Virus record (IMG/VR): IMGVR_UViG_3300017917_001112
Location: 62,001-126,000 of that record
Strand: one strand, 5' to 3'
Length of the DNA stretch: 64,000 nt
Source: a virus
In this document: positions 1 to 64,000 of the stretch, piece after piece
Layout: every line of letters starts with the position of its first letter
How positions within the stretch are numbered: position 1 is the stretch's first letter
The notes under the pieces: model-generated
Told to the model about the DNA's origin: nothing
Databases searched by the model: none
The model's input: the letters and a program-made list of their open reading frames with translations, nothing else
Program-made: the position numbers and the translations under genes

Positions 1-2
1 TG

Positions 3-1136
3 AATTCTGAAGCATATATGCGTTCTGGTAACTTACCAGCTCGCTATGAGACAAATACTATTTCTAAGTATACATTCTCTACTGCTACTTTCGGTTCTTC
101 TGATACAACAATCAACGTAGCATCAACTACCGAATTTCCAAGTTCTGGCACATTGATGGTCCGCAACGGCACTCAAACAGAATATATTAACTACACAACC
201 AAATCAGCTACTACATTTGGTGGTATTACTCGTGGTCAAGCAGGTGCTTCTATAAGCAGCACACATACTAGTGGTTCTAATACAGTAACTGTTTCTTCAA
301 CAACAGGTGTTCAGGTTGGACAGTTTGTCGTACCTCCTTCTTTGGGCATTTTCCCACACGGTACATATGTTGTAAGTTTTATTGCTAATACATCGATCAC
401 ACTAAGTCGTGCTGCTCAGTCTTCAGCAACTACTACATTGGTATACGCTCCAATGGGTCAAACTGCTCAGACATTTACATACTCAGCAACAGCACCAACA
501 ACTGTTCAGTTGCACGCTCCGCTAGTTGGTTCACAAATTAACCACTGGGGTACTTCCGTAATGATGGATGGTCGCTTCGATGACGATAAATCATTCGTGT
601 TCTTGCGTGGTATGACAGCACCAATTAACATTGGTATTGGCGCAACAAACGCATTGTTGGCTCTACGTATCGCACCTCACGTATCGAACGGATCAGCTGC
701 TTCTGCAATTAGTTCTCGTGATATCGTAAACCGCATGCAAATGGTTCTACGTCAAATCGGTATTCTATCTAATGGACGTTTCCTAGTTCAGTTGTTCTTG
801 AACTCAACCCCATCATCTGCTGGTACATGGGTATCACAAGGTGGTTCGTCATTGGCTCAGTATATCATCTACACAGCTGGTACAACAATGTCTGGTGGTG
901 AAATTATCGGTGGTTTCTATACAAACCCAGGATCTGGTACTGGTTATACAACAACAACCAGCGATTTGAATCTTGTCCGTGATCTAGGTAACTCTATCCT
1001 TGGTGGTGGTGGTACTGCTGGTAACACAAACATTTATCCAGATGGTCCAGATACTATTCACGTTGTTGTAACAAATATTACTGGTACTGCACAGGATATT
1101 GCTTGTCGTGTGGCTTGGACTGAAGCACAAGCATAA
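3..1136 (+). CDS. Virion structural (fibre/adhesin-like) protein, 5' truncated by window edge
   Basis: The frame is open to the left edge. The first ATG (18) is internal, because the residues before it (NSEAY) align with an internal stretch of the large virion protein at 2184-5861. It carries the end of the module YMRSGNLPARYET, a small beta module (FPSSGTLMV...EYINY...ITRGQAG, roughly nt 90-250), and a C-terminal domain of about 200 residues with HWGTSVMMDGR, IVNRMQ, IYPDGPD and a WTEAQA terminus. The same C-terminal domain closes the neighbouring protein, so the two are paralogues. Such modules are typical of T4-like aquatic phage fibre or baseplate-periphery proteins. The exact virion location is not deducible. 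Confidence 0.8.
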   Translation, partial: NSEAYMRSGNLPARYETNTISKYTFSTATFGSSDTTINVASTTEFPSSGTLMVRNGTQTEYINYTTKSATTFGGITRGQAGASISSTHTSGSNTVTVSSTTGVQVGQFVVPPSLGIFPHGTYVVSFIANTSITLSRAAQSSATTTLVYAPMGQTAQTFTYSATAPTTVQLHAPLVGSQINHWGTSVMMDGRFDDDKSFVFLRGMTAPINIGIGATNALLALRIAPHVSNGSAASAISSRDIVNRMQMVLRQIGILSNGRFLVQLFLNSTPSSAGTWVSQGGSSLAQYIIYTAGTTMSGGEIIGGFYTNPGSGTGYTTTTSDLNLVRDLGNSILGGGGTAGNTNIYPDGPDTIHVVVTNITGTAQDIACRVAWTEAQA

Positions 1137-1146
1137 TGATGTGTAA

Positions 1147-2145
1147 ATGTCAACAGAACTATCTTTACCTCAAAATGGTCTAAGAGTAGGTGATCAAATT
1201 GTTGCTGAGGGAGATAATGTCTCCCTTGGTAATAATGTTGGCGTTAGAAACGATCTCCGTGTTGGCAACACCCTTTATACGAAGCGTGTTGCCTCACCAT
1301 TTGTGACGACATATCATGACATTAATAGTCAAAATGTTGTTATAGATTGTAATTATCAAACGCACAATGTTATTCTTCGAGCAAATGCAACAGGAATTAC
1401 ATTTAACAACGTCCCACCCTCTACTGACGGATCTCTTATCATTACCGTATATTTTAATCAAGATACGGTAGGTGGTAGAGCAATCTCATGGAACACAGCA
1501 ACTAATATTCGTTGGCCAAATACTGGTTTATCTGCTGGTAATCCAATTTATCCAGCATTACAATCATTACCAAACAGAATTGATGTTTTTAAATTTGTAA
1601 CTTTTGATGGTGGAACTTCTTGGATTGGCTATCTAGACAATCCAGTAACATATTTGGATGTGCCTTCAATACAGTATTTGACTACTGCTATGAATGCACC
1701 AACTGTTGTTCAGGAGAGATTCTTTACAACAATGCCAACTTCGCATATATCAACAGCCACAACAACACCTGCTGATGCTCCTCTGACAGCTACCATAACA
1801 CCAAAGTTCGCAAATAGCAGAATAGAAGTTGTTTTCTTTTCAACCATGGCTTATGGTGCTGCTGCTTCATCTCAACTTGGCGCAATATTGTTGCGTGATA
1901 TCAATGGTGGTGGATACACCACATTAACTCCAAGAACTGGTAGCGCAAGTAGATATACATATGGTTGGTTCTATAAAGAGAGTGGATGGGACGAGGCAAC
2001 ATTAAGATATTTCGATACACCAAATACTGTTTTGCCAGTAACTTACAAACTCCAATATTTCAATCACGCAGGGTCAGGAACAAACTATCTTGTGCATCAA
2101 TATATGGAGTATGGTTGGGTTTTACGAGAGATATCGCAACCATAA
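1147..2145 (+). CDS. Putative tail fibre/virion structural protein
   Basis: A 332-residue protein that I do not recognise by name. The N-terminus contains short Asn/Gly/Val-rich turns (LRVGDQIV, NNVGVRNDLRVGN) like the collar or attachment repeats of fibre proteins. The remainder is beta-rich with few charged residues and ends YGWVLREI. It lies between two paralogous virion proteins and shows no strong Shine-Dalgarno, so it may be translated with its upstream neighbour. Its role as a virion or receptor-binding component is inferred from composition and location. Confidence 0.6.
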   Translation: MSTELSLPQNGLRVGDQIVAEGDNVSLGNNVGVRNDLRVGNTLYTKRVASPFVTTYHDINSQNVVIDCNYQTHNVILRANATGITFNNVPPSTDGSLIITVYFNQDTVGGRAISWNTATNIRWPNTGLSAGNPIYPALQSLPNRIDVFKFVTFDGGTSWIGYLDNPVTYLDVPSIQYLTTAMNAPTVVQERFFTTMPTSHISTATTTPADAPLTATITPKFANSRIEVVFFSTMAYGAAASSQLGAILLRDINGGGYTTLTPRTGSASRYTYGWFYKESGWDEATLRYFDTPNTVLPVTYKLQYFNHAGSGTNYLVHQYMEYGWVLREISQP

Positions 2146-2153
2146 TATAAATA
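2146..2153 (+). promoter_or_regulatory. T4-type late promoter TATAAATA
   Basis: An exact match to the T4 late -10 box, directly after the stop codon of the preceding gene and about 30 nt before the large virion gene. Late promoters of this form are recognised by RNA polymerase carrying gp55 with the gp45 clamp, and both proteins are encoded in this window. Confidence 0.8.
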
Positions 2154-2183
2154 ACATAGAAGATTAAATACGGAGCGTCTTAA

Positions 2184-5100
2184 ATGGCCAAAAAAGTCCT
2201 AACTGAACAGTATTATACATTTACCCCTGCAACTCGCATAGTAATAATTCCTAAAGCGATTCAGAGAGAAAATCTTGTTCTTATTACAAACGTAACACAA
2301 AATAAAGTTATCTACAACTTTAGTGATCCAAACTTAACAGCTACTTCTTATACTGTTAACAATGGTGTAACAACAATTACGTTAAATTATAACACAACAA
2401 CGATGTCTTCATCAGACTCGTTACAATTCGTTTATGACGATAGTGTTCAAGAAATTATTCCTGCAGAAACATATCAAGATCCTGTGCAGAAAATGCGCAT
2501 GTCAACACCACAGTCGTTGATTGATACTGACTTTGAATACGGAACACAACCAACCAAATGGGAAAATATTTCTCTATTGAATGGACGTCCTTCGTTCTAT
2601 GTTGATTTGCAATCACCAATTGCTATTTCAGATATTCAAGCAACAAATGGTTCTAAAAATATTATTGTATATGCTAATTATAACTCTGGAACTGGTAACG
2701 CAACAACAAGTACAACTTCTACAATTGTTACTGGAGCAGGAACCAATTTCTTATCTACAATTTTTCCAGGATATGCGCTTTATAACTCTTCTGATACATT
2801 AATTGGTATTGTTTCAACAGTTGAAACAGATACTTCTTTAACATTGCAATCGAACGCAGCAGTCAATCAAGTTACTTCAGCTTTCCGTTTTGCTCCGCAA
2901 AGAATTCCTGATGTTGGTTCTCCTATTCAGATTCAAGAGTCATTATTTACTGCAGCCAATGGTGGTTATCTAATTGAGTTAACAACTCCAGTAATCGCAT
3001 CTTCACGTTGGGAAATTCGTTATCGTGCCTCTGCTAACTTCCCAGGAACAACAGGATCTATTTTTAACACAGGTATTACAACAACATATGCTGGTTCTTT
3101 CTATACTAATTCACAAATCGCAATTAGTAGCGCAGCAGCATTCTCTGCTACTGCAGCTGGATCGCCAGCTAATGACATTGTTGTCGTTATCACAACAACA
3201 CGTGACCATGGTTTGACACTTGGTAATCTTGTTTATCTAACAGGTGCTGCAACAATTTCAACTGGAACAAATCCAGGAGGTACCTCTTACACAGTTATGG
3301 CTGTATACAGCCCACGTAAGTTTGGTGTGTTGATGGCAGCTGGATCAAACGTGCCAACTATTACTGCTGTTGGTACATTAAGTTGTTATGTTCGTAATGA
3401 GTCAACATTTGCTCATAGACCATTCGATGGTGGTGTTCGTTTCTCAACCAACACACAAAGTCATAACTATCAAGCGTTGCGTCAAACAAGACGTTACTTC
3501 CGCTATCAATCTGGTAAAGGTATTCAATTCTCAACAGGTTCTGTTCTCCGTCCAAATTTCACATTAGATACTATTTCTTCTGTTGGTAATATTGCGACAG
3601 CAACATCAAAAGAGCCACACAATTTACAACCAGGAATCTCTATCAATATTTCTGGAGCAACAGAGCCAGGACTGTCAACAAGTGCTTATAATGGCAACTT
3701 TACTGTTTTAGACGTTAATAATGAATTTGATTTTACATATCAAATGGCAAGCACACCATCAGTAACAACTGCTTTTGGTTTCCCAATCGTTGGCGCAACT
3801 GGTTGGTATGGTGCTGGTATTCGTGTTGGTATGTTTGATCAAAACAACGGATTTTATTTTGAATATGATGGTCAAAATTTAACAGCAGTTAGAAGAAACT
3901 CAACAACTCAGTTGTCTGGTTTAGTATCAGTGACTAATGGATCAGATGAAGTAAACTCAGTAACTTCTTTAGGAACTGGCAAACAAACTAAATTTTTAAA
4001 ACAATTGGCTCCAGGTGATTGGATATCAATCAAAGGAATGTCTTATCGTGTTATGGAAGTCATTAATGATTTAAGAATACGTATAAATCCAGAATATCGT
4101 GGTGCTACAATTTCTGGTGGTGTTGTTAACAAAATTAATGAAGTTCGTATTCCGCAATCTCAATGGAACATTGATCGTTGTGATGGTTATGGACCATCTG
4201 GTTTTACACTAGATTTAAACAAAATGCAGATGATTTATTGCGACTACGCTTGGTATGGTGCTGGCGCAATTCGTTTTGGTTTTAAAGATCAAGAAGGTAG
4301 AATTATCTATTGTCACAGAATTGTAAACTCTAACGTAAATGCTGAAGCATACATGCGTTCTGGTAACTTGCCAGCTCGCTACGAAACACATACATTCGCA
4401 CCGTATACTTACATCACTCAAACATTTACTTCTGGAGCATCAACATTGACTGTTAATAGCACAGAAGGATTTCCAAATTCTGGTGTATTGTTAATTGCAG
4501 ATCCAGGAAGAACATCAGCAGATGCTGCTTTAACAGGTGGTTCTCCAGGTGGTGCTGATTATTACGAATATGTTCAATATAGTAGTAAAACAGCAACAAC
4601 ATTTACAGTAACACAACGTGGTGCTGGTCTTGGTATGAATGGCGCAACTATCGCTGGTTATCGTTCTGATTATTTTAATACTGGTGGTGGAACTGTTGCA
4701 ACTGTTAACGGAAGTAACACTGTTACAACTTCAAAAGGATTTGCGCAAAACTCAATCGGTAATGCGTTAAACATGGCTCCGATTGGAGCGTTCGTAACTG
4801 GTACAAACATTCCAGAAAACACATACATTACTGGTTTTAATTCTTCAGCCTCAACTATTGAATTGAGCCAAGCATGTACTGGTACTGGTAATATTACCAA
4901 TTTTAACGTATACGCAGCATCTTCAAACGCAAACGGAACAAACAACTCTGGTACTACACATACATATGATACTGATGGTCCAGTTATTCCAGTATTTCTA
5001 CATACTAATCAATTTGCTCCAACTGCAAATCACTGGGGTACATCTGTTATTATGGACGGTCGTTACGATGACGATAAATCTCTGGTGTTTACTGCTGGTA

Positions 5101-5861
5101 ACCCTTCATATGTTACGAACTACACATCAACAATCAACGCAGTATTAAGTTTGCGTGTTGCGCCATCAGTCGATAATGGTGCTTCTGGTGTTCTTGGATT
5201 AAAAGAAATTGTTAATCGCATGCAGTTGACACTACGTTCTATTGGTGTTACATCGAATGGTGCGTTTTTCGTTCGTATTATTTTAAATCCAAGATTTATT
5301 ACAAATGCACCAACATTCCAAAACGTAGGTGGTTCTTCATTATCACAAGTCGTTTACCATCCAAATGGAACACAAATTACTGGTGGTGAAACAATTTTTG
5401 CGTTCTATACTGACCAAGGTGGTGGTGGATTAAACTACACAGTTACAACTGCTGAACTTGATAAAGTTCGCGATCTTGGAAACTCAGTTCTTGGTGGTGG
5501 TTTGACAAACACATTAACATTGAACTCAAACGTGAATATCTATCCAGATGGTCCAGATATTCTTACAATTTGTTGTTCTAACGTACTACAACCAATTACT
5601 GTTTCACCAACAACAACAACTTCTGGTTCTCCAATTGTAGTTATTAATGATGTAACTGGTTTTGAGCAAGGTTGGGTTGTTTCGTCATCTACAGGTGGTA
5701 CTGCTACTGGTGGTATTGTCAAAACCATTACTGCTAGATCTGGTGGTGGCTATGATGTGGCGTTTTCTAAAAATGCTACCTCTGGTACGAATGGTACTGT
5801 TGTTCTATCCCCTCCAGGAAATCTTGCTGCTCGTATTTCATGGACAGAAGCACAGGCATAA
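2184..5861 (+). CDS. Large virion structural protein (multi-module fibre/baseplate-associated)
   Basis: A 1225-residue beta-rich protein immediately upstream of gp13, where marine T4-like phages usually encode a very large structural protein. The middle carries the recurrent module with IPQSQW...RCDG...FTLDL...GAGAIRFGF...YMRSGNLPARYE (about residues 655-735). A small FPNSG...EYVQYSSKTATTF module follows, then the C-terminal HWGTSVIMDGR/IVNRMQ/IYPDGPD/WTEAQA domain shared with the protein at the left edge. Compared with that paralogue it has an extra 70-residue Gly/Thr/Ser insertion (about residues 1137-1210) just before the terminus. It is expressed from the late box at 2146. Attachment or adhesion is inferred. 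Confidence 0.8.
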   Translation: MAKKVLTEQYYTFTPATRIVIIPKAIQRENLVLITNVTQNKVIYNFSDPNLTATSYTVNNGVTTITLNYNTTTMSSSDSLQFVYDDSVQEIIPAETYQDPVQKMRMSTPQSLIDTDFEYGTQPTKWENISLLNGRPSFYVDLQSPIAISDIQATNGSKNIIVYANYNSGTGNATTSTTSTIVTGAGTNFLSTIFPGYALYNSSDTLIGIVSTVETDTSLTLQSNAAVNQVTSAFRFAPQRIPDVGSPIQIQESLFTAANGGYLIELTTPVIASSRWEIRYRASANFPGTTGSIFNTGITTTYAGSFYTNSQIAISSAAAFSATAAGSPANDIVVVITTTRDHGLTLGNLVYLTGAATISTGTNPGGTSYTVMAVYSPRKFGVLMAAGSNVPTITAVGTLSCYVRNESTFAHRPFDGGVRFSTNTQSHNYQALRQTRRYFRYQSGKGIQFSTGSVLRPNFTLDTISSVGNIATATSKEPHNLQPGISINISGATEPGLSTSAYNGNFTVLDVNNEFDFTYQMASTPSVTTAFGFPIVGATGWYGAGIRVGMFDQNNGFYFEYDGQNLTAVRRNSTTQLSGLVSVTNGSDEVNSVTSLGTGKQTKFLKQLAPGDWISIKGMSYRVMEVINDLRIRINPEYRGATISGGVVNKINEVRIPQSQWNIDRCDGYGPSGFTLDLNKMQMIYCDYAWYGAGAIRFGFKDQEGRIIYCHRIVNSNVNAEAYMRSGNLPARYETHTFAPYTYITQTFTSGASTLTVNSTEGFPNSGVLLIADPGRTSADAALTGGSPGGADYYEYVQYSSKTATTFTVTQRGAGLGMNGATIAGYRSDYFNTGGGTVATVNGSNTVTTSKGFAQNSIGNALNMAPIGAFVTGTNIPENTYITGFNSSASTIELSQACTGTGNITNFNVYAASSNANGTNNSGTTHTYDTDGPVIPVFLHTNQFAPTANHWGTSVIMDGRYDDDKSLVFTAGNPSYVTNYTSTINAVLSLRVAPSVDNGASGVLGLKEIVNRMQLTLRSIGVTSNGAFFVRIILNPRFITNAPTFQNVGGSSLSQVVYHPNGTQITGGETIFAFYTDQGGGGLNYTVTTAELDKVRDLGNSVLGGGLTNTLTLNSNVNIYPDGPDILTICCSNVLQPITVSPTTTTSGSPIVVINDVTGFEQGWVVSSSTGGTATGGIVKTITARSGGGYDVAFSKNATSGTNGTVVLSPPGNLAARISWTEAQA

Positions 5862-5864
5862 ACT

Positions 5865-6617
5865 ATGGCTGCTCCAACAACAAGAGATACATTTACAGAC
5901 TACTGTCTGAGAAAACTTGGTCATCCAGTTGTCGAAATTAACGTAGACGATGACCAAGTTTCCGATCGTATTGATGAAGCATTGCAATTTTATCAAGAGT
6001 TTCACTACGATGGTGTTGAAAGAATATATCTAAAACATCAAGTTACTTCCTCAGACATAAGCAATGGTTACATACCACTTACAGATTTAATTATTGGTGT
6101 TCGAAATATTTTTCCTTTTTCTGGAACAACAACCAGTGGTACAGCCGATGGATTGTTTAATCTTCAATATCAGTTGCGCCTAAATGACTTATATGATTTA
6201 ACAAACACATCTTTAGTTTACTATAATACTGTTCGTGATTATATTGCAATGTTAGATTTGTTATTAAATGGAGCAAAACCATTACGCTTTAATAAACACC
6301 AAAATCGTTTATACATTGATATGAAGTGGGCTGATGAAGATATTGAAGGTAAATGGATTATCGTTGACTGTTATCGTGCTATGGATCCAGCTACATGGGC
6401 TGATGTTTGGAATGACATGTGGTTAAAAAGATATGCTACTGCTTTAATCAAAAAACAATGGGCAACCAACATTAAGAAGTTCTCAGGTCTTCAACTTCCA
6501 GGTGGTGTTACTTTAGATGGCGACAAACTATACGAAGAAGCAAGCTCTGAGATAGAAGAATTAGAAAAACAAGCACAAGATACATTCTCTCTGCCACCAG
6601 ATTTTATGATGGGTTAA
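5865..6617 (+). CDS. gp13: Neck protein gp13
   Basis: A 250-residue protein with the conserved gp13 N-terminus RDTFTDYCLRKLG followed by INVDDDQVSDRIDEALQFYQ, a signature shared by gp13 of T4-like marine phages. In T4, gp13 and gp14 form the neck that closes the filled head and receives the tail. It is somewhat shorter than T4 gp13 (about 309 residues), as in cyanophages. It starts 4 nt after the large virion gene and is followed directly by gp14, the classic order. Confidence 0.93.
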   Translation: MAAPTTRDTFTDYCLRKLGHPVVEINVDDDQVSDRIDEALQFYQEFHYDGVERIYLKHQVTSSDISNGYIPLTDLIIGVRNIFPFSGTTTSGTADGLFNLQYQLRLNDLYDLTNTSLVYYNTVRDYIAMLDLLLNGAKPLRFNKHQNRLYIDMKWADEDIEGKWIIVDCYRAMDPATWADVWNDMWLKRYATALIKKQWATNIKKFSGLQLPGGVTLDGDKLYEEASSEIEELEKQAQDTFSLPPDFMMG

Positions 6618-6618
6618 G

Positions 6619-7344
6619 ATGCCAAAAAATGTTTACTTTACACAGGGAACAAAAAGCGAACAGTATCTTTTAGAAGACTTGATTGTTGAGTCGCTAAAGA
6701 TATATGGACAAGATGTTTATTATATTCCCAGAACACTGGTCAATAAAGATCCAGTGTTAGGAGAAGATGTTCTATCTAAATTTGAAGCAGCATATGACAT
6801 CGAGATGTATTTCGAAGATGTCGATGACTTTCAAGGACAGGGCACATTTTTACAAAAGTTTGGTATTGAAATTGAAAAATCAGCTACTCTTGTTGTTGCT
6901 CGTAGACGTTGGGAGCAGCTAATTGGTCGTCATGGTGTAACAAGAATACCTTCTCGTCCAGCAGAAGGCGATCTAATTTATTTCCCCCTAACAAAGAAAC
7001 TTTTTGAAGTTCGTTTCGTTGAACATGAGGATCCATTTTATCAAATCGGTAAATTGTATGTGTTCAAATTAAGAATTGAAACATTCCAGTATGCTAGTGA
7101 GCGTATTGATACAGGAATCGCTGAGATTGATACTGTTGAGGACACATACTCTTACGATCAAGATATGATTCGTGCAGAAGATGGTGAATTTATTGAAGGT
7201 GAACAAACTGATGAAGAATATGCACTTGAAACTGAATCTGATCCAACTAAAGATGTCGGCGATAATTCAAGATATGACACTGAGGGAACTGGTCTTGTTG
7301 ACTTCGATGAATCAAATCCATTTGGTGAGGTAAAGAATGCTTAA
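6619..7344 (+). CDS. gp14: Neck protein gp14
   Basis: A 241-residue protein starting MPKNVYFTQGTKSEQYLLEDL, with IYGQDVYYIPR and a YDIEMY/FQGQGTFLQKFGIEI segment characteristic of T4 gp14. It builds the neck with gp13. The C-terminal third is very acidic (about residues 175-235). Its end overlaps the gp15 start by 8 nt, indicating translational coupling. Confidence 0.93.
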   Translation: MPKNVYFTQGTKSEQYLLEDLIVESLKIYGQDVYYIPRTLVNKDPVLGEDVLSKFEAAYDIEMYFEDVDDFQGQGTFLQKFGIEIEKSATLVVARRRWEQLIGRHGVTRIPSRPAEGDLIYFPLTKKLFEVRFVEHEDPFYQIGKLYVFKLRIETFQYASERIDTGIAEIDTVEDTYSYDQDMIRAEDGEFIEGEQTDEEYALETESDPTKDVGDNSRYDTEGTGLVDFDESNPFGEVKNA

Positions 7345-8116
7345 TCATAGTCATTTCTATCATGCGACAGTAAGAAATAGCATTATCGTTTTTGGTAAAC
7401 TGTTTAACAGTGTGTTTATCAAAAGAGACAATGCAGATGGTACACCCAATCAGTTAGTAAAAGTGCCAATCACATATGGTCCAAAAGAGAAATGGCTGGT
7501 TCGTTCTGAGAATGATCCAGACTTAGATAGACCAGTAGAAATTGTTCTCCCAAGGATGACATTCGAAATTACAGATTTTCAATACGATGCTTCTAGGAAA
7601 GTCAATTCTCTAAATCAACTTATCATTGAAGATGAAATAAATGGTGAAAAGCGTAGATCTCAGTATGTTCCTGTCCCATACAATCTTGGAATTACCATGT
7701 ATATAATTTCCAAGACACAAGAAGATGCCTTACAAATTGTAGAACAGATACTACCATTTTTTACACCACATTATAATCTCACAGTAAATTTAAATACTCA
7801 AATGGGATATAAGTTTGATGTTCCTACAGTTTTAAATGGTATTAATCTTCAAGATGATTATGATGGTCCATTTGAACAAAGACGTGTTGTTATTTACACG
7901 CTAACATTTACGATGAAGACTCAAATGTTTGGACCAGTAACTGAATCTGAAGTTATTAGAACTGTTCAAACAAATATTAAAGAAACTAAAAAAGATGAAC
8001 TTGGTAATGAAGTTGTAGCAAGACGTAGAGAATATACAGCATCTGTAGATCCAATAACAACTTCAATCAGCACAACCCCAATACCTGTTGATGAAGAATG
8101 GAATTTTGATTTTTAA
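7337..8116 (+). CDS. gp15: Tail sheath terminator/stabiliser gp15
   Basis: A 259-residue protein beginning with an aromatic FYHATVRNSIIVFGKLFN segment. It continues with VPITYGPKEKWL and PRMTFEITDFQYDASRK, hallmarks of gp15. In T4, gp15 caps the tail tube and sheath and forms the connection to the gp13/gp14 neck. Its stop overlaps the terminase start (TAATG). Confidence 0.92.
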   Translation: MLNHSHFYHATVRNSIIVFGKLFNSVFIKRDNADGTPNQLVKVPITYGPKEKWLVRSENDPDLDRPVEIVLPRMTFEITDFQYDASRKVNSLNQLIIEDEINGEKRRSQYVPVPYNLGITMYIISKTQEDALQIVEQILPFFTPHYNLTVNLNTQMGYKFDVPTVLNGINLQDDYDGPFEQRRVVIYTLTFTMKTQMFGPVTESEVIRTVQTNIKETKKDELGNEVVARRREYTASVDPITTSISTTPIPVDEEWNFDF

Positions 8117-9705
8117 TGACAACAAAAAATTATAACTCCAATGCTAACTTAAAGGCAATTGGAGTTGAAATACCTTTTACTCAAGAGGACATTAAAGAAT
8201 ATATTAAATGTTCTCAGGATCCAGTGTATTTTGTAGATAACTACTGTTATATTGTTACATTAGATCATGGCATTCAGCAGTTTAAATTATATGATTGTCA
8301 AAAAGAAAAAATTCAAACTATACATGAAAATCGTAAAGTAATTATTATGGAGGGTAGACAGCAAGGAAAAACAACAACTGCTGCTGCATACATTCTCTGG
8401 TACACAATATTTCAGGCAAACAAACAAGTTGCCATTTTAGCAAACAAAGCATCCACATCACGCGAAATCTTATCACGTTATCAATTGATGTACGAGAACT
8501 TGCCATTATGGATGCAACAGGGTGTGAAGACATGGAACAAAGGTGATATTGAACTTGAGAATGGATCAAAAGTTTTTACTGCTGCAACCACAGCATCTGG
8601 TATTCGTTCCAAATCAGTAAACTTTTTGTATATTGACGAAGCATCTATTATTCCCAACAATATTGCTGATGCGTTTTTTACTTCCGTTTATCCAACAATT
8701 TCTGCTGGTACAACTACAAAAATTTTAATTACATCAACTCCACTTGGTTATAATCATTTCTGGAAATTTTGGAATGATGCAGAAAATGATAGAAATGACT
8801 TCGTTCCATTGTTTATTCCTTATTGGAAAATTCCTGGACGTGATGAGAAGTGGGCTGAAGAGCAACGCAGACAACTTGGTGATCTTAAATATAATCAAGA
8901 GGTTCTGTGTAAGTTCCTCGGTTCTGCATTAACATTGATTGATGCAAACACAATATCGCAACTTTCTGCTGATAAAGTCATTCACAGTAAAGATGGGTTA
9001 GATTTAACTTCTTATCCACAAAAGGGTCATCAGTATATTATTGTTGCTGACGTAGCAAAAGGTGTTGGTGGCGATTACTCTGCATTTACAATTATTGATA
9101 TGACGGATGTGCCATATCGTATGGTCGGTAAATATAGAAGCAACAAGATAAATCCAGTGTTGTATCCTAATATTATACATAAAGTTGCAAAAGATTATAA
9201 TGATGCTTATGTGCTGGTGGAAATAAACATAAGCGAACAAGTAGCCTATATTTTGCATGATGAATTGATGTATGAAAATATAATTTTTGTTAACAGAACC
9301 ACAAACGGACAAGTTGTTTCTGGTGGTTTCGGTGGTGGTAAAGTTCAGTTTGGCGTAAACACAGACAAGCGTGTTAAGCGTGTTGGATGTCATAATTTTA
9401 AAGCCATGCTTGAAGAGAAAAAACTAATTGTAAATGATGTAGATACGATCTCTGAAATTTCGACTTTTATTGAAACAAGAGGTTCTTATGCTGCAGATGA
9501 AGGTTACCATGACGACTTAGTTATGCCATTAGTACTTTTTGGTTGGTTGACAACAAACTCATATTTCAAAGACTTGAGTCTAAAAGACATTAACCTAAGA
9601 AAAGCCATGTATGAAAAACAAATGCTTGCCATCGAAGAGGAATTAACTCCCTTTGGATTCATTGATGATGGCATTCAGATTGAAAACGACCACCAAAACT
9701 TCTGA
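8116..9705 (+). CDS. gp17: Terminase large subunit gp17
   Basis: A 529-residue DNA-packaging motor protein with ATPase and nuclease domains. Walker A is GRQQGKTT (residues 80-87), Walker B is LYIDEA (171-176), and the coupling motif is ITSTP (205-209) followed by GYNHFW. The RNase H-like nuclease begins at VADVAKGVGGDYS (Asp312), with a later YHDDLVMP acidic site. The fold and motif order match T4 gp17. No small terminase (gp16) lies between gp15 and gp17 as in T4, so gp16 must be elsewhere or too diverged to see. Confidence 0.95.
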   Translation: MTTKNYNSNANLKAIGVEIPFTQEDIKEYIKCSQDPVYFVDNYCYIVTLDHGIQQFKLYDCQKEKIQTIHENRKVIIMEGRQQGKTTTAAAYILWYTIFQANKQVAILANKASTSREILSRYQLMYENLPLWMQQGVKTWNKGDIELENGSKVFTAATTASGIRSKSVNFLYIDEASIIPNNIADAFFTSVYPTISAGTTTKILITSTPLGYNHFWKFWNDAENDRNDFVPLFIPYWKIPGRDEKWAEEQRRQLGDLKYNQEVLCKFLGSALTLIDANTISQLSADKVIHSKDGLDLTSYPQKGHQYIIVADVAKGVGGDYSAFTIIDMTDVPYRMVGKYRSNKINPVLYPNIIHKVAKDYNDAYVLVEINISEQVAYILHDELMYENIIFVNRTTNGQVVSGGFGGGKVQFGVNTDKRVKRVGCHNFKAMLEEKKLIVNDVDTISEISTFIETRGSYAADEGYHDDLVMPLVLFGWLTTNSYFKDLSLKDINLRKAMYEKQMLAIEEELTPFGFIDDGIQIENDHQNF

Positions 9706-9717
9706 AATCATCGAAAT

Positions 9718-9725
9718 ACTAAATA
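9718..9725 (+). promoter_or_regulatory. Late promoter variant ACTAAATA upstream of gp18
   Basis: TACTAAATAAA lies about 63 nt upstream of the sheath gene, and the same string precedes the tube gene (11868). This is the CTAAATA variant of the T4 late box. Position and repetition support it; no transcript data are available. Confidence 0.65.
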
Positions 9726-9787
9726 AAAAAGATGAAACAAAGGGTTGTTACAACAACGACAAATAATCGTATCAAGGAGACATAGCC

Positions 9788-11866
9788 ATGCCATTTCAAG
9801 TTTCTCCAGGAGTAGCAGTTGTAGAGAAAGATCTTTCTCTTGTTATTCCTCAAATCGCTGCTTCTGTTGGAGCCACAGCTGGATTTTTCCGCTGGGGTCC
9901 AGTTGAACAGCCAATTACAATCGCAAGCGAAGCAGAACTAGCAACTACATTCGGTAAACCAGTCGGTGTAAACGACTTTATCGCTCGTTCGTTTTTTACA
10001 GCTGCGAACTTCCTGTCATATTCAAATAATATGGTCGTTGTTCGTGCTGTTCCAACAACAGCTGGTACTTCTGATTCTAAAAGTGCACAATCTGAAGACG
10101 TTACAGCGATCGTAATTAAAAGCGCACAAGACTACGTAGATAACTACGCATCTGCATCTTCACCAAACTCAACTTGGGTTGCTAAGTATCCAGGATCTCT
10201 TGGAAATACACTAAGAGTTTCTGTTGCTGATGCTGATTCATTCCGTACAGTTGCTACTGGTACTATTGCTGCTACTCAGAACTCAACAACATTGTCAATC
10301 ACTGGTGGTGCTATTGCTACACAAGCGACTGTTGGTTCTATTGCTAAATTCTACAGTGGTGCTGCTGGTACTGGAACATTACTTGGTTCAGTAGCAATTA
10401 CTGCTATTGCCAGCGCAACATCAGCTACATTAGCATCAAATCCAGGAATCACTTCTGGTATTACATCGATCGTATTTGAGTGGGAATATGCTGATCAGTT
10501 CGTTGCTGCTCCAGGTACATCTTCTTACGCTACTGCGCAAGGTTATGCTGCTGCTAAAGATGAAATGCACATTATTGTTATTGATCGTCTTGGTCAATTT
10601 ACAGGTGTTGCTGGTACAGTTCTTGAAAAATTCGAGAACGTATCTAAAGCATCTGATGCAGTCCTTTCAGATGGATCAAACAACTATTACAAAACAGTAA
10701 TTAATCGTAGTTCTGATTATATTTGGAACTTGCGTGACATTGACGATATCGTTTCAGTAACATATCAAAATACATCAAGCGCAACTGCTTTTGCTGCTTC
10801 AATTGCAACTGGTGGTATGTCAACAAATACTGTGTTTATTACATTAAAGCGTCCATATACTGCTAATATGGGATACAACGTAACAGAAGCGACTGGTGCT
10901 GTTGCTATTATGACTAATGGTAAAGGTACTGATGGTTACACAACTTCTTCTAAAGCACATGATGCAGCAATTAAATCTGGTTTACAATTCGCTTTTGATA
11001 AATTCAACAATACTGAAGAGATTGATGTTGGTTTAATCGCTGTAGGCGAGGTTGAATCAGTTGTTGCTAAGTATGTTATCGCAATTGCTGAAACTCGTAA
11101 AGATTGTTTGGTATTCGTTTCTGCTGCTAAAGATGATGGTTCAACATTAACACCAGTAACAAAGACAAGTGACTTTACTTCTCTAGTTTCTTACAGAACT
11201 GCAGCAAGTAACTCTGTTAACACATCAACATCATATGCTTCGATGGACTCTGGTTACAAATATCAGTATGACAAATACAACGACAAGTATATCTATGTTC
11301 CATTAAATGGTGATATTGCTGGTCTGTGTGCAAGAACAGACTATACAGCTGACCCATGGTATTCTCCAGGTGGTTACAGTCGTGGCGTAATTAAAAACGT
11401 AGTTAAGTTGGCATACAATCCAACTCAAACAGAACGTGATACACTTTATAAAAATGGTATTAACCCAGTTGTTACATTCCCAGGACAAGGTACTGTGTTG
11501 TTCGGCGATAAGACAATGTTGACTAAGCCAAGCGCATTCGATCGCATTAACGTGCGTCGTCTGTTTATCATCCTTGAGAAATCAATCTCAACAGCTGCTA
11601 AATTCCAGTTGTTTGAATTCAACGATGGCTTCACTCGCGCACAGTTCCGTAACTTGGTAGAACCATACCTACGTGATGTGCAAGGTCGTCGTGGTATTTT
11701 TGATTTCCGTGTAGTTTGCGATGAAACAAACAATACTGCGCAAATTATCGACACTAATCAATTTGTGGCTGATATTTTTGTTAAACCTGCTCGCTCTATC
11801 AACTTCATTACTCTCAACTTTGTTGCTGCTAGAACAAATGTGAACTTTGAAGAGATTGGTGCTTAA
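9788..11866 (+). CDS. gp18: Contractile tail sheath protein gp18
   Basis: A 692-residue protein beginning MPFQVSPGVAVVEKDLS, followed by AASVGATAGFFRWGPVEQP, the conserved N-terminal entry of T4-like sheath subunits. The C-terminal domain contains DPWYSPGGYSRG, KNGINPVVTFPGQGTVLFGDKT and a VRRLFIILEKSI helix, the hallmark sheath core. The central Thr/Ala/Gly-rich part (about residues 150-230) is variable, as in other sheaths. A good RBS (AAGGAGA) precedes the start. Confidence 0.95.
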   Translation: MPFQVSPGVAVVEKDLSLVIPQIAASVGATAGFFRWGPVEQPITIASEAELATTFGKPVGVNDFIARSFFTAANFLSYSNNMVVVRAVPTTAGTSDSKSAQSEDVTAIVIKSAQDYVDNYASASSPNSTWVAKYPGSLGNTLRVSVADADSFRTVATGTIAATQNSTTLSITGGAIATQATVGSIAKFYSGAAGTGTLLGSVAITAIASATSATLASNPGITSGITSIVFEWEYADQFVAAPGTSSYATAQGYAAAKDEMHIIVIDRLGQFTGVAGTVLEKFENVSKASDAVLSDGSNNYYKTVINRSSDYIWNLRDIDDIVSVTYQNTSSATAFAASIATGGMSTNTVFITLKRPYTANMGYNVTEATGAVAIMTNGKGTDGYTTSSKAHDAAIKSGLQFAFDKFNNTEEIDVGLIAVGEVESVVAKYVIAIAETRKDCLVFVSAAKDDGSTLTPVTKTSDFTSLVSYRTAASNSVNTSTSYASMDSGYKYQYDKYNDKYIYVPLNGDIAGLCARTDYTADPWYSPGGYSRGVIKNVVKLAYNPTQTERDTLYKNGINPVVTFPGQGTVLFGDKTMLTKPSAFDRINVRRLFIILEKSISTAAKFQLFEFNDGFTRAQFRNLVEPYLRDVQGRRGIFDFRVVCDETNNTAQIIDTNQFVADIFVKPARSINFITLNFVAARTNVNFEEIGA

Positions 11867-11867
11867 T

Positions 11868-11875
11868 ACTAAATA
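11868..11875 (+). promoter_or_regulatory. Late promoter variant ACTAAATA upstream of gp19
   Basis: The same TACTAAATAAA string as before gp18, here immediately after the gp18 stop and about 25 nt before the gp19 start. It would give the abundant tube protein its own late transcript. Confidence 0.65.
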
Positions 11876-11899
11876 AAGAAAAAGACAGGAGAAATAACA

Positions 11900-12502
11900 A
11901 TGGCAAATATCGACTCATTTAAAGCCAATATGATTGGTGGTGGTGCTCGTGCCAACCAGTTCTACGTAAGTTTGACATTCCCGTCATTCGTATCGGCTGG
12001 TACACTAGCATCAGCAAAGGGTCAATTCGTTTGTAAAGGTGCTCAATTACCAGCATCAACAATCGATAACACACCAGTGAATTATCGTGGTCGTCAAGTA
12101 AATTTTGCTGGCGAGCGCACATTCGCACCTTGGACTGTTACTGTTCTAAACGACAATGACTTCTTGATTCGCAATGCGATGGAAGCATGGATGAATGGAA
12201 TTAACAACAATGTGTCTAACACTGGTTTGGTCAACCCAGCGCAATATCAAGTTGACATGGAAGTGTTCCAACTTGACCGTAATGGTAATCCAATTAAAGC
12301 GTACAAATTCGTTGATGCTTATCCAACCGAAGTAGGTGCGATTGAATTGAATTTCGATACGAACAATCAGATTGAAGAATTTACAGTAACATTCCAGTAC
12401 AACTACTGGACATCTACTTCTTCAACATCAGCTGGTTCGTTAATTTCTGGTGGCGTTAATGTTAATATAGGTGGGTTCCAGCTTCCAGGTATTTCGATTT
12501 AA
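11900..12502 (+). CDS. gp19: Tail tube protein gp19
   Basis: A 200-residue protein, N-terminus MANIDSFKANMIGGGARANQ then FYVSLTFP, with CKGAQLPASTI and VNYRGRQVNFAGER. These are standard features of the T4 gp19 tube family. It lies directly after the sheath gene with an AGGAG site. It forms the inner tube through which DNA passes. Confidence 0.95.
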   Translation: MANIDSFKANMIGGGARANQFYVSLTFPSFVSAGTLASAKGQFVCKGAQLPASTIDNTPVNYRGRQVNFAGERTFAPWTVTVLNDNDFLIRNAMEAWMNGINNNVSNTGLVNPAQYQVDMEVFQLDRNGNPIKAYKFVDAYPTEVGAIELNFDTNNQIEEFTVTFQYNYWTSTSSTSAGSLISGGVNVNIGGFQLPGISI

Positions 12503-12528
12503 TTTTTTAATGTTTCCGTGGAGATAGT

Positions 12529-14115
12529 ATGGATTTTTTTGGTTTTGAGATAAAGCGTAAAAAAGATGATGTCATCGATTCTGTGGTTCCACCACCAATC
12601 GATGACGGATCAACACTTGTAGCAAGTCAAGCTGGTTATTATGCGCAAACGCTAAACACCGACACTCAGATTACAACTGAGAATGATCTTCTTAAAAAAT
12701 ATAGAGATATTTCTAGTTATACTGAGGTTGATGCAGCGATTGAAGACATCGTAAACGAAGCAATTGTTTCTGATGATACTGAAAAGACAGTCTCTTTAAA
12801 TCTTGATGATTTAAAACTGTCAGAATCAATCAAGAAAAAATTTAATGATGAGTTTGATAGTGTTCTTTCATTGTTGGGATTCAATGTAAAAGGACACGAT
12901 ATCTTTAGATCTTGGTATGTTGATGGTAAAATATATTATCAAGTTCTAATTGATGAGGCGAATACTAAACAAGGTATTCAAGAACTTCGATATATTGATG
13001 CGACAAAAATTCGCAAAGTAAAAGAAGTTAAAAAAGAACGAAATAAAAAAAGTGGTGTTGAAGTAATTACGGATGTACAAGAATATTACATCTATAACGA
13101 AAAGGGCATCAACAACAATGCGACTCAAGGTGTAAAACTTGGCGTTGACAGCGTTGTGTCATGTAATTCTGGATTGGTTGATCAAGGCAAGAACATGGTT
13201 CTTAGTCATCTTCATAAAGCAATCAAACCAGTAAATCAATTAAAAATGATTGAAGATTCTTTGGTCATTTACCGTGTAAGTCGTGCGCCAGAGCGTCGCA
13301 TTTTCTACATCGATGTAGGTAACTTACCAAAGATTAAAGCAGAACAGTATATTCGCGACATTATGAACAAGTATCGTAATAAACTTGTTTATGATGCTTC
13401 AACAGGCGAGATTAAAGACGATCGCAAGCACATGTCAATGCTTGAAGATTTTTGGATGCCACGTCGAGAGGGTGGAAAAGGAACAGAGATTACAACACTA
13501 CAGGGTGGTGCTAATCTTGGACAGTTAGAGGATGTTGACTATTTTAAGCAAAAATTATTACAGTCACTTAATGTTCCTATGTCTCGTTTGACACAAGATG
13601 GTGGTGTGTTTAATGTAGGAAAATCTGCTGAGATTTCACGTGATGAGGTTAAATTTTCCAAATTTATTGGCAGACTACGCACTCGTTTCTCTATGTTGTT
13701 TTTGGAAATATTACGTGTACAACTAATTTTAAAAGGTGTTATTCGTGCTGATGAGTGGGATAGTATTAGTCAGTTTATTAAGTTTGATTACAATAAAGAT
13801 AACTACTACGCAGAATTAAAAGAGAATGAAATACTAGCAGGTCGTGTTGCAATGCTACAACAATTAGATCCATTCGTTGGTAAATATTATTCTAAGACAT
13901 ATGTACAACAAGATATTCTTCGTCTGACTGAGCAACAAATTGCAGAAATGCAGAGTCAGATAGAAGTTGAGAAAGATCAAGACTACCTAGACGCAGACCA
14001 TAAGGGAACTGTTTCTGGTGTAACACAAACAGCACAACAGAATTACTTGCAGCAATTTGCGCCAGCGGAAACGCAGGAGGCACCTACAAGTAACAAACCA
14101 CAAGGAGAGCAATAA
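12529..14115 (+). CDS. gp20: Portal vertex protein gp20
   Basis: A 528-residue protein matching gp20 of T4-like phages. N-terminal pattern: DTQITTENDLLKKYRDIS then EVDAAIEDIVNEAIV. Central: GQIHYQV-like GKIYYQVLIDE, RYIDATKIRKVKE and SRAPERRIFYIDVGNLPK. C-terminal: SLNVPMSRL. It forms the dodecameric portal for packaging and is the prohead assembly initiator. RBS GTGGAGATAGT precedes the start. Confidence 0.95.
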   Translation: MDFFGFEIKRKKDDVIDSVVPPPIDDGSTLVASQAGYYAQTLNTDTQITTENDLLKKYRDISSYTEVDAAIEDIVNEAIVSDDTEKTVSLNLDDLKLSESIKKKFNDEFDSVLSLLGFNVKGHDIFRSWYVDGKIYYQVLIDEANTKQGIQELRYIDATKIRKVKEVKKERNKKSGVEVITDVQEYYIYNEKGINNNATQGVKLGVDSVVSCNSGLVDQGKNMVLSHLHKAIKPVNQLKMIEDSLVIYRVSRAPERRIFYIDVGNLPKIKAEQYIRDIMNKYRNKLVYDASTGEIKDDRKHMSMLEDFWMPRREGGKGTEITTLQGGANLGQLEDVDYFKQKLLQSLNVPMSRLTQDGGVFNVGKSAEISRDEVKFSKFIGRLRTRFSMLFLEILRVQLILKGVIRADEWDSISQFIKFDYNKDNYYAELKENEILAGRVAMLQQLDPFVGKYYSKTYVQQDILRLTEQQIAEMQSQIEVEKDQDYLDADHKGTVSGVTQTAQQNYLQQFAPAETQEAPTSNKPQGEQ

Positions 14116-14116
14116 C

Positions 14117-14428
14117 ATGACAGAGCAAATTCGTGACTTAATTGATTCTATTGTTGATGAGAATCCAGTTCAAGCAGAAAAAACTTTTACAGATATTATG
14201 AGCGATAAAATCGCTGATAAAATTGATGATTATCGTAGAACAATTGCCAATAGTTTTTTCAATCCTGAACCTGTTTCTGAAGAAAATTACAGCAACGAAG
14301 GCGATGGTGGTGGTGAACACGGAGACGGACAATATCCATACAATCAAATGGACATGTGGACAAATGAAGAAGAAACACCAGCAGAAGATCCACCAGCAGA
14401 AGATCCACCAGCAGAAGAAACACCTTAA
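14117..14428 (+). CDS. Putative prohead core protein, gp67-like
   Basis: A small acidic protein of 103 residues. The start at 14117 is chosen because AAGGAG lies just upstream and the ATG directly follows the gp20 stop; an in-frame ATG within gp20 exists but lacks support. The N-terminal half is helical (ENPVQAEKTFTDIMSDKI, then DYRRTIANSFF). The C-terminus is Glu/Pro-rich with a tandem AEDPP repeat. T4 gp67 (PIP) has the same position between genes 20 and 21, a similar helical start and an acidic tail. The homology is inferred, not certain. Confidence 0.6.
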   Translation: MTEQIRDLIDSIVDENPVQAEKTFTDIMSDKIADKIDDYRRTIANSFFNPEPVSEENYSNEGDGGGEHGDGQYPYNQMDMWTNEEETPAEDPPAEDPPAEETP

Positions 14429-14979
14429 TGAGACTAAATGATTTTGTTAAGAATTTATACAACAGAAAAGGAAACTACGGAAATGTAGTTTCCGTCTCAA
14501 CACATTATGAGCATCAAATTATTGAAAATGATAAAGGCAAATATTTTGTAGATGGTGTGTTGTTGGAAGCAGAATATAGCGACTTAGAGGAAGTCAAAAG
14601 ACATATTGAATTAGAAGAATCAGCAAAAGTAAGTTTATACGAAGATATTTCGGACATTAAAATTGCTAACATAATTAAAAAACATAACGATAATACTAAA
14701 ATTACAACAACATTAATTGAATCATATACAACTCGTGCTTCCTCTAAGGCATTTGATATAGATCCAGTTCTTATAGAAATGAGGACAACCTACAGGGGTC
14801 AAAATTTAATACAAAATAAGTTGGATTTTAGATTAAAAGATGGAAAATACATAGCAATCGATGAAGAAACTGTAGAGAAAATTGCGAATTTACTAAATAA
14901 TAGTAAACATAAAGAAGAAATTCTAAACTATATGAAGGAATGCGTTGAAAACTTCCTTTATGTAGTAAGAAAATTATAA
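14428..14979 (+). CDS. Hypothetical protein between gp67-like and gp21 (gp68 position)
   Basis: A 183-residue, mixed alpha/beta, lysine- and glutamate-rich protein that I do not recognise. It overlaps the preceding stop (TAATG), so it is translationally coupled within the prohead operon. T4 has gp68, a prohead core protein, at the equivalent position, but no residue-level similarity is obvious to me. A head-assembly role is inferred from location only. Confidence 0.6.
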   Translation: MRLNDFVKNLYNRKGNYGNVVSVSTHYEHQIIENDKGKYFVDGVLLEAEYSDLEEVKRHIELEESAKVSLYEDISDIKIANIIKKHNDNTKITTTLIESYTTRASSKAFDIDPVLIEMRTTYRGQNLIQNKLDFRLKDGKYIAIDEETVEKIANLLNNSKHKEEILNYMKECVENFLYVVRKL

Positions 14980-14989
14980 GGAAACTAAA

Positions 14990-15406
14990 ATGGCAGTCAC
15001 AAAAACAGTTGTTCGAAACAACATTAATAAGTGTCTAATCCGTCTTGTTGGAACGGCAAGTAGTGACACCGCAACAGTGACTCTCAATACAGATTGTCTT
15101 GGTGATTTTGAAGCATTAACTACAGGTGGAACAGTAAGAGTTAACATCGCAAAGGTTAAGGCAAGCACCGCAAACAGCATTACTCTCGTACGCAATAGTG
15201 TGACTGTTGGTGCATTTTATGGATCTGACATTATCGATGAATCTGATTGGGTGTTGACTGATCAAAATACACATGATATCGTTGTTACATTTGTTGGTGG
15301 TGCAGGAATGGTGTTATTAGAACTTACAAAAGTAAGTGGCTTCTCACCAGAATTTGAATCCGCACAGTTTGGTGGTGGTGACAACATTAACGCAGTGGGG
15401 TCATAA
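14990..15406 (+). CDS. Hypothetical small virion/head protein
   Basis: A 138-residue, beta-rich, Thr/Val-rich protein (ATVTLNTDCLGDFEALTTGG, ITLVRNSVTVGAFYGSD). It lies directly before the prohead protease with a clear RBS (AAGGAAACTAAA). The composition resembles a capsid decoration or accessory structural protein. No family is recognised. Confidence 0.6.
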   Translation: MAVTKTVVRNNINKCLIRLVGTASSDTATVTLNTDCLGDFEALTTGGTVRVNIAKVKASTANSITLVRNSVTVGAFYGSDIIDESDWVLTDQNTHDIVVTFVGGAGMVLLELTKVSGFSPEFESAQFGGGDNINAVGS

Positions 15407-15409
15407 TCC

Positions 15410-16060
15410 ATGAAACTTATTAGAGAACAAGTAACAGAAACCAAATTTTTCGTTGAAGAAAAACTTGGTAAGGGAAAACAATATTTTATTGAGGGAGTGT
15501 TCCTTCAATCAGAATTAAAAAACCGCAATGGTCGTATGTATCCAGAGGGTGTGATGGACAAAGAAGTCGGTCGCTACATGGAGCAATACGTAAAGAACAA
15601 TCGTGCTTACGGTGAGTTGGGTCATCCAGACACACCTACTATCAATTTAGATCGTGTGTCGCATTTGATCGTTGACCTTCGTAAAGAAGGCAAAAACTAT
15701 ATTGGTAAAGCAAAGATTCTAGAAACACCTATGGGTAATATTGCACGTGGTCTATTGGACGGTGGAGCAAACCTTGGAGTTTCAAGTCGAGCACTAGGTT
15801 CTCTAAAAGAGAACAAAGATGGTGTTCAGATTGTACAGGACGACTTTATGCTGTCAACTGCAGCTGACATCGTCGCCGACCCATCGGCTCCAGATGCTTT
15901 CGTTCGTGGCATTATGGAAGGTGTAGAGTGGGTATATGTTGATGGAAAATACGTGCAAAGAGACATCGAAGAAGCAAGAAAAAACATTAGAGCAACTTCC
16001 TCTAAAAAACTATCAGAGCAATCACTCATTGAATTTGCTCGTTTTTTGAAGAAACTCTAA
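15410..16060 (+). CDS. gp21: Prohead core scaffold protease gp21
   Basis: 216 residues, matching the size of T4 gp21 (212). Conserved blocks are KNRNGRMYPEGVM (37-49), AYGELGHPDTPTI with probable catalytic His72, and LGVSSRALGS with the catalytic Ser (125/126) of this herpesvirus-like protease clan. It degrades the scaffold and trims the capsid protein at L/I-x-E sites. One such site is visible in the gp23 encoded downstream. Confidence 0.94.
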   Translation: MKLIREQVTETKFFVEEKLGKGKQYFIEGVFLQSELKNRNGRMYPEGVMDKEVGRYMEQYVKNNRAYGELGHPDTPTINLDRVSHLIVDLRKEGKNYIGKAKILETPMGNIARGLLDGGANLGVSSRALGSLKENKDGVQIVQDDFMLSTAADIVADPSAPDAFVRGIMEGVEWVYVDGKYVQRDIEEARKNIRATSSKKLSEQSLIEFARFLKKL

Positions 16061-16064
16061 GTTT

Positions 16065-16072
16065 TATAAATA
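16065..16072 (+). promoter_or_regulatory. T4-type late promoter TATAAATA upstream of gp22-gp23
   Basis: A perfect TATAAATA within GTTTTATAAATAGAA, 51 nt upstream of the scaffold gene. It would drive the gp22-gp23 unit, which ends at the strong terminator at 18540. Confidence 0.85.
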
Positions 16073-16122
16073 GAATTTATCGAAACTAATCGGACATAAC
16101 CTACTAAAAACAGGAGACTATA

Positions 16123-17121
16123 ATGTCAGTTGAAAAGAAAATTGCGGAATTATTGGCTGAATCTAAAAAACTTCAGGAACAAGACGAGACTATCGTTGAA
16201 GAGTCTGAAGAGCTAGAGGAAGGTGCTGCTGAAACTATCAAAGCAAAAGGTAGCGCAGGTGGCGAAGGTGACAACGCTGATAACAAGCGCAACCAAGGCA
16301 CAGACAAGCCAGAAGTAAAAACAAATAAAGACAGTTCTAAAGCTGGTTCAGGTGGAGCAGCTGCTCAAGCATCTGAAATTGCAGGAATGAAGAAAGAGGA
16401 AATTAAGTATGATTCTTCAGAAGACGTTGCTGCTCTAGTAGAGGGTGAAGAACTATCAGAAGAATTCAAAACAAAGGCTGCAACAATTTTTGAAGCAGCA
16501 GTTGTAACAAGAGTCAAAGAAGAAATTTCTAAGATTCAAGAACAGTATGACGCACAACTCGTAGAAGAGTTTGTGAAGATTAAAGAGGAACTCGTTGAAA
16601 AGGTAGATGGATATCTCGGCTACGTTGCTGAGCAGTGGATTAAACAGAATGAAATTGCCCTCGAAAGCGGAATCAAAGCAGAACTTGCTGAATCTTTCAT
16701 TGAAGGTATGAAGCGTGTGTTCGAAGAACATTACGTTGATGTGCCAGCTGAGAAGTATGATATTCTCGGAGACTTAGAGTCTAAGGTGGAAGAATTAGAA
16801 GGTAAACTAAATGAGACCGTAAATGCAAATATTGAAATGACAAAGCAAATTGCAGAAATGCAGCGTGCTGGTATCGTAGCAGAAATGACTGAAGGTCTAA
16901 CAGACACTGAAGCAGAAAAGTTTGCTACATTGGCTTCTGAAATTGTTTGCGAAGATGTAGATTCTTATACTAAGAAACTACAAACAATTCGTGAATCATA
17001 TTTTAAAGAAGCAAAACCAGTTGCTAAAGACAGCGTCGAGTCTGGAACAGCAAAAGAGCAAGTGATTACAGAATCAGTTGCCCAATATGCTCAAGCAATT
17101 GCTAAACTAAACAAAAAGTAA
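16123..17121 (+). CDS. gp22: Prohead core scaffolding protein gp22
   Basis: A 332-residue, very Glu/Lys-rich, mostly helical/coiled-coil protein between gp21 and gp23, as in all T4-like phages. The N-terminal quarter is low complexity (GSAGGEGDNADNKRNQGTDK). A C-terminal stretch with AEKFATLASEIV and YTKKLQTIRESYF resembles gp22 of cyanophages. It forms the internal scaffold and is digested by gp21 on maturation. Confidence 0.9.
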   Translation: MSVEKKIAELLAESKKLQEQDETIVEESEELEEGAAETIKAKGSAGGEGDNADNKRNQGTDKPEVKTNKDSSKAGSGGAAAQASEIAGMKKEEIKYDSSEDVAALVEGEELSEEFKTKAATIFEAAVVTRVKEEISKIQEQYDAQLVEEFVKIKEELVEKVDGYLGYVAEQWIKQNEIALESGIKAELAESFIEGMKRVFEEHYVDVPAEKYDILGDLESKVEELEGKLNETVNANIEMTKQIAEMQRAGIVAEMTEGLTDTEAEKFATLASEIVCEDVDSYTKKLQTIRESYFKEAKPVAKDSVESGTAKEQVITESVAQYAQAIAKLNKK

Positions 17122-17147
17122 AATAACCTTTTCAGGAGAAAAATAAC

Positions 17148-18506
17148 ATGACAATGTTAAGAGAAGATCTAGTTAAAAAATGGTCACCAATTCTCGAGAA
17201 CGAGAATTTGCCAGAAATCAAAGACCAGTATCGTAAAGAAGTTACTGCTGTTCTTTTAGAGAACCAAGAGCGTTCATTGCAAGAAGAGCGTGCTGCTCTA
17301 TTCGAAGCAGTTCCAAGTAATGCGAACTACAATGGTTCATCAACAAACCCAGACACAGGTGGTGTCGCTAAGTACGATCCAATTTTGATCAACTTGGTAC
17401 GTCGTGCTGCTCCACAAATGATCGCTTATGATCTTTGCGGTGTTCAGCCAATGACAGGTCCAACAGGATTGGTATTCGCAATGAAGAGCCGTTATGGCAA
17501 TCAAAGTGGTGGCGAAGCACTTTACAACGAAGCAAATGCTGAGTTTGCAGGTGGCGACTTGGGTTCTAACACAAATCAATCAACTATCTCTGGTTCTAAC
17601 TGGTTCTCATCAGTTAACAATCCAGGTGGTATGACAACTGCTCAAGCTGAAGGTGGATATTCTTCATCATCTACTGGCGCAGCACCAGCATCAGATCCAG
17701 GTCCTGGTTCTACAACTTTCAATGAGATGGCATTCACAATCGAGAAGACAAGCGTAACTGCTAAATCTCGTGCATTGAAAGCTGAATACTCAATCGAATT
17801 AGCACAAGATATGAAGGCAATTCATGGTCTTGATGCTGAGAGCGAGTTAAGCAATATTCTTTCAACAGAAATTCTTGCTGAGATCAATCGCGAAGTTATC
17901 CGCACAATCTATTACACAGCTAAATCTGGTGCTGCTTCTGGCACAGTTACAACAGCTGGCGTATTTGATTTGGATACAGATGCTAATGGTCGTTGGTCAG
18001 TTGAGAAGTTCAAAGGTCTATTGTTCCAAATCGAACGTGATGCTAACGTAATCGCACAAGAAACACGTCGTGGTAAAGGTAACTTCATCCTTTGCTCTTC
18101 AGATGTTGCATCTGCATTAGCAATGGCTGGTGTTCTTGACTACGCTCCTGCTCTTTCAACAAATCTAACAGTTGACGACGCAGGTAATACATTCGCTGGT
18201 GTTCTAAATGGTCGCTATCGTGTCTATATTGATCCATATGCATCGAATGGTGGTGCTAATGATCAATTCTACGTAGTTGGTTACAAAGGTTCTAGCGCAT
18301 TCGACGCTGGTATTTTCTACTGCCCATACGTTCCTCTACAAATGGTTCGTGCTGTAGATCCAAATACATTCCAGCCAAAGATTGGTTTCAAGACACGCTA
18401 CGGCATGCTTGCTAACCCATTCGCAACTGGAACATCATTGGCTACATCAATCGGTTCTAACAACAACGTCTACTATCGTAGAGTTCGTGTTCAGAACATT
18501 ATGTAA
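17148..18506 (+). CDS. gp23: Major capsid protein gp23
   Basis: A 452-residue capsid protein. The N-terminus LVKKWSPILENENLPEIKD is typical. A gp21 cleavage site LFE|AVPSN (after Glu53) separates the propeptide. Conserved blocks follow: YDPILINLVRRAAPQMIAYD and CGVQPMTGPTGLVFAMKSRY, then DMKAIHGLDAESELSNIL and the C-terminal FKTRYGMLANPFA. RBS CAGGAGAAA. A factor-independent terminator follows. No gp24 vertex paralogue is seen nearby. Confidence 0.97.
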   Translation: MTMLREDLVKKWSPILENENLPEIKDQYRKEVTAVLLENQERSLQEERAALFEAVPSNANYNGSSTNPDTGGVAKYDPILINLVRRAAPQMIAYDLCGVQPMTGPTGLVFAMKSRYGNQSGGEALYNEANAEFAGGDLGSNTNQSTISGSNWFSSVNNPGGMTTAQAEGGYSSSSTGAAPASDPGPGSTTFNEMAFTIEKTSVTAKSRALKAEYSIELAQDMKAIHGLDAESELSNILSTEILAEINREVIRTIYYTAKSGAASGTVTTAGVFDLDTDANGRWSVEKFKGLLFQIERDANVIAQETRRGKGNFILCSSDVASALAMAGVLDYAPALSTNLTVDDAGNTFAGVLNGRYRVYIDPYASNGGANDQFYVVGYKGSSAFDAGIFYCPYVPLQMVRAVDPNTFQPKIGFKTRYGMLANPFATGTSLATSIGSNNNVYYRRVRVQNIM

Positions 18507-18539
18507 TTGATGAAGCTACCGTAAGAGTAGTGTTTGACA

Positions 18540-18565
18540 AGGGGAGCTTCGGCTCCCCTTTTTTG
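18540..18565 (+). terminator. Rho-independent terminator after gp23
   Basis: A perfect 8-bp stem AGGGGAGC/GCTCCCCT with a UUCG tetraloop, followed by TTTTTT. It ends the highly expressed capsid transcript. Confidence 0.93.
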
Positions 18566-18568
18566 TTG

Positions 18569-18576
18569 AATAAATA
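18569..18576 (+). promoter_or_regulatory. Late promoter (AATAAATA) abutting a start codon
   Basis: AATAAATA lies 4 nt after the gp23 terminator T-run. By T4 late-promoter geometry the predicted +1 falls at 18582, the A of the next ATG. The context AATAAATATATGCATG is nearly identical to that at 46879. Confidence 0.7.
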
Positions 18577-18581
18577 TATGC

Positions 18582-18797
18582 ATGCAAGATAAGAATGTTA
18601 AAGTTATTGTCCTTTCAGAACTTCTCGAATCTCGTGCTAGAAAAGAGAAGGAGCTACAGTATTACTGCGAACAACTCAAAGAGTTACAAGTAAGAATGAA
18701 CTGGATACAGGCAGAAATAAATTTAACAACTAGAATCATAGACATGATTGAAAAGGAAAAACTTTTTGACATGGAAAAATATTTAAGAGAGAAATAA
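18582..18797 (+). CDS. Small coiled-coil hypothetical protein, probably leaderless
   Basis: A 71-residue helical protein (LLESRARKEKELQYYCEQLK...) with heptad-like Leu/Ile spacing, hence a likely coiled coil. There is no Shine-Dalgarno; a late promoter box ends 5 nt before the ATG, so the mRNA would begin at the start codon. Its stop overlaps the next start (TAATGG). Function unknown; placement between the capsid and a tube-family gene suggests a late, virion-associated or assembly role. Confidence 0.65.
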   Translation: MQDKNVKVIVLSELLESRARKEKELQYYCEQLKELQVRMNWIQAEINLTTRIIDMIEKEKLFDMEKYLREK

Positions 18798-19348
18798 TGG
18801 CAAACATTCCAGCACAATGGTCTACTAAAATACCAGAAAACATGAACCCACTGGCTCCAACTGGGTTTAGATTTCTTATTACCAAATTACCAAAGATGCA
18901 GTTTTATTGTCAAACTGTTAATCTTCCAAGCATCACACTTGGTGAACCTGAATTCAGCACACCATATTCAACTATTCCAATTCCAGGCGAAAAACTAGCA
19001 TTCGGAGATTTAAGTCTTCAGTTTCTTGTTGACGAAACTCTAGAAAATTACAAAGCAATCAATGGATGGCTAATGGGATTGGGTTTCCCAATAGATAACA
19101 AACAATATACAGATTTCTTAGCACAAGATCAAGTATCAGCATCAAGTGGTTCCGAATATGTTCGTAATACTTCGGATGCATCTCTTTTTATTTTGACAAA
19201 TAATAACACTGAGAGTAAAATAGTTACATTCAAGAACATGTTTCCAACATCACTCGAAAGTTTAACATTCACAGCTGTTGATTCGGATGTGAATTATTTG
19301 ATAGGAAATGCAACTTTCAGGTATAATTATTACGTGTTCGAAAATTAA
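18797..19348 (+). CDS. Tail tube-family protein (gp19/gp54-like)
   Basis: A 183-residue protein. The pattern PTGFRFLITKLPKMQFYCQTVNLPSI then GEKLAFGDLSLQFLVDE resembles the tube fold of T4 gp19 and of the baseplate tube-initiator family (gp54). It is smaller than gp54 and not a duplicate of the gp19 above. In related marine phages the gene in this slot has sometimes been annotated as tail completion protein gp3. I support a tail-tube-fold protein; the exact role is open. Confidence 0.65.
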   Translation: MANIPAQWSTKIPENMNPLAPTGFRFLITKLPKMQFYCQTVNLPSITLGEPEFSTPYSTIPIPGEKLAFGDLSLQFLVDETLENYKAINGWLMGLGFPIDNKQYTDFLAQDQVSASSGSEYVRNTSDASLFILTNNNTESKIVTFKNMFPTSLESLTFTAVDSDVNYLIGNATFRYNYYVFEN

Positions 19349-19368
19349 ATTTTATTTTTGGAGTTGTT

Positions 19369-19806
19369 ATGAATCTTGAGCAGTTAATGTCAATGTGGGA
19401 GAACGATTGTAAAATTGATGACGATCATTTGGGTGAAGCGTCAACAGATACACCTAATTTACATTCAAAATATATCAATCATTTGGTATCATACAAACTG
19501 AAACTTGCTAAAATCAAAGGCGACTATAATCTCCTACGCAAAAACAAATTTAGATATTATCGTGGCGAACTAACACGTCAAGAGTTAGAAGATCTTGGAT
19601 GGATGCAATGGCAGGGTGTCAAGCCACTTAAAAATGAGATGGATGAATTTCTACAAGGTGATACAGACTTAGTTCAAATGGAACAAAAAGTTGAATATCT
19701 AAACACAATCGTATACTTCTTAGAATCTGTTTTGAGTCAGATTCGTTCACGTGACTTTCAAATTAAAAATGGAATTCAGTGGAAACAATTTCTAGTCGGA
19801 ATGTAA
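19369..19806 (+). CDS. uvsY: Recombination mediator UvsY
   Basis: A 145-residue protein with WENDCKIDDDHLGEAS, PNLHSKYINHL and the central RKNKFRYYRGELT motif that marks UvsY. UvsY loads the UvsX recombinase on ssDNA coated with gp32. RBS TTGGAG. It lies directly upstream of uvsW with overlapping stop and start codons, as in cyanophages. Confidence 0.93.
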   Translation: MNLEQLMSMWENDCKIDDDHLGEASTDTPNLHSKYINHLVSYKLKLAKIKGDYNLLRKNKFRYYRGELTRQELEDLGWMQWQGVKPLKNEMDEFLQGDTDLVQMEQKVEYLNTIVYFLESVLSQIRSRDFQIKNGIQWKQFLVGM

Positions 19807-21296
19807 TGGATAAAATAGTAGTTGAAAATTTTGATAATGTGAATATCCGTGTGTTTTCGGATATAAACATTGAGCATGAACTGAGTAATTTTTTTACATT
19901 TGAGGTTCCTGGTGCTAAATTCATGCCAGCATATAAAGCGAGGATGTGGGATGGTAAAATTAGACTCTACGATTTACAAAGAAAAACACTGTATGCTGGA
20001 CTCAAATACTATGTTAAAGAGTTTGCGGACAGAAATGGATACAAATATCACGAGTTGGCAGCAGAACATTATCGACCTGTGCCTACTGTCGAATATACAT
20101 ATGAACAAGTATCAGAATATGCCCACGCTCTCAATCTCACTGCTAGAGGGGAACCGATTGAAATTCGAGATTATCAAATAGATGCTATTCGCAACTGTTT
20201 AAATAATAATAGGCAACTACTACTCTCTCCTACTGCATCAGGTAAGTCACTAATTATATACACACTGATGCGTCATTATGTTACTGAAGGTAAGAAATGC
20301 ATTCTTATCGTACCAACAACATCTTTAGTTGAACAGATGTACACTGATTTTGTTGACTATTCGCATGTGAATGGTTGGCGTGTTGACAGACACTGTCAAA
20401 AATTATACAGTGGTTTTACTAAAGATATTTCCTCAGATGTGTTGATTACAACATGGCAATCTATTTACAAACAACCAAAGGGATGGTTTGACAAATTTCA
20501 GGTTGTGTTTGGTGATGAGGCACATCAATTCAAAGCAAAATCTCTAGCAACAGTTATGGAAAAAATGACTGGCATTCCATATCGTATAGGAACAACAGGC
20601 ACTCTTGATAACAAACAAGTGCATCGTCTTGTGCTCGAGGGATTATTTGGTCCAGTATATAAAGTTACTACTACCAAGAAATTGATGGAAACACAAAGAG
20701 TAGCAAAACTAAATATAAAATGTGTTCTACTGAAATACGATGAGGAAACCAGAAAGAAGCGCAAGAATAATTTATACCAAGAAGAGATGGATTTTCTAGT
20801 CTCTTACCAGAAGCGTAATCGCTTCATTAAGAATCTTGCCCAAACTTTAACTGGAAATACTCTAATCCTGTTTCAATATGTTGAGAAACATGGAAAAGTA
20901 TTACATGATTTGTTTGGTAACATTAAAGATAAAAACGTGGCTATCGTTCACGGAGATATTGATGTTGCTGAAAGAGAACGCATCAGACATATGGCAGAAC
21001 AACGTGATGATATGTTGATTCTCGCATCATACGGAACATTCTCTACAGGCATTAACATTCCTTCAATTGAGAATATTATTTTCGCATCACCAAGCAAGTC
21101 AAGAATTAGAAATTTACAATCAATCGGTCGTGGTTTACGATTGAAAGATGGTAAAGAAAGTTGTACTCTCTATGACATTGCTGACGATTTATCATATAAA
21201 TCTTGGAAAAATCATACACTAAATCATTTTATGGAGAGAGTAAAACTATATGCTGAAGAGCAGTTTTCTGTCAAAATAAATGAAGTGGAACTATGA
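19806..21296 (+). CDS. uvsW: DNA/RNA helicase UvsW
   Basis: A 496-residue SF2 helicase close to T4 UvsW in length. Walker A SPTASGKS (about 141-148), DEAH box (about 237-240), TGT motif III (IGTTGTLD) and motif VI QSIGRGLR (about 438-445). The start at 19806 overlaps the uvsY stop (TAATG) and is preferred over an upstream in-frame ATG inside uvsY. UvsW unwinds branched DNA and R-loops, switching replication from origins to recombination. Confidence 0.95.
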   Translation: MDKIVVENFDNVNIRVFSDINIEHELSNFFTFEVPGAKFMPAYKARMWDGKIRLYDLQRKTLYAGLKYYVKEFADRNGYKYHELAAEHYRPVPTVEYTYEQVSEYAHALNLTARGEPIEIRDYQIDAIRNCLNNNRQLLLSPTASGKSLIIYTLMRHYVTEGKKCILIVPTTSLVEQMYTDFVDYSHVNGWRVDRHCQKLYSGFTKDISSDVLITTWQSIYKQPKGWFDKFQVVFGDEAHQFKAKSLATVMEKMTGIPYRIGTTGTLDNKQVHRLVLEGLFGPVYKVTTTKKLMETQRVAKLNIKCVLLKYDEETRKKRKNNLYQEEMDFLVSYQKRNRFIKNLAQTLTGNTLILFQYVEKHGKVLHDLFGNIKDKNVAIVHGDIDVAERERIRHMAEQRDDMLILASYGTFSTGINIPSIENIIFASPSKSRIRNLQSIGRGLRLKDGKESCTLYDIADDLSYKSWKNHTLNHFMERVKLYAEEQFSVKINEVEL

Positions 21297-21748
21297 TAGA
21301 TTTCAGAGTTATGCGTATGGCAACAGGAGAAAGTTTCTTGTGTATTGTTAAGCAAGAAACTGAAAAAGATATCACAGTACTGTTTCCATTACTAATCACC
21401 AAACAAACATTTCAAGTAGCTCAAAATGTTATGAGAGAAGTGCATTCAACTTCTTCATTTTGCCCATTTACTGATGACAAAGAATTTACCTTTTCAAAGA
21501 AAGAATTGACATTCATTAAACCAATGAATAAAGACGCTGTTCCTTACTATGTTGATATGTTAAACAAACAAGAAGAACCAGAAGCATTACAAAATTATGA
21601 TCTCGGAGAGTTGGTTAAACCAGAGAATTTTATTGACATGAAAGAAATTATTGATGAAAAAATGGAACAGTTAATGCAAAAGATGGAAGAAATACAAGAT
21701 GAGACAGAGGACATGGTAACACGTGATCCAAACAAAACATTACATTAA
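21293..21748 (+). CDS. Conserved hypothetical protein downstream of uvsW
   Basis: A 151-residue protein overlapping uvsW by 4 nt. The N-terminal ~75 residues are beta-rich (FRVMRMATGESFLCIVKQE... ITVLFPLLI), suggestive of a small barrel. The C-terminus is a Met/Glu-rich helix. A gene in this slot between uvsW and gp55 is common in marine T4-like phages. No function assigned. Confidence 0.65.
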   Translation: MIDFRVMRMATGESFLCIVKQETEKDITVLFPLLITKQTFQVAQNVMREVHSTSSFCPFTDDKEFTFSKKELTFIKPMNKDAVPYYVDMLNKQEEPEALQNYDLGELVKPENFIDMKEIIDEKMEQLMQKMEEIQDETEDMVTRDPNKTLH

Positions 21749-21754
21749 ATAAAT

Positions 21755-21783
21755 TTGACAATTTATTGATTATGTAGTATAAT
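21755..21783 (+). promoter_or_regulatory. Sigma70-like promoter upstream of gp55
   Basis: TTGACA, a 17-bp spacer and TATAAT, 31 nt upstream of gp55. The late sigma factor would therefore be made early by the unmodified host polymerase. Confidence 0.88.
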
Positions 21784-21813
21784 GTCTTTAGTATTATATT
21801 AAGTGGGGCGACA

Positions 21814-22374
21814 ATGACGGAAACAACAACAAAAGAAAAAGCGCATTATGTGAATAATGCCGATTTCTTAGCAGCAATAAAAATATACAGACAGAGTGTA
21901 CTAGATGCTGAGGCATCTGGTGATGAGAAACCTCGTGTTCCCGAATATATTGGGGAATGCTTGATGAAAATAGCAACACACCTGTCTTATAAATCCAATT
22001 TTATCAATTATACATACAGAGAAGATATGATTCTTGATGGAGTCGAGAACTGTCTTCAGTACATTGACAACTTTGATCCAACAAAATCTAGTAATCCATT
22101 TGCTTATTTTACGCAAATTATTTACTACGCATTTATCCGAAAAATCCAAAAAGAAAAGAAACAAACTTATGTCAAAAACAAGATGATTCTTGAAATGCCA
22201 TTTGAGATGTTTGATCTACAAGAACAAGACGAAGATGGTGAGTGGACGAATCAAATGATGGAATATTTGCGTAGTAATAATGATTCAGATTATAATATGC
22301 CAAAGAAGAAACCAGCAAAGAAAAAAACCAAAAACAATCTCGAGAGTTTTTTGGGAGATGAGAATGGAAGTTGA
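21814..22374 (+). CDS. gp55: Late transcription sigma factor gp55
   Basis: 186 residues, the size of T4 gp55 (185). Recognisable blocks are AHYVNNADFLAAI, the sigma region 2-like YREDMILDGVENCLQYIDNFDP, and NPFAYFTQIIYYAFIRKIQKEKKQ. Near the C-terminus is NNLESFLGD, resembling the hydrophobic/acidic patch with which T4 gp55 binds the gp45 clamp. It directs RNA polymerase to the TATAAATA boxes seen in this window. Confidence 0.94.
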   Translation: MTETTTKEKAHYVNNADFLAAIKIYRQSVLDAEASGDEKPRVPEYIGECLMKIATHLSYKSNFINYTYREDMILDGVENCLQYIDNFDPTKSSNPFAYFTQIIYYAFIRKIQKEKKQTYVKNKMILEMPFEMFDLQEQDEDGEWTNQMMEYLRSNNDSDYNMPKKKPAKKKTKNNLESFLGDENGS

Positions 22375-22561
22375 AAAACAAAAATGGATGGTCAAATATT
22401 ATAGCACAATTTCTACTTCTGAACAAAGTATGATGTATAAAATGTTTGAAGAACAAAAAGATGCTTATGAATTTATAACAAAATTGGGAGACAGATTTGT
22501 TGAGATGACGGAGATAAGAAAACCAAAAGGATACCCTGATGCGGAGTTGGATTTATTATGA
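22364..22561 (+). CDS. Small conserved hypothetical protein between gp55 and gp47
   Basis: 65 residues. The start at 22364 is chosen because GGGAG lies 6 nt upstream; two in-frame ATGs further 5' are less well placed. It overlaps gp55 at its start and gp47 at its end (ATGA). It has an aromatic N-terminus (KWMVKYYSTIS) and ends AELDLL, loosely like a clamp-binding tail, which is speculation. Function unknown. Confidence 0.6.
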   Translation: MEVEKQKWMVKYYSTISTSEQSMMYKMFEEQKDAYEFITKLGDRFVEMTEIRKPKGYPDAELDLL

Positions 22562-23631
22562 AAGTTGCGATTATTACAGACCAGCACTTCGGTGCTCGCA
22601 ATGACAGCATAATATTTCTTGATTTCTTTCAGAAGTTTTATGATAATGTGTTCTTTCCTACTATTGATGAACATGGAATTAAGACAGTTCTAATTTTAGG
22701 AGACACATTTGATAGAAGGAAATATGTAAATTTTTATGCACTGAAACGTGCTAAACAAATGTTTTTTGATAAACTGGCAGAGCGTAATATTGATGTTATC
22801 ATGATTGCTGGTAATCATGACACATATTACAAAAATACCAATGATGTTAATTCACCAGAGTTGTTGCTTCAAGAATACGATAACATAACAATAATCAGCA
22901 ATCCACAAACAATTCATCTAGATTACGAAAACCCATCATGTGATGTTTTAATGTTGCCTTGGATTTGTGCTGATAATTATGCACAGACTATGCAAGAACT
23001 AACAAATACATCAGCTACTATATGTATGGGTCATTTAGAAATTTCTGGATTCGCAATGCACAAAGGGATGGAAAGCCATGAAGGTCTGGATAAGAAAACA
23101 TTTGATAAATTTGATTTGGTTTTTAGTGGGCATTATCATCACCGCAGCAATGATGGTCAGATCTACTACCTCGGAAACCCATATGAACTCACTTGGCAGG
23201 ATTACAGAGATCCCAGAGGATTTCACCTGTTTAGCGTACACGACAGACAACTCGAATTTATCGTCAATCCTTATAGTATGTTTGTTAGACTCGAATATGA
23301 CGACAGTACCGAAACAGAGAAGAGAATCGATTTAGATGAACTAGATTTGAAAGATTGTTTTGTAAAACTTGTTGTTGTAAACAAAACAGATTTATATAAA
23401 TTTGACAAATTTACTGCTAAGTTATATACTAAGGGATGTGCTGAAATTAAAATCATTGAGAACTTTTCAGAATACGAAGAGGGAACAATTGATGGTGACA
23501 TCAATCTAGAGGACACTATGTCTGTGCTAGATAATTACATTGATTCTATACAAACAGATGCTGATAAAGAACGCATCAAACAATATATGAAATCACTTTA
23601 TACTGAAGCAATCAATATGGAGGTTTCTTGA
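22558..23631 (+). CDS. gp47: Recombination endonuclease subunit gp47 (Mre11/SbcD-like)
   Basis: A 357-residue calcineurin-type phosphoesterase with motifs DQHFG (8-12), GDTFDRR (48-54), GNHD (85-88) and GHYHH (191-195). It pairs with gp46 to resect double-strand ends for recombination-dependent replication. It overlaps both neighbours by 4 nt. Confidence 0.95.
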   Translation: MKVAIITDQHFGARNDSIIFLDFFQKFYDNVFFPTIDEHGIKTVLILGDTFDRRKYVNFYALKRAKQMFFDKLAERNIDVIMIAGNHDTYYKNTNDVNSPELLLQEYDNITIISNPQTIHLDYENPSCDVLMLPWICADNYAQTMQELTNTSATICMGHLEISGFAMHKGMESHEGLDKKTFDKFDLVFSGHYHHRSNDGQIYYLGNPYELTWQDYRDPRGFHLFSVHDRQLEFIVNPYSMFVRLEYDDSTETEKRIDLDELDLKDCFVKLVVVNKTDLYKFDKFTAKLYTKGCAEIKIIENFSEYEEGTIDGDINLEDTMSVLDNYIDSIQTDADKERIKQYMKSLYTEAINMEVS

Positions 23632-25340
23632 TTAAATTTAAATCGATCGAATGGAAAAACTTTCTATCGACTGGAAATTCAGCCAATAAAGTTTTGTTGA
23701 ACAAATCAACAACAACACTTATCGTAGGTAAAAATGGAGAAGGCAAAAGCACAATCTTAGATGCATTGTGCTTTTCATTGTTTGGTAAACCATTTAGAAA
23801 CATCAACAAGCCACAACTGATTAACAGCATCAATCAAAAGAACTGTGTAACAACAGTTGAGTTTTCATCATCAGGTAAAGAATATAAAATTGTTCGTGGT
23901 ATAAAACCAAATGTGTTTGAGATTTGGTGTGATGGTGTACTGCTCAACCAAGAAGCAGCATCACGTGACTATCAAAAGATTTTAGAACAACAAATTCTTA
24001 AAATCAACTATAAAACATTTACGCAGGTTGTTATTCTTGGTAGTGCATCTTTTGTTCCATTTATGCAATTACCATCAGCACAGCGTAGAGAAGTTATTGA
24101 AGACATTTTGGACATACGTGTGTTTAGCGTAATGAATAATGTGTTGAAAGAAAGAATGCAGGAGACAAAAGATGAAATCACAGCAACTGAATCTGCGCTC
24201 ACAATGGCACGTGAGAGGGTTGACAATCAACAGAAAACCATTAAAATCTTGCTCGACTCGAGAAAAGATGCTGTGGCAGCAGTACAGAAAAAGATTGCGG
24301 ATAATGATGTATCTATTCAAACCACGAATGAAAATATTGATGTTCTTGTTTCAGGGATTAATCAACTTAAACAGAGCATCGAGGACAGGACAGATGTTCT
24401 ATCGCAGATCGAGAAAGCGAAAACCCTTACCAATAAGAAAAGCAGTAAGATCGCAGATCTCACTACAACAATAGATTTCTTCAAAGACAACGAGACTTGC
24501 CCTCAGTGTGAACAAGGCATCCCACATGACCACAAATCGCGAATAATTGAGCAAATTCAGAAGGATTTTGAGGAAAATCAGAAGAATATTGACGACCTTA
24601 CAGCAGCACTAGGGAAACTAGAGGAAAGACTAGAAAAGATCAATGAAATACAGAATTTAATCTCTGATAAGAATATCGAGGTATCAACAGCCAACCAGAC
24701 TATTACTATGTTGAATAAAATAAACAGAGAGTTACAAGAAGAGATTGATAAAACCAAGAGTGATACAACCAATGTTGATGAGGAGAAAGCAAAACTCAAG
24801 ACAATGGCTGAAGAAGCAGTATCACATGTAAACAGAAAAACAGAACTAGTAGAACATAAGCAGTATCAGGAACTAGCATCTAGTTTGTTGCGTGACACTG
24901 GTATTAAAACAACAATCATTCGCGAATATCTACCAGTAATGAACAAACTAATTAACAAGTATTTGTCTGCTATGGATTTCTATGTTCACTTTGAACTTGA
25001 TGAGACATTTACTGAGAAAATAAAAGCAAGGTATCGTGACGAATTTACATATGAGTCATTCTCTGAGGGTGAGAAAATGCGTATTGATTTGGCTATATTA
25101 TTCACATGGCGTCAGATTGCTAAGATGAAAAACAGCGTCAATACCAATTTGTTAATACTTGACGAGATTTTTGATAGTTCTCTAGATGTAGCAGGTACAG
25201 ATTATTTCTTAACTCTGATGAACACATTCGATGATAAGACAAATGTATTTGTTATATCACACAAAGGCGATCAGTTGTTTGATAAATTCCGCAGTGTGAT
25301 TAAGTTTGAAAAACAAAATGATTTTTCGGTGATTGTATGA
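23628..25340 (+). CDS. gp46: Recombination endonuclease subunit gp46 (Rad50/SbcC-like), TTG start
   Basis: A 570-residue SMC-type ATPase. Walker A GKNGEGKS (34-41), a long coiled coil split by a zinc hook CPQC (Cys291/Cys294), signature FSEGEKMR (about 475), Walker B LLILDEIFDSS (about 508) and H-loop VISHK. The first codon is TTG, overlapping the gp47 stop (TTGA) with ATGGAGG 5 nt upstream. The next ATG would delete Walker A, so TTG is required. Confidence 0.94.
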   Translation: MIKFKSIEWKNFLSTGNSANKVLLNKSTTTLIVGKNGEGKSTILDALCFSLFGKPFRNINKPQLINSINQKNCVTTVEFSSSGKEYKIVRGIKPNVFEIWCDGVLLNQEAASRDYQKILEQQILKINYKTFTQVVILGSASFVPFMQLPSAQRREVIEDILDIRVFSVMNNVLKERMQETKDEITATESALTMARERVDNQQKTIKILLDSRKDAVAAVQKKIADNDVSIQTTNENIDVLVSGINQLKQSIEDRTDVLSQIEKAKTLTNKKSSKIADLTTTIDFFKDNETCPQCEQGIPHDHKSRIIEQIQKDFEENQKNIDDLTAALGKLEERLEKINEIQNLISDKNIEVSTANQTITMLNKINRELQEEIDKTKSDTTNVDEEKAKLKTMAEEAVSHVNRKTELVEHKQYQELASSLLRDTGIKTTIIREYLPVMNKLINKYLSAMDFYVHFELDETFTEKIKARYRDEFTYESFSEGEKMRIDLAILFTWRQIAKMKNSVNTNLLILDEIFDSSLDVAGTDYFLTLMNTFDDKTNVFVISHKGDQLFDKFRSVIKFEKQNDFSVIV

Positions 25341-25383
25341 TGCGTAATGTAAGTATGTTAGATGATATATAGAAAGGATTAAT

Positions 25384-25845
25384 ATGTCAGAATTAGTGAA
25401 CTATGCGAAAAACGAATTAGATATTATCGGTATGAAAGAAGGCGATGATCTGAATGGTGCAATGAGAAAACACTTACTACACATGATAGAACAGTTTAGT
25501 GAAGAAGGTCATTCTGGATTCTCTGCAAATTATGCGATTAGTTGTTTGGAGAAACTGATGAGGTATCAACCATTATCTCCTCTCACTGGTAATGATGATG
25601 AATGGACTGAGGTCGCAGAAGATAAACTAATTGGTGGTAAAATCTGGCAAAATAACAGATGCTATCGTGTGTTTAAAGATGAAAATGGAGCATATGATAG
25701 TGAGGGGATTGTTTTCTACACAATGGAAATTGATGATGAGGGCAAGCCATTTAAATCATACTTCACATCATCTGATAGTAGAGTATCAATTACTTTTCCA
25801 TATGTGCCAGAGCGAATCTATAAAGAAAAACCAAAAGAAGAATGA
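25384..25845 (+). CDS. Conserved hypothetical phage protein
   Basis: 153 residues. The N-terminal half is helical (YAKNELDIIG...MRKHLLHMIEQFSEEGHSG). The C-terminal half has the pattern NDDEWTEV...RCYRVFKDENG...YDSEGIVFY, seen in many tailed-phage hypothetical proteins. RBS AAAGGA. Its stop overlaps the next small gene (AATGA). I know of no assigned function. Confidence 0.75.
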   Translation: MSELVNYAKNELDIIGMKEGDDLNGAMRKHLLHMIEQFSEEGHSGFSANYAISCLEKLMRYQPLSPLTGNDDEWTEVAEDKLIGGKIWQNNRCYRVFKDENGAYDSEGIVFYTMEIDDEGKPFKSYFTSSDSRVSITFPYVPERIYKEKPKEE

Positions 25846-25979
25846 CAGAGCAAGAGATTCTAAATTTCTATAAACAACTTGAAGAGTATTATGGTGATAA
25901 ATTGGCAAACTTCGAGCACTACCCACGCATATTTGCTCATCAAGTAAAATTATACAAATATTATAAAGGTATGTTATGA
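25842..25979 (+). CDS. Small coupled ORF, 45 residues
   Basis: A short aromatic-rich protein (ILNFYKQLEEYYGDKLANFE ... VKLYKYYKGML). Both ends overlap neighbouring genes by 4 nt (ATGA), the arrangement of a translated gene. Similar Tyr-rich miniproteins are common in marine T4-like phages. Function unknown. Confidence 0.7.
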   Translation: MTEQEILNFYKQLEEYYGDKLANFEHYPRIFAHQVKLYKYYKGML

Positions 25980-26599
25980 TTGATCCAGTAATTCAACCAA
26001 TATTTCCTATTCCTGTTGTGTTATCACAATTAGATAGAGATTGGACTGCTGAGGAAAAACAGTTCTTTGCCAAACAGAACAGCAAACAAATGCGTAATGT
26101 GGGCAACACCATGAGCAAGAACACCTATATCTTAAATGAACCAGAACTCGCTGGTTTGAAAGCAGAGATTGATGATGTGCTCAAACAATATGTTGATAAC
26201 ATTATCGCACCACAGAATGATGATGTTGAGATATACATTACTCAGTCGTGGATGAACTGGACAAGGAAGGGTGAGTGGCATCACAAACACACACATAGCA
26301 ACAGCTACTTGTCTGGTGTTGTATACATAAATGCAGATGAGAAAGTTGATAAGATTGTGTTCATTAATGATGTGTACAGAACTATCAAATTTACTCATAA
26401 AGAAGTAAATCATTTTAACACAGAGACATGGGATTTCACATCTCGTCCTGGAATGTTGGTACTATTTCCTTCGTGGTTACAACACATGGTTGAAATGAAA
26501 GGCGAAGGACATTCTAACACAAGAATCAGTTTAGCATTTAACACATTTGTTCGTGGCACATTGGGTGCCAGCAATGCACTAACGGAGTTGAAACTATGA
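25976..26599 (+). CDS. Putative 2OG-Fe(II) oxygenase (TIGR02466-type)
   Basis: 207 residues, beginning with the IQPIFPIPVV entry typical of this phage and bacterial family. The active-site region HHKHTHSNSYLSGVVYI supplies candidate metal His residues. LVLFPSWLQHMVE supplies the distal His and RISLAFN a 2-oxoglutarate-binding Arg. Substrate unknown; free amino acids, proteins or nucleic acids are all possible. Overlaps both neighbours. Confidence 0.8.
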   Translation: MIDPVIQPIFPIPVVLSQLDRDWTAEEKQFFAKQNSKQMRNVGNTMSKNTYILNEPELAGLKAEIDDVLKQYVDNIIAPQNDDVEIYITQSWMNWTRKGEWHHKHTHSNSYLSGVVYINADEKVDKIVFINDVYRTIKFTHKEVNHFNTETWDFTSRPGMLVLFPSWLQHMVEMKGEGHSNTRISLAFNTFVRGTLGASNALTELKL

Positions 26600-26805
26600 G
26601 CGACACACCTGTATACATTGACCCACTCACACGTTTGAAACAAGAACGTGAACTACGCAAGGCAAAGAAAAAAGTACGCAAGGAAATTGAGCCAAAGATA
26701 GGTAAAAAAGCAGCAAAACATTTTGTTAAGAAAGCAGCAAACAAAGTGATGGCTGACAGAGCAATTGAACAGAAAGTTATGAAACATGCTGCGAGAGGTG
26801 GATGA
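26596..26805 (+). CDS. Small basic hypothetical protein
   Basis: 69 residues with a central Lys/Arg-rich helix (LRKAKKKVRKEIEPKIGKKA), so nucleic-acid binding is plausible. ATGA overlaps on both sides couple it to its neighbours. No family recognised. Confidence 0.6.
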   Translation: MSDTPVYIDPLTRLKQERELRKAKKKVRKEIEPKIGKKAAKHFVKKAANKVMADRAIEQKVMKHAARGG

Positions 26806-26942
26806 TGAAACGCTACTGTTGCGATAACCTATGTCAACAAGGCAGACACTGCCCAAACCGAAAAGAAAGAGAAATGCCCTATGGGATGTTGGCTACATTT
26901 GCCATCACTGTATTCCTACTTTGCTTAGTTAGTATCCACTAA
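26805..26942 (+). CDS. Small Cys-rich membrane protein, 45 residues
   Basis: The start overlaps the preceding stop (TGATG). The N-terminus has four Cys (YCCDNLC, HC) and the C-terminal half is one hydrophobic segment (about residues 26-43), predicting a single-pass membrane protein. It is the last gene before a terminator-promoter cassette. Function unknown. Confidence 0.55.
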   Translation: MKRYCCDNLCQQGRHCPNRKEREMPYGMLATFAITVFLLCLVSIH

Positions 26943-26948
26943 CTTATT

Positions 26949-26969
26949 AACCCTACGACCTGTAGGGTT
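26949..26969 (+). terminator. PeSL hairpin 1 (AACCCTAC/GTAGGGTT)
   Basis: An 8-bp perfect stem with loop GACCT, followed by ATTTCC and then a sigma70-like promoter within 15 nt. This is the promoter-early-stem-loop arrangement. The T-tract is weak, so it may attenuate or act as a recombination or RNA-processing element rather than stop transcription fully. Confidence 0.75.
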
Positions 26970-26983
26970 ATTTCCGAAAATGC

Positions 26984-27012
26984 TTGACATTTATTCGGTT
27001 TTCAGATAGAAT
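26984..27012 (+). promoter_or_regulatory. Sigma70-like early promoter (PeSL 1)
   Basis: TTGACA, 17 bp, TAGAAT. The predicted +1 (7 nt after the -10) coincides with the A of the ATG at 27019. The spacer and -10 (ATTCGGTTTTCAGATAGAAT) are shared with the promoters at 27234 and 28022. Confidence 0.85.
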
Positions 27013-27018
27013 TAAGGT

Positions 27019-27237
27019 ATGAAAATTGAATTGAACGATGTCTTAAAGTGGGTTGCCTGTGCTGTAACCCTTGCAGGTGCTCTCTGCACCAGTCTCCGTA
27101 TAGATCCCCTGAACATTTATTTGCTCAACGCAGGTGCCCTGTTGTACCTCGTCTGGAGCATCCGTATCCGTGAGTGGAATCTCTCAGCTGTGAACGCTGG
27201 TCTATTGACCATATATGTGGTAGGGTTATTCGCTTGA
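27019..27237 (+). CDS. Small membrane protein, possibly leaderless mRNA
   Basis: 72 residues, largely hydrophobic with two to three membrane segments (about 10-25, 33-47, 54-71). The ATG lies exactly at the expected transcription start, so the only SD-like sequence (AAGG) would be upstream of +1. The 3' end of the reading frame runs through the right arm of a decayed PeSL hairpin (GTAGGGTTATTCG). Function unknown. Confidence 0.6.
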   Translation: MKIELNDVLKWVACAVTLAGALCTSLRIDPLNIYLLNAGALLYLVWSIRIREWNLSAVNAGLLTIYVVGLFA

Positions 27238-27295
27238 CGAAAATTCGGTTTTCAGATAGAATTATACTATGATGAATAGAAAAGGAAATGAAATG
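27232..27295 (+). repeat. 64-bp direct repeat, copy A (promoter-leader-RBS-ATG)
   Basis: Identical to 28020-28083 except for one base. It comprises TTGACG, spacer, TAGAAT, an ATGATGAATA leader, AAAAGGA and the ATG of the downstream gene: a complete transferable expression cassette. Confidence 0.9.
27234..27262 (+). promoter_or_regulatory. Sigma70-like early promoter (copy A)
   Basis: TTGACG, 17 bp, TAGAAT. The TTGA of the -35 contains the stop codon of the upstream membrane gene. It drives the gene starting at 27293. Confidence 0.83.
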
Positions 27296-27565
27296 TTAAA
27301 TGTGAATGTTGGTGATGTGATTCGTGCTTATGACTTCAAACCGATGGTTGGTCGTGAAGACTGCTTCGTTGAAGGTGTTGTTGAGCAAGTTAAAAACAAT
27401 GAGCAAGGATATACTGCTTTCAAGATTACTGCTACCAAAGATGTGTTTGGTGGTGAGACCCAACCGAAAGGCAAACACTCTCGTGTTGGTAAAATCGTGT
27501 TCGTACCGCATGAAGTTTCCTTCATGGAATATGCTGGTCGTGTGATTAACCTGTCGAGGATTTAA
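27293..27565 (+). CDS. Early hypothetical protein
   Basis: 90 residues. The start at 27293 is chosen over an upstream in-frame ATG because AAAAGGA lies 7 nt before it and the same leader serves 28081. The sequence is beta-rich with basic patches (VNVGDVIRAYDFKPM, KHSRVGKIVFVPHEV), suggesting a small barrel, perhaps nucleic-acid-binding. No family recognised. Confidence 0.65.
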   Translation: MLNVNVGDVIRAYDFKPMVGREDCFVEGVVEQVKNNEQGYTAFKITATKDVFGGETQPKGKHSRVGKIVFVPHEVSFMEYAGRVINLSRI

Positions 27566-27566
27566 T

Positions 27567-27815
27567 ATGAGAATGAAACGAATTGTTGCTGGTCTTAACA
27601 ATACACAAAAGATCCGTGTGATCATCGATGGTGTGGGTTTCGTGACTGATGTGTATGGAATGTCAGAAATGCCCATCGTGAGTCAGCGTGCCAGCGTGTG
27701 GCAGGTGTTAGAGCAGATGGCTATGCGTGGTGACAAAGGCATGGCTACACGGATAACCTACTACGACAATGCCATGAAGGCAGGAACGCATGACATTCAG
27801 GTCGACCTGCTTTGA
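27567..27815 (+). CDS. Early hypothetical protein
   Basis: 82 residues, basic N-terminus (MRMKRIVAGL), otherwise mixed (VIIDGVGFVTDVYGMSE, TRITYYDNAMK). Starts 2 nt after the previous stop, so it is in the same operon. Function unknown. Confidence 0.6.
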   Translation: MRMKRIVAGLNNTQKIRVIIDGVGFVTDVYGMSEMPIVSQRASVWQVLEQMAMRGDKGMATRITYYDNAMKAGTHDIQVDLL

Positions 27816-27839
27816 AAATGAAATGAAGGAAACTGTATA

Positions 27840-28025
27840 ATGTTGAATGATGTAATTTTTAATGGTCTGACTCGCCATCAAATGGTCTGTCAGATTCACC
27901 TAGAAACTGATACGTCCAGCTGGTGCTATCGTGCTACGAATGAGCAGTTGATCAAGGGTTACAAAGAAATCTTTGGTCTAACGGATACCCCTACAGACTG
28001 TAAGGTTATTCCCGAAAGTGCTTGA
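27840..28025 (+). CDS. Early hypothetical protein whose 3' end crosses a PeSL hairpin
   Basis: 61 residues with AAGGA upstream. The last ~13 codons (PTDCKVIPES region) coincide with the left and right arms of a degenerate CCCCTACAG/CTGTAAGG hairpin. The stop codon lies inside the -35 of the next promoter. The real coding end may have been altered by insertion of the cassette. Function unknown. Confidence 0.55.
   Translation: MLNDVIFNGLTRHQMVCQIHLETDTSSWCYRATNEQLIKGYKEIFGLTDTPTDCKVIPESA
27987..28007 (+). terminator. PeSL hairpin 2 (degenerate)
   Basis: ACCCCTACAG and CTGTAAGGTT form an imperfect stem (TACA/TGTA core plus CC/GG) 15 nt upstream of the promoter at 28022. The flanking GTTATTCCCGAAA matches PeSL 1. 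Termination strength is probably low. Confidence 0.55.
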
Positions 28026-28083
28026 CGAAAATTCGGTTTTCAGATAGAATTATACTATGATGAATAAAAAAGGAAATGAAATG
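28020..28083 (+). repeat. 64-bp direct repeat, copy B
   Basis: Second copy of the promoter-leader-RBS cassette at 27232, with one mismatch, 788 bp downstream. Homologous recombination between copies would delete the three small genes between them. Confidence 0.9.
28022..28050 (+). promoter_or_regulatory. Sigma70-like early promoter (copy B)
   Basis: TTGACG, 17 bp, TAGAAT, identical to copy A. Drives the small-gene run beginning at 28081. Confidence 0.83.
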
Positions 28084-28236
28084 AAAGGTTCTATCCGTTT
28101 GATCGTTGGTATCCTAGTCGTGTTTGGTGCTGTTGGTGGTATCGATGCAGGAAATGATTTGTTGCCTTGTGTTGCTCTCGCAGTGCTTGGTTTGTTTGTA
28201 ATGAGTAGTGGCGTTCGTGCCATGGAGAAAGTTTGA
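28081..28236 (+). CDS. Small two-pass membrane protein, 51 residues
   Basis: Follows the AAAAGGA of the duplicated leader. Two hydrophobic segments (about 5-20 and 28-43) are separated by a short acidic loop (IDAGND), with a positively charged C-terminus (RAMEK). Its stop overlaps the next start (TGATG). Function unknown. Confidence 0.65.
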   Translation: MKGSIRLIVGILVVFGAVGGIDAGNDLLPCVALAVLGLFVMSSGVRAMEKV

Positions 28237-28520
28237 TGTTGAAGTGTGTTTGTCCTGTTTGTAATGGTTCTGGTCGTAGACCTGCTGGCGATTATGCCTA
28301 TAAAAATGTGATCGCTGGCTACGACAAAGAAACCGATACGCTACCCTGCAGAAACTGTGGTGGTCAGTATATGTATGGTTCACCGACTGGTGAGGTTCGT
28401 GCTCGTCCTGACGGAACTCCGTGTGTTCACGAATACACCAGCAGAACTGTTGGTCGTTGTCTGACTCAGTATACCTGCAAACACTGTGGTGACACATATC
28501 AAATTGATAGTGGAGATTGA
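28236..28520 (+). CDS. Zinc-ribbon protein (DnaJ-type CxxCxGxG element)
   Basis: 94 residues. The N-terminal CPVCNGSGR matches one repeat of the DnaJ cysteine-rich domain. CRNCGG and the C-terminal CKHCGDTY supply further CxxC pairs, so one or two structural zinc sites are likely. The ATG at 28236 overlapping the upstream stop is preferred over a TTG 3 nt upstream. Role unknown; such proteins are frequent in phage early regions. Confidence 0.7.
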   Translation: MLKCVCPVCNGSGRRPAGDYAYKNVIAGYDKETDTLPCRNCGGQYMYGSPTGEVRARPDGTPCVHEYTSRTVGRCLTQYTCKHCGDTYQIDSGD

Positions 28521-28522
28521 TT

Positions 28523-28699
28523 ATGAATGATTATGATTTGGTAAAAACAGTTGTAAATAAATTGCACGAAAAGTATGACACCTATGCTCATGCTGCTGGA
28601 TATCTTGAGTCGACAGTTGTTGGACTGCTACAAGGCGAATCACCTGATGATGTCCGTCGTCGCTTGAATAACATGTTGAAAGAAATGGAGAATGTATAA
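28523..28699 (+). CDS. Early hypothetical protein
   Basis: 58 residues, helical (YDLVKTVVNKLHEKYDTYAH ... VRRRLNNMLKEM). The start at 28523 has TGGAG 7 nt upstream. Its stop overlaps the next start (TAATGG). Function unknown. Confidence 0.6.
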   Translation: MNDYDLVKTVVNKLHEKYDTYAHAAGYLESTVVGLLQGESPDDVRRRLNNMLKEMENV

Positions 28700-28935
28700 T
28701 GGGTTACTTTAGCAATCTTTCAGTTGATATTGTTGAGTTGTTTGAGAATGGATATTCCATCGAGGACATTGCTTCGAAGGTAAACCAACCCTTTGAGGCA
28801 GTAAAAGAAATCGTGGAAGCATATGTAAATGATGAGTACGATTGCGATCCAGGTGAAATGGACGGAGACTTTGATTCTGCCATGGCATCTGCTGGTTATG
28901 GTACTGATGAAGACTATGGTTTTTATGGAGAATAA
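28699..28935 (+). CDS. Small acidic protein with HTH-like N-terminus
   Basis: 78 residues. SIEDIASKVNQPFEAVKEIV has the spacing of a helix-turn-helix. The C-terminal half is highly acidic and Gly/Tyr-rich (DCDPGEMDGDFDSA...). An acidic DNA-mimic or regulator role is possible but only inferred. Confidence 0.6.
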   Translation: MGYFSNLSVDIVELFENGYSIEDIASKVNQPFEAVKEIVEAYVNDEYDCDPGEMDGDFDSAMASAGYGTDEDYGFYGE

Positions 28936-28936
28936 A

Positions 28937-29170
28937 ATGCAAACAAGAGAATTTCGTGGACAAGTTTTTGACGCTACCCATGGTAGTCCCTTTGATCGTG
29001 GCTCAGCTGACAGCTGGTATAGTCGTCCGCAAGAACCACACTGGTATCCTGAGGGAACTGGGTTTGGTCAGCGAGTTGAGTCAAAAGACATGAGCATGGC
29101 AGAGTTGCGTGCTTACTTCGCTGGTTATGAATACAATGAACAGTTTGGTGGCAAGAAAGATTATACATAA
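28937..29170 (+). CDS. Early hypothetical protein
   Basis: 77 residues starting MQTREFRGQVFDATHGSPFD. The start at 28937 follows the preceding stop after 1 nt, with TGGAG upstream. Rich in Gly, Tyr and Trp, with a polar C-terminus (AGYEYNEQFGGKKDY). The stop overlaps the next start. No family recognised. Confidence 0.6.
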   Translation: MQTREFRGQVFDATHGSPFDRGSADSWYSRPQEPHWYPEGTGFGQRVESKDMSMAELRAYFAGYEYNEQFGGKKDYT

Positions 29171-29391
29171 TGCCAATTCGAACAAGACAGGTAGTTGTTG
29201 TGAACAAATGCCAGTGTCGCAAGTGTGGTGACATCATTGAAAGCAAACATCGCCATGATTTTGTGCAATGTAAATGTGGTGCCATCTTTACTGATGGTGG
29301 TAAATCTTATATTCGTAGGGGTGCAAAAGACTTTGATGACATCATCGACATGAGCGAGTCTTACGAAGAGGAGTATGAAAGCCAATGGTAG
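29170..29391 (+). CDS. Zinc-ribbon phage protein
   Basis: 73 residues with two cysteine pairs, CQCRKCGD and CKCGA, around a short basic His-rich loop (ESKHRHDFVQ), then TDGGKSYIRRG. This matches a widespread small phage protein family of unknown role. The C-terminus is acidic. Confidence 0.7.
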   Translation: MPIRTRQVVVVNKCQCRKCGDIIESKHRHDFVQCKCGAIFTDGGKSYIRRGAKDFDDIIDMSESYEEEYESQW

Positions 29392-29606
29392 TAGAAATGA
29401 ATGTTGAATTTGTTTATGTCCTACAAATGATGTGTGACGGAGAACAAGAAATCATTGACATTTTCCGTCATGAGACAGATGCCGTTGACCGAGCAAGAGA
29501 CATCGCAGAGTACGCAGATCTACCTGAGGATGAAGACAGTGGTGGCAACAGCTGGTCAAATGATTTTGGCACATGCATTTGGATTGAAAGAAAAGAACTG
29601 GTATGA
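29385..29606 (+). CDS. Small acidic hypothetical protein
   Basis: 73 residues overlapping the previous gene by 7 nt and the next by 4 nt. It contains EFVYVLQMMCDGEQEIIDIF and an acidic linker (LPEDEDSGG). No function assigned. Confidence 0.6.
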   Translation: MVVEMNVEFVYVLQMMCDGEQEIIDIFRHETDAVDRARDIAEYADLPEDEDSGGNSWSNDFGTCIWIERKELV

Positions 29607-30022
29607 TACGCTGGATTGAAAATTGTAGCATGAGTGATATTCATCTTGGTCATCACAGCGACCTTGGGAATAACACCATGCTCATTCGCATTCAAGACCC
29701 TGCTACAGAATTTATGCCAACCAAGCATTTATTCAAAGAGGTCTACTGTTTTGAGTTTCTGGATGCAGAGGATGAGGATGGTTTTGATGAAGACTTCAAA
29801 ATCAATGACAGCCAAGCCAATGAACTTGTCATGCTACTGAGTCATGCAATGGAGAAAAGCATGAACGTGCTGGTTCACTGCCATGCTGGTATCTGCCGTA
29901 GTGGTGCTGTTGTTGAGGTAGGAACCATGATGGGTTTCACTGCCACTGAACGCTACCGTCAGCCAAACCTGCGTGTAAAACAAAAGATGATGAAGATTCT
30001 TGGAGCTACCTATGATTCGTAA
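29603..30022 (+). CDS. Tyrosine/dual-specificity phosphatase-like protein
   Basis: 139 residues. LVHCHAGICRSGAV contains the complete protein tyrosine phosphatase P-loop HCx5R (nucleophile Cys93, Arg99) followed by SG. An acidic stretch (53-65) lies upstream. It is shorter than typical bacterial PTPs but within the range of minimal cysteine phosphatases. Substrates might be host phosphoproteins, RNA 5' ends or phosphoinositide-like molecules; nothing here discriminates. Confidence 0.75.
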   Translation: MIRWIENCSMSDIHLGHHSDLGNNTMLIRIQDPATEFMPTKHLFKEVYCFEFLDAEDEDGFDEDFKINDSQANELVMLLSHAMEKSMNVLVHCHAGICRSGAVVEVGTMMGFTATERYRQPNLRVKQKMMKILGATYDS

Positions 30023-30227
30023 GAAACAATTCCGTGATGCACTGATAATTGACCTGACTGGACCAGATGGCAATGCATTTTCTCTGCTTGCCTTTGCGAG
30101 TAAGTTTGCTCAGCGATTGGGTATGGACAGTAAGGCAATTACAGATGAGATGCGCTCAGGTGACTATGAAAACCTAATCGCTACCTTTGATAAATACTTT
30201 GGCGATTATGTAATTTTGGAGAGATGA
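30012..30227 (+). CDS. Conserved small phage protein
   Basis: 71 residues. The pattern LTGPDGNAFSLLAFASKFAQ ... GDYENLIATFDKYFGDYV recurs in small phage and bacterial hypothetical proteins. The start at 30012 has TTGGAG 6 nt upstream and lies inside the 3' end of the phosphatase gene. Function unknown. Confidence 0.7.
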   Translation: MIRKKQFRDALIIDLTGPDGNAFSLLAFASKFAQRLGMDSKAITDEMRSGDYENLIATFDKYFGDYVILER

Positions 30228-30449
30228 ATGTCAATCACAATCCCACAAGAGGTAGCTGATGGTATCACAGTTGCCAATCTAAAAGACTGGCGTGACTATC
30301 TGCAGTCAGAACTAAATGCATGGTATGAAAATCCAAAGACAGAGGACAATCCCAATGGCAACTGGATTCATCCTGAGGACATTGCTTCCAATCACAATTA
30401 TATTCGTGCTTGCAATCTGTTAATTAAAGCATTTGGAGGATCAGAATGA
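30228..30449 (+). CDS. Early hypothetical protein
   Basis: 73 residues directly following the previous stop. Contains LKDWRDYLQSELNAWYENPK and IHPEDIASNHNYIRACNLLI, a Trp/Tyr-rich helical pattern. Function unknown. Confidence 0.6.
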   Translation: MSITIPQEVADGITVANLKDWRDYLQSELNAWYENPKTEDNPNGNWIHPEDIASNHNYIRACNLLIKAFGGSE

Positions 30450-30526
30450 TTTATCTAATAGCAATTGTAGTTGCCCTACTCATTTGGTTACTTGTATGGG
30501 TAGGAGATAACAATGACAATGAATAG
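30446..30526 (+). CDS. Single-pass membrane miniprotein, 26 residues
   Basis: Starts within the previous stop (ATGA) behind TTGGAGGATC. About 18 consecutive hydrophobic residues (MIYLIAIVVALLIWLLVWVG) are followed by an acidic tail DNNDNE. It overlaps the next start. Its size makes it tentative, but the RBS and overlaps favour translation. Confidence 0.5.
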   Translation: MIYLIAIVVALLIWLLVWVGDNNDNE

Positions 30527-30806
30527 ATGTCTCGAGTGTGGTAAGCCAGCAGACTGGATAAGACACACACAATTCTCAGGCGACCATCCCTACTGCGAAG
30601 AGCATGCAAAGGCAGAATCAGACTTCGGTCAGGAAGACAGTTACACCTACTGGGAAAACATTGCCCAGACAGCATTCTTCGACTGGTTTCATGCTCCACT
30701 GGAATCAGGCAAACTACGCAGTGAAGTCTTTTACAATGAACTAAACCCAGAGAAGGCAACAACATGGTTACAACAAGCATTCGACGCAGGACGCAACCAA
30801 TCTTGA
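30513..30806 (+). CDS. Small Cys/His protein (putative zinc finger)
   Basis: 97 residues. RCLECGKPADWI ... HPYCEEHAK gives a CxxC-x(n)-CxxH candidate zinc site. The C-terminal half is helical (LNPEKATTWLQQAFDAGR). RBS TAGGAGAT. Function unknown. Confidence 0.65.
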   Translation: MTMNRCLECGKPADWIRHTQFSGDHPYCEEHAKAESDFGQEDSYTYWENIAQTAFFDWFHAPLESGKLRSEVFYNELNPEKATTWLQQAFDAGRNQS

Positions 30807-30842
30807 GGGAGATCCTAAAGGAATTTTTTTACGGAGTCTATT

Positions 30843-31040
30843 ATGGCTATCATAACACTTACAAAGACAGAACTAGAGAAAATACTTACATTAATGAGCA
30901 AGCACGGAAATACAACAGTTACAATAAACAGTGACAATTCCAGTGGCATAGGTCCAATCGTTACTGCTGAGTTGGATCTAATCATCAGTGGAACAGAGGG
31001 AAAGTTTACCGTTGAGATTACAGGTGTAGATTCATGGTAA
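30843..31040 (+). CDS. Early hypothetical protein
   Basis: 65 residues with an N-terminal helix (LTKTELEKILTLMSKHG) and a beta C-terminus (KFTVEITGVDSW). RBS ACGGAGTC. Overlaps the next small gene. Function unknown. Confidence 0.6.
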   Translation: MAIITLTKTELEKILTLMSKHGNTTVTINSDNSSGIGPIVTAELDLIISGTEGKFTVEITGVDSW

Positions 31041-31189
31041 ACAATAGGGTTTATGTTCTCCCTTGTGGAAATGAAGCAGTCATCGTTGGAATCAGTGATG
31101 ATGATAAGAAATACATTGTAGAATATGACGATGGTAAGATGGCAGAGGTGAATAAGTGGCAGTGTAAACCAATAGATGTGGATGGGTAG
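31034..31189 (+). CDS. Small beta-rich hypothetical protein, 51 residues
   Basis: Overlaps the previous gene by 7 nt. The sequence (NRVYVLPCGNEAVIVGISDD ... YIVEYDDGKMAEV) looks like a small SH3-like or Tudor-like barrel strand pattern. Weak RBS (AGGTG). The following 70 nt to 31259 hold nothing I can support. Confidence 0.5.
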   Translation: MVNNRVYVLPCGNEAVIVGISDDDKKYIVEYDDGKMAEVNKWQCKPIDVDG

Positions 31190-31259
31190 CGTGTGTATGT
31201 GCTGTATTTAGTGGTCGATGTGTTCGAAGGGTTGGATTAATTATTTTTGAAAGAAAAGA

Positions 31260-31589
31260 ATGCCAGGAGTTTATCGCTTAAAAGAGTGTCCTACTTGCGG
31301 TGTTGAGCATCGCAGACGTGGACCACATTGCTCTCGCAGTTGTGGACAGAAAGCACGTGTCCTCACTGATGATCACAAGCGTAAAATTGCGGACAGTAAT
31401 CGTGAACACATGGCTAGTGATAGTCCGAGTGCTGAGAAGAGCAAGTGGATTATTACTCAGCAGAAGAAGGGACAGGGTAAGACAGAGCAGCAGCTGGAAC
31501 AGGAGATGGATGGCTGGAGTATTGTGCCTCCACATGGACTGGACAGACAGTATGAGAAGGATGCAGACGGAGATATCTGGTTTTCATAG
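31260..31589 (+). CDS. Zinc-finger/NUMOD3-like protein
   Basis: 109 residues. An N-terminal CPTCGVEH ... HCSRSCGQKAR zinc finger (about 9-32) is followed by LTDDHKRKIADSNREH, which resembles the NUMOD3 DNA-binding motif found beside phage homing endonucleases. No nuclease catalytic motif is present, so this may be a free-standing DNA-binding remnant or regulator. Confidence 0.6.
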   Translation: MPGVYRLKECPTCGVEHRRRGPHCSRSCGQKARVLTDDHKRKIADSNREHMASDSPSAEKSKWIITQQKKGQGKTEQQLEQEMDGWSIVPPHGLDRQYEKDADGDIWFS

Positions 31590-31608
31590 GCAAATCAAGG
31601 ACTTGTAT

Positions 31609-31630
31609 ACCCCTACAGGTTGAAGGGTTA
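31609..31630 (+). terminator. PeSL hairpin 3 (degenerate)
   Basis: ACCCCTACAGGTTGAAGGGTTA matches the arms of the perfect PeSL hairpins at 36643 and 39001 with substitutions, leaving CCCT/AGGG pairing. It precedes the promoter at 31644 by 13 nt. Confidence 0.5.
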
Positions 31631-31643
31631 TTCTGGCAGGGTA

Positions 31644-31672
31644 TTGACAATAATTCGGATTCCAGGCATAAT
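31644..31672 (+). promoter_or_regulatory. Sigma70-like early promoter (PeSL 3)
   Basis: TTGACA, 17 bp, CATAAT. Drives the AAA+ ATPase gene through an AAAAAGGAACTGAAA leader resembling those at 27293, 39097 and 47353. Confidence 0.83.
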
Positions 31673-31703
31673 TACTCTATTGATTATGAAAAAGGAACTG
31701 AAA

Positions 31704-32633
31704 ATGACCAACGCTGTGAAGACCTCTGTGAAGTTTGATAAAGTTACTGGCAAGTATACTTGCCAGATTGGTGATTCTAAACCCTTCAAAACTTCTAAGA
31801 CCTCTCACATTGAGTGGAAATTCAAACAAATCACTGGCATGACTCTGTCCTATGATGAGATCGTTGCTGGTGCGAAAGAGATCCAAGCAGCCAAGGATGC
31901 TAAGTTTAACATCAATGCTCGCTTCGGCTTCGTTGAGCAGCTGGTGTCCATGGTTGCTGATGGTGTCCAGCCCTCTGCTGTGATCACTGGTCAGGGTGGT
32001 CTCGGTAAGACTTACACTGTGACCAAGACTCTCGAGAAGAAGGGTTACAAAGACATCTCTGATCTCGCTGACTTTCAAGTCGGCAGTCTGCTGAATATGC
32101 GTAAGTGCTTTAAGATGGTCAAAGGTTTCTCGACTGCTAAGGGTCTCTATCGCACTCTGTTCGAAAACAACAAGGGCATCATCGTGTTTGATGACTGCGA
32201 TGCTGTTCTCAAAGACCCTGTTGCGCTGAACATTCTCAAGTCTGCTCTGGACAGCTACGGTAAGCGTATCATCTCCTGGAATGCTGACTTCCGTGATGAA
32301 GATCTTCCTCGCTCGTTCAACTTCGAGGGTCGTATCATCTTCATCTCCAATATGGAAGAAGGTGCAATTGACCAAGCGATTCGTAGCCGTAGCATGATGA
32401 TCGACCTGTCTATGAACTCCGAACAGAAGATCGAGCGTATGGCTACCATCGCTGACTCTGAAGAGTTTATGCCTGAGTATGACAAGACTATCGTTCGCGA
32501 TGCTCTGGCTCTGATTCGCGATCTCAAGGATGAGGCAAAGGAAATCTCCCTTCGCACTCTGATCTCCGTCAGCAAGGTTCGTGCTTCCAATGACAACTGG
32601 AAAGACCTCGCTACCTACATTCTGACTGCTTAA
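31704..32633 (+). CDS. AAA+ ATPase, early, atypical codon use
   Basis: 309 residues. Walker A GQGGLGKT (about 95-102), Walker B IIVFDDCDAV, sensor-like IIFISNM and an arginine-finger candidate IRSRSM, in AAA+ order. The start at 31704 is chosen because it follows AAAAAGGAA with the leader spacing of the other cassettes; an in-frame ATG 18 nt upstream is the alternative. Codons are visibly richer in C-ending synonyms (GAC, CTC, ATC) than in neighbours, consistent with strong expression or recent acquisition. Substrate unknown. Confidence 0.8.
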   Translation: MTNAVKTSVKFDKVTGKYTCQIGDSKPFKTSKTSHIEWKFKQITGMTLSYDEIVAGAKEIQAAKDAKFNINARFGFVEQLVSMVADGVQPSAVITGQGGLGKTYTVTKTLEKKGYKDISDLADFQVGSLLNMRKCFKMVKGFSTAKGLYRTLFENNKGIIVFDDCDAVLKDPVALNILKSALDSYGKRIISWNADFRDEDLPRSFNFEGRIIFISNMEEGAIDQAIRSRSMMIDLSMNSEQKIERMATIADSEEFMPEYDKTIVRDALALIRDLKDEAKEISLRTLISVSKVRASNDNWKDLATYILTA

Positions 32634-32645
32634 TGGGGGGGTATC

Positions 32646-32861
32646 ATGATAACCATCAATGGACTGACTAAGGCACAGGTGAGAATGCTCGACAAAATGT
32701 GGGCAATCGATGGATATGAGGAATACATGGAGTGGAAGAGCACTCTTTGTTATGCTCAGAAGCAACAGTGCGAATTGCTCGAACAGATGGTACTGTTGGC
32801 TGATCTTGATGAAATTGATAATGTCGATGATGCAGTAGAGGTTCTTCGGAAATACATTTGA
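32646..32861 (+). CDS. Conserved small phage protein
   Basis: 71 residues. LTKAQVRMLDKMWAIDGYEE YMEWKSTL resembles a common small phage hypothetical family. It lies behind a G7 run that may substitute for an SD. The stop codon lies within the -35 of the promoter at 32858. Function unknown. Confidence 0.7.
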   Translation: MITINGLTKAQVRMLDKMWAIDGYEEYMEWKSTLCYAQKQQCELLEQMVLLADLDEIDNVDDAVEVLRKYI

Positions 32862-32886
32862 CATATATGCTAATTACTTGTATAAT
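32858..32886 (+). promoter_or_regulatory. Sigma70-like promoter
   Basis: TTGACA, 17 bp, TATAAT, with no upstream hairpin. Drives the small gene at 32906. Confidence 0.85.
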
Positions 32887-32905
32887 ACCAGTGTAGAGGA
32901 TGATT

Positions 32906-33049
32906 ATGAACTTCGATGAAATTAACTATAAACTGGCAATGATTGCTGAAGCAGAGAGAGAAGCAATTGTTGAAGAAGAATATGAAGAAGAACTAATGGC
33001 ATTGGAGCAAGAGAAGCAGTACTGGATGATGAGTTTAGAAGACAGCTGA
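32906..33049 (+). CDS. Small acidic helical protein, 47 residues
   Basis: Very Glu-rich helix (LAMIAEAEREAIVEEEYEEE), directly downstream of a consensus promoter with TAGAGGATG upstream. Similar acidic miniproteins occur in many phage early regions. Function unknown. Confidence 0.6.
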   Translation: MNFDEINYKLAMIAEAEREAIVEEEYEEELMALEQEKQYWMMSLEDS

Positions 33050-33054
33050 GATAA

Positions 33055-33129
33055 GGGGGGGGTCTAAAAAACGACTTTAAAATTCGGGTCCCTATTTTTT
33101 TCGGTCGGGTCCCTATCGGCTTGACCCCC
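33055..33129. repeat. G-run, 12-bp direct repeat and long inverted repeat in intergenic gap
   Basis: The 112-nt gap 33050-33161 contains G8 (33055-33062), two copies of TCGGGTCCCTAT (33084-33095 and 33105-33116) and an inverted pair GGGGGTC (33058-33064)/GACCCCC (33123-33129). No ORF. It may be a terminator-like or protein-binding element; its role is unknown. Confidence 0.6.
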
Positions 33130-33161
33130 ATCATTTTCTTTTCTTTTAACAAGGACAACAT

Positions 33162-33392
33162 ATGAACGACAAACTTACTGAGAAAATACTGCAACAAGTG
33201 GAAGATTCACTAGTGGTATCCAGGGATAAGCGTAAATCACTGACAATGCGTGGACTGGTGTATGAGCGAATTCTTTTCGCATTATCCGAAGAGGAACTGC
33301 AAGAGGACTATTCTCTCACTCCTGAAACCCTTAGACAGTTGAGCGACTTGGATATGTTTGAGTTATACGAAAGCATTTACGTCGATGCCTAG
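33162..33392 (+). CDS. Conserved small phage protein
   Basis: 76 residues, helical (KLTEKILQQVEDSLVVSRDK ... LTPETLRQLSDLDMFELYES). RBS AAGGACAAC. The end overlaps the next gene by 8 nt. Function unknown. Confidence 0.65.
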   Translation: MNDKLTEKILQQVEDSLVVSRDKRKSLTMRGLVYERILFALSEEELQEDYSLTPETLRQLSDLDMFELYESIYVDA

Positions 33393-33657
33393 TTTAGAGA
33401 AATACTTTCAAGAGAGGGATAAGAATAAACCTGCACCAAAATGGGTTTATGGCGACAGAGTCTCAGGGAAAATTGGCAAGATTCCAGTCATTGGTATGGT
33501 AGTTCGTGAGGACTATAATGACCCATCTCTTGTACTATGTCATTTAGATCTCCCAGTGAAAGAAAAGAATGGGGATTATAAATGGATTTGGAATGTACCA
33601 AGCAAGGGAATGAAACGACTAAGGAACTACAATGGAGATGAGACTGATCAAGTATAG
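33385..33657 (+). CDS. Hypothetical protein with beta-barrel character
   Basis: 90 residues. The start at 33385 lies inside the previous stop region and is preferred over an in-frame ATG 27 nt upstream. WVYGDRVSGKIGKIPVIGMV and YKWIWNVPSKGMKRL suggest a small SH3-like fold. Function unknown. Confidence 0.6.
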   Translation: MPSLEKYFQERDKNKPAPKWVYGDRVSGKIGKIPVIGMVVREDYNDPSLVLCHLDLPVKEKNGDYKWIWNVPSKGMKRLRNYNGDETDQV

Positions 33658-33667
33658 GGATGCAGGG

Positions 33668-33790
33668 ATGCACACTTATACTTACTTTTGGGTGAATAAC
33701 AAGCATACTGTAATTTCGCCGTATTTTGATAGCGAATCTGAAGCATTGGAATGGAAGGAAGATTATGAGCGAGGAAAAAAAACTCCGTAG
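33668..33790 (+). CDS. Small aromatic protein, 40 residues
   Basis: HTYTYFWVNNKHTVISPYFD followed by SESEALEWKEDYERGKK: an apparently well-formed small protein with the look of an HTH-less beta-helix unit. Weak AGGG ribosome site, and it overlaps the next gene. Tentative. Confidence 0.45.
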   Translation: MHTYTYFWVNNKHTVISPYFDSESEALEWKEDYERGKKTP

Positions 33791-34130
33791 GGAGATTCGT
33801 AATGGATTGGTTGCGGTTCTGTACTCTCCAGGATATGGAGCAGGTTGGAGCACTTGGAACTATGACTATCCTGAACTGATTTATGATCCATCGATTGTGT
33901 ATATGGTTGAGGAGATGAACAAGCTGGATCATGATGACTTGTCTGGTCGCAATTCATGGGTAGATAACATTGTGGAATACTGTAAAAAAACGTATCCCTC
34001 TGCCTACTGTGGTGGTGCGGATGACCTGCGAATTGAGTGGATGCCTGAGGGCACTCTGTTCAAGATCAATGAATATGATGGCTCTGAGTCGATTGAGTAT
34101 AAAGAGAATGATACTTGGAGGGTTGCATAA
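33765..34130 (+). CDS. Conserved phage protein of unknown function
   Basis: 121 residues. RREIRNGLVAVLYSPGYGAGWSTWN and YCGGADDLRIEWMPEGTLF ... YDGSESI are patterns I associate with a widely distributed phage hypothetical family. The start at 33765 has GAAGGAAG just upstream. Overlaps the next start (TAATG). Confidence 0.75.
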   Translation: MSEEKKLRREIRNGLVAVLYSPGYGAGWSTWNYDYPELIYDPSIVYMVEEMNKLDHDDLSGRNSWVDNIVEYCKKTYPSAYCGGADDLRIEWMPEGTLFKINEYDGSESIEYKENDTWRVA

Positions 34131-34699
34131 TGCGTGATGAACTGGACAAACAGCTGTGTGAAAAGTATCCTCGCATCTTTCGTAATCGCCATAAGGACAT
34201 GACTGAATCCTGTATGTTTTGGGGATTTGAGTGTGGCGATGGCTGGTATCAGATTCTGGATTCTCTGTGTGCTAACATCGATCACTATATTAAGTGGAAA
34301 CGTAATCAGCGTGTCTATGACCTGAAACTTGCTCGTGTCAAGAAGAAGGGTTATGATGCTGTTCTGAACTATCTGACTCGTGGTCGCCCTGCTACAATGT
34401 TTGATGAAGACCGTGCTCAGGAAATTATGGAGCAAGAACTTCGCCTGACACCCTATACGCATTGGGTAACTGCTGATCAAGTCAAAGAGAAGTTTGGTGG
34501 TCTCCGTTTCTACTATTCTGGTGGTGACGATCAAGTTTTTGGTATGGTTCGCATGGCAGAATCTTGGGCAGCACATACCTGCGAAACTTGCGGTGAGCGT
34601 GGTTCGCTACGACATGGTGGCTGGATTCGTACTCTGTGCGATAAGCATGAAGCGGAATATCAGGAAAAGCAAAGTAAATATCGTGATGAGGATGAATGA
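34130..34699 (+). CDS. Conserved phage protein with C-terminal zinc finger
   Basis: 189 residues. The N-terminus (YPRIFRNRHKDMTESCMFWG then FECGDGWYQILDSLC) and C-terminal CETCGERGSLRHGGWIRTLC-DKH are typical of a common phage hypothetical family, with CxxC ... CxxH as a probable zinc site. KEKFGGLRFYYSGG is another conserved block. Function unknown. Confidence 0.78.
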   Translation: MRDELDKQLCEKYPRIFRNRHKDMTESCMFWGFECGDGWYQILDSLCANIDHYIKWKRNQRVYDLKLARVKKKGYDAVLNYLTRGRPATMFDEDRAQEIMEQELRLTPYTHWVTADQVKEKFGGLRFYYSGGDDQVFGMVRMAESWAAHTCETCGERGSLRHGGWIRTLCDKHEAEYQEKQSKYRDEDE

Positions 34700-35136
34700 T
34701 GGAAATTAATCTTGACTATGAGGGCAGTGACAAAGAGTGGTATTTGAATTACAAAGTTATCTCTGAGTCGGAATCTATCTGTCCTACCATACGACTACTT
34801 GCTATTGACCTACAAAAATCACCCTACCTTTCTGTTGGTGACTGGATTCGTAGTTTGAGTCCGAGATCCTTTGAGGAGATTAATGAGTTGGCTCAGGCTG
34901 AGGATGAAGAGTCTTTTGAGATGGAGCAAATGCTATTGCTTACACTCATGCTCTCTCATGCCGAGGGTACGAATCTGCCCAATGATGATATGGAAGGCAT
35001 GAATCGTCAGCTGGCTGTGCTTCGGCAATTGATTGTAATGTGTAGTCTTGAGAAAAAGGGATTTGTTCGTTGTCATTACGAAAACTTCACTCTTGGTGAA
35101 GACATGGGTGATCGAATAGTTGTTGAGAAAATTTAA
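34699..35136 (+). CDS. Hypothetical protein
   Basis: 145 residues, acidic and helical in the centre (FEEINELAQAEDEESFEMEQ). The second of two tandem ATGs (34699) gives a 7-nt spacing from GAGG. Its stop overlaps the radical SAM start (TAATG), so the two are translationally coupled. No function recognised. Confidence 0.65.
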   Translation: MEINLDYEGSDKEWYLNYKVISESESICPTIRLLAIDLQKSPYLSVGDWIRSLSPRSFEEINELAQAEDEESFEMEQMLLLTLMLSHAEGTNLPNDDMEGMNRQLAVLRQLIVMCSLEKKGFVRCHYENFTLGEDMGDRIVVEKI

Positions 35137-36614
35137 TGCATGTTGTCCTGTTGAATGGTAGTCCAGATAAGGGTTTGATCTTCACAAGATATGTTGGTCC
35201 ATATAAGATCGCTCATTGGTTGCGTAAGAATGGATATGACTGTCAGGTTCTAGATTTCGTTACTCAGTTTACTGAGGATCAACTCTACAAGATGATAACT
35301 AAGTTTGTCAATAATGACACGCTGGTTCTTGCTCTGTCCACAACATTCATGTGTCTTGGTAAATTTGAACATAGCGATAGGGTGGTAAGAAGCATTCCTG
35401 AGAATGTGCTCAATGTTCTCAAAAAATTCAAGTCTGAATACCCACATGTAAAAATTGTAACTGGTGGATACAAGAGCGATCGATTGTCTGACTGGGGTGT
35501 TGTTGATGCGACTGTGATGTCCTATACTACAGCTTCTGAGGATATCCTGCTTGAGTATCTCAGATTCTTACAAGGCAAGAGCGAAGAACCAATGTATGTT
35601 CTTTATACCAGAGGTAAGTTTAGACGCATCTATAATGCTGCTAGAGAACCAAAGTATAATATTGAGCATGACGATTTTCGTTTTGTTCCTCAGGATTATA
35701 TCTTGCCAGGAGAAGCATTACCTTTGGATGTGTCTCGTGGATGTATTTTCGCTTGTCGTTTCTGTCAATATCCGCACTTGGGTAAGGGGAAGCTGGATTA
35801 CATTCGTGGTATGAATTATATCGAGGATGAGATGCGTTATAATCATGAGAACTTTGGCACCACTGGCTACATGATTCTTGATGACACATTTAATGACACT
35901 GAACATAAGATGAGTCAGTTTCTGAATATGTCTCAGCGACTTAACTTTAAGATTGACTACACCGCATATCTGCGAGCTGAGTTGATTCATCGTTTTCCTG
36001 ACACTGCACATATGCTCAAAGATTCAGGTTTGTTTGGTGCGTATCATGGTTTAGAAAGTTTACATCCGTATGCCAGCAAACTTGTTGGTAAGGGTTGGTC
36101 AGGCAAACACGCCAAAGAATATATCCCCAAGTTGTATCATGAAGTTTGGAATCGTGAGGTTACGATGCATACAAACTTTATTGTTGGTCTACCAAAAGAA
36201 ACAAAAGAAGATTTGATGGGGACTGTTAAGTGGCATCGCGATAACAAACTTCACACTTTATACTTCAGCGCATTGGGATTGTGGAATCCTGATGACAAGA
36301 CTCATGCTTACTCAATTCAATCAGAGTTTGATAAAAATTATTCCAAGTATGGATTTAATTTTGATGCTGATGGTTGGGTTAATGAAACATGGAAGCAACA
36401 AGAAGCCAATGAGTTTGCTGATCATCTAAACGAAATAACAAAGATAGACAAAAAATGTAGTGTGTGGTCTGCTCCGACTTTGTTGTGGTATGGTTACAGC
36501 AAGAAAAAGTTGACTGAATGGGTTGCTGGTGTCAACATGTATAACTGGATCCTTGACCGAACAGAGAAAAAGTACTTCGAATACCATGTCCGTGTAATGG
36601 AAGACTTGAAGTAG
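35136..36614 (+). CDS. Radical SAM enzyme with B12-binding-like N-terminus
   Basis: 492 residues. The [4Fe-4S] motif CIFACRFC (Cys203, Cys207, Cys210, preceded by DVSRG) defines a radical SAM enzyme. The N-terminal ~150 residues (VVLLNGSPDKGLIFTRYVGP, IAHWLRKNGYDCQVLDF, VKIVTGGYKSD) have the Rossmann pattern of cobalamin-binding domains of class B radical SAM proteins. The canonical B12-ligating DxHxxG is not evident. GYHGLES and NFIVGLPKET are conserved TIM-barrel elements. Possible roles are methylation or modification of a nucleotide, protein or lipid; the substrate is unknown. Confidence 0.85.
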   Translation: MHVVLLNGSPDKGLIFTRYVGPYKIAHWLRKNGYDCQVLDFVTQFTEDQLYKMITKFVNNDTLVLALSTTFMCLGKFEHSDRVVRSIPENVLNVLKKFKSEYPHVKIVTGGYKSDRLSDWGVVDATVMSYTTASEDILLEYLRFLQGKSEEPMYVLYTRGKFRRIYNAAREPKYNIEHDDFRFVPQDYILPGEALPLDVSRGCIFACRFCQYPHLGKGKLDYIRGMNYIEDEMRYNHENFGTTGYMILDDTFNDTEHKMSQFLNMSQRLNFKIDYTAYLRAELIHRFPDTAHMLKDSGLFGAYHGLESLHPYASKLVGKGWSGKHAKEYIPKLYHEVWNREVTMHTNFIVGLPKETKEDLMGTVKWHRDNKLHTLYFSALGLWNPDDKTHAYSIQSEFDKNYSKYGFNFDADGWVNETWKQQEANEFADHLNEITKIDKKCSVWSAPTLLWYGYSKKKLTEWVAGVNMYNWILDRTEKKYFEYHVRVMEDLK

Positions 36615-36642
36615 TACTTTCTTATAAATCAATGACTTAGGA

Positions 36643-36665
36643 TAACCCTACTGCGAGTAGGGTTA
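36643..36665 (+). terminator. PeSL hairpin 4 (perfect)
   Basis: A 10-bp perfect stem TAACCCTACT/AGTAGGGTTA with loop GCG, 5 nt upstream of the -35 at 36671. It ends the radical SAM transcript and begins the VWA transcript. Confidence 0.8.
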
Positions 36666-36670
36666 CTTGC

Positions 36671-36699
36671 TTGACATTTATTGCGAAATGCTGTATAAT
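36671..36699 (+). promoter_or_regulatory. Sigma70-like early promoter (PeSL 4)
   Basis: TTGACA, 17 bp, TATAAT. CTTGACATTTATT matches the promoters at 26984, 39038 and 47294. Confidence 0.88.
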
Positions 36700-36728
36700 T
36701 ATTAAATATTATGACAAATGGTGGAATT

Positions 36729-38975
36729 ATGACGGAAATTACGAACGATATTTCGACTCGCCTACTGGCTCAAGAAAATCTTCTCATTAATCGAGCACCT
36801 GTTCAGACTGCGTCCTTTGACGTAAAGTCTCGAATTCTTACTCTGCCCATGTGGAAAAACATGACGCCAGTAATTGAGGAAATGCTCAAAGCGCATGAAG
36901 TTGGTCATGCTCTCTATACCAACGAAAATCTGTTCACTGAGTTTCAATCAAACAATCCTAAGAATGTTCCATTTGGCTATCTCAATGTTCTCGAAGATGT
37001 GCGTATCGAGAAGTTGATGAAACGCAAATATCCTGGACTTCGCAAAACATTCACAGCTGGTTACTCTGAGTTAAATGAGCGCAATTTCTTTGCGATTAAA
37101 AATCGCAATATCTCCGATCTCTTATTGATCGATCGTATCAATCTTTGGTACAAAGTTGGTTTCAAATCAGGTGTAAAATTCACTGTCTCTGAGAAATATC
37201 TTGTTGACAAAATTGATAAACTTGAATCCGTAAACGATGTGATTGCTTTGGCTACATCAATCTATGATTTCGTCAAACGTGAGAATGATCGCAAACGTGC
37301 CGAGCGTGAGAACGATGTTGAGTACAAGAAACTTAAAGATGAGCAAGAGCAGGATGACCTCGAGGATCTAGAATCTGAGTTTGAAGAAGATCTTCGCAAT
37401 AATTTTGACGATGACGACTGGGCATCCGATGCAGAGTTTGACGATCCAGAAGACAACGAAAAGATTAACGATGAGGAACAACTCACGGTAAGGGGTAATG
37501 GTGGAATCAGCAAAGCGGAAGAGACTGCAGAGGAAAATCTGGAAAGTCAAACTGCCGATGCCTTTGCTCGTGCTCTTGCTGAATCCGCAGACACTTCAAC
37601 TGAATATGTCTATGTGACAATGCCATCATTCAAGAACTCAACAACAATTAAAATTGACTACAAAACTGTGTTGCGTGAGACCAGTGAAATGCTTGATCAC
37701 ATTCGTACATCCGTCAATAGTTATGGTGAGCGTGATCAATATATTGATGAAATATATCGTCGTTATGAAACATTCAAAACCGACACCAGTCGTATCGTAA
37801 ACTATCTCATCAAAGAATTTGAGATGAAGAAAGCAGCCAGTAATTACAAGCGTCAAACTATTTCTAAGACAGGTGTGCTTGATACACGCAAACTTGCTGT
37901 GTATAAAATTCGTGAAGATTTGTTTAAGCAGATCGCAATTACGAAAGATGGTTCTAAACACGGAATGGTATTTACTATTGACTGGTCTGGTTCTATGGCA
38001 GATTATCTTGAGGAGACTGTCAAACAGTTGATCTCTCTTGTCGCATTCTGCTATCGTGCTAAAATTCCATTCGAGGTGTATGCCTTTAGCGACAATGCTA
38101 ATGGTAATGACACCTCTCTATATGAGAAACGCAAAATAGAGGAAAGACTTTTGGTAAAACCGAATACTGTGTTTCTTGGTAATCATTTTCATATGATTGA
38201 GTTGTTTAACAGTAAAGCAACTCTGAGCGAGTTCCAACGCATGTGTCGCAATCTATATGTTATGAGTTGTAGTCATAACTATCGCAGTGACAGACGTGAT
38301 GGTGGTATTCATGACAAATATCAACTAAATGGTACACCTCTTAATGAAGCAATGGCATGGTTGTATGACTACATTGGAGAATTTAAATCACGCCATCAAG
38401 TCGAAAAACTGACAATGATTAAATTGACCGATGGTGATGGTGGTGGCACCTATCGTTATGTGCAAGAAAATCTCGAAACCAGTTACATCAATGGTACAGA
38501 TTATCGTGAGGTGAATGGTAAACATGTTCGTATTAAGCGAGTTGGGTTTATTCGTGATGAATATACAAAGAAAACATATTCATATGAACCTTATGAATTT
38601 ACCAACGCTGTTTGTAAAATGATTCAGGATCGTTATGATGCTGCAGTTGTTGGATATCATGTTGTTGGTCGTGGTCGTCGCGAACTTATGTACACTGTGA
38701 ATCGTTATGGTGTTGCGAGAAACTCTATTGAAGAGCAAGATATGGCTATTAAGATTCGTAAGGGTTTTAATGATCAAATGTTCTACCCAGTAAGTCTATA
38801 TGGACATACTGAACTGTTTCTTTTGCCGAACACAATTAAAGTTGATGATACTGAACTCGAAGAAGATATGTCTAAATTGACCAGCAATCAGATTGCTCGT
38901 AAATTTGGTAAATACTTGGGTGCTAAGAAAACCAGTCGAGTCCTGTTGAATCGTTTTGTGGCTGCGGTAGCCTGA
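36729..38975 (+). CDS. VWA-domain protein with HEXXH motif (CobT/ViaA-like)
   Basis: 748 residues. An N-terminal HEVGH motif (His56-His60) resembles a zincin-type metal site. A long charged, acidic linker (about 185-265) is followed by a C-terminal VWA domain with MIDAS DWSGS (Asp418), NGTPLNEA and a later LTDGDGGG. This architecture matches CobT-like partners of MoxR ATPases. The start at 36729 is preferred to 36711 because GGTGG lies upstream and a 5-nt leader would otherwise result. With the ATPase at 39348 it probably forms a chaperone or remodelling pair; no CobN is present, so cobalt insertion is unlikely. Confidence 0.82.
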   Translation: MTEITNDISTRLLAQENLLINRAPVQTASFDVKSRILTLPMWKNMTPVIEEMLKAHEVGHALYTNENLFTEFQSNNPKNVPFGYLNVLEDVRIEKLMKRKYPGLRKTFTAGYSELNERNFFAIKNRNISDLLLIDRINLWYKVGFKSGVKFTVSEKYLVDKIDKLESVNDVIALATSIYDFVKRENDRKRAERENDVEYKKLKDEQEQDDLEDLESEFEEDLRNNFDDDDWASDAEFDDPEDNEKINDEEQLTVRGNGGISKAEETAEENLESQTADAFARALAESADTSTEYVYVTMPSFKNSTTIKIDYKTVLRETSEMLDHIRTSVNSYGERDQYIDEIYRRYETFKTDTSRIVNYLIKEFEMKKAASNYKRQTISKTGVLDTRKLAVYKIREDLFKQIAITKDGSKHGMVFTIDWSGSMADYLEETVKQLISLVAFCYRAKIPFEVYAFSDNANGNDTSLYEKRKIEERLLVKPNTVFLGNHFHMIELFNSKATLSEFQRMCRNLYVMSCSHNYRSDRRDGGIHDKYQLNGTPLNEAMAWLYDYIGEFKSRHQVEKLTMIKLTDGDGGGTYRYVQENLETSYINGTDYREVNGKHVRIKRVGFIRDEYTKKTYSYEPYEFTNAVCKMIQDRYDAAVVGYHVVGRGRRELMYTVNRYGVARNSIEEQDMAIKIRKGFNDQMFYPVSLYGHTELFLLPNTIKVDDTELEEDMSKLTSNQIARKFGKYLGAKKTSRVLLNRFVAAVA

Positions 38976-39000
38976 AATCCTTGACTGTAGGGGTCCAAAA

Positions 39001-39023
39001 TAACCCTACAGGCTGTAGGGTTA
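39001..39023 (+). terminator. PeSL hairpin 5 (perfect)
   Basis: TAACCCTACA/TGTAGGGTTA, 10-bp perfect stem with loop GGC, followed by TCCC and the promoter at 39038. A second GTAGGGGT string lies just upstream (38986-38994). Confidence 0.8.
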
Positions 39024-39037
39024 TCCCAACAAAGTGC

Positions 39038-39066
39038 TTGACATTTATTCGGTTTGGATGTATAAT
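39038..39066 (+). promoter_or_regulatory. Sigma70-like early promoter (PeSL 5)
   Basis: TTGACA, 17 bp, TATAAT. Drives the small basic gene at 39097 through a GAAAAGGAACTT leader. Confidence 0.88.
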
Positions 39067-39096
39067 TATTGTATAAACTTGAAAAGGAACTTAATT

Positions 39097-39291
39097 ATGT
39101 CTACGAAAAAACCACGCAATGTATTGACGACTTACACTGACCCAGTGTTGAATGTTTTGGTCACTGTTTACAAACCACAACGCACTCCGAAGTCCAAAAT
39201 GTCTGGTAAGAATTCACGTGGCTTTGTGGTTGGAACTTCTGGTTTTGCCAATGGTTTTCCACGAAATGTTGCTGTGTTCAGCAGTAAATAA
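39097..39291 (+). CDS. Small basic hypothetical protein between VWA and MoxR genes
   Basis: 64 residues, Lys/Arg-rich (TKKPRNVLTTY, KPQRTPKSKMSGKNSRG) with a hydrophobic C-terminus. Start chosen from the conserved leader AAAAGGAAC. It has its own promoter and is followed by another. Function unknown; possibly RNA- or DNA-binding. Confidence 0.6.
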   Translation: MSTKKPRNVLTTYTDPVLNVLVTVYKPQRTPKSKMSGKNSRGFVVGTSGFANGFPRNVAVFSSK

Positions 39292-39295
39292 TTGC

Positions 39296-39324
39296 TTGAC
39301 ATTTAATTGGTAATTTGGTATAAT
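39296..39324 (+). promoter_or_regulatory. Sigma70-like promoter upstream of MoxR-like ATPase
   Basis: TTGACA, 17 bp, TATAAT, 24 nt before the ATPase start. No hairpin precedes it. Confidence 0.88.
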
Positions 39325-39347
39325 TTAATTTTGTTATGGAGAATGTG

Positions 39348-40496
39348 ATGAATCAAGAAGTGTTTGAATCTAAATTGTTCGAGATGTTCCCCGATGTTAA
39401 ATCGTCAGGTACAGTTTCTCGTCAGCAAATTGTTTCCACCATGGAACAACTTGGCACCAACAAGTATCCCACATGGTTGATGGTAAATAAAGTTGGTCGT
39501 GGTCTTTATGCTATTGCTGGTGGCGCAAGTAATGCTGTTGCTAAACCTGCTGAAACTTTCGAGAATGATGTGCGAAAACTCAATTATGTAACTGAAGCAA
39601 CTGTTGCTGCTCCCCTCGTCGATCCGAACTATGTTGCTTGGGGTAATCACAGCGATGTCGATGCTATTCTAAAATCTAAACTGTTCCATCCGATCTATAT
39701 CACAGGTCCGACTGGTAATGGTAAGTCCACGATGGTCGAGCAGATTTGTGCTAAACATAAAATCCCTCTCATTCGTGTTAACTTGAACGCAACCGATGAC
39801 GAAGATAAACTGATTGCGTCTAAGACCCTTGTCGATGGCAATGTAGTTGTCGAAGATGGTCCAGTCGTTATCGCTATGCGTAAGGGTATTCCTATTCTGA
39901 TTGACGAAATTGATGCTGGTGGCGCAAACCTGCTCATGTGTCTTCAGGGTGTTCTAGAGGGCAAACCCCTATACATCAAAGCAAAGAACGAAATCGTGTA
40001 TCCTCAACAGGGGTTCAATGTTATTGCAACTGCCAACACCAAAGGTAAAGGCAGTGATGATGGTCGATACATTGGTACCAATGTGTTGAATGAAGCATTC
40101 CTAGAGCGTTTTGCTATCGTTTTTGAGCAAGAGTATCCTGGTGCCAAAGTCGAAGCGAAGATTGTTACTAATTTGATGAAGTCACTGAATTGTCTTGATG
40201 GCGAATTTACTTCAGTGTTAATCAAATGGGCAGATGCGATTCGTCGCACGTTCGAGGATGGTGGTGTTGACGAAACAATTACGACTCGTCGTTTGGTTCA
40301 CATCGTGAAGAACTTTGCGATCTATAAGGACAAGCGTAAATCTGTTCAGTTGGCTATCAATCGATTCGACAGCCACACCAAAGATGCATTCTTGGATTTG
40401 TTCGATAAAGTCGCAGCTGATCCGAATGTTGATTTGAACCCAGCACCGATCGAACAGCCTGTTGTGAAACAGCCTGATGAAGAAGTACCATTTTAA
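39348..40496 (+). CDS. cobS: MoxR/CobS-like AAA+ ATPase
   Basis: 382 residues. Walker A GPTGNGKS (about 119-126), Walker B ILIDEID, sensor 1 VIATANTKGKG, arginine-finger region LERFAIVF. Closely resembles the CobS-annotated ATPases of T4-like aquatic phages. An N-terminal ~65-residue domain with SSGTVSRQQI and PTWLMVNKVGRGLYAI recurs in the next gene. The start at 39348 (GGAG 6 nt upstream) is preferred over 39336. It probably works with the VWA protein as a MoxR-VWA pair. Confidence 0.87.
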   Translation: MNQEVFESKLFEMFPDVKSSGTVSRQQIVSTMEQLGTNKYPTWLMVNKVGRGLYAIAGGASNAVAKPAETFENDVRKLNYVTEATVAAPLVDPNYVAWGNHSDVDAILKSKLFHPIYITGPTGNGKSTMVEQICAKHKIPLIRVNLNATDDEDKLIASKTLVDGNVVVEDGPVVIAMRKGIPILIDEIDAGGANLLMCLQGVLEGKPLYIKAKNEIVYPQQGFNVIATANTKGKGSDDGRYIGTNVLNEAFLERFAIVFEQEYPGAKVEAKIVTNLMKSLNCLDGEFTSVLIKWADAIRRTFEDGGVDETITTRRLVHIVKNFAIYKDKRKSVQLAINRFDSHTKDAFLDLFDKVAADPNVDLNPAPIEQPVVKQPDEEVPF

Positions 40497-40497
40497 T

Positions 40498-40526
40498 TTG
40501 ACAAAAAATCAAATACGAAGTATAAT
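40498..40526 (+). promoter_or_regulatory. Sigma70-like promoter
   Basis: TTGACA, 17 bp, TATAAT, immediately after the ATPase stop. Drives the gene at 40557. Confidence 0.87.
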
Positions 40527-40556
40527 TTAATTTGAAAATTGATAAGGAGTTTTACT

Positions 40557-40928
40557 ATGTTGAAATATGCAGATCTTACTAAGTCTCAAAAGCGTTTTAT
40601 TGATGCACTCGTTCGCGAGTTTCCTGCTGTTGCGAAAACAGGTCAGGTATCTCGTAAAGAACTCGAGTCTATCTATTGGACGCTGAACGAAAAGCGTACA
40701 ACTGGTGGTGAGAAAGTTGGTTTTCCCAACTGGTTGACTGCTAAGAATAAAGTTGGTCGTGGTGTTTTCGGACTACCTTTGCCTGAAGCAACTGCTGCGA
40801 AGGTTAAGAAATCCGCACTCGAGGAAAAGACTAAGTTCGAGAAAATTATCGAAGAGTCTGGTAGCGATGACTACTACGACCAAGAAGTAGAAGATATTAA
40901 GACTAGCATTGCTCAGTCCAATATCTAA
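40557..40928 (+). CDS. Stand-alone homologue of the MoxR N-terminal domain
   Basis: 123 residues. KSQKRFIDALVREFPAVAKT then GQVSRKEL and FPNWLTAKNKVGRGVFGLP align block by block with the N-terminus of the ATPase at 39348. An acidic tail follows (DDYYDQEVEDI). RBS AAGGAG. It may act as an adaptor or competitor for the ATPase partner; this is inference. Confidence 0.7.
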   Translation: MLKYADLTKSQKRFIDALVREFPAVAKTGQVSRKELESIYWTLNEKRTTGGEKVGFPNWLTAKNKVGRGVFGLPLPEATAAKVKKSALEEKTKFEKIIEESGSDDYYDQEVEDIKTSIAQSNI

Positions 40929-40943
40929 TTGTTTTGAAGAGAG

Positions 40944-40969
40944 ATGCGCATGTGGTCACCAGTGCGCAT
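40944..40969 (+). terminator. Hairpin ATGCGCA/TGCGCAT
   Basis: A 7-bp perfect stem with a 12-nt loop containing a small GGT/ACC palindrome, followed by TTTCTCATTTG. Lies between 40928 and 41009. Probable terminator or attenuator. Confidence 0.6.
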
Positions 40970-41008
40970 TTTCTCATTTGTGTGGTGACAAAATAGGAGA
41001 TCATGTAA

Positions 41009-41272
41009 ATGACTACTACGAAGAAAGCAATGCTGTTGAAGCATTTGGAAGCTGGCAAGGAATTTACTGCAAAGCAAATTTCTGCATCTTTCGGTTATAA
41101 GAACCCTTACCGTGCAGTAGAGTATCTACGTTCTGAAGGTCATTGTGTTTATGCAAACACAAAGACACTAAGCACAGGCGAGCGTGTTGTTAAATACCGT
41201 ATTGGTAAGCCAAGCAAGCGTATGGTAGCATTGGCGAACCAGATTATGGGTGCTGCTGCTTTTACTCGCTAA
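41009..41272 (+). CDS. Winged-helix/HTH phage protein
   Basis: 87 residues. FTAKQISASFGYKNPYRAVE YLRSEGH is a helix-turn-helix with a following wing (VYANTKTLSTGERVVKYRIG). The PSKRMVALANQIMGAAAFTR end is conserved in related phage proteins. Probably DNA-binding; target unknown. RBS TAGGAGAT. Confidence 0.75.
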   Translation: MTTTKKAMLLKHLEAGKEFTAKQISASFGYKNPYRAVEYLRSEGHCVYANTKTLSTGERVVKYRIGKPSKRMVALANQIMGAAAFTR

Positions 41273-41288
41273 GTATTAAGTGAGTTGC

Positions 41289-41315
41289 GTCTGGATTCTT
41301 TTCGAGAATCCAGAC
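41289..41315 (+). terminator. Strong hairpin GTCTGGATTCT/AGAATCCAGAC
   Basis: An 11-bp perfect stem followed by TCATTTGCATTT, between the HTH gene and the gene at 41346. Likely terminator or mRNA-stabilising element. Confidence 0.7.
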
Positions 41316-41345
41316 TCATTTGCATTTGGTAGTGAGGATAAAATA

Positions 41346-41717
41346 ATGGCGACAAGAAAAAGCAAACAAGTTAAAGATCAAATCACAGACGCAGTAACAG
41401 CATCGCAGAATGCAACAACAGGTGGGCGTAAGTTTGATGGAGGAAAACCACAGTATGGTTTGCTTCCACCATTAGCATTAAGAGCTACTGTTGATGTGTT
41501 GACTTTTGGTGCAGTAAAGTACGAACCAGACAACTGGAAATATGTTCCTGATTCTAAGCGTAGATATTTTGATGCACTTCAGAGACATCTCTGGGCATAT
41601 AAAGAGGGAGAACAAATTGATCCAGAGTCAGGTATGCATCATTTGGCGCACGCAATGTGTTGTCTAATGTTTTTATACGAACATGATGTGAAATACTCTT
41701 TAGAGGAATCTAAATAG
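41346..41717 (+). CDS. DUF5664-family dATP/dGTP diphosphohydrolase-like protein
   Basis: 123 residues. GGRKFDGGKPQYGLLPPLAL ... LTFGAVKYEPDNW ... RYFDALQRHLWAYKEGE ... SGMHHLAHAMCCLMFL follows the DUF5664/MazZ pattern of helical metal-dependent nucleotide hydrolases. The start at 41346 is chosen because the upstream in-frame ATG lies inside the hairpin. Likely reshapes the purine dNTP pool during infection; activity not demonstrated. Confidence 0.82.
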   Translation: MATRKSKQVKDQITDAVTASQNATTGGRKFDGGKPQYGLLPPLALRATVDVLTFGAVKYEPDNWKYVPDSKRRYFDALQRHLWAYKEGEQIDPESGMHHLAHAMCCLMFLYEHDVKYSLEESK

Positions 41718-41744
41718 TTATGTATAAACAAGATGGAGGTTTCT

Positions 41745-41984
41745 ATGTCAGACGAAATTCAAAAAGAACAACACTCAAAACGCATCCATCAAAGAAAAGT
41801 AAAAGAGCGAAAACAAGTAAAGATTGCTAAGTCGCATGGTATTGAAGTAGATAGTCCTCATCGTTTTTCTAAACATCATGCAATGGATTGTGGTAACCCA
41901 GAGTGTATGTTGTGTGGTAATCCTAGAAAAACTTTTGGTGAGAAAACTATTCAAGAAAAGAGATTTAATCAGATAGATGAGTAA
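41745..41984 (+). CDS. Small conserved Cys-containing protein
   Basis: 79 residues, basic N-terminus (RIHQRKVKERKQVKIAKS), then HHAMDCGNPECMLCGNPRKT, a compact CxxxxCxxC candidate zinc knuckle seen in many phage and bacterial small proteins. RBS GGAGG. Overlaps the next gene by 8 nt. Function unknown. Confidence 0.7.
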   Translation: MSDEIQKEQHSKRIHQRKVKERKQVKIAKSHGIEVDSPHRFSKHHAMDCGNPECMLCGNPRKTFGEKTIQEKRFNQIDE

Positions 41985-42531
41985 TTTTAGATTTATAGAA
42001 CATAATGTAGATGTAAGTAAAATCCTAAAACAATTGCAGGACAATCCTCAAGATTGGAAAGCAGTTTCTGGTTATGAAAGCACTGGTGGAGATAAAGATC
42101 CTTACGGATTTTTACCACTCACCATGGCAGTTGTAAGAAATCCTACGGATGATCCAAAAACAACAGAGATGCAAACAAACACACCAATGTTTACAAAATA
42201 TTTTGAGATGATTCGTTGGTTGCGTTCTAGAGGAATTAAAGTAACTTCTCGTGCTGCTTTTTTTAAAATGGCAGTCGGTGACGAAGTTGGTCGCCATATT
42301 GATATTGGTACATACTATTTGACAAGAGATAGATTTCATTTATCCATTTCTGGTAGATACTTGTATGAATGTGATGGCGAAGAACATATTATCGAACCAG
42401 GAACTTTCTTTTGGTTTGATAATAAAAAATATCACAGTGCTGTAAATATTGGTAATTGTGATCGACTTACTTTTGTTTTCGATGTACCACATTCACATCA
42501 CCATCCAAACAACAGTAAAAATTTTATTTGA
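41977..42531 (+). CDS. Aspartyl/asparaginyl beta-hydroxylase-like oxygenase
   Basis: 184 residues. GDEVGRHIDIGTYY supplies an HxD metal motif, RFHLSISG follows, then EPGTFFWFDNKKYHSAVNIG with the distal His and DRLTFVFDV with the 2-oxoglutarate Arg. The order matches Asp/Asn hydroxylases. One of three putative 2OG-Fe(II) enzymes in the window. Substrate unknown. Confidence 0.8.
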   Translation: MSNFRFIEHNVDVSKILKQLQDNPQDWKAVSGYESTGGDKDPYGFLPLTMAVVRNPTDDPKTTEMQTNTPMFTKYFEMIRWLRSRGIKVTSRAAFFKMAVGDEVGRHIDIGTYYLTRDRFHLSISGRYLYECDGEEHIIEPGTFFWFDNKKYHSAVNIGNCDRLTFVFDVPHSHHHPNNSKNFI

Positions 42532-42556
42532 CAAAAACACACAAACACAGTATAAT
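42528..42556 (+). promoter_or_regulatory. Sigma70-like promoter upstream of gp45
   Basis: TTGACA, 17 bp, TATAAT. Heads the clamp/clamp-loader operon; the -35 overlaps the hydroxylase stop. Confidence 0.88.
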
Positions 42557-42603
42557 GATTATACATATTAATGTACCCATTTGAATTGAAGGAGAACCAA
42601 CAA

Positions 42604-43263
42604 ATGAAACTATCTAAAGACACACAAAATTTACTTAAGAACTTTGCATCTATCAACTTGAATTTGCTTTTGCGTGAGGGAAACAAACTCTCAACTATGA
42701 GCGAAAACAAAACAATCATTTCTGAAGTTACTGTTGCTGAACAGTTTCCGCAGAATTTTGGAATCTATGATGTAAATGAATTTTTGGCTGTGTTGACATT
42801 GTTTAATGATCCCGATTTGGCATTCAGTAATGATGTTGTAACTGTCAAAGAAGGCAAGAATCAAATCGTTTACAAAGCAGCAGAAGAAAGCACTTTGAAA
42901 ACACCAAGTAAGTCTATTCAATTCCCAGAAGCAGAGATTAATTTCTCACTGTCTGCTGCGGATCTAGAACACATTATCAAATCAGCAGGTATTCTTAAAG
43001 TTTCTGACGTATCATTTATCGGCAGAGATGGTAAGTTAGTTGCTCTGGTCATCGATAAGAAAAATCCTCTAACAAATAAATTTGAAATTGATGTTGGCAC
43101 AACAGATAAAACATTCCAAGCAAACATGAAAATTGAGAATTTTAAGATGTTGCCTGGATCGTATAATGTATCCATCGCAAAAATGAAAATCTGTCGTTTC
43201 AAATCAACAACCAATGATTTAACATATTACGTAGCAGTAGAATCTGATTCAACAGCTGAGTAA
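42604..43263 (+). CDS. gp45: Sliding clamp gp45
   Basis: 219 residues (T4: 228). MKLSKDTQNLLKNFASIN is close to the T4 start, and LPGSYNVSIAKMKICRF and YYVAVESDST match the C-terminal end. The trimeric clamp tethers gp43, activates late transcription through gp55, and is the probable docking site for the C-terminal LDEFFA-type tails in this window. RBS AAGGAG. Confidence 0.94.
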   Translation: MKLSKDTQNLLKNFASINLNLLLREGNKLSTMSENKTIISEVTVAEQFPQNFGIYDVNEFLAVLTLFNDPDLAFSNDVVTVKEGKNQIVYKAAEESTLKTPSKSIQFPEAEINFSLSAADLEHIIKSAGILKVSDVSFIGRDGKLVALVIDKKNPLTNKFEIDVGTTDKTFQANMKIENFKMLPGSYNVSIAKMKICRFKSTTNDLTYYVAVESDSTAE

Positions 43264-43279
43264 TTGAAGGGATTATATT

Positions 43280-44221
43280 ATGAGTCGTGATGAATTTTTA
43301 TGGTGCGAGAAGTATCGCCCAAAAACTATCGATGAATGTGTTCTTCCGCAACAACTGAAGGATACTTTTAAAGAATATATAAAGAACGGACAACTTCCAA
43401 ATTTTATTTTTTCTGGAAGCGCAGGTGTTGGTAAAACAACAGTTGCACGTGCATTGTGTAATGAACTTGGAGCAGATTATCTTTTTATCAACGGATCGGA
43501 AGAGAGAGGTATCGATGTATTACGAACAAAAATTAAAAGTTTTGCCTCGTCTGTTAGTCTCACAGAGGCAGGAGCAAAAGTCGTCATCCTTGATGAAGCC
43601 GACTATCTCACGCCAGACACACAAGCAGCCCTGCGTGCTTTTATCGAAGAGTTTTCCAACAACTGTAGATTCATCCTTACCTGCAACTTCAAAAACAGAA
43701 TCATCACTCCACTCCACAGTCGATGCTCAGTAGTTGAGTTTCGTATTGAGTCGGCTGAGAAACCTAAGATTGCTGCGAATTTCTTTCGCAGGATTGTAGA
43801 TATTCTCAACGCAGAGAGTGTTGAATCTGATAATAAAGTTGTAGCGAAAGTTGTTGAGACATTCTTTCCAGACTTCCGTAGAGTTCTAAACGAACTTCAG
43901 CGTTATTCTGTTGGTGGTCGTATCGACACAGGTATCTTAGCAAATCTTTCTGATGAATCCATGAAAGAATTACTCGGTTATCTAAAATCCAAAGATTTTA
44001 TGAAAGCAAGACTGTGGGTTGCAAAGAACAATGATATTGAGACATCTGTATTGTTCCGTAGACTTTATGACACAGCAGCAGATTTTCTTGAACAATCGTC
44101 TATTCCAGTTTTAATTTTAACTCTGGCAGATTATCAGTACAAGGCAGCATTTGTGGCTGATGTCGAGGTTAATAATGTTGCTGCGTTGATGGAGATTATT
44201 GCTAATTGTAAATTCAAGTGA
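43280..44221 (+). CDS. gp44: Clamp loader large subunit gp44
   Basis: A 313-residue AAA+ protein: EKYRPKTIDECVLP, Walker A GSAGVGKT (46-53), Walker B VVILDEADYL (101-110) and SRC motif LHSRCSV (about 145-151). With gp62 it loads gp45 onto primer-template junctions. The translation-initiation region (GGGATTATATTATGAGT) is a likely RegA target, by analogy with T4. Confidence 0.95.
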   Translation: MSRDEFLWCEKYRPKTIDECVLPQQLKDTFKEYIKNGQLPNFIFSGSAGVGKTTVARALCNELGADYLFINGSEERGIDVLRTKIKSFASSVSLTEAGAKVVILDEADYLTPDTQAALRAFIEEFSNNCRFILTCNFKNRIITPLHSRCSVVEFRIESAEKPKIAANFFRRIVDILNAESVESDNKVVAKVVETFFPDFRRVLNELQRYSVGGRIDTGILANLSDESMKELLGYLKSKDFMKARLWVAKNNDIETSVLFRRLYDTAADFLEQSSIPVLILTLADYQYKAAFVADVEVNNVAALMEIIANCKFK

Positions 44222-44228
44222 GGTTTAT

Positions 44229-44612
44229 ATGACACCATTTGATTTTATTAATTCCATCAATCAAACAAAAGATGCTAACATAATTAAGGAACCACAGGCT
44301 GAGAAAGACTACAAAGCATTCATTATTAACAGGGGTCTAGCATACTTCCCAGACACTGTTTTACAAGCCAACGAAATGAATCGTCGTCCATGGACTCCAA
44401 GGGACTGGCAATTTTCGTTTTTGCTAAATAGTATTACCAAGAAAAAACGATTCAGTAAATGGGCTGAAAAACTGCCCAAGAACGAAGACTTGGACTTGGT
44501 TATGCAATACTATGATTATAGTAAACAAAAAGCAATGGCTGTTCTGAACTTATTGACACCAGAGCAGTTGGCTATGATAAAACAAAAATTCGAAAAAGGT
44601 GGAAGACTATGA
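44229..44612 (+). CDS. gp62: Clamp loader small subunit gp62
   Basis: 127 residues, similar in size to the short gp62 of cyanophages and shorter than T4 gp62. TPFDFINSINQTKD, NRGLAYFPDTVLQANEMN and QYYDYSKQKAMAVLNLL match family patterns. Position between gp44 and regA confirms it. Confidence 0.9.
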   Translation: MTPFDFINSINQTKDANIIKEPQAEKDYKAFIINRGLAYFPDTVLQANEMNRRPWTPRDWQFSFLLNSITKKKRFSKWAEKLPKNEDLDLVMQYYDYSKQKAMAVLNLLTPEQLAMIKQKFEKGGRL

Positions 44613-45034
44613 CAGTTGAAACAGTCTACTATGATTGGACTCCAGAAAGTATGCTCGAGGTGATACTCCCAGAACCAGATAACTTTCTAAAAATTAAAGA
44701 AACATTAACACGTATTGGTATTGCTTCACGCAAAGAGCATAAACTTTACCAATCGTGTCACATTTTGCACAAACAAGGCAGATATTTTATTGTGCATTTT
44801 AAAGAATTGTTCGCATTAGATGGAAAAGAATCTAACTTAACGAACAATGACATTGAGAGACGTAACACAGTTGCTGTGTTGTTGCAGGATTGGGGTTTGT
44901 TAAAAATTGCTAGTGCTGCTGCAGCAGAACCTCAAGCATCTTTATCTCAAATTAAGGTATTGTCCTTCAAAGAGAAAGATGAGTGGGAGCTTGTTCCGAA
45001 ATATAATATCGGAAAAAAAGGTAGAATCAAGTAA
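44609..45034 (+). CDS. regA: Translational repressor RegA
   Basis: 141 residues. DNFLKIKETLTRIGIASRKE, KLYQSCHILHKQGRYFIVHF and KEKDEWELVPKYNIGKKGRI closely follow T4 RegA (122 residues). Extra residues at the N-terminus and an Ala-rich insertion (ASAAAAEPQ) account for the length. RegA represses early mRNAs, including gp44 and gp45, by binding initiation regions. Overlaps gp62 by 4 nt. Confidence 0.95.
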   Translation: MTVETVYYDWTPESMLEVILPEPDNFLKIKETLTRIGIASRKEHKLYQSCHILHKQGRYFIVHFKELFALDGKESNLTNNDIERRNTVAVLLQDWGLLKIASAAAAEPQASLSQIKVLSFKEKDEWELVPKYNIGKKGRIK

Positions 45035-45082
45035 ACTAAGTTGCTCGTTCGAGCGTTAATGATATATGGAAGGTAAAATAAT

Positions 45083-45265
45083 ATGAGTGATAAAAATATA
45101 AAATTGGAATTGACAGCTGATGAAACGGATGTTATCCTATCTGCGCTAGGAGATCAACCTTACATTAAGGTGCATGAACTAATCAATAAAATTCGTGTAC
45201 AGGCAGTTCCACAGTGGCAAGCCATCCAGGAAGCGCAAAACCCTAAACAAAACTCCGAGGAGTAA
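45083..45265 (+). CDS. Small hypothetical protein
   Basis: 60 residues (IKLELTADETDVILSALGDQ PYIKVHELINKI), beta then helical, resembling a short phage family with an LTxxExxxIxxxL pattern. RBS GGAAGGT. Directly followed by the exported protein gene. Confidence 0.65.
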   Translation: MSDKNIKLELTADETDVILSALGDQPYIKVHELINKIRVQAVPQWQAIQEAQNPKQNSEE

Positions 45266-45267
45266 TT

Positions 45268-45582
45268 ATGAAATCATTAATTGCATTAGCAGTAACAACA
45301 TTAATCTCAACTGCAGCATTTGCTCAAGCAGCAAAACAACCAGAAAATATTGGAACAAAGCCAGCTACACCAGCTGAGAAAAAAGCAGAACCTGCTAAGA
45401 AAGCAGAACCTGCTAAGAAACCAGCAGCGAAAAAAGAAGAAGGTCCAAAACACGCAAGTGACAAGGTACAAGACAAGGTGTCTGCTAATATCGAGAAAAA
45501 GGTAGAAGCAAAGAAAGAGAAAGACGCCACTAAAAGTCAACCTAAAAAGGACGATAAAAAAGCAGAACCTGCTAAGAAGTAA
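45268..45582 (+). CDS. Exported Lys/Ala/Pro-rich repeat protein
   Basis: 104 residues. An N-terminal signal peptide (KSLIALAVTTLISTAAFA then Q, signal-peptidase I site after AFA at about residue 19). The mature part is low-complexity and strongly basic/acidic, with three KAEPAKK repeats and related KPAAKKEE units. It would be a disordered periplasmic protein. Role unknown; envelope or lysis-related functions are possible. Confidence 0.7.
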   Translation: MKSLIALAVTTLISTAAFAQAAKQPENIGTKPATPAEKKAEPAKKAEPAKKPAAKKEEGPKHASDKVQDKVSANIEKKVEAKKEKDATKSQPKKDDKKAEPAKK

Positions 45583-45769
45583 TCCTTCTTTAGTATTCAC
45601 TGATGACGAATACGAAGTCGACAGTGATGATAATTTACATAGAGGATATCGTCGTCCAGAGTTAGTCAAAAATGATAACGATGATGACGATCTTTCCGAA
45701 TATGTAAAATTAAGACTTTTTTTAGCAAGATACATCGCTTTGGCAAAGTTTCATGCTATAAATAGTTAA
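45506..45769 (+). other. Open frame without start codon (possible frameshift extension or decayed gene)
   Basis: A stop-free frame of 87 codons overlaps the 3' end of the exported-protein gene in the +1-shifted frame and continues ~60 codons beyond its stop. It has coding-like content: VFTDDEYEVDSDDN, RRPELVKNDNDDDDLSEYVK, LRLFLARYIALAKFHAINS. No ATG, GTG or TTG initiates it; CTG and ATA codons exist. The stop TAA lies next to the late box at 45757. It could be reached by +1 frameshifting near the A6 run at 45555-45562, by a non-standard start, or be a remnant. Confidence 0.45.
45757..45764 (+). promoter_or_regulatory. T4-type late promoter TATAAATA
   Basis: A perfect TATAAATA in GCTATAAATAGTTAAT. 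The predicted +1 is about 45770-45771, at the base of the first hairpin of the structured leader. Confidence 0.83.
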
Positions 45770-45770
45770 T

Positions 45771-45893
45771 GTCCCATCGGGATGGGAACGTAAAGACTCT
45801 ACTACCTTAGGAGCGTCTAACGCTGACACTACGATAAGGTGTCCCTGTACCACAGTAAGCAGGATTGACTATGCCAAATGGGTAGTCGTTTTT
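45771..45893 (+). ncRNA. Candidate structured late RNA (leader or small ncRNA)
   Basis: About 123 nt with no usable ORF, starting at the late promoter's expected +1. Visible helices: TCCCAT/ATGGGA with a CGGG tetraloop (45772-45787), GCGT/ACGC, GACAC/GTGTC and CTGT/ACAG. A terminal GACTA/TAGTC hairpin at 45867-45887 is followed by GTTTTT. The promoter-to-terminator layout suggests either an independent small RNA or a structured attenuator for the phasin-like/Hsp20 operon. It matches no RNA family that I can name. Confidence 0.55.
45867..45893 (+). terminator. Putative intrinsic terminator/attenuator
   Basis: GACTA/TAGTC with an inner CC/GG pairing, followed by GTTTTT. It lies between the late promoter and the phasin-like gene, so read-through would be needed to express that operon. 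Confidence 0.55.
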
Positions 45894-45919
45894 ATTAACT
45901 CGCTGAAAAGGAGAACAAT

Positions 45920-46144
45920 ATGTTATCAGCAATCAACACATCAATCGATACAGTATCAGGTATCAAATCTAACTTCGTTAAGACATTCGTTCAAAACGAA
46001 GAAATCAAAAAACAACTCCAAACTTATATCGATGCTCAGCAATCATTTGCTAAGAATGTCGCTAAGTCATCTGTAGATTTTTTTACTGCAGTTGGCATGT
46101 CGGCATCTTCATTTGATGCTAAAAAAGCATTCGCTACTAAGTAA
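45920..46144 (+). CDS. Phasin-like small protein
   Basis: 74 residues, amphipathic helical: VKTFVQNEEIKKQLQTYIDA QQSFAKNVAKSSVDFFTAVG. The spacing of Gln/Phe/Ala-rich helices resembles phasin-type granule-binding proteins, but the similarity is only by eye. Strong RBS AAAAGGAGA. Immediately precedes hsp20, and in some bacteria phasins and small heat-shock proteins both coat granules or aggregates. Confidence 0.5.
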   Translation: MLSAINTSIDTVSGIKSNFVKTFVQNEEIKKQLQTYIDAQQSFAKNVAKSSVDFFTAVGMSASSFDAKKAFATK

Positions 46145-46153
46145 GGAGGAAAT

Positions 46154-46630
46154 ATGGGTCACGATTTCATCCCCACATTCTGGGGCACTAAAGATTTAGA
46201 CAAATTCTTTGTTGGTTTTGAAGAGCCATTCGCTCGTCTACAAAAACTACATGATGATGTAACCAAAAACATCCCAAACTATCCACCATACAACATTCGC
46301 AAGAATGATGATAACCATTATACCATTGAGATCGCTGTCGCTGGTTTCGGTCAGCAAGATATCGATATCGAAATGGCTGATGGTAAACTTATTGTTCGTG
46401 GAGAATTAAAGACTGATGAACAAAATGACTTCTTGTTCAAAGGAATCGCCAATCGTGCTTTCACTCGCTCATTCGTATTGAATGATGAAGTTGAAGTTAA
46501 GGATGCGGAGATGATCAATGGTATGCTTAAAATTTTCTTGGAGCGTTTAATTCCAGAACATAAGCAACCAAAGAAAATCGCAGTGAGATCTCGCAGCGAG
46601 AAGCAATTACTTACTGAGGATAAATCATGA
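46154..46630 (+). CDS. hsp20: Small heat-shock protein Hsp20/IbpA
   Basis: 158 residues with an alpha-crystallin domain: PPYNIRKNDDNHYTIEIAVA GFGQQDIDIEMADGKLIV, FKGIANRAFTRSFVLNDEVE, and the terminal strand GMLKIFLERLIPE. Phage-encoded Hsp20 is characteristic of aquatic T4-like phages. It prevents aggregation during virion production. RBS AAGGAGGAAAT. Confidence 0.93.
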   Translation: MGHDFIPTFWGTKDLDKFFVGFEEPFARLQKLHDDVTKNIPNYPPYNIRKNDDNHYTIEIAVAGFGQQDIDIEMADGKLIVRGELKTDEQNDFLFKGIANRAFTRSFVLNDEVEVKDAEMINGMLKIFLERLIPEHKQPKKIAVRSRSEKQLLTEDKS

Positions 46631-46761
46631 AAGCATTTTTCCGCAAAGTTTACATTGCTTTGAAGGGACTTGGTTATGCCAAAGCTGCTGCTGATCTTGC
46701 CAGAAATGGTAAGCATAAAGAAGCACAAGCATTAATGGCGAAATATGGAGAATGTAAATGA
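46627..46761 (+). CDS. Small basic helical protein, 44 residues
   Basis: Overlaps the hsp20 stop (ATGA). KAFFRKVYIALKGLGYAKAA ADLARNGKHKEAQALMAKYG forms amphipathic helices like a DUF-type YjiS relative. Overlap with the next small ORF (ATGA) supports translation. Function unknown. Confidence 0.6.
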   Translation: MKAFFRKVYIALKGLGYAKAAADLARNGKHKEAQALMAKYGECK

Positions 46762-46838
46762 ATAACTGGATCCCAATGACAGATGATGATTGGGATTGGG
46801 TAAATGGAAAAGTTCCAGCACCAAACCCAACTAAGTGA
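46758..46838 (+). CDS. Trp-rich miniprotein, 26 residues
   Basis: NNWIPMTDDDWDWVNGKVPA then PNPTK. Coupled to the previous gene by ATGA with TGGAGAATG upstream, and followed by a strong terminator. Tentative because of length. Confidence 0.45.
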   Translation: MNNWIPMTDDDWDWVNGKVPAPNPTK

Positions 46839-46844
46839 TTAAAC

Positions 46845-46873
46845 AGGGGAGGAAACTCCCCTTCATTTTTTTG
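46845..46873 (+). terminator. Rho-independent terminator of the hsp20 operon
   Basis: A 7-bp stem AGGGGAG/CTCCCCT with a GAAA tetraloop and TTCATTTTTTT tail. Confidence 0.92.
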
Positions 46874-46878
46874 GAAAG

Positions 46879-46886
46879 CATAAATA
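46879..46886 (+). promoter_or_regulatory. Late promoter (CATAAATA) abutting a start codon
   Basis: CATAAATATATGCATGG starts 6 nt after the terminator and matches the context at 18569. The predicted +1 is the A of the ATG at 46892. Confidence 0.7.
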
Positions 46887-46891
46887 TATGC

Positions 46892-47158
46892 ATGGAAGAA
46901 AAAAAAGTTACCATCAAAAATCGTGTTATATCTTACAGAACTGCTGTGAGAGGGAATTGGGTAATCAAAGCATCCAATTACAACGATCAACAAGTCATTG
47001 TTATTGGTTATAACAAAGTATCTGCCCATTTTTTCACAAGAGTGTTTACCGACTTTAGAGAAGTTGTGGCTTTTATAGAGTTTGTCACGTTCAACCAGCT
47101 ACCAACTCTTGATGGCGAAGAATTTCCCGAGTTTCAGGACCCCAAAAACGAACTGTAA
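46892..47158 (+). CDS. Late hypothetical protein, probably leaderless
   Basis: 88 residues: KKVTIKNRVISYRTAVRGNW VIKASNYNDQQVIVIGYN ... FREVVAFIEFVTFNQLP. The start at 46892 is preferred; an upstream in-frame ATG lies before the terminator and would be read only from another transcript. No SD; the late box ends 5 nt before the ATG. Function unknown. Confidence 0.65.
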   Translation: MEEKKVTIKNRVISYRTAVRGNWVIKASNYNDQQVIVIGYNKVSAHFFTRVFTDFREVVAFIEFVTFNQLPTLDGEEFPEFQDPKNEL

Positions 47159-47207
47159 GCCCATTTTTTGGCTTTTCCAGCCCCAAACCCCTATACCAAC
47201 CCCAAAA

Positions 47208-47251
47208 ACCCCTCCAAGGACCCAAAAATCGTCCTGTAGGGGTCTTTTTTT
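47208..47251 (+). terminator. Terminator with PeSL-like arms
   Basis: The stem ACCCCT-cca-AGGAC pairs with GTCCT-gt-AGGGGT (internal loop), then CTTTTTTT. A second CCCCTA/TAGTAGG string follows (47261-47277). The 194-nt gap 47159-47352 is rich in CCCC-AAAA tracts and otherwise holds only this and the promoter at 47294. Confidence 0.75.
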
Positions 47252-47293
47252 GACCAAAAACCCCTATTTTTAGTAGGTTTTTCTAAAAAACCC

Positions 47294-47322
47294 TTGACAT
47301 TTATTCGTTTTGGCTGTATAAT
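47294..47322 (+). promoter_or_regulatory. Sigma70-like early promoter (PeSL 6)
   Basis: TTGACA, 17 bp, TATAAT, with the CCTTGACATTTATTCG entry shared with other cassettes. Leader GATTGAAAAAGGACTTGAT precedes the start at 47353. Confidence 0.88.
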
Positions 47323-47352
47323 TACTCTATAATGATTGAAAAAGGACTTGAT

Positions 47353-47718
47353 ATGTTAGTTTGGGAAGATATGACCGAAAAGCAGCAACTGGAATGTACC
47401 CTTTGGGATGCCTACAAAGATGCTCATGGTGTTCGTCCTCGTTTTATGAACATGGAAGTTATGTCTGTTGAAGAACTCAAACAAGAACTAGAGCGTTGTG
47501 TTGTTGTCATTGAAGAAAATGAAAAACAACGCAATGCTGATGAAGAGTGTGCTTCACATGATTTTGAGATGCGTATGTTGGGTCTCATGCAGTGTGGTGC
47601 TAAGAATCGTGAACAAGCATTGCGCTGGGTTCACGAAGCAGAAGGCAGTGATGGCGATGATGAGTATCTTTGCTTTCTGCTTGGTTTGCCGTATGGTTAT
47701 TTTCGTAAAGTCGCATAA
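47353..47718 (+). CDS. Conserved hypothetical phage protein
   Basis: 121 residues. TEKQQLECTLWDAYKDAHGV RPRFMNME ... EELKQELERCVVVIEENEKQ ... ALRWVHEAEGS ... YLCFLLGLPYGY is a recognisable phage hypothetical pattern. The start at 47353 is fixed by AAAAAGGAC in the conserved leader. Function unknown. Confidence 0.7.
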   Translation: MLVWEDMTEKQQLECTLWDAYKDAHGVRPRFMNMEVMSVEELKQELERCVVVIEENEKQRNADEECASHDFEMRMLGLMQCGAKNREQALRWVHEAEGSDGDDEYLCFLLGLPYGYFRKVA

Positions 47719-47729
47719 GGAGATTCGAC

Positions 47730-48194
47730 ATGGGTTTGGATATGTATCTGTCAGCCAAGAAATACATGAGTAGGTATTTCGATCCTTCTGATTCTGGCAA
47801 AATCGCCAGCATTAATGAGTTGTTTGGCGTACAAGGTGATGAGGAAAACGATTATGGAGCACAGGAAGTTATCTTTCGTGTAGCTTACTGGCGCAAAGCA
47901 AATGCGATTCACCAGTGGTTTGTTGAGAACGTGCAGGATGGTGTTGATGAATGCCAAGAAGCATATGTCTCTCGCGAGAAACTTGAAGAGCTGATGCAAC
48001 TCTGCGAAAAGATTATCGCTGAGCCAAAACAAGCAATTGAGTTGTTGCCGACTCGCAGTGGTTTCTTTTTTGGTTCGACTGAATACGATGATTGGTATAT
48101 GGGCGATGTGCAGTTTACTGCCGATCGCATCAAGAAAATATTGTCAGACCCTGCTTTTCAAAAGGCAGATTTTTACTATCAATCGAGTTGGTAA
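47730..48194 (+). CDS. Conserved phage/bacterial protein (MGLDMYL family)
   Basis: 154 residues. MGLDMYLSAKKYMSRYF, YWRKANAIHQWFVENVQDGV, LPTRSGFFFGSTEYDDWYMG and the spaced aromatic residues match a widespread small family found in phages and bacteria with no established function. Overlaps the next gene (TAATGG). Confidence 0.75.
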   Translation: MGLDMYLSAKKYMSRYFDPSDSGKIASINELFGVQGDEENDYGAQEVIFRVAYWRKANAIHQWFVENVQDGVDECQEAYVSREKLEELMQLCEKIIAEPKQAIELLPTRSGFFFGSTEYDDWYMGDVQFTADRIKKILSDPAFQKADFYYQSSW

Positions 48195-48421
48195 TGGCAA
48201 ATAATCATTTCCTTCGTAAGATGGCATCTGATGAACTTCGTGACACATTATTCTTCGCATCAGGAGAACTCGTCGCGAAAGAAAAAGGTAAAGACACTGT
48301 TACATTAAGTGTTCCGAATGTGACAGTTGTCATAAGACACAACAGAAACATAAAGATTAATGGCGCAAGTCATAATTCTATTTCTGACGCAAAGAGAACA
48401 CTACAGAGGATACTATGTTAA
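48194..48421 (+). CDS. Small hypothetical protein
   Basis: 75 residues, with VAKEKGKDTVTLSVPNVTVV IRHNRNIKING as a beta-rich core and a helical C-terminus (ISDAKRTLQRIL). The start at 48194 overlaps the previous stop. Function unknown. Confidence 0.6.
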   Translation: MANNHFLRKMASDELRDTLFFASGELVAKEKGKDTVTLSVPNVTVVIRHNRNIKINGASHNSISDAKRTLQRILC

Positions 48422-48543
48422 ATTTTATTTTCGGAATCTTTGTTGGTATTACTGTGTCAACAGTAGGATTTTCGGGTCTTGCGAACTATCTCGACAAAGC
48501 AGTTGATCAAACGAAAATAGTAATAAAAGAGAATGTAAAATAA
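48415..48543 (+). CDS. Small single-pass membrane protein, 42 residues
   Basis: An N-terminal hydrophobic segment (LNFIFGIFVGITVSTVGFSG) followed by a polar helix (LDKAVDQTKIVIKENVK). RBS AGAGGATACT, overlaps the previous gene by 7 nt. Topology N-in or N-out not determinable. Confidence 0.55.
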   Translation: MLNFIFGIFVGITVSTVGFSGLANYLDKAVDQTKIVIKENVK

Positions 48544-48544
48544 T

Positions 48545-48573
48545 TTGACAAAAATAAACCTACATAGTATAAT
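48545..48573 (+). promoter_or_regulatory. Sigma70-like promoter
   Basis: TTGACA, 17 bp, TATAAT, directly after the small membrane gene. Drives the 48597-52340 run including dexA and gp43. Confidence 0.88.
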
Positions 48574-48596
48574 GATTGTATGTTTGTGGAGGATTT

Positions 48597-48773
48597 ATGT
48601 CAGGTGCTTATATTGTAACTGCTTATTATAAGGGTGTCCGAGTAAGAACAGAATACTGTGATAACTGGTTAAGAGCAGAAACTGTTGTTTCAGAATTGAA
48701 AAACATGAGTTTTCAAATTGATGAAGTTCGAATGAAAAAGGTGGAGGATGATGATGCCGAATTGGTGCGATAA
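48597..48773 (+). CDS. Small hypothetical protein
   Basis: 58 residues, beta-rich start (GAYIVTAYYKGVRVRTEYCD) and helical end. RBS GTGGAGGAT fixes the start at 48597. Overlaps the next gene by 20 nt. Function unknown. Confidence 0.6.
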   Translation: MSGAYIVTAYYKGVRVRTEYCDNWLRAETVVSELKNMSFQIDEVRMKKVEDDDAELVR

Positions 48774-49260
48774 CAGTGTGCGTCTTACGCATGAAGACAA
48801 AAGTAAAATAGATGCTCTTGAAATAGAACTTAAGAAATGGAATGACAACAACTTTCAAGATGGCGCACAAGTCTTTAACCATCTTCGTCCCCGTCCAGCA
48901 GATCAAGAAGAGAATTGGTATGACTGGAACATCAACAATTGGGGGTCTAAGTGGGACGCCAGTATAATTGATTGGGATCGCGAAGATGACAACAACATTC
49001 ATGTCTATTTTGATTCTGCTTGGTCACCACCTGTCACACTCTACGAATATCTAACAGAACAGGGTTGGCAAGTAAATGCAATTTATCATGAGGGTGGCAT
49101 GGCATATATCGGTCAATACACAAGTGTAGATGGTGACGATTATTATGAATATGACATTACTGATGAAGATTCTATTGAGAATTTACCAGAAGACCTGATC
49201 GAGTTTGCTGATTTGCGAACTGCTCATCAGGAGTGGAAAGAAAGCGAAGAACAAGAATGA
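48754..49260 (+). CDS. Api92/YubB-like ferredoxin-fold protein (DUF1281 type)
   Basis: 168 residues starting MPNWCDNSVRLTHEDKSKID, the hallmark MPNWCxN of this phage and plasmid family. WGSKWDASIIDWDRED and FDSAWSPPVTLYEYLTEQ W-rich blocks fit too. The third of three tandem ATGs is chosen for its 6-nt spacing from GGAGG. Function unknown. Confidence 0.75.
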   Translation: MPNWCDNSVRLTHEDKSKIDALEIELKKWNDNNFQDGAQVFNHLRPRPADQEENWYDWNINNWGSKWDASIIDWDREDDNNIHVYFDSAWSPPVTLYEYLTEQGWQVNAIYHEGGMAYIGQYTSVDGDDYYEYDITDEDSIENLPEDLIEFADLRTAHQEWKESEEQE

Positions 49261-49829
49261 TGTATATGTTTGATGTGGAGACTCTTGGCGTAGAGTCTAC
49301 CACTGTCATTTTGTCAGCAGCAGCAATTAAGTTTGACCCAAATGATTTATCAAAAAAATATGATGATTATTTGGCGGAAGCATTTTTTGTGAAGTTTGAT
49401 GTTCAAGATCAAGTAAAAAATTACAAACGTACTATTGATAAGTCTACTATGGAATGGTGGGCGAATCAACATGATTACGTTCGGAAAATTAGTTTCATTC
49501 CAAGCAAAAATGATGATGTTTCTGCGATTGACGGACTAAATTTATTATATGAGTACCTTGGTCCTCAAGATGGTAGTAATACTTTTTGGGCACGTGGTTC
49601 TCTCGACCAGATGTCGATCGACAGTCTTTGCAAAGCAGTAGGAAAAGAATTAATCGCACCATACAACTGTTGGCGTGATGTTCGTACCGCATTAGATTGC
49701 CTTTGTGAGACAACTAAAAATGGATATTGTCAAATGAAGATTCCTTTTGACAAAAACTCAAATGTTATCAAGCATCACCCTGTTCATGACTGCGCTTACG
49801 ACATTATGATGCTACTTCACGGAAAATGA
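49260..49829 (+). CDS. dexA: DexA-like 3'-5' exonuclease
   Basis: 189 residues (T4 DexA 227). DEDD pattern: MFDVETLGVEST (Asp5/Glu7), FWARGSLDQMSIDSL, HPVHDCAYDIMML. DKSTMEWWANQ and DDVSAIDGL are very close to T4 DexA (KSTIEWWKNQ, EDVSTIDGI). It may degrade host or damaged DNA ends; it lies just upstream of the polymerase. Confidence 0.85.
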   Translation: MYMFDVETLGVESTTVILSAAAIKFDPNDLSKKYDDYLAEAFFVKFDVQDQVKNYKRTIDKSTMEWWANQHDYVRKISFIPSKNDDVSAIDGLNLLYEYLGPQDGSNTFWARGSLDQMSIDSLCKAVGKELIAPYNCWRDVRTALDCLCETTKNGYCQMKIPFDKNSNVIKHHPVHDCAYDIMMLLHGK

Positions 49830-49832
49830 TGA

Positions 49833-52340
49833 ATGGAATTTTACACAAATGTTTTTCCCATGGGCAACAAGTTATGCGTCCGTGGGTACAGCAATGGTTT
49901 GCCGTACAAAGATAAGATAGATTTTCGCCCAACCCTTTACGTCTCGTCACCAAAGAAACATTATAGTGGCGAGATTTTTCGCACATTAGATGGTCAAGTT
50001 CTTTACGAAATCCAACCTGGATCTATCAAAGACACACGTGAATTTATTGATCGATATAAGGGTGTTGAAAGTTTCCCTGTTTATGGTAACACAAATTACG
50101 CATACCAATATATCTCGGACACATATCGCTCAGAAATTAAATTTGATAAAGATTTAATTAAGTGTTTCTCCATTGATATCGAAACAGCAACAGAAAGTGG
50201 TTTCCCTGATATTGAAACTGCTAATGAAGAGGTATTGTTAATTACATTAATGGACAATAAGACAAAAGAGATTCATACTTTTGGTCGTAGTCCTTACACA
50301 GGAAACAAGGAAGTTATTTTCCATCATGTTGAAAATGAAAAACAACTTCTCGTTGAGTTTCTAACATTCTGGAAAGATAATTGTCCAGACATCGTTACTG
50401 GTTGGAATATTGGTTTCTTTGATATTCCATATCTAGTTAGACGCATCATGGTTTTGCTTGGCGAGTCACATGCAAAACAACTATCACCATGGGGTATTAT
50501 CAACGAACGTCGTATTCATGTTAAAGGTAATGAAGAGATTACGTACGACATTGCTGGTGTTTCTGCACTTGATTATATTGATTTATACAAAAAGTTTACT
50601 TACTCAATGCAAGAATCTTATCGTCTTGATCACATTGCATTTGTTGAACTTGGCGAAAACAAACTAGACTATTCTGAGTATGATTCATTTAAAGATTTTT
50701 ATACTCATGGTTGGAAGAAGTTTGTTGATTACAACATTCACGATACTGTTCTTGTTGACAAACTTGAAGACAAGATGAAATTGATTGAGTTGGCTATCGT
50801 TATGGCATATAACGCAAAGGTAAATTTCGATGATGTGTTTTCACAGGTAAGAATGTGGGATACGATTATCTACAATCACTTGCGTTCCAAAAACATTGTT
50901 ATCCCAAACAAAACTAACAATGAGAAAGACAATGTTATTGAAGGTGCTTATGTTAAAGACCCACTTACTGGATTTCACAAGTGGGTTGTCTCATTTGACT
51001 TGAACAGTCTTTATCCGCATTTAATTATGCAGTATAACATTTCACCAGAGACTTTAATCCAAGATTACAAACATATTGGTGGTGTTGGGTATTTCTTAGA
51101 ACATGAGGAGCAAGGTGGATTTAAAGATCTAGATTATGCTTGTACAGCGAATGGTTATTGCTATCGCAAAGACATCAAAGGATTTCTGCCTGAACTGATG
51201 GAAAAAATGTATGCTGACCGAAGTAAAGCAAAGAAACAAATGCTTGCGATTCAACAGCAGTATGAGAACACCAAGGACGCATCGCTAAAGAATGAGATTT
51301 CAAGATTGAACAATTTGCAGATGGCTTTGAAGATTGCTTTGAACTCTGCTTATGGTGCGTTGGCTAATCAATATTTCCGTTATTATGATAAACGCATGTC
51401 TGAGGGAATTACGACTTCTGGTCAGTTGTCTATTCGTTGGATCGCAAATAAATTTAACGAATATTTTAACAAAGTAATGGGAACTGAGAAAGAAGATTAT
51501 GTGATTGCTGTTGACACAGATTCTGTCTATCTTAGATTTGGACCATTGGTTGATTCTTTGTTTAGTCAGGAAGAACAGAAAGACAAAGATAAGATTGTTA
51601 AGTTTATTGACAAAATCTGTGAGGATAAAATACAGAAGTACATTGATAAGTGTTATTCTGAATTGGCAAAGCGTCAAAATGCTTATGATCAGAAAATGAT
51701 TATGAAGCGTGAAGTTATCGCAGACATGGGAATTTGGACTGCTAAAAAACGCTATGTTCTCAATGTGCATAACTCTGAAGGTGTGCAATATGCGCAACCC
51801 AAGATGAAGATTATGGGTCTTGAGATGGTTAAGTCTTCAACACCAATTGTTGTTCGCGACAAGTTGAAGGAAGCATTGAAGATTGTGATTGCTGGCGATC
51901 AACTAGAACTGCGTAAGTTTATCACTGATTATCGTAAACATTTCTATTCGTTGCCTGTTGAAGAAGTTGCTTTCCCAAGAAGTGTGAACAATCTTAAGGA
52001 ATATTATGACTCTACTACCATTTATCGTAAATCGACACCGATTCATGTCCGTGGTGCTTTGATGTTTAATCATATTATCAAAGAAAGAAATCTTACGAAC
52101 AAATATCAGCCAATTAAAGAGGGTGACAGAATTAAATTTATCTATCTTCGTGAGCCGAACACTATTCGTGAAGATGTAATTACATTCGCAAATGAATTAC
52201 CAAAAGAGTTTGACCTACATAAATACATAGATTATGAGAAGCAGTTTGAGAAAGTTTTCCTTGACCCATTAACCGCAATTATGGATTCTATCGGATGGAC
52301 AGTTGAAGAAAAGAACACTCTTGAAGATTTCTTCGCATAA
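49833..52340 (+). CDS. gp43: DNA polymerase gp43 (family B)
   Basis: 835 residues (T4 898). Proofreading exonuclease motif IDIET (Asp115/Glu117), later YNIHDTVL, polymerase motif A DLNSLYPHLIM (about 388-398), motif B KIALNSAYGALANQ and motif C DTDS (561-564). The last residues, LEDFFA, form a clamp-docking tail like the C-terminal peptide by which RB69/T4 gp43 binds gp45. The same tail closes two downstream modification enzymes. Confidence 0.96.
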   Translation: MEFYTNVFPMGNKLCVRGYSNGLPYKDKIDFRPTLYVSSPKKHYSGEIFRTLDGQVLYEIQPGSIKDTREFIDRYKGVESFPVYGNTNYAYQYISDTYRSEIKFDKDLIKCFSIDIETATESGFPDIETANEEVLLITLMDNKTKEIHTFGRSPYTGNKEVIFHHVENEKQLLVEFLTFWKDNCPDIVTGWNIGFFDIPYLVRRIMVLLGESHAKQLSPWGIINERRIHVKGNEEITYDIAGVSALDYIDLYKKFTYSMQESYRLDHIAFVELGENKLDYSEYDSFKDFYTHGWKKFVDYNIHDTVLVDKLEDKMKLIELAIVMAYNAKVNFDDVFSQVRMWDTIIYNHLRSKNIVIPNKTNNEKDNVIEGAYVKDPLTGFHKWVVSFDLNSLYPHLIMQYNISPETLIQDYKHIGGVGYFLEHEEQGGFKDLDYACTANGYCYRKDIKGFLPELMEKMYADRSKAKKQMLAIQQQYENTKDASLKNEISRLNNLQMALKIALNSAYGALANQYFRYYDKRMSEGITTSGQLSIRWIANKFNEYFNKVMGTEKEDYVIAVDTDSVYLRFGPLVDSLFSQEEQKDKDKIVKFIDKICEDKIQKYIDKCYSELAKRQNAYDQKMIMKREVIADMGIWTAKKRYVLNVHNSEGVQYAQPKMKIMGLEMVKSSTPIVVRDKLKEALKIVIAGDQLELRKFITDYRKHFYSLPVEEVAFPRSVNNLKEYYDSTTIYRKSTPIHVRGALMFNHIIKERNLTNKYQPIKEGDRIKFIYLREPNTIREDVITFANELPKEFDLHKYIDYEKQFEKVFLDPLTAIMDSIGWTVEEKNTLEDFFA

Positions 52341-52345
52341 AAACT

Positions 52346-52374
52346 TGCCTTTAAATACGACATATACTAAAATT
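52346..52374 (+). promoter_or_regulatory. Sigma70-like promoter (TTGCCT/TAAAAT)
   Basis: TTGCCT, 17 bp, TAAAAT in the gap between gp43 and the gene at 52399. Weaker -35 than the others but the same spacing. Confidence 0.6.
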
Positions 52375-52398
52375 ATATTAGAACACTAGGAGAAAGAC

Positions 52399-52644
52399 AT
52401 GACACAAGAAAATGAATTTCCGTCAATCGAAGACGTAGAAATTAAAACAACATCATTGAACAACTTGCCCCCAAAAGTAATTTGTGAAAAACATGGAGAA
52501 CTTAATGACGCATATGTGTTTAGAGTAAACATGCCAGAGTTTGGATATGAAAAAAAAACATATTGTTTAGTATGCGCAATCGAGTATCTTTCTATGATTG
52601 CTAATGAGGTTACATTCGAAGAACGTGAGGGAGAAACAAAATGA
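52399..52644 (+). CDS. Small hypothetical protein with paired Cys
   Basis: 81 residues. PPKVICEKHGELNDAYVFR and KKTYCLVCAIEYL give C-x2-H and CxxC, a possible treble-clef zinc site. RBS TAGGAGAAAG. Overlaps the uvsX start. Function unknown. Confidence 0.65.
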   Translation: MTQENEFPSIEDVEIKTTSLNNLPPKVICEKHGELNDAYVFRVNMPEFGYEKKTYCLVCAIEYLSMIANEVTFEEREGETK

Positions 52645-53699
52645 GTTTTCTAAAAGATATTGTAAAGGAGCTTGATAATGAATATGCGGGACTGGCTGAT
52701 GATGGTGTTGTTGGTGATACATCTAATTTTATCGACACTGGTTCTTATACCCTTAATGCTTTGCTCTCTGGTAGCATCTTTGGTGGTCTACCTGGGAACA
52801 AAGTTACAGCTTTGGCTGGTGAGTCTTCCACAGGAAAGACATTCTATGCTCTTGGGATTGCGAACAATTTTCTTCGAACTGACGACAAGGCTGGAGTCAT
52901 TTACTTTGAAACAGAAGGAGCGTTGACTAAAGATATGCTCGCTGAGCGTGGCATTGATACTAAACGATTTATGATTGTTCCTGTGTCAACTGTTCAAGAA
53001 TTTAGAACTCAAGCATCTAAGATTCTAGATGCGTATGAAAAAACATCAAAGAAAGATCGCCCACCATTGATGTTGTTTTTAGATTCTCTTGGTATGCTCT
53101 CTACTTCTAAAGAAATGGAAGATACACTTGAGGGTAAAGATACTCGTGATATGACTCGTGCTCAATTGATTCGTGGCGCATTCCGTGTTCTTTCATTGCG
53201 TCTTGCTAAACTCGATGTCGCTATGGTTGTTACGAATCACACATATGCAGTTGTTGGTGCTTATATGCCAACCAAAACTATGGGTGGTGGTGACGGATTA
53301 AAGTATGCTGCTTCAACGATTGTTTTTCTTTCTAAGTCTCAGGACAAAGATGGAACTGAAGTTGTTGGTAATATCATTAAATGTAAACTTGAGAAATCTC
53401 GTTTTACACGTGAGAAGTCTATGGTTGAAACTAAACTTTCCTTTACTAAAGGATTAGATCGTTATCATGGTCTAGCAGATTTGGCTGTTGAAGCAGGAAT
53501 CTGGAAATCGCAAGGTGGACGAATTGAAGTACATGATGGTAGAAAAGTTTTCGGTAAAAACATTGCAAACAATCCTTCTGACTTCTTCACCGAAGACATC
53601 CTAAAGCAACTTGACATTTACTGTAAATCAAAGTATAATTATGGTTCAGATGATGTTGTTCAACAAGAAGAAGTAGAGGAAGAATTTAATGAGAATTGA
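52641..53699 (+). CDS. uvsX: RecA-like recombinase UvsX
   Basis: 352 residues. N-terminal SGSIFGGLPGNKVTALAGES, Walker A GESSTGKT (60-67), Walker B-like LMLFLDSLGML, VVTNHTYAVVGAYMPTKTMG (L2-like) and GGDGLKYAAS. Strand-exchange enzyme working with UvsY. Overlaps gp41 by 11 nt. It ends in an acidic tail. Confidence 0.95.
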   Translation: MSFLKDIVKELDNEYAGLADDGVVGDTSNFIDTGSYTLNALLSGSIFGGLPGNKVTALAGESSTGKTFYALGIANNFLRTDDKAGVIYFETEGALTKDMLAERGIDTKRFMIVPVSTVQEFRTQASKILDAYEKTSKKDRPPLMLFLDSLGMLSTSKEMEDTLEGKDTRDMTRAQLIRGAFRVLSLRLAKLDVAMVVTNHTYAVVGAYMPTKTMGGGDGLKYAASTIVFLSKSQDKDGTEVVGNIIKCKLEKSRFTREKSMVETKLSFTKGLDRYHGLADLAVEAGIWKSQGGRIEVHDGRKVFGKNIANNPSDFFTEDILKQLDIYCKSKYNYGSDDVVQQEEVEEEFNEN

Positions 53700-55071
53700 A
53701 AATCAAATTTTTACTAATTTGATAACTCAGGAAGCGTATGCAAGAAAGGTTATTCCTTTTTTACTTCCTGAGTATTTCATGGATCGTAGCGATCGTGTGA
53801 TTTATGAGGAATATAACAAATTCTTTTCGCAGTACAACACAACTCCAACTGTTGATGTGCTGAAGATTGAGATTAGCAACAGAAAAGATATTTCTGAAGA
53901 AGAAGTAAAAAAAGTTAACGAAACACTTGATACTCTTAGCGATGAACAAACTAATATTGATTGGATAACAGACAGCACAGAGAAATTTTGTAAAGACAAG
54001 GCAGTTTACAATGCTATCATCAACTCTATCAAAATTATTGAGGGCAGGGATAAAAATCACAACCAAGATGCGATACCTTCTCTACTTTCTAAAGCATTGG
54101 CTGTTACTTTTGATTCTCACGTGGGTCATGACTATTTGGAAGACAGTGATGCTCGCTATGATTTTTATCATAGGGTTGAAGAGAAAATTCCTTTCGATAT
54201 TGACTTGCTCAACAAAATCACGAACGGAGGACTCTCAAAGAAAACTCTAAACATTATTCTTGCAGGAACAGGTGTTGGTAAATCTTTGGCTATGTGTCAT
54301 TTCGCAGCATCATCTTTGCTTCAGGGTAAAAATGTGTTATACATAACTATGGAGATGGCTGAGGAGAGAATCGCAGAGCGTATTGATGCCAATTTGCTAG
54401 AGTTGACTATGGATTCTTTAAAGATGGTTGAGAAACGTGTTTTCGATGCTAGACTTGAAAAGATTCGCAATAAAACACATGGTAAGTTGATTGTTAAAGA
54501 ATATCCTACTGCTTCTGCCCACGCAGGACACTTCCGTGCTTTAATTGAAGAACTGCGTATGAAGCGTGATTTTACACCTGATATTATTTTTATTGATTAT
54601 CTTAATATCTGTTCTTCTCAGCGTCTTCGTATGGGAGCAAATGTAAACTCTTATACATATATTAAAGCGATTGCTGAAGAGTTGAGAGGATTGGCAGGTG
54701 AATATAAAGTGCCTTTGGTGAGCGCAACGCAAACTACTCGTTCTGGTTATGCTAACACAGATCCAGGACTTGAAGATACTTCAGAGTCATTTGGTCTGCC
54801 AGCAACAGCAGATTTGATGATTGCGTTGATTGCCACTGAAGAACTTGATCAAATGAATCAGATTATGGTTAAACAATTGAAAAATCGTTATTCTGATCCA
54901 AACTTCTATAAGCGTTTTGTTGTTGGCGTTGATAGAAAACAAATGAGATTATACAATGTTGAAATGAGTGCTCAACTACATATAGAGGGACAGGGAACTG
55001 TTTCTGATGATACGCCACTATTTGACGCAACGAAATTTGGCAAACGCATTAAGAGTGAAGCATTCGAATAA
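53689..55071 (+). CDS. gp41: Replicative DNA helicase gp41 (DnaB family)
   Basis: 460 residues (T4 475). N-terminal helicase-primase interaction domain (FTNLITQEAYARKVIPFLLP EYFMDRSDRVIY). RecA-type core with Walker A AGTGVGKS (about 192-199), VLYITMEMAEERIAERIDAN, and Walker B IIFIDYLNIC. ATQTTRSGY and LPATADLMIAL also match. It unwinds the fork with the gp61 primase, which is not in this window. Confidence 0.95.
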   Translation: MRIENQIFTNLITQEAYARKVIPFLLPEYFMDRSDRVIYEEYNKFFSQYNTTPTVDVLKIEISNRKDISEEEVKKVNETLDTLSDEQTNIDWITDSTEKFCKDKAVYNAIINSIKIIEGRDKNHNQDAIPSLLSKALAVTFDSHVGHDYLEDSDARYDFYHRVEEKIPFDIDLLNKITNGGLSKKTLNIILAGTGVGKSLAMCHFAASSLLQGKNVLYITMEMAEERIAERIDANLLELTMDSLKMVEKRVFDARLEKIRNKTHGKLIVKEYPTASAHAGHFRALIEELRMKRDFTPDIIFIDYLNICSSQRLRMGANVNSYTYIKAIAEELRGLAGEYKVPLVSATQTTRSGYANTDPGLEDTSESFGLPATADLMIALIATEELDQMNQIMVKQLKNRYSDPNFYKRFVVGVDRKQMRLYNVEMSAQLHIEGQGTVSDDTPLFDATKFGKRIKSEAFE

Positions 55072-55081
55072 GGAGAAAAAA

Positions 55082-56443
55082 ATGGTTCAGGTTATTGTAG
55101 CAGACAAACTTTATGATTCAGAACATCTACTTGGTATGTTCGTTGACGAATCGCATTATGATATTCTTATTGAAGAAGATACGGATTGTTATCTCCCAGC
55201 TGATTGCGATATCGCAACACAAGCGAATTGTGATAAAGATTGTTCTGCTTGTGATATTGGAGCCGATGAGCGTAGAATAGCATTTAAGTTTAGAAAGAAC
55301 TTCTTCTCAAAAGAAGAACAAGAACAAGCATATGTTGGTTTGCGTGAAGCAGCAGTTCGTACAGAAAATCGTGGATTGGCTTCAGGAATTAAAGCAGGAA
55401 CATCAGTAACAGGCGAAGGACGTGAGTGGGTTACTAATTATCAAGAAGAAATGATTAATGGAATTCTATCCTCAAGAACTGCTCAGTTGGTTGATGGGGA
55501 TATTATTTTAGAAATTCGAGAAAAATATCCAACACCAGAATCACGTTTGAAAGCATTGGGTTCTGGTAAGAACAATGTTTGGGTTATCTCACGTTTCCGT
55601 GGTAAATTTAATTTTGATGAATGGGTTGATTCAATCATTCCTTTAGATCGCGAAGCAAGAGCAAAAGCAACTGAAGAAGTTATGACAATGATTAGCGAAA
55701 CTTCTTATGGCAATCCAGTTGACTCAGGTATCGCAGGTTGGTTTGACAGATATCCACGTATTCCTTATGGTAGAGCAACAACATATACAAGAGATAATCC
55801 AGAAAAATTTGCTATGGCGTACCCATTTCTACAACATTTGGCAAAAGGATTTAAGGAGTTACTACCACAAAGATATGCTGCGCAAAAAGCAGCAACAGAT
55901 AAAATTGATCCAAGATTCGTAATTCCTGAGACACCATTTACTACTGTAACTGTTAACAAAACATTTAGAACTGCAGCGCATCGCGATGCTGGTGACTTTT
56001 CTGATGGTCTATCTAATTTGCTTACACTTTCTAATGATGGTAGATATACTGGTGGTTATTTGATTTTTCCAGAGATTCGTATAGCAGTTAATGTACGACC
56101 AGGAGATTTGCTTCTTGTGAATAACCATGAGGTAATTCATGGAAACACACCGATTGTTTGTGAAGAAGGTTCTGAGCGTGTTTCGCTGGTTGTTTATCTT
56201 CGTGAAAACATGTTAGAACTTGGTTCTTATGAATATGAAAATTCAAGATTCGAATTTGTTGAGTCACGCAGATTGAACAAAGAACATCCACTTTGGAAAA
56301 AATTGTGGAATGGTGTTTCTCCAGGAATGTGGGAAGAACAAGAATGGTACGACTTTTTAAAATCACGTCCGAATGGCGAACAAATGCTTGCGAAGTATCA
56401 CCCGAAAGCACTTGAAGCATCTCTAGATGAATTCTTTGCTTGA
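55082..56443 (+). CDS. TET/JBP-like 2OG-Fe(II) dioxygenase with clamp-docking tail
   Basis: 453 residues. The catalytic core matches phage TET/JBP pyrimidine hydroxylases: TAAHRDAGDFSDGLSNLL (His300, Asp302), YTGGYLIFPEIRIAVNVRPG, DLLLVNN then VIHGNTPI (His353), and RVSLVVYLREN (Arg366). The family oxidises 5-methylcytosine or thymine in DNA. An N-terminal Cys cluster (Cys36, 42, 50, 54, 57) may bind metal. The protein ends ASLDEFFA, resembling the gp43 terminus. RBS AAGGAGAAA. Together with the glycosyltransferase downstream it probably makes a glycosylated hydroxymethyl-pyrimidine. Confidence 0.85.
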   Translation: MVQVIVADKLYDSEHLLGMFVDESHYDILIEEDTDCYLPADCDIATQANCDKDCSACDIGADERRIAFKFRKNFFSKEEQEQAYVGLREAAVRTENRGLASGIKAGTSVTGEGREWVTNYQEEMINGILSSRTAQLVDGDIILEIREKYPTPESRLKALGSGKNNVWVISRFRGKFNFDEWVDSIIPLDREARAKATEEVMTMISETSYGNPVDSGIAGWFDRYPRIPYGRATTYTRDNPEKFAMAYPFLQHLAKGFKELLPQRYAAQKAATDKIDPRFVIPETPFTTVTVNKTFRTAAHRDAGDFSDGLSNLLTLSNDGRYTGGYLIFPEIRIAVNVRPGDLLLVNNHEVIHGNTPIVCEEGSERVSLVVYLRENMLELGSYEYENSRFEFVESRRLNKEHPLWKKLWNGVSPGMWEEQEWYDFLKSRPNGEQMLAKYHPKALEASLDEFFA

Positions 56444-56468
56444 CATTAATCTATATACATAGTAAAAT
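56440..56468 (+). promoter_or_regulatory. Sigma70-like promoter
   Basis: TTGACA, 17 bp, TAAAAT; the -35 contains the dioxygenase stop codon. Drives the modification-cluster genes at 56488 and 57326. Confidence 0.83.
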
Positions 56469-56487
56469 ATAGTTTTGGAGATTTAAT

Positions 56488-57321
56488 ATGGCATGGCAAT
56501 CAAGTTATTGGTCTTGTTCTAAATTTGCTGATTGGCTTCGTGGAACACCGAAGCCAGAAGCAGAAACAAGTAAAGGATGGCGTCTTTGGAGAGAAGCATC
56601 TGAGAAAGAACATCCATTTCGTTTTTGGTTGGCGGAAGAAGGACTTGATCACATTCAGGACTTCGTAACTTATCCAAGCAGAAAAGTAAACGATTTAATG
56701 TATTATTTGAATAATCGGTTTGTTACTAAAACGCATGCACTAACATCTCACCCTCGTGATATTCCTCGTGGCGAATGGCGAGATGTTGGTAATCGTTTTC
56801 TCCCCTGCCTGTTCAATGAACTTGTTGATTTTGTCGAGGTCGAACAAGCATGGCATCACTGTATGTGGGATGACAAAGCACGAAAAGAATTTAAAGTGCC
56901 TTGGACACGCAGGGGTTTTTTACGTCTTAGAACTTGGCGTTGTCCAGAAGCAGGGTTGTCTTATCTGAATTGGGCAAAGGATTTGACTAATGCTGAGTTT
57001 CTTGATGAAGATAAGAAACATGAAGCAGAGTTGACACATCAAGCACTTGCTGCTCGCGAGATTCTAGAACTCTATCACTGGTGGAAAGAAGTTTATTCAA
57101 AACGTCTAGATCCATACGATTCTAGTGGTTGGTCTGCTATTTGCGAGAGAGAACGCAAAGAAGGACGTGACTTACTTGACATGGAAGACAGAAACGAAAC
57201 AGAGCGTGAAGAGAGAAATAATTCTCTAGATCTTCTACGTAAAATAGAAGAAGAATACGAAAAGGAAGACGAAGAAATGATGATTCGTCTTATCAAAATC
57301 CGTCAATCACTGTGGACTTAA
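56488..57321 (+). CDS. Conserved Trp-rich phage protein of unknown function
   Basis: 277 residues. YWSCSKFADWLRGTPKPEAE, FRFWLAEEGLDHIQDFV, NNRFVTKTHALTSHPRDIPR and NRFLPCLFNELVDFVEVEQA W form a pattern I recognise from many large-phage hypothetical proteins. The C-terminus is a long charged helix (about 215-270). Lying between the dioxygenase and the glycosyltransferase, it could be an accessory of DNA modification, but it is also found outside such contexts. Confidence 0.72.
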   Translation: MAWQSSYWSCSKFADWLRGTPKPEAETSKGWRLWREASEKEHPFRFWLAEEGLDHIQDFVTYPSRKVNDLMYYLNNRFVTKTHALTSHPRDIPRGEWRDVGNRFLPCLFNELVDFVEVEQAWHHCMWDDKARKEFKVPWTRRGFLRLRTWRCPEAGLSYLNWAKDLTNAEFLDEDKKHEAELTHQALAAREILELYHWWKEVYSKRLDPYDSSGWSAICERERKEGRDLLDMEDRNETEREERNNSLDLLRKIEEEYEKEDEEMMIRLIKIRQSLWT

Positions 57322-57325
57322 ACAT

Positions 57326-58669
57326 ATGAAAATCTTAATGGTAATGCATACCTTCAATAACTTTGGAGGAATTATCAATCACTGCGAACATTTAATGGCA
57401 GGATTAAAAGAAATTGGTCACGAAGTAAATTTCGCATATCTTAAAGGCAACTCTACTGTAAGACCAGTTGAAATTCCTTCTAAACTTGCCGAAGGTTATG
57501 AGATTGGTATTGGTTCAGGTTATCCAGTGCACCAAGGTGATGGATGGATTGCGCCATACTATTCTTACAAAGTAAAAGAATCTGTTGACAAATTTGTTAA
57601 GACTGCCAATGAGCATGATATTGTGATTTGGCAGTCTATTTTTGGATTTAAAAACAAAGACACTGAGAAATACAAGGGTTGGTTGCCAATGGTTGAACAA
57701 GTCAAGGCAAAACAAGTTGTAATTATTCACGATGCTAATCTTAAAAAATTATATCCATGGATTTCTCTTTATGAAAAACATTTCGCTGGTCTTGCTTGCG
57801 TTCATCCTGCAGCATACGATTCAGCAGACTTTATGTCCACACCTCGAGCGTTAATTTTGAACCCTCAGGATATTGATGGCGTACCACCTACTCCAGAGTT
57901 TGCTGGTCGCGAAAACAAAATCTTGTCAATACAGACATTCAAACGCTGGAAGCGTGTGGACGACCTTATTCGTGCTGTTCCTTACATGAAAAATGTCAAG
58001 ACATTGGTAGGTGGTTATGGTATTGAGGCAGCATATATGATGTCGAAAGACAAGTGTAAAGACGAATACTTCGCAACAACACAATATGATCCAGACGTAA
58101 CACCTGACCGAGAAGGAAAGCGTATTTGGGAAAACGCTGAAAACTCAGGAAATTTTGAATATCTCGGTTTTATTTCTGGAGCGAAACGTGATGAGATTCT
58201 ACAAACATCTAAGTTTTTGGTTGACCCTTCTTGGAGCAATACTTTTGGTGAGCACTTCAATCGTGTTGTCGTGGATGCAATGCGGATTGGGACTGTGCCC
58301 ATTGCTGTAAATTTTGGTGTTTCCAACAACGAAGAAGGTAATGGAGTTTTGTTGAAGGCTGGTGAACACTATTGTATGCTCCGCAAGGATTTTACTCCAA
58401 AACAATATGGAGAAGCAATCGCTAACTTCTGTAATATGAGCGAATCCGACTACAAACGTATTCAGCTAAATAACTACGAACTAATCAAAAAGTTTGATCG
58501 AAAGGTAGTTGCTCAGCACTATATCGACTTGGCTATGGGTAAGGAAACAGGTTATCTAAACGAACTCAGAACCAAGACGAACCATGATCCATCTATTGTC
58601 CGAAATTCCATTAAAATGTTCGAAGAACACTTCGAACAGGCATCAGACTTGGACGAATTCTTCGCATAA
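57326..58669 (+). CDS. GT-B glycosyltransferase with clamp-docking tail (putative DNA glycosyltransferase)
   Basis: 447 residues. N-terminal Rossmann start MKILMVMHTFNNFGGIINHC. The C-terminal domain has IQTFKRWKRVDDLIRAV, LGFISGAKRDEILQTSKFLV and FGEHFNRVVVDAMRIGTVP, the GT4-like donor-binding region with the conserved acidic residues. It ends ASDLDEFFA, resembling the ends of the dioxygenase and gp43. Glycosylation of hydroxymethylated DNA is inferred from neighbours and tail; a surface-sugar role is the alternative. Confidence 0.82.
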   Translation: MKILMVMHTFNNFGGIINHCEHLMAGLKEIGHEVNFAYLKGNSTVRPVEIPSKLAEGYEIGIGSGYPVHQGDGWIAPYYSYKVKESVDKFVKTANEHDIVIWQSIFGFKNKDTEKYKGWLPMVEQVKAKQVVIIHDANLKKLYPWISLYEKHFAGLACVHPAAYDSADFMSTPRALILNPQDIDGVPPTPEFAGRENKILSIQTFKRWKRVDDLIRAVPYMKNVKTLVGGYGIEAAYMMSKDKCKDEYFATTQYDPDVTPDREGKRIWENAENSGNFEYLGFISGAKRDEILQTSKFLVDPSWSNTFGEHFNRVVVDAMRIGTVPIAVNFGVSNNEEGNGVLLKAGEHYCMLRKDFTPKQYGEAIANFCNMSESDYKRIQLNNYELIKKFDRKVVAQHYIDLAMGKETGYLNELRTKTNHDPSIVRNSIKMFEEHFEQASDLDEFFA

Positions 58670-58674
58670 ATGTC

Positions 58675-58703
58675 TTGACATCGAACACCTTTTAGGGTAT
58701 AAT
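58675..58703 (+). promoter_or_regulatory. Sigma70-like promoter
   Basis: TTGACA, 17 bp, TATAAT, right after the glycosyltransferase stop. Drives the metallopeptidase-like gene. Confidence 0.87.
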
Positions 58704-58723
58704 TATGCTTTAAGAGGTGAACG

Positions 58724-59395
58724 ATGAATAAAGGTAAATTTTTAGCAAATTACCATGGGGATTTTGTAGATATTCTCAAGGTAGATTTACCAAGACTTGT
58801 TCCCAGTGTGTTGTGGGACAAACTAGACACATATCGAAATGACCCAGTGGGCATGAAGCGTTATTTGGCTAGACACCACAAGACTGTCCTCTATACAGAA
58901 AGATCCAAAAACAAAGAGTTTTATGTCTCTGGCGAGTTCGCCATGGACGAAGAGAAGATGCAACTGTTCACAGTTCGACCAAGATACTTTTCTGATAAGG
59001 CATGGGATGATTTCAAGTTTGAGGTAATTATTACATTGATGCATGAATATGTGCATTTCATGCAGTGGTTGTGTCATGAAGACAAATATGAGTGGATTTT
59101 AATTCACAAAGAACACTCTGATAAAAAACTACAAGAAGAGCGTGATTATTATGCAGCATGGGGAGAGATACAAGCGTATGCTCATTGCATTTTAATCGAA
59201 ATGAAAACCAGAAACATCAATAAACCAGCAGCCAAGATGTTGATGGCAAAAAGAGTTGGCTATTATTCACCAACACTGAAAACCATCAGAAAACAGTTCG
59301 ATGGATTTGATATACCAATTCGTTATCTCTACAGAGAAGTTTTGCGTTGGGAGAAGCGTTACGAACGCCATGCCGAGCACCTAAATATATCATAA
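58724..59395 (+). CDS. Putative zinc metallopeptidase-like protein
   Basis: 223 residues. LMHEYVHFMQW contains HEXXH (His107, Glu108, His111) and YYAAWGEIQAYAH supplies a downstream Glu148 suitable as third ligand, a gluzincin-like layout. No signal peptide, so it would act in the cytoplasm or in the virion. Target unknown. RBS AGAGGTGA. Confidence 0.7.
   Translation: MNKGKFLANYHGDFVDILKVDLPRLVPSVLWDKLDTYRNDPVGMKRYLARHHKTVLYTERSKNKEFYVSGEFAMDEEKMQLFTVRPRYFSDKAWDDFKFEVIITLMHEYVHFMQWLCHEDKYEWILIHKEHSDKKLQEERDYYAAWGEIQAYAHCILIEMKTRNINKPAAKMLMAKRVGYYSPTLKTIRKQFDGFDIPIRYLYREVLRWEKRYERHAEHLNIS
59380..59387 (+). promoter_or_regulatory. Late promoter variant CCTAAATA
   Basis: CTAAATATATCATAAAT overlaps the 3' end of the metallopeptidase gene, ~25 nt before the gene at 59412. 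Two alternative late-like boxes (CTAAATA and CATAAAT) are visible. It marks the switch to late structural genes. Confidence 0.55.
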
Positions 59396-59411
59396 ATTTG
59401 GGTTCATAATA

Positions 59412-60806
59412 ATGGCAAAAAAATATTTCCAAGGCGAAAGTGGATTCAAAATACTTGCTGGCACAAATACCAAACTAAAATCACTTTTCGCCAAATTAAA
59501 AGATTACAAGTTGCTTCTGTTTTTAGAAACAGAGGACGGGAAGACCTCAGGTATCCCAAGAATGAAACTTGTTTCTGAAGACATTAAAGTTTTCCAAGCC
59601 ATCTTCAAAATCCTTTCATCAGACAAGGCTCTACAGTCTACACTAGAAAAAGCAAACAATCAAGCATTGTTTGTCTCTGGTAATCAAAAGTTTAGATTGT
59701 ATAAGTCAGGTGGTCGCTTGACTAATGTTATCGACAACGATGGCAACATGATCGGGAACAAAGTTCCTTCTACAGCACAACAAGAAGATGCGGTAAGATA
59801 TATTTTAGAAGTTGGCTCAAAAGGAATGCCTTCTAAAGAATCAATCAATAAAGCAGCAGGATTTGAATTTGGTAAAGATTGGCACGATTCGTTTGTGAAA
59901 ACATACGCAGCTGTTATTACTGTAATAACAAAAGCATCGTTGGCTCAGTATAATTTTTATCGTGACTCAAATCCAAAGAAAATTGCCTTTCTTAATCAAA
60001 TGACTGACGAGAAGTATTTACCAGATAGTAAAGATAACTGGAATCCAGCAGACGTGTGGGCAGTTAAAAAGTCTGCCGAAGGCAAACTTGGAATGGATGT
60101 TGGTAAGATATACAATAAATTAAAAGAAGGTAAGGCAGGAATTGAAGATCTAAATGGCTTTGTTCAAAAGTCATTTGATAACAAAGATTTGATTGGTATT
60201 TCTCTTAAGAAAGTTGCTGGTCCAAAAGCAAAGATTATTAAAGTTCAAGTTGATAGCAACATGGAGAAAAGCATTAAGTTCTCTGGTGTGTCATCAAAAT
60301 TTGTATATAATGTTGAAAATTCTTACTTTGATGCTTTGTTAAAATTTAAAGCATACAAAGATGATGTTTTATATCGTTTCCGTTTCCGTCCTCGTGCTGC
60401 ATCTGGTCAATTAAAAACTTATGGAGAAGGACAACCACAGGATGCTAAAGTTTGGGATGGTGCTATCTCTTCAGATTTAATCAATAAACTATTTCCAAAA
60501 ATCCAAGGTTGGACTAAATTCTGTGAATCTGAATTAAAACCAATGGACACAGTATATAATACATTGATCGGACAAACAAAAGATAAAGATTTTGCGAACT
60601 ATATTAAGAAAGGTTCGTATTCTTTAGTGACAGTTAATGGTATAAAAGATAAACAAGCAGATCCACAAAAAATACGCAGAGCATGTGTTCTGTTATATTA
60701 CATTTGGCATTTAGAAACAACAAATCAAGTTACTTCGTTTCCTCAAATGTATATGGCTGCTAAAAAGATGAATGCGTTTTCATCTGTGCACTATAAGGTA
60801 AGTTAA
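59412..60806 (+). CDS. Hypothetical protein of T4-like aquatic phages
   Basis: 464 residues, lysine-rich, mixed alpha/beta. FQGESGFKILAGTNTKLKSL, VPSTAQQEDAVRYILEVGSK, KDWHDSFVKTYAAV and YRFRFRPRAASGQLKTYGEG are visible blocks. Abuts the nucleotidyltransferase-like gene, and the pair may function together. I do not recognise a domain. Late promoter upstream. Confidence 0.6.
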   Translation: MAKKYFQGESGFKILAGTNTKLKSLFAKLKDYKLLLFLETEDGKTSGIPRMKLVSEDIKVFQAIFKILSSDKALQSTLEKANNQALFVSGNQKFRLYKSGGRLTNVIDNDGNMIGNKVPSTAQQEDAVRYILEVGSKGMPSKESINKAAGFEFGKDWHDSFVKTYAAVITVITKASLAQYNFYRDSNPKKIAFLNQMTDEKYLPDSKDNWNPADVWAVKKSAEGKLGMDVGKIYNKLKEGKAGIEDLNGFVQKSFDNKDLIGISLKKVAGPKAKIIKVQVDSNMEKSIKFSGVSSKFVYNVENSYFDALLKFKAYKDDVLYRFRFRPRAASGQLKTYGEGQPQDAKVWDGAISSDLINKLFPKIQGWTKFCESELKPMDTVYNTLIGQTKDKDFANYIKKGSYSLVTVNGIKDKQADPQKIRRACVLLYYIWHLETTNQVTSFPQMYMAAKKMNAFSSVHYKVS

Positions 60807-62015
60807 ATGTTTAATTTAAAAGGTTACATTGCGGAAGCAGCTAATGATACAACAAGATTAAAACACTTGTCGCATTTAGAAGATCTCATTTTTGAAGAAG
60901 GTAAACAAGGTTTACAATTTGCTATTGATAGTATTCAAATATATGTAAACGCATTATACAACAAATCTTCTGGCGCAACAATCACAACCAAATGGGATGG
61001 TTCTCCATCAATCATCGTTCATCAATCGGGAAATGATTATTGGGTCGCATCAAAATCAGCATTTAACGCAACCCCAAAACTAAACAGAACTGATTCTGAT
61101 ATTGAAGCAAATCACGGACACTCTGCTGGTTTGGTTGAGAAATTAAAATATGCACTGAAATATTGTAAAGATCTTGGTATTAATGGAACTTTGCAGGGAG
61201 ATTTCTTATATACTGATGGTGATTTAAAACCACAAACAATTGATGGAGTAAAACATGTTACTTTCAAACCCAATACTATTACTTATGCTGTCGCTGTGGA
61301 TAGCGACTTGGGGCGAAGAATCCTCGCTTCTAAGATGGGTATTATTTTTCACACTTATTATACTGGCAATGACTTTACCACTATGAAAGCAAATTTTGGT
61401 TACTCAGTTGAGAAACTAAAAAAGTCAAGAAATGTTTTTGTTGATGATGCTATTCTAAAAGATAAAACAAAAGATCTAACTCTAACACAAGCAGAACAAG
61501 AAACGATATTGAATGCGCATGCTGAATTGAAGAAATTGAACATGGCTATACCAACATCGTTTTTGTCTTGGTTGTCTACACATAAAATCGTATCTGCATT
61601 GATTGCAAAATATAACAATGCTAATGTGCGTGCTGGTAGTTACGTTGGTTCATCAAAGGCGCATGGTGTTTCGCAATTTATTCACGATGAGTTACAAAAA
61701 GAAATTGATAAAGTAAAGACAACAACAACTAAAACAAAAAAAGAAAACGAAAGACAACAGATTTTAGATTTCGTTGATTCACATAAAATGGTTCTAGAGA
61801 AAGTATATGAAGCATTCTCTCTAGTTGTTGCTTGTAAAATGATTATTGTTTCGAAATTAAATAGACTCGAGACTGGCGTATCTGGATTTGTGGAGAAAGG
61901 TAACGCATTGGTGCCAACAGCACCAGAAGGTTTCGTTGCGGTTCAAGGAGATCGTGTTGTTAAGTTGGTTGATCGACTTGAGTTTTCAAGAAATAACTTT
62001 TTGAGGCAGAGATGA
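60807..62015 (+). CDS. DUF6267-like protein with KxDG nucleotidyltransferase signature
   Basis: 402 residues, of a family common in marine T4-like phages. ITTKWDGSPSIIV (Lys62, Asp64, Gly65) resembles motif I of covalent nucleotidyltransferases (DNA/RNA ligases, capping enzymes). GTLQGDFLYTDGD (about 128-138) resembles motif III, PEGFVAV (373-379) motif IV and RVVKLVDR (383-390) motif V, in the right order. An RNA/DNA ligase-like or protein-AMPylating role is inferred. Starts right after the preceding stop. Confidence 0.65.
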   Translation: MFNLKGYIAEAANDTTRLKHLSHLEDLIFEEGKQGLQFAIDSIQIYVNALYNKSSGATITTKWDGSPSIIVHQSGNDYWVASKSAFNATPKLNRTDSDIEANHGHSAGLVEKLKYALKYCKDLGINGTLQGDFLYTDGDLKPQTIDGVKHVTFKPNTITYAVAVDSDLGRRILASKMGIIFHTYYTGNDFTTMKANFGYSVEKLKKSRNVFVDDAILKDKTKDLTLTQAEQETILNAHAELKKLNMAIPTSFLSWLSTHKIVSALIAKYNNANVRAGSYVGSSKAHGVSQFIHDELQKEIDKVKTTTTKTKKENERQQILDFVDSHKMVLEKVYEAFSLVVACKMIIVSKLNRLETGVSGFVEKGNALVPTAPEGFVAVQGDRVVKLVDRLEFSRNNFLRQR

Positions 62016-62362
62016 AAACAATATTAACAGTTGTTATATTTACATTACTTACTGGCTGTTCTTTTATTATGCCAAAACCACATGACTCAGAAATGTTTGG
62101 TCGTTTGGTAGATGTTAAAATTGCAGTCGATAAGTTAGAGTGTGGTAATCCACTTATGTTTCAGAACGCAGATGAACATATTGAGCGTCTAAGAATTTAT
62201 GCTGAATTGAGAAAAGACCCACAAGCAGATTCAATACATAAGTTGCAGGATGCAATTAAAAAAGCAGGAGAATCTAAAAATAAAGTTTTCTGCGAATCAG
62301 TTGTAAAAACAAGTAAGACTAGAATTGATGTTGTGGTTGACGCATGGAAAGGAAGATTCTGA
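62012..62362 (+). CDS. Phage lipoprotein
   Basis: 116 residues. Signal MKTILTVVIFTLLTGCSF with lipobox LLTGC (lipidated Cys16), then a soluble helical domain with Cys39 and Cys93 that could form a disulphide. Targeted to the envelope; spanin-like, superinfection-exclusion or lysis roles are possible but unproven. Overlaps both neighbours. Confidence 0.75.
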   Translation: MKTILTVVIFTLLTGCSFIMPKPHDSEMFGRLVDVKIAVDKLECGNPLMFQNADEHIERLRIYAELRKDPQADSIHKLQDAIKKAGESKNKVFCESVVKTSKTRIDVVVDAWKGRF

Positions 62363-62592
62363 TGTTAGAACAATTAAGAGAAGTAGCTGGTCAAGGTGGA
62401 CCAGCAGCATCACTAGCAAATGAGTTGTTAGTTATTCGTGACAATTTTGAAAAAGGAGAACTTTCTCAAGAAGAGTATCAGTTTCTTCTTAACGAAATTG
62501 CTGATATTAGAGCACAACAAGAATTAGCAAATGATGAAATCGCATGTCGCTGGATTGCTGAAGTCGCAAAGGGATTAGCAGCCGTAGTATGA
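62362..62592 (+). CDS. Small helical hypothetical protein
   Basis: 76 residues: LREVAGQGGPAASLANELLV ... FEKGELSQEEYQFLLNEIAD ... IACRWIAEVAKGLAAVV. The ATG overlaps the lipoprotein stop (TGATG). Lies before virion genes; a structural accessory or chaperone is possible. A hydrophobic C-terminus is noted. Confidence 0.65.
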   Translation: MLEQLREVAGQGGPAASLANELLVIRDNFEKGELSQEEYQFLLNEIADIRAQQELANDEIACRWIAEVAKGLAAVV

Positions 62593-63236
62593 GTGATTTA
62601 AAAGAACTTTTCAGCGAATTTGCTAAAGCCAAAGCAGAAGCAAAAAAACTTCAAGAAGAAACACCAAAGGGTCAAGCACTTAAAGGTGTGAAGGAGAGAC
62701 TCAAAGAAAATAATGAAATCGGAGAGTTGCTTGAGGTTTTTGTTGAAAAGAAAGCACAACCAAAACAGGTTGTTAAAAAAATTATTAAAGAAATAATTGT
62801 TGAGAAAGAAGTAACAAATAAAGATTCATTTCAGCAACCAGCACCGCAACCAGTAGATGCAAATATAGCTGGTATTATTAAAAAGATGCAGTTTCTTGAG
62901 CAAGCGATTGGTAGAATTGCTGCTCATGGTCCAGGTGGTGGTGCAGGAGATGTTGTTAATCTTGATCACCAAACAACACTGGTAACAACACCAACATATA
63001 CTGTTGGTAGAAAAGACTACTACGTTGGCATCGATTATGCTGGCACAGTAACAATAACACTACCAACCAATGTTAAAAATGGCAGATATGTCATAATTAA
63101 AGACGAATCTGGACGTTGTTCAAAATTTCCAATTATTGTTCTAGGAAATGTTGATAATGACCCAAATGGTTTTATTTTAAAAATAGACAATGGTGGTATA
63201 CAAATGATTTATAGAGATGGGTGGAGAATAGTATGA
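62589..63236 (+). CDS. Virion structural protein with coiled-coil N-terminus
   Basis: 215 residues. The N-terminal ~110 are a charged coiled coil (AKAKAEAKKLQEETPKGQAL, VVKKIIKEIIVEKEVT). After a Gly-rich hinge (GPGGGAGD), a beta domain follows: TLVTTPTYTVGRKDYYVGID, TVTITLPTNVKNGRYVIIKD, MIYRDGWRIV. Such modules occur in T4-like aquatic phage fibre or baseplate proteins. Overlaps both neighbours. Confidence 0.7.
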   Translation: MSDLKELFSEFAKAKAEAKKLQEETPKGQALKGVKERLKENNEIGELLEVFVEKKAQPKQVVKKIIKEIIVEKEVTNKDSFQQPAPQPVDANIAGIIKKMQFLEQAIGRIAAHGPGGGAGDVVNLDHQTTLVTTPTYTVGRKDYYVGIDYAGTVTITLPTNVKNGRYVIIKDESGRCSKFPIIVLGNVDNDPNGFILKIDNGGIQMIYRDGWRIV

Positions 63237-64000
63237 CATATTTGTTTCAAGAAAATCAAAACATTGATGCGTTCGGTCGTGGTCGCACTAGTGAACCATT
63301 TACGCTTGGAGATTACAAACATCTATATGGATTAGATCCTAATTTTATAGATTATACTGTTAATGGTGGAACTGTATCATTTCAGGAAAATAAAGCATGC
63401 GCAAGATTAACTACTACAAGTAATCCTTTATCTAGAGTTGTTCACCAAACCAAATTTTATCATCATTACATGCCTGGAAAAAGTCAGATTATTTTTTCTA
63501 GTTTTAACTTTTATACAGCAGTTGCTAATGTTACAAAAAGAACAGGCTACTACGATGATAATGATGGTATCTATTTGGAACAAACAGGAAATGGCACATT
63601 AAATTTTGTCATCAGAAGTTATGTTACTGGTGCGCCAACCGAAAGAAGAATTCCGCAGTCTCAATGGAGCGAAGATAAGTGCGATGGAACTGGAGCCAGT
63701 GCTTTTAATTTAGACATTACAAAAACGCAACTATTTTGGATTGATTTCCAATGGCTTGGTGTTGGGAGAGTTCGTTGTGGTTTTGTTCACGATGGACAAT
63801 ATGTAATTGCTCATGTGTTTAATAACAGTAATAATCTAGCAACTGTCTATATGAGTAATCCAAACCTACCAGTTCGTTGCGAACTTCTTAATACAGGAGA
63901 AACAGCTGGTGGATTTTTTGATCAAATCTGTTCTACTGTTATGTCCGAAGGTGGATATATTGAGGCAGGAATTGATTGGGGTGTTACAAATACACCAAGA
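63233..64000 (+). CDS. Virion structural protein, 3' truncated by window edge
   Basis: 256 codons visible, open at the right edge. RRIPQSQWSEDKCDGTGASA FNLDITKTQ, GVGRVRCGF and VYMSNPNLPVRCE repeat the module of the protein at 2184 and the fragment at the left edge. The N-terminal NQNIDAFGRGRTSEPFTLGD YKHLYG is typical of large structural proteins in aquatic T4-like phages. Its role, fibre or baseplate periphery, is inferred. Confidence 0.78.
   Translation, partial: MTYLFQENQNIDAFGRGRTSEPFTLGDYKHLYGLDPNFIDYTVNGGTVSFQENKACARLTTTSNPLSRVVHQTKFYHHYMPGKSQIIFSSFNFYTAVANVTKRTGYYDDNDGIYLEQTGNGTLNFVIRSYVTGAPTERRIPQSQWSEDKCDGTGASAFNLDITKTQLFWIDFQWLGVGRVRCGFVHDGQYVIAHVFNNSNNLATVYMSNPNLPVRCELLNTGETAGGFFDQICSTVMSEGGYIEAGIDWGVTNTPR

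What the first reader, a model, noticed from the sequence alone, without database searches (positions are those of the whole stretch)
52320..58669. DNA polymerase, TET/JBP-like dioxygenase and glycosyltransferase share a near-identical C-terminal clamp-type tail
gp43 ends LEDFFA, the dioxygenase ends LDEFFA and the glycosyltransferase ends LDEFFA, in three unrelated protein folds. No other protein in the window ends this way; gp55 has a related internal LESFL near its C-terminus. In T4/RB69 the gp43 and gp55 C-termini bind gp45 through such hydrophobic/acidic peptides. The simplest reading is that this phage couples base hydroxylation and glycosylation to the sliding clamp, modifying DNA as it is synthesised. 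A clamp-tethered TET-glycosyltransferase hypermodification module seems not to be described as a unit.
Basis: partly seen in the sequence, partly recalled or inferred. Interest (0 to 1): 0.9.

Follow-up and report, generated by a model that had tools for sequence, protein, structure and literature searches.

The report
Clamp-binding tails on phage DNA-modifying enzymes
In a large family of T4-like viruses of bacteria, many unrelated enzymes that chemically disguise the virus's DNA end in the same short peptide that docks the viral DNA polymerase onto the ring-shaped sliding clamp, which suggests the DNA is modified by enzymes riding on the replication clamp.

Summary
In this 165-kb T4-like virus record, gp43 (...TLEDFFA), a Tet_JBP dioxygenase (...SLDEFFA) and a GT-B glycosyltransferase (...DLDEFFA) share one C-terminal peptide. 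The gp43 copy aligns with RB69 gp43's clamp-binding end. A profile trained only on gp43 tails was run on 12,204 distinct phage reading frames. At >=10 bits it hits 356 real C-termini against 2 shuffled. By family (>=8 bits): TET 127/141, GT 31/34, TET-associated glycosyltransferase (TAGT) 31/36, Mom 37/38, D12 methyltransferase 34/42, GNAT 18/25; core replication and virion proteins 0/427, everything else 10/11,243. A DNA-pattern scan of viral contigs recovered mainly gp43, then TET, GT and a further group of N6/N4 methyltransferases. TET and Mom homologues checked from phages without a T4-type clamp lack the tail. In TET and GT a variable linker precedes it. Best reading: a portable gp45-binding peptide tethering DNA-modifying enzymes to the sliding clamp. 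Binding is untested. T4 alpha-glucosyltransferase was already known to bind gp45, but without this tail, and a 2026 study found that this binding does not mainly set its share of glucosylation. Exceptions: cyanophage Dam, most ADDT, Cr30 TET, Aeromonas 65 TAGT.

The parts
42571..43263 (+). gp45 sliding clamp, the presumed docking partner
   Evidence: PF09116 5.2e-10, phrog_223 1.8e-67
43280..44221 (+). gp44 clamp loader large subunit
   Evidence: phrog_168 3.3e-119; no tail in homologues, 0/65
44229..44612 (+). gp62 clamp loader small subunit
   Evidence: PF16790 4.2e-15
49833..52340 (+). gp43 family B DNA polymerase
   Evidence: PF00136/PF03104; aligned to RB69 gp43 to the last residues of the motif
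52317..52337 (+). gp43 clamp-binding tail TLEDFFA
   Evidence: aligned with RB69 gp43 SLFDMF end; tail profile hit in 80/80 gp43 homologues, which also trained the profile
55082..56443 (+). Tet_JBP 2OG-Fe(II) dioxygenase (ORF opens at 55007; homologues start at 55082)
   Evidence: PF12851 1.5e-23; invariant H300, D302, H353, R366 in alignment A2; Foldseek CcTet/NgTET/TET2
56420..56440 (+). dioxygenase clamp-type tail SLDEFFA
   Evidence: 20.3 bits with a gp43-tail profile that leaves out this phage's gp43 tail; 127/141 homologues have it
56488..57321 (+). 277-aa protein of unknown function between TET and GT, without the tail
   Evidence: no Pfam/PHROGs match; conserved end ...SLWT/GLWT
57326..58669 (+). 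GT-B (GT4-like) glycosyltransferase, putative DNA glycosyltransferase
   Evidence: PF00534 8.3e-10; Foldseek GT-B enzymes including T4 alpha-GT bound to hmU DNA, 1y8z E 2.1e-10
58646..58666 (+). glycosyltransferase clamp-type tail DLDEFFA
   Evidence: 17.3 bits; 31/34 homologues have it
22339..22353 (+). gp55 near-C-terminal LESFL, probable late-sigma clamp epitope
   Evidence: sequence ...NNLESFLGDENGS; T4 gp55 ends SLDFLYEAND; gp55 clamp epitope described in PMC2988020

Best explanation
The shared tail, [S/T/N/D]-L-[D/E]-x-[F/L/M]-F-(G/A), is a portable gp45-binding peptide on a flexible linker. It docks the dioxygenase and the glycosyltransferase on the same sliding clamp used by gp43, so that newly replicated DNA meets them in turn: TET hydroxylates a base methyl group, then the GT adds a sugar. 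The same tag has been attached in T4-like phages to TAGT glycosyltransferases, Mom, D12 and N6/N4 methyltransferases, GNATs and some amino acid:DNA transferases. Shown here: the tail, its similarity to the known gp43 clamp peptide, its conservation under linker variation, its restriction to gp43 and mostly DNA-modifying enzymes, and its absence from homologues checked in phages without a detected gp45. Inferred: physical binding to gp45, coupling of modification to replication, and the order of action. The base is unknown. No PF00145 C5-methyltransferase and no PF00303 thymidylate synthase/hydroxymethylase was found in this record, which leans towards thymine (a JBP-like route to 5-hydroxymethyluracil) rather than 5-methylcytosine.
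For: Alignment EEKNTLEDFF / EKKASLFDMF with RB69 gp43 and the co-crystal of that peptide reported in PMC2988020. T4 gp43 ends SLDFLFG. Tail retained across homologues, with per-position entropy about 0-1.8 bits in the motif (L and last F about 0.2 or less) against mostly 2-3.4 bits in the linker just before it. gp43-only profile: 356 real vs 2 shuffled; six enzyme families 72-97%, core replication/virion proteins 0/427, unassigned frames 10/11,243. Unannotated hits resolve to TAGT, ADDT-like, GNAT and nuclease proteins, with one unassigned. Melnitz tail protein is Mom, E 7.4e-49. Out-of-sample pattern scan: of 67 hits in frames >=60 aa, 40 gp43, 7 TET/GT, 16 N6/N4-methyltransferase type. TETs of S-CBWM1, HTVC112P and P12024L lack the tail, and no gp43/gp45 was found in those records; Mom of D108, PAN70, Enterococcus Max and Listeria LMSP-25 lack it. 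Cr30 TAGT ends DLSKLF like its own gp43 DLSSLF. Within-contig similarity gp43-TET p=0.009 and TET-GT p=0.007. TET and GT tails are low-confidence ends of their models.
Against: No binding measured and no complex modelled. T4 alpha-GT binds gp45 without such a tail, so the peptide is not the only route. A 2026 T4 study concluded that expression, not the clamp contact, mainly sets the alpha-GT share. Some homologues in T4-like phages lack the tail: cyanophage Dam, Aeromonas phage 65 TAGT, Cr30 TET, the L030 TET, most ADDT. Baseplate hub gp26 ends in a loosely similar [ILM]xxFF. gp43-D12 and gp43-TAGT covariation were not significant (p=0.98, 0.48), and relatedness was not controlled. A few nucleases also carry the tail.
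Confidence: 0.82

Rival explanations
1. The tail binds gp45, but not to modify DNA at the fork: it brings the enzymes to DNA-loaded clamps later, for example at late-transcribed or recombining DNA, as gp55 does.
For: gp55 and gp33 use interchangeable clamp tails in transcription (PMC2988020); T4 alpha-GT share does not depend mainly on the clamp contact.
Against: Nothing here separates timing. The T4 clamp is described as unstable on DNA and its late-transcription role is coupled to ongoing replication.
Confidence: 0.3
2. The tail binds another replisome protein (clamp loader, single-strand binding protein or helicase) rather than gp45.
For: Short acidic-hydrophobic C-termini are also used by single-strand binding proteins (own knowledge); the partner was not measured here.
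Against: Same motif as gp43, whose T4/RB69 counterpart binds gp45.
Confidence: 0.08
3. The tail is a degradation or solubility signal, or a conserved structural end without a partner.
For: Baseplate hub gp26 has a conserved, loosely similar end.
Against: The last residue varies (A, G, V, S, T, none), unlike an ssrA-like degron (own knowledge); at >=8 bits the profile hits gp43 and modification enzymes, not eight core proteins (0/427) and only 1/13 gp26.
Confidence: 0.06
4. Coincidence or recent copying of the gp43 gene end.
For: The three ends look almost identical as protein; gp43 and GT share their last 12 bases.
Against: Different Leu and acidic codons; 356 vs 2 shuffled hits; kept in TETs down to about 54% identity and in DLP6 and C48C1 TETs at 48% and 42%.
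Confidence: 0.01

Closest known systems
T4/RB69 gp43 and gp55 C-terminal gp45-binding peptides (gp33 described likewise)
   Same: C-terminal, hydrophobic and acidic, SL-x-x-[LM]-[FY] core; the gp55 copy is joined by a variable linker
   Different: Those sit on polymerase and late-transcription factors; here they sit on DNA-modifying enzymes
T4 alpha-glucosyltransferase bound to gp45 (Sommer 2004; confirmed by pull-down in PMC13216743)
   Same: A phage DNA glycosyltransferase that binds the clamp; similar GT-B fold
   Different: T4 alpha-GT ends KEQFDIITK, no such tail, so it must contact gp45 differently; its Pfam family PF11440 was not matched by the window GT
Phage TET plus glycosyltransferase (TAGT, PF20691) DNA hypermodification modules
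   Same: Dioxygenase next to a sugar transferase
   Different: The window GT is a GT-B enzyme, not PF20691; I found no mention of a clamp tail in the held papers; the two papers I expected to define the module were not held
Eukaryotic DNMT1 bound to PCNA through a PIP box (own knowledge)
   Same: DNA modification enzyme tethered to the replication clamp by a short peptide
   Different: Maintenance methylation in eukaryotes; unrelated peptide and enzymes

Membership tests
T4-type gp45-binding C-terminal peptide | Located at or near the extreme C-terminus | tested here: met
T4-type gp45-binding C-terminal peptide | Hydrophobic-acidic motif matching gp43 of T4/RB69 | tested here: met
   phmmer alignment to RB69 gp43; TET 20.3 and GT 17.3 bits, RB69 9.8, T4 13.6
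T4-type gp45-binding C-terminal peptide | Variable, flexible linker before the motif | tested here: met
   Entropy contrast; low pLDDT end blocks of 50 and 52
T4-type gp45-binding C-terminal peptide | Phage encodes a gp45-type clamp | tested here: met
   gp45 at 42571-43263
T4-type gp45-binding C-terminal peptide | Physical binding to gp45, lost when the tail is removed | not testable with these tools
   No complex prediction or experiment available
TET/JBP dioxygenases (PF12851) | Profile match, HxD...H and Arg, TET fold | tested here: met
   PF12851 1.5e-23; invariant H300, D302, H353, R366; TET structures top the fold search
TET/JBP dioxygenases (PF12851) | Substrate 5mC (TET-like) or T (JBP-like) | tested here: inconclusive
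   No PF00145 in this or 16 related records; no PF00303 in this or 6 related records; indirect only
TAGT glycosyltransferases (PF20691) | Profile match of the window GT | tested here: not met
   Only PF00534 and PF13692 matched
T4 alpha-glucosyltransferase family (PF11440) | Profile match of the window GT | tested here: not met
   only fold similarity to T4 alpha-GT
GT-B DNA glycosyltransferase | Sugar transfer to DNA | not testable with these tools
   Inferred from gene neighbourhood, tail and fold
Bacterial beta-clamp motif (QxxLF, own knowledge) | Gln at the first position | tested here: not met
   The window tails have no Gln there

The most novel reading that the evidence does not exclude
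T4-like phages use a detachable clamp address tag as a general rule for DNA modification: enzymes of at least seven unrelated kinds (TET, GT-B, TAGT, Mom, D12 and N6/N4 methyltransferases, GNAT, some ADDT) have gained the gp43-type tail, so the sliding clamp serves as an assembly platform that modifies DNA as it is replicated. Phages without their own clamp may do the same through the host beta clamp: P12024L TAGT and its methyltransferase end QLEIF and QQTLF.
Probability: 0.55. Interest if true: 0.88.

Novelty: new variant of a known kind. Interest (0 to 1): 0.8.

Why it matters
If the tails bind gp45, replication and DNA disguise are physically coupled in a large group of environmental phages, which could explain how modification keeps ahead of host restriction and CRISPR. 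It is directly testable with peptides and one small clamp protein. The tail also works as a finder: with no functional input, the profile and pattern searches recovered mostly polymerase and known DNA-modification enzymes, so unannotated proteins that carry it (for example L631) become candidates. It reopens the T4 alpha-GT question, where clamp binding is known but its purpose is unclear.

Tried and rejected
Recent copying of the gp43 gene end: rejected, codons differ. Chance: rejected. Frameshift as the cause of tail loss in Cr30 TET: the other frames show no hidden tail. In L030 the TET stop overlaps the start of the GT, which keeps its own tail. A C5-methyltransferase or thymidylate-synthase-type enzyme that would make 5mC or hmC was not found; nor D12 or ADDT in this record. 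Bacterial genomes gave only four TET relatives, none with the tail at its end. Cellular GT relatives were not searched. The GT has no match in the phage isolate collection. Alignment of clamp pockets was not attempted: no co-structure coordinates or complex prediction were available. The conserved gp26 end was considered as evidence against specificity; it scores low with the gp43 profile (1/13 at >=8 bits).
Full report
WHAT IS THERE. The window is bases 62001-126000 of a 165,256-base IMG/VR record of a T4-like phage. Its replication region holds gp45 (42571-43263), gp44, gp62 and gp43 (49833-52340), then UvsX, gp41, a Tet_JBP dioxygenase (PF12851, E 1.5e-23), a 277-aa protein of unknown function, and a GT-B glycosyltransferase (PF00534). 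gp43 ends TLEDFFA, the dioxygenase SLDEFFA, the glycosyltransferase DLDEFFA. No other of 92 non-overlapping window ORFs ends that way. In the rest of the record only a baseplate-hub protein ends in a loosely similar GIDSFF.

THE TAIL MATCHES A KNOWN CLAMP PEPTIDE. phmmer aligns the window gp43 with RB69 gp43 to the end of the motif: EEKNTLEDFF against EKKASLFDMF. A review (PMC2988020) states that the last 11 residues of RB69 gp43 were co-crystallised with gp45, and that T4 gp43, gp55 and gp33 carry highly similar, interchangeable hydrophobic and acidic clamp-binding ends, in gp55 on a variable linker. T4 gp43 ends SLDFLFG and T4 gp55 SLDFLYEAND.

CONSERVATION. Eighty TET loci and a further set of GT loci were collected from viral contigs. 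Almost all homologues keep the tail. In 31 aligned TETs and 29 GTs the motif positions have entropies of 0.0-1.8 bits (L and final F about 0.2 or less), while most linker positions just before it have 2-3.4 bits. TET and GT models (mean pLDDT 77.5 and 86.6) end in a short helix in a low-confidence last block (50 and 52).

UNBIASED CENSUS. In the first 135 loci only three distinct other frames had the strict tail, out of 4,216. They were two TET-associated glycosyltransferases (PF20691) and an amino acid:DNA transferase (PF18724). Stretches covering all or nearly all of eight further T4-like genomes or records (DLP6, Cr30, C48C1, Melnitz and four IMG/VR records) added a Mom protein in Melnitz (PF25680, 7.4e-49), a TAGT in Cr30 whose tail DLSKLF resembles that phage's own gp43 DLSSLF, a D12 methyltransferase in C48C1 and a GNAT next to TET (the DLP6 and Cr30 stretches were loaded in the same turn, so for those two the reading rests also). 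Relatives of these enzymes were then collected. Distinct tails with the motif: TAGT 30/33, Mom 27/29, D12 31/38, GNAT 13/18, ADDT 16/56.

QUANTITATIVE TEST. A position profile built only from 48 distinct gp43 tails was applied to 12,204 distinct closed frames of at least 80 residues. At 10 bits it found 356 real and 2 shuffled C-termini. At 8 bits: TET 127/141, GT 31/34, Mom 37/38, D12 34/42, TAGT 31/36, GNAT 18/25, ADDT 4/63, gp26 1/13; gp45, gp46, gp41, gp47, UvsX, gp55, gp44 and gp23 together 0/427; unassigned 10/11,243. The gp43 figure (80/80) is not independent, because those tails trained the profile. Of the leftover frames, seven were scanned: one TAGT, one GNAT, one ADDT-like, three nuclease-type proteins and one without a match. 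With the window's own gp43 tail left out of training, the three window tails score 25, 20 and 17 bits and the RB69 tail 9.8. The loci were chosen around these enzymes, so the family counts are not population frequencies; the low rate in all other frames is the informative part.

OUT-OF-SAMPLE SEARCH. A DNA pattern for [L/I/V/M/F][D/E]SFFG-stop was run over the viral contigs without reference to any enzyme. Of 67 hits in frames of at least 60 residues, 40 were gp43, 4 TET, 3 GT and 20 other. Of the 20, sixteen belong to N6/N4 DNA-methyltransferase-type proteins: four were scanned directly, two above and two slightly below the Pfam cut-off, and the rest assigned by shared sequence. Three are GIY-YIG/T5orf172 proteins and one is unassigned. 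Sixteen of these 20 loci carry T4-type core genes.

CONTROLS. No gp43 or gp45 was found in S-CBWM1, HTVC112P or P12024L, and their TETs lack the tail. Mom proteins of D108, PAN70, an Enterococcus and a Listeria phage lack it, as does the Mom-like protein of cyanophage S-SSM7. Four TET relatives in bacterial contigs lack it. Not every modification enzyme in a T4-like phage has it: four cyanophage Dam proteins lack it although the three gp43s read there end [AS][TS]LEFLFG-like; Aeromonas phage 65 TAGT, Cr30 TET and T4 alpha-GT also lack it. So the tail is gained and lost, not a by-product of the folds. When gp43 and an enzyme lie in the same locus, both have the tail in 47/49 (TET), 21/21 (GT), 7/7 (TAGT), 7/7 (GNAT), 23/27 (D12) and 4/13 (ADDT) distinct pairs. 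Residue-level covariation is weak: gp43-TET p=0.009, TET-GT p=0.007, gp43-D12 not significant; relatedness was not controlled.

MECHANISM. The best-supported reading is that the tail docks these enzymes on gp45. The order (hydroxylation, then sugar transfer) follows from what the families do. The base is unknown. No C5-methyltransferase was found in this or 16 related records and no thymidylate-synthase-type enzyme in this or 6 related ones. One related locus (L039) has TET with TAGT, ADDT and a P-loop kinase, which suggests a thymine route, but this is inference.

WHAT IS KNOWN. T4 alpha-GT binds gp45 in vitro, beta-GT does not, and a 2026 study concludes that expression rather than the clamp contact mainly sets the alpha share (PMC13216743). 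Hence clamp-bound DNA glycosylation is known; a shared, portable clamp tail across many modification enzymes was not found in the held literature. The main papers on phage TET modules (which I know but could not read) may bear on this. I rate it a new variant of a known kind.

Noticed in passing
L161 (P12024L, JQ823123) 5595-6353 and 6355-6990; L560:4001-4759: In a small phage with no gp43 or gp45 found, the TAGT and the adjacent N6/N4 methyltransferase end NQLEIF and QQTLF, resembling the bacterial beta-clamp motif; a relative's TAGT ends NQTQLF. QxxLF-like C-termini are 23 of 12,204 frames. Possible convergent tethering to the host clamp.
   Followed up: partly
G000:24723-25433 (-), outside the window; homologue L218:19088-19816 and others: Baseplate hub gp26-type proteins (PF12322) keep a terminal [ILM]xxFF-like end in most T4-like genomes examined, without a known reason.
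   Followed up: partly
L143 (DLP6), L144 (Cr30), L159 (S-CBWM1), L160 (HTVC112P): TET relatives in phage isolates are annotated as 'SNF2 DNA repair protein'; the Cr30 one matches PF12851 at 8.4e-21.
   Followed up: yes
window 58724-59395: The 223-aa protein downstream of the GT has an HEYVH (HExxH) motif like a metalloprotease, no Pfam match, and homologues in many of the collected loci.
   Followed up: no
L571:3163-3774, L576:3252-3845, L614:6008-6601; L286:8326-8667; L481:9735-10175: A few GIY-YIG/T5orf172 and HNH/endonuclease VII-like proteins also carry clamp-type tails.
   Followed up: no
L039:10001-15730: TET, TAGT, ADDT and a PF18751 P-loop kinase lie close together; TET, TAGT and ADDT carry the tail and the kinase does not, suggesting a TET-fed thymine hypermodification route.
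   Followed up: partly
L631:8661-9929: A 422-aa protein of unknown family (weak GT10-like match, E 0.028) on a piece with gp44 and gp45 ends GLESFFG; candidate new DNA-modifying enzyme.
   Followed up: no
L144 (Cr30) 20001-21329: Cr30 TET ends GATLF without the tail, although its relative in DLP6 ends ATLGDFFV and Cr30 gp43 and TAGT keep DLSxLF.
   Followed up: partly
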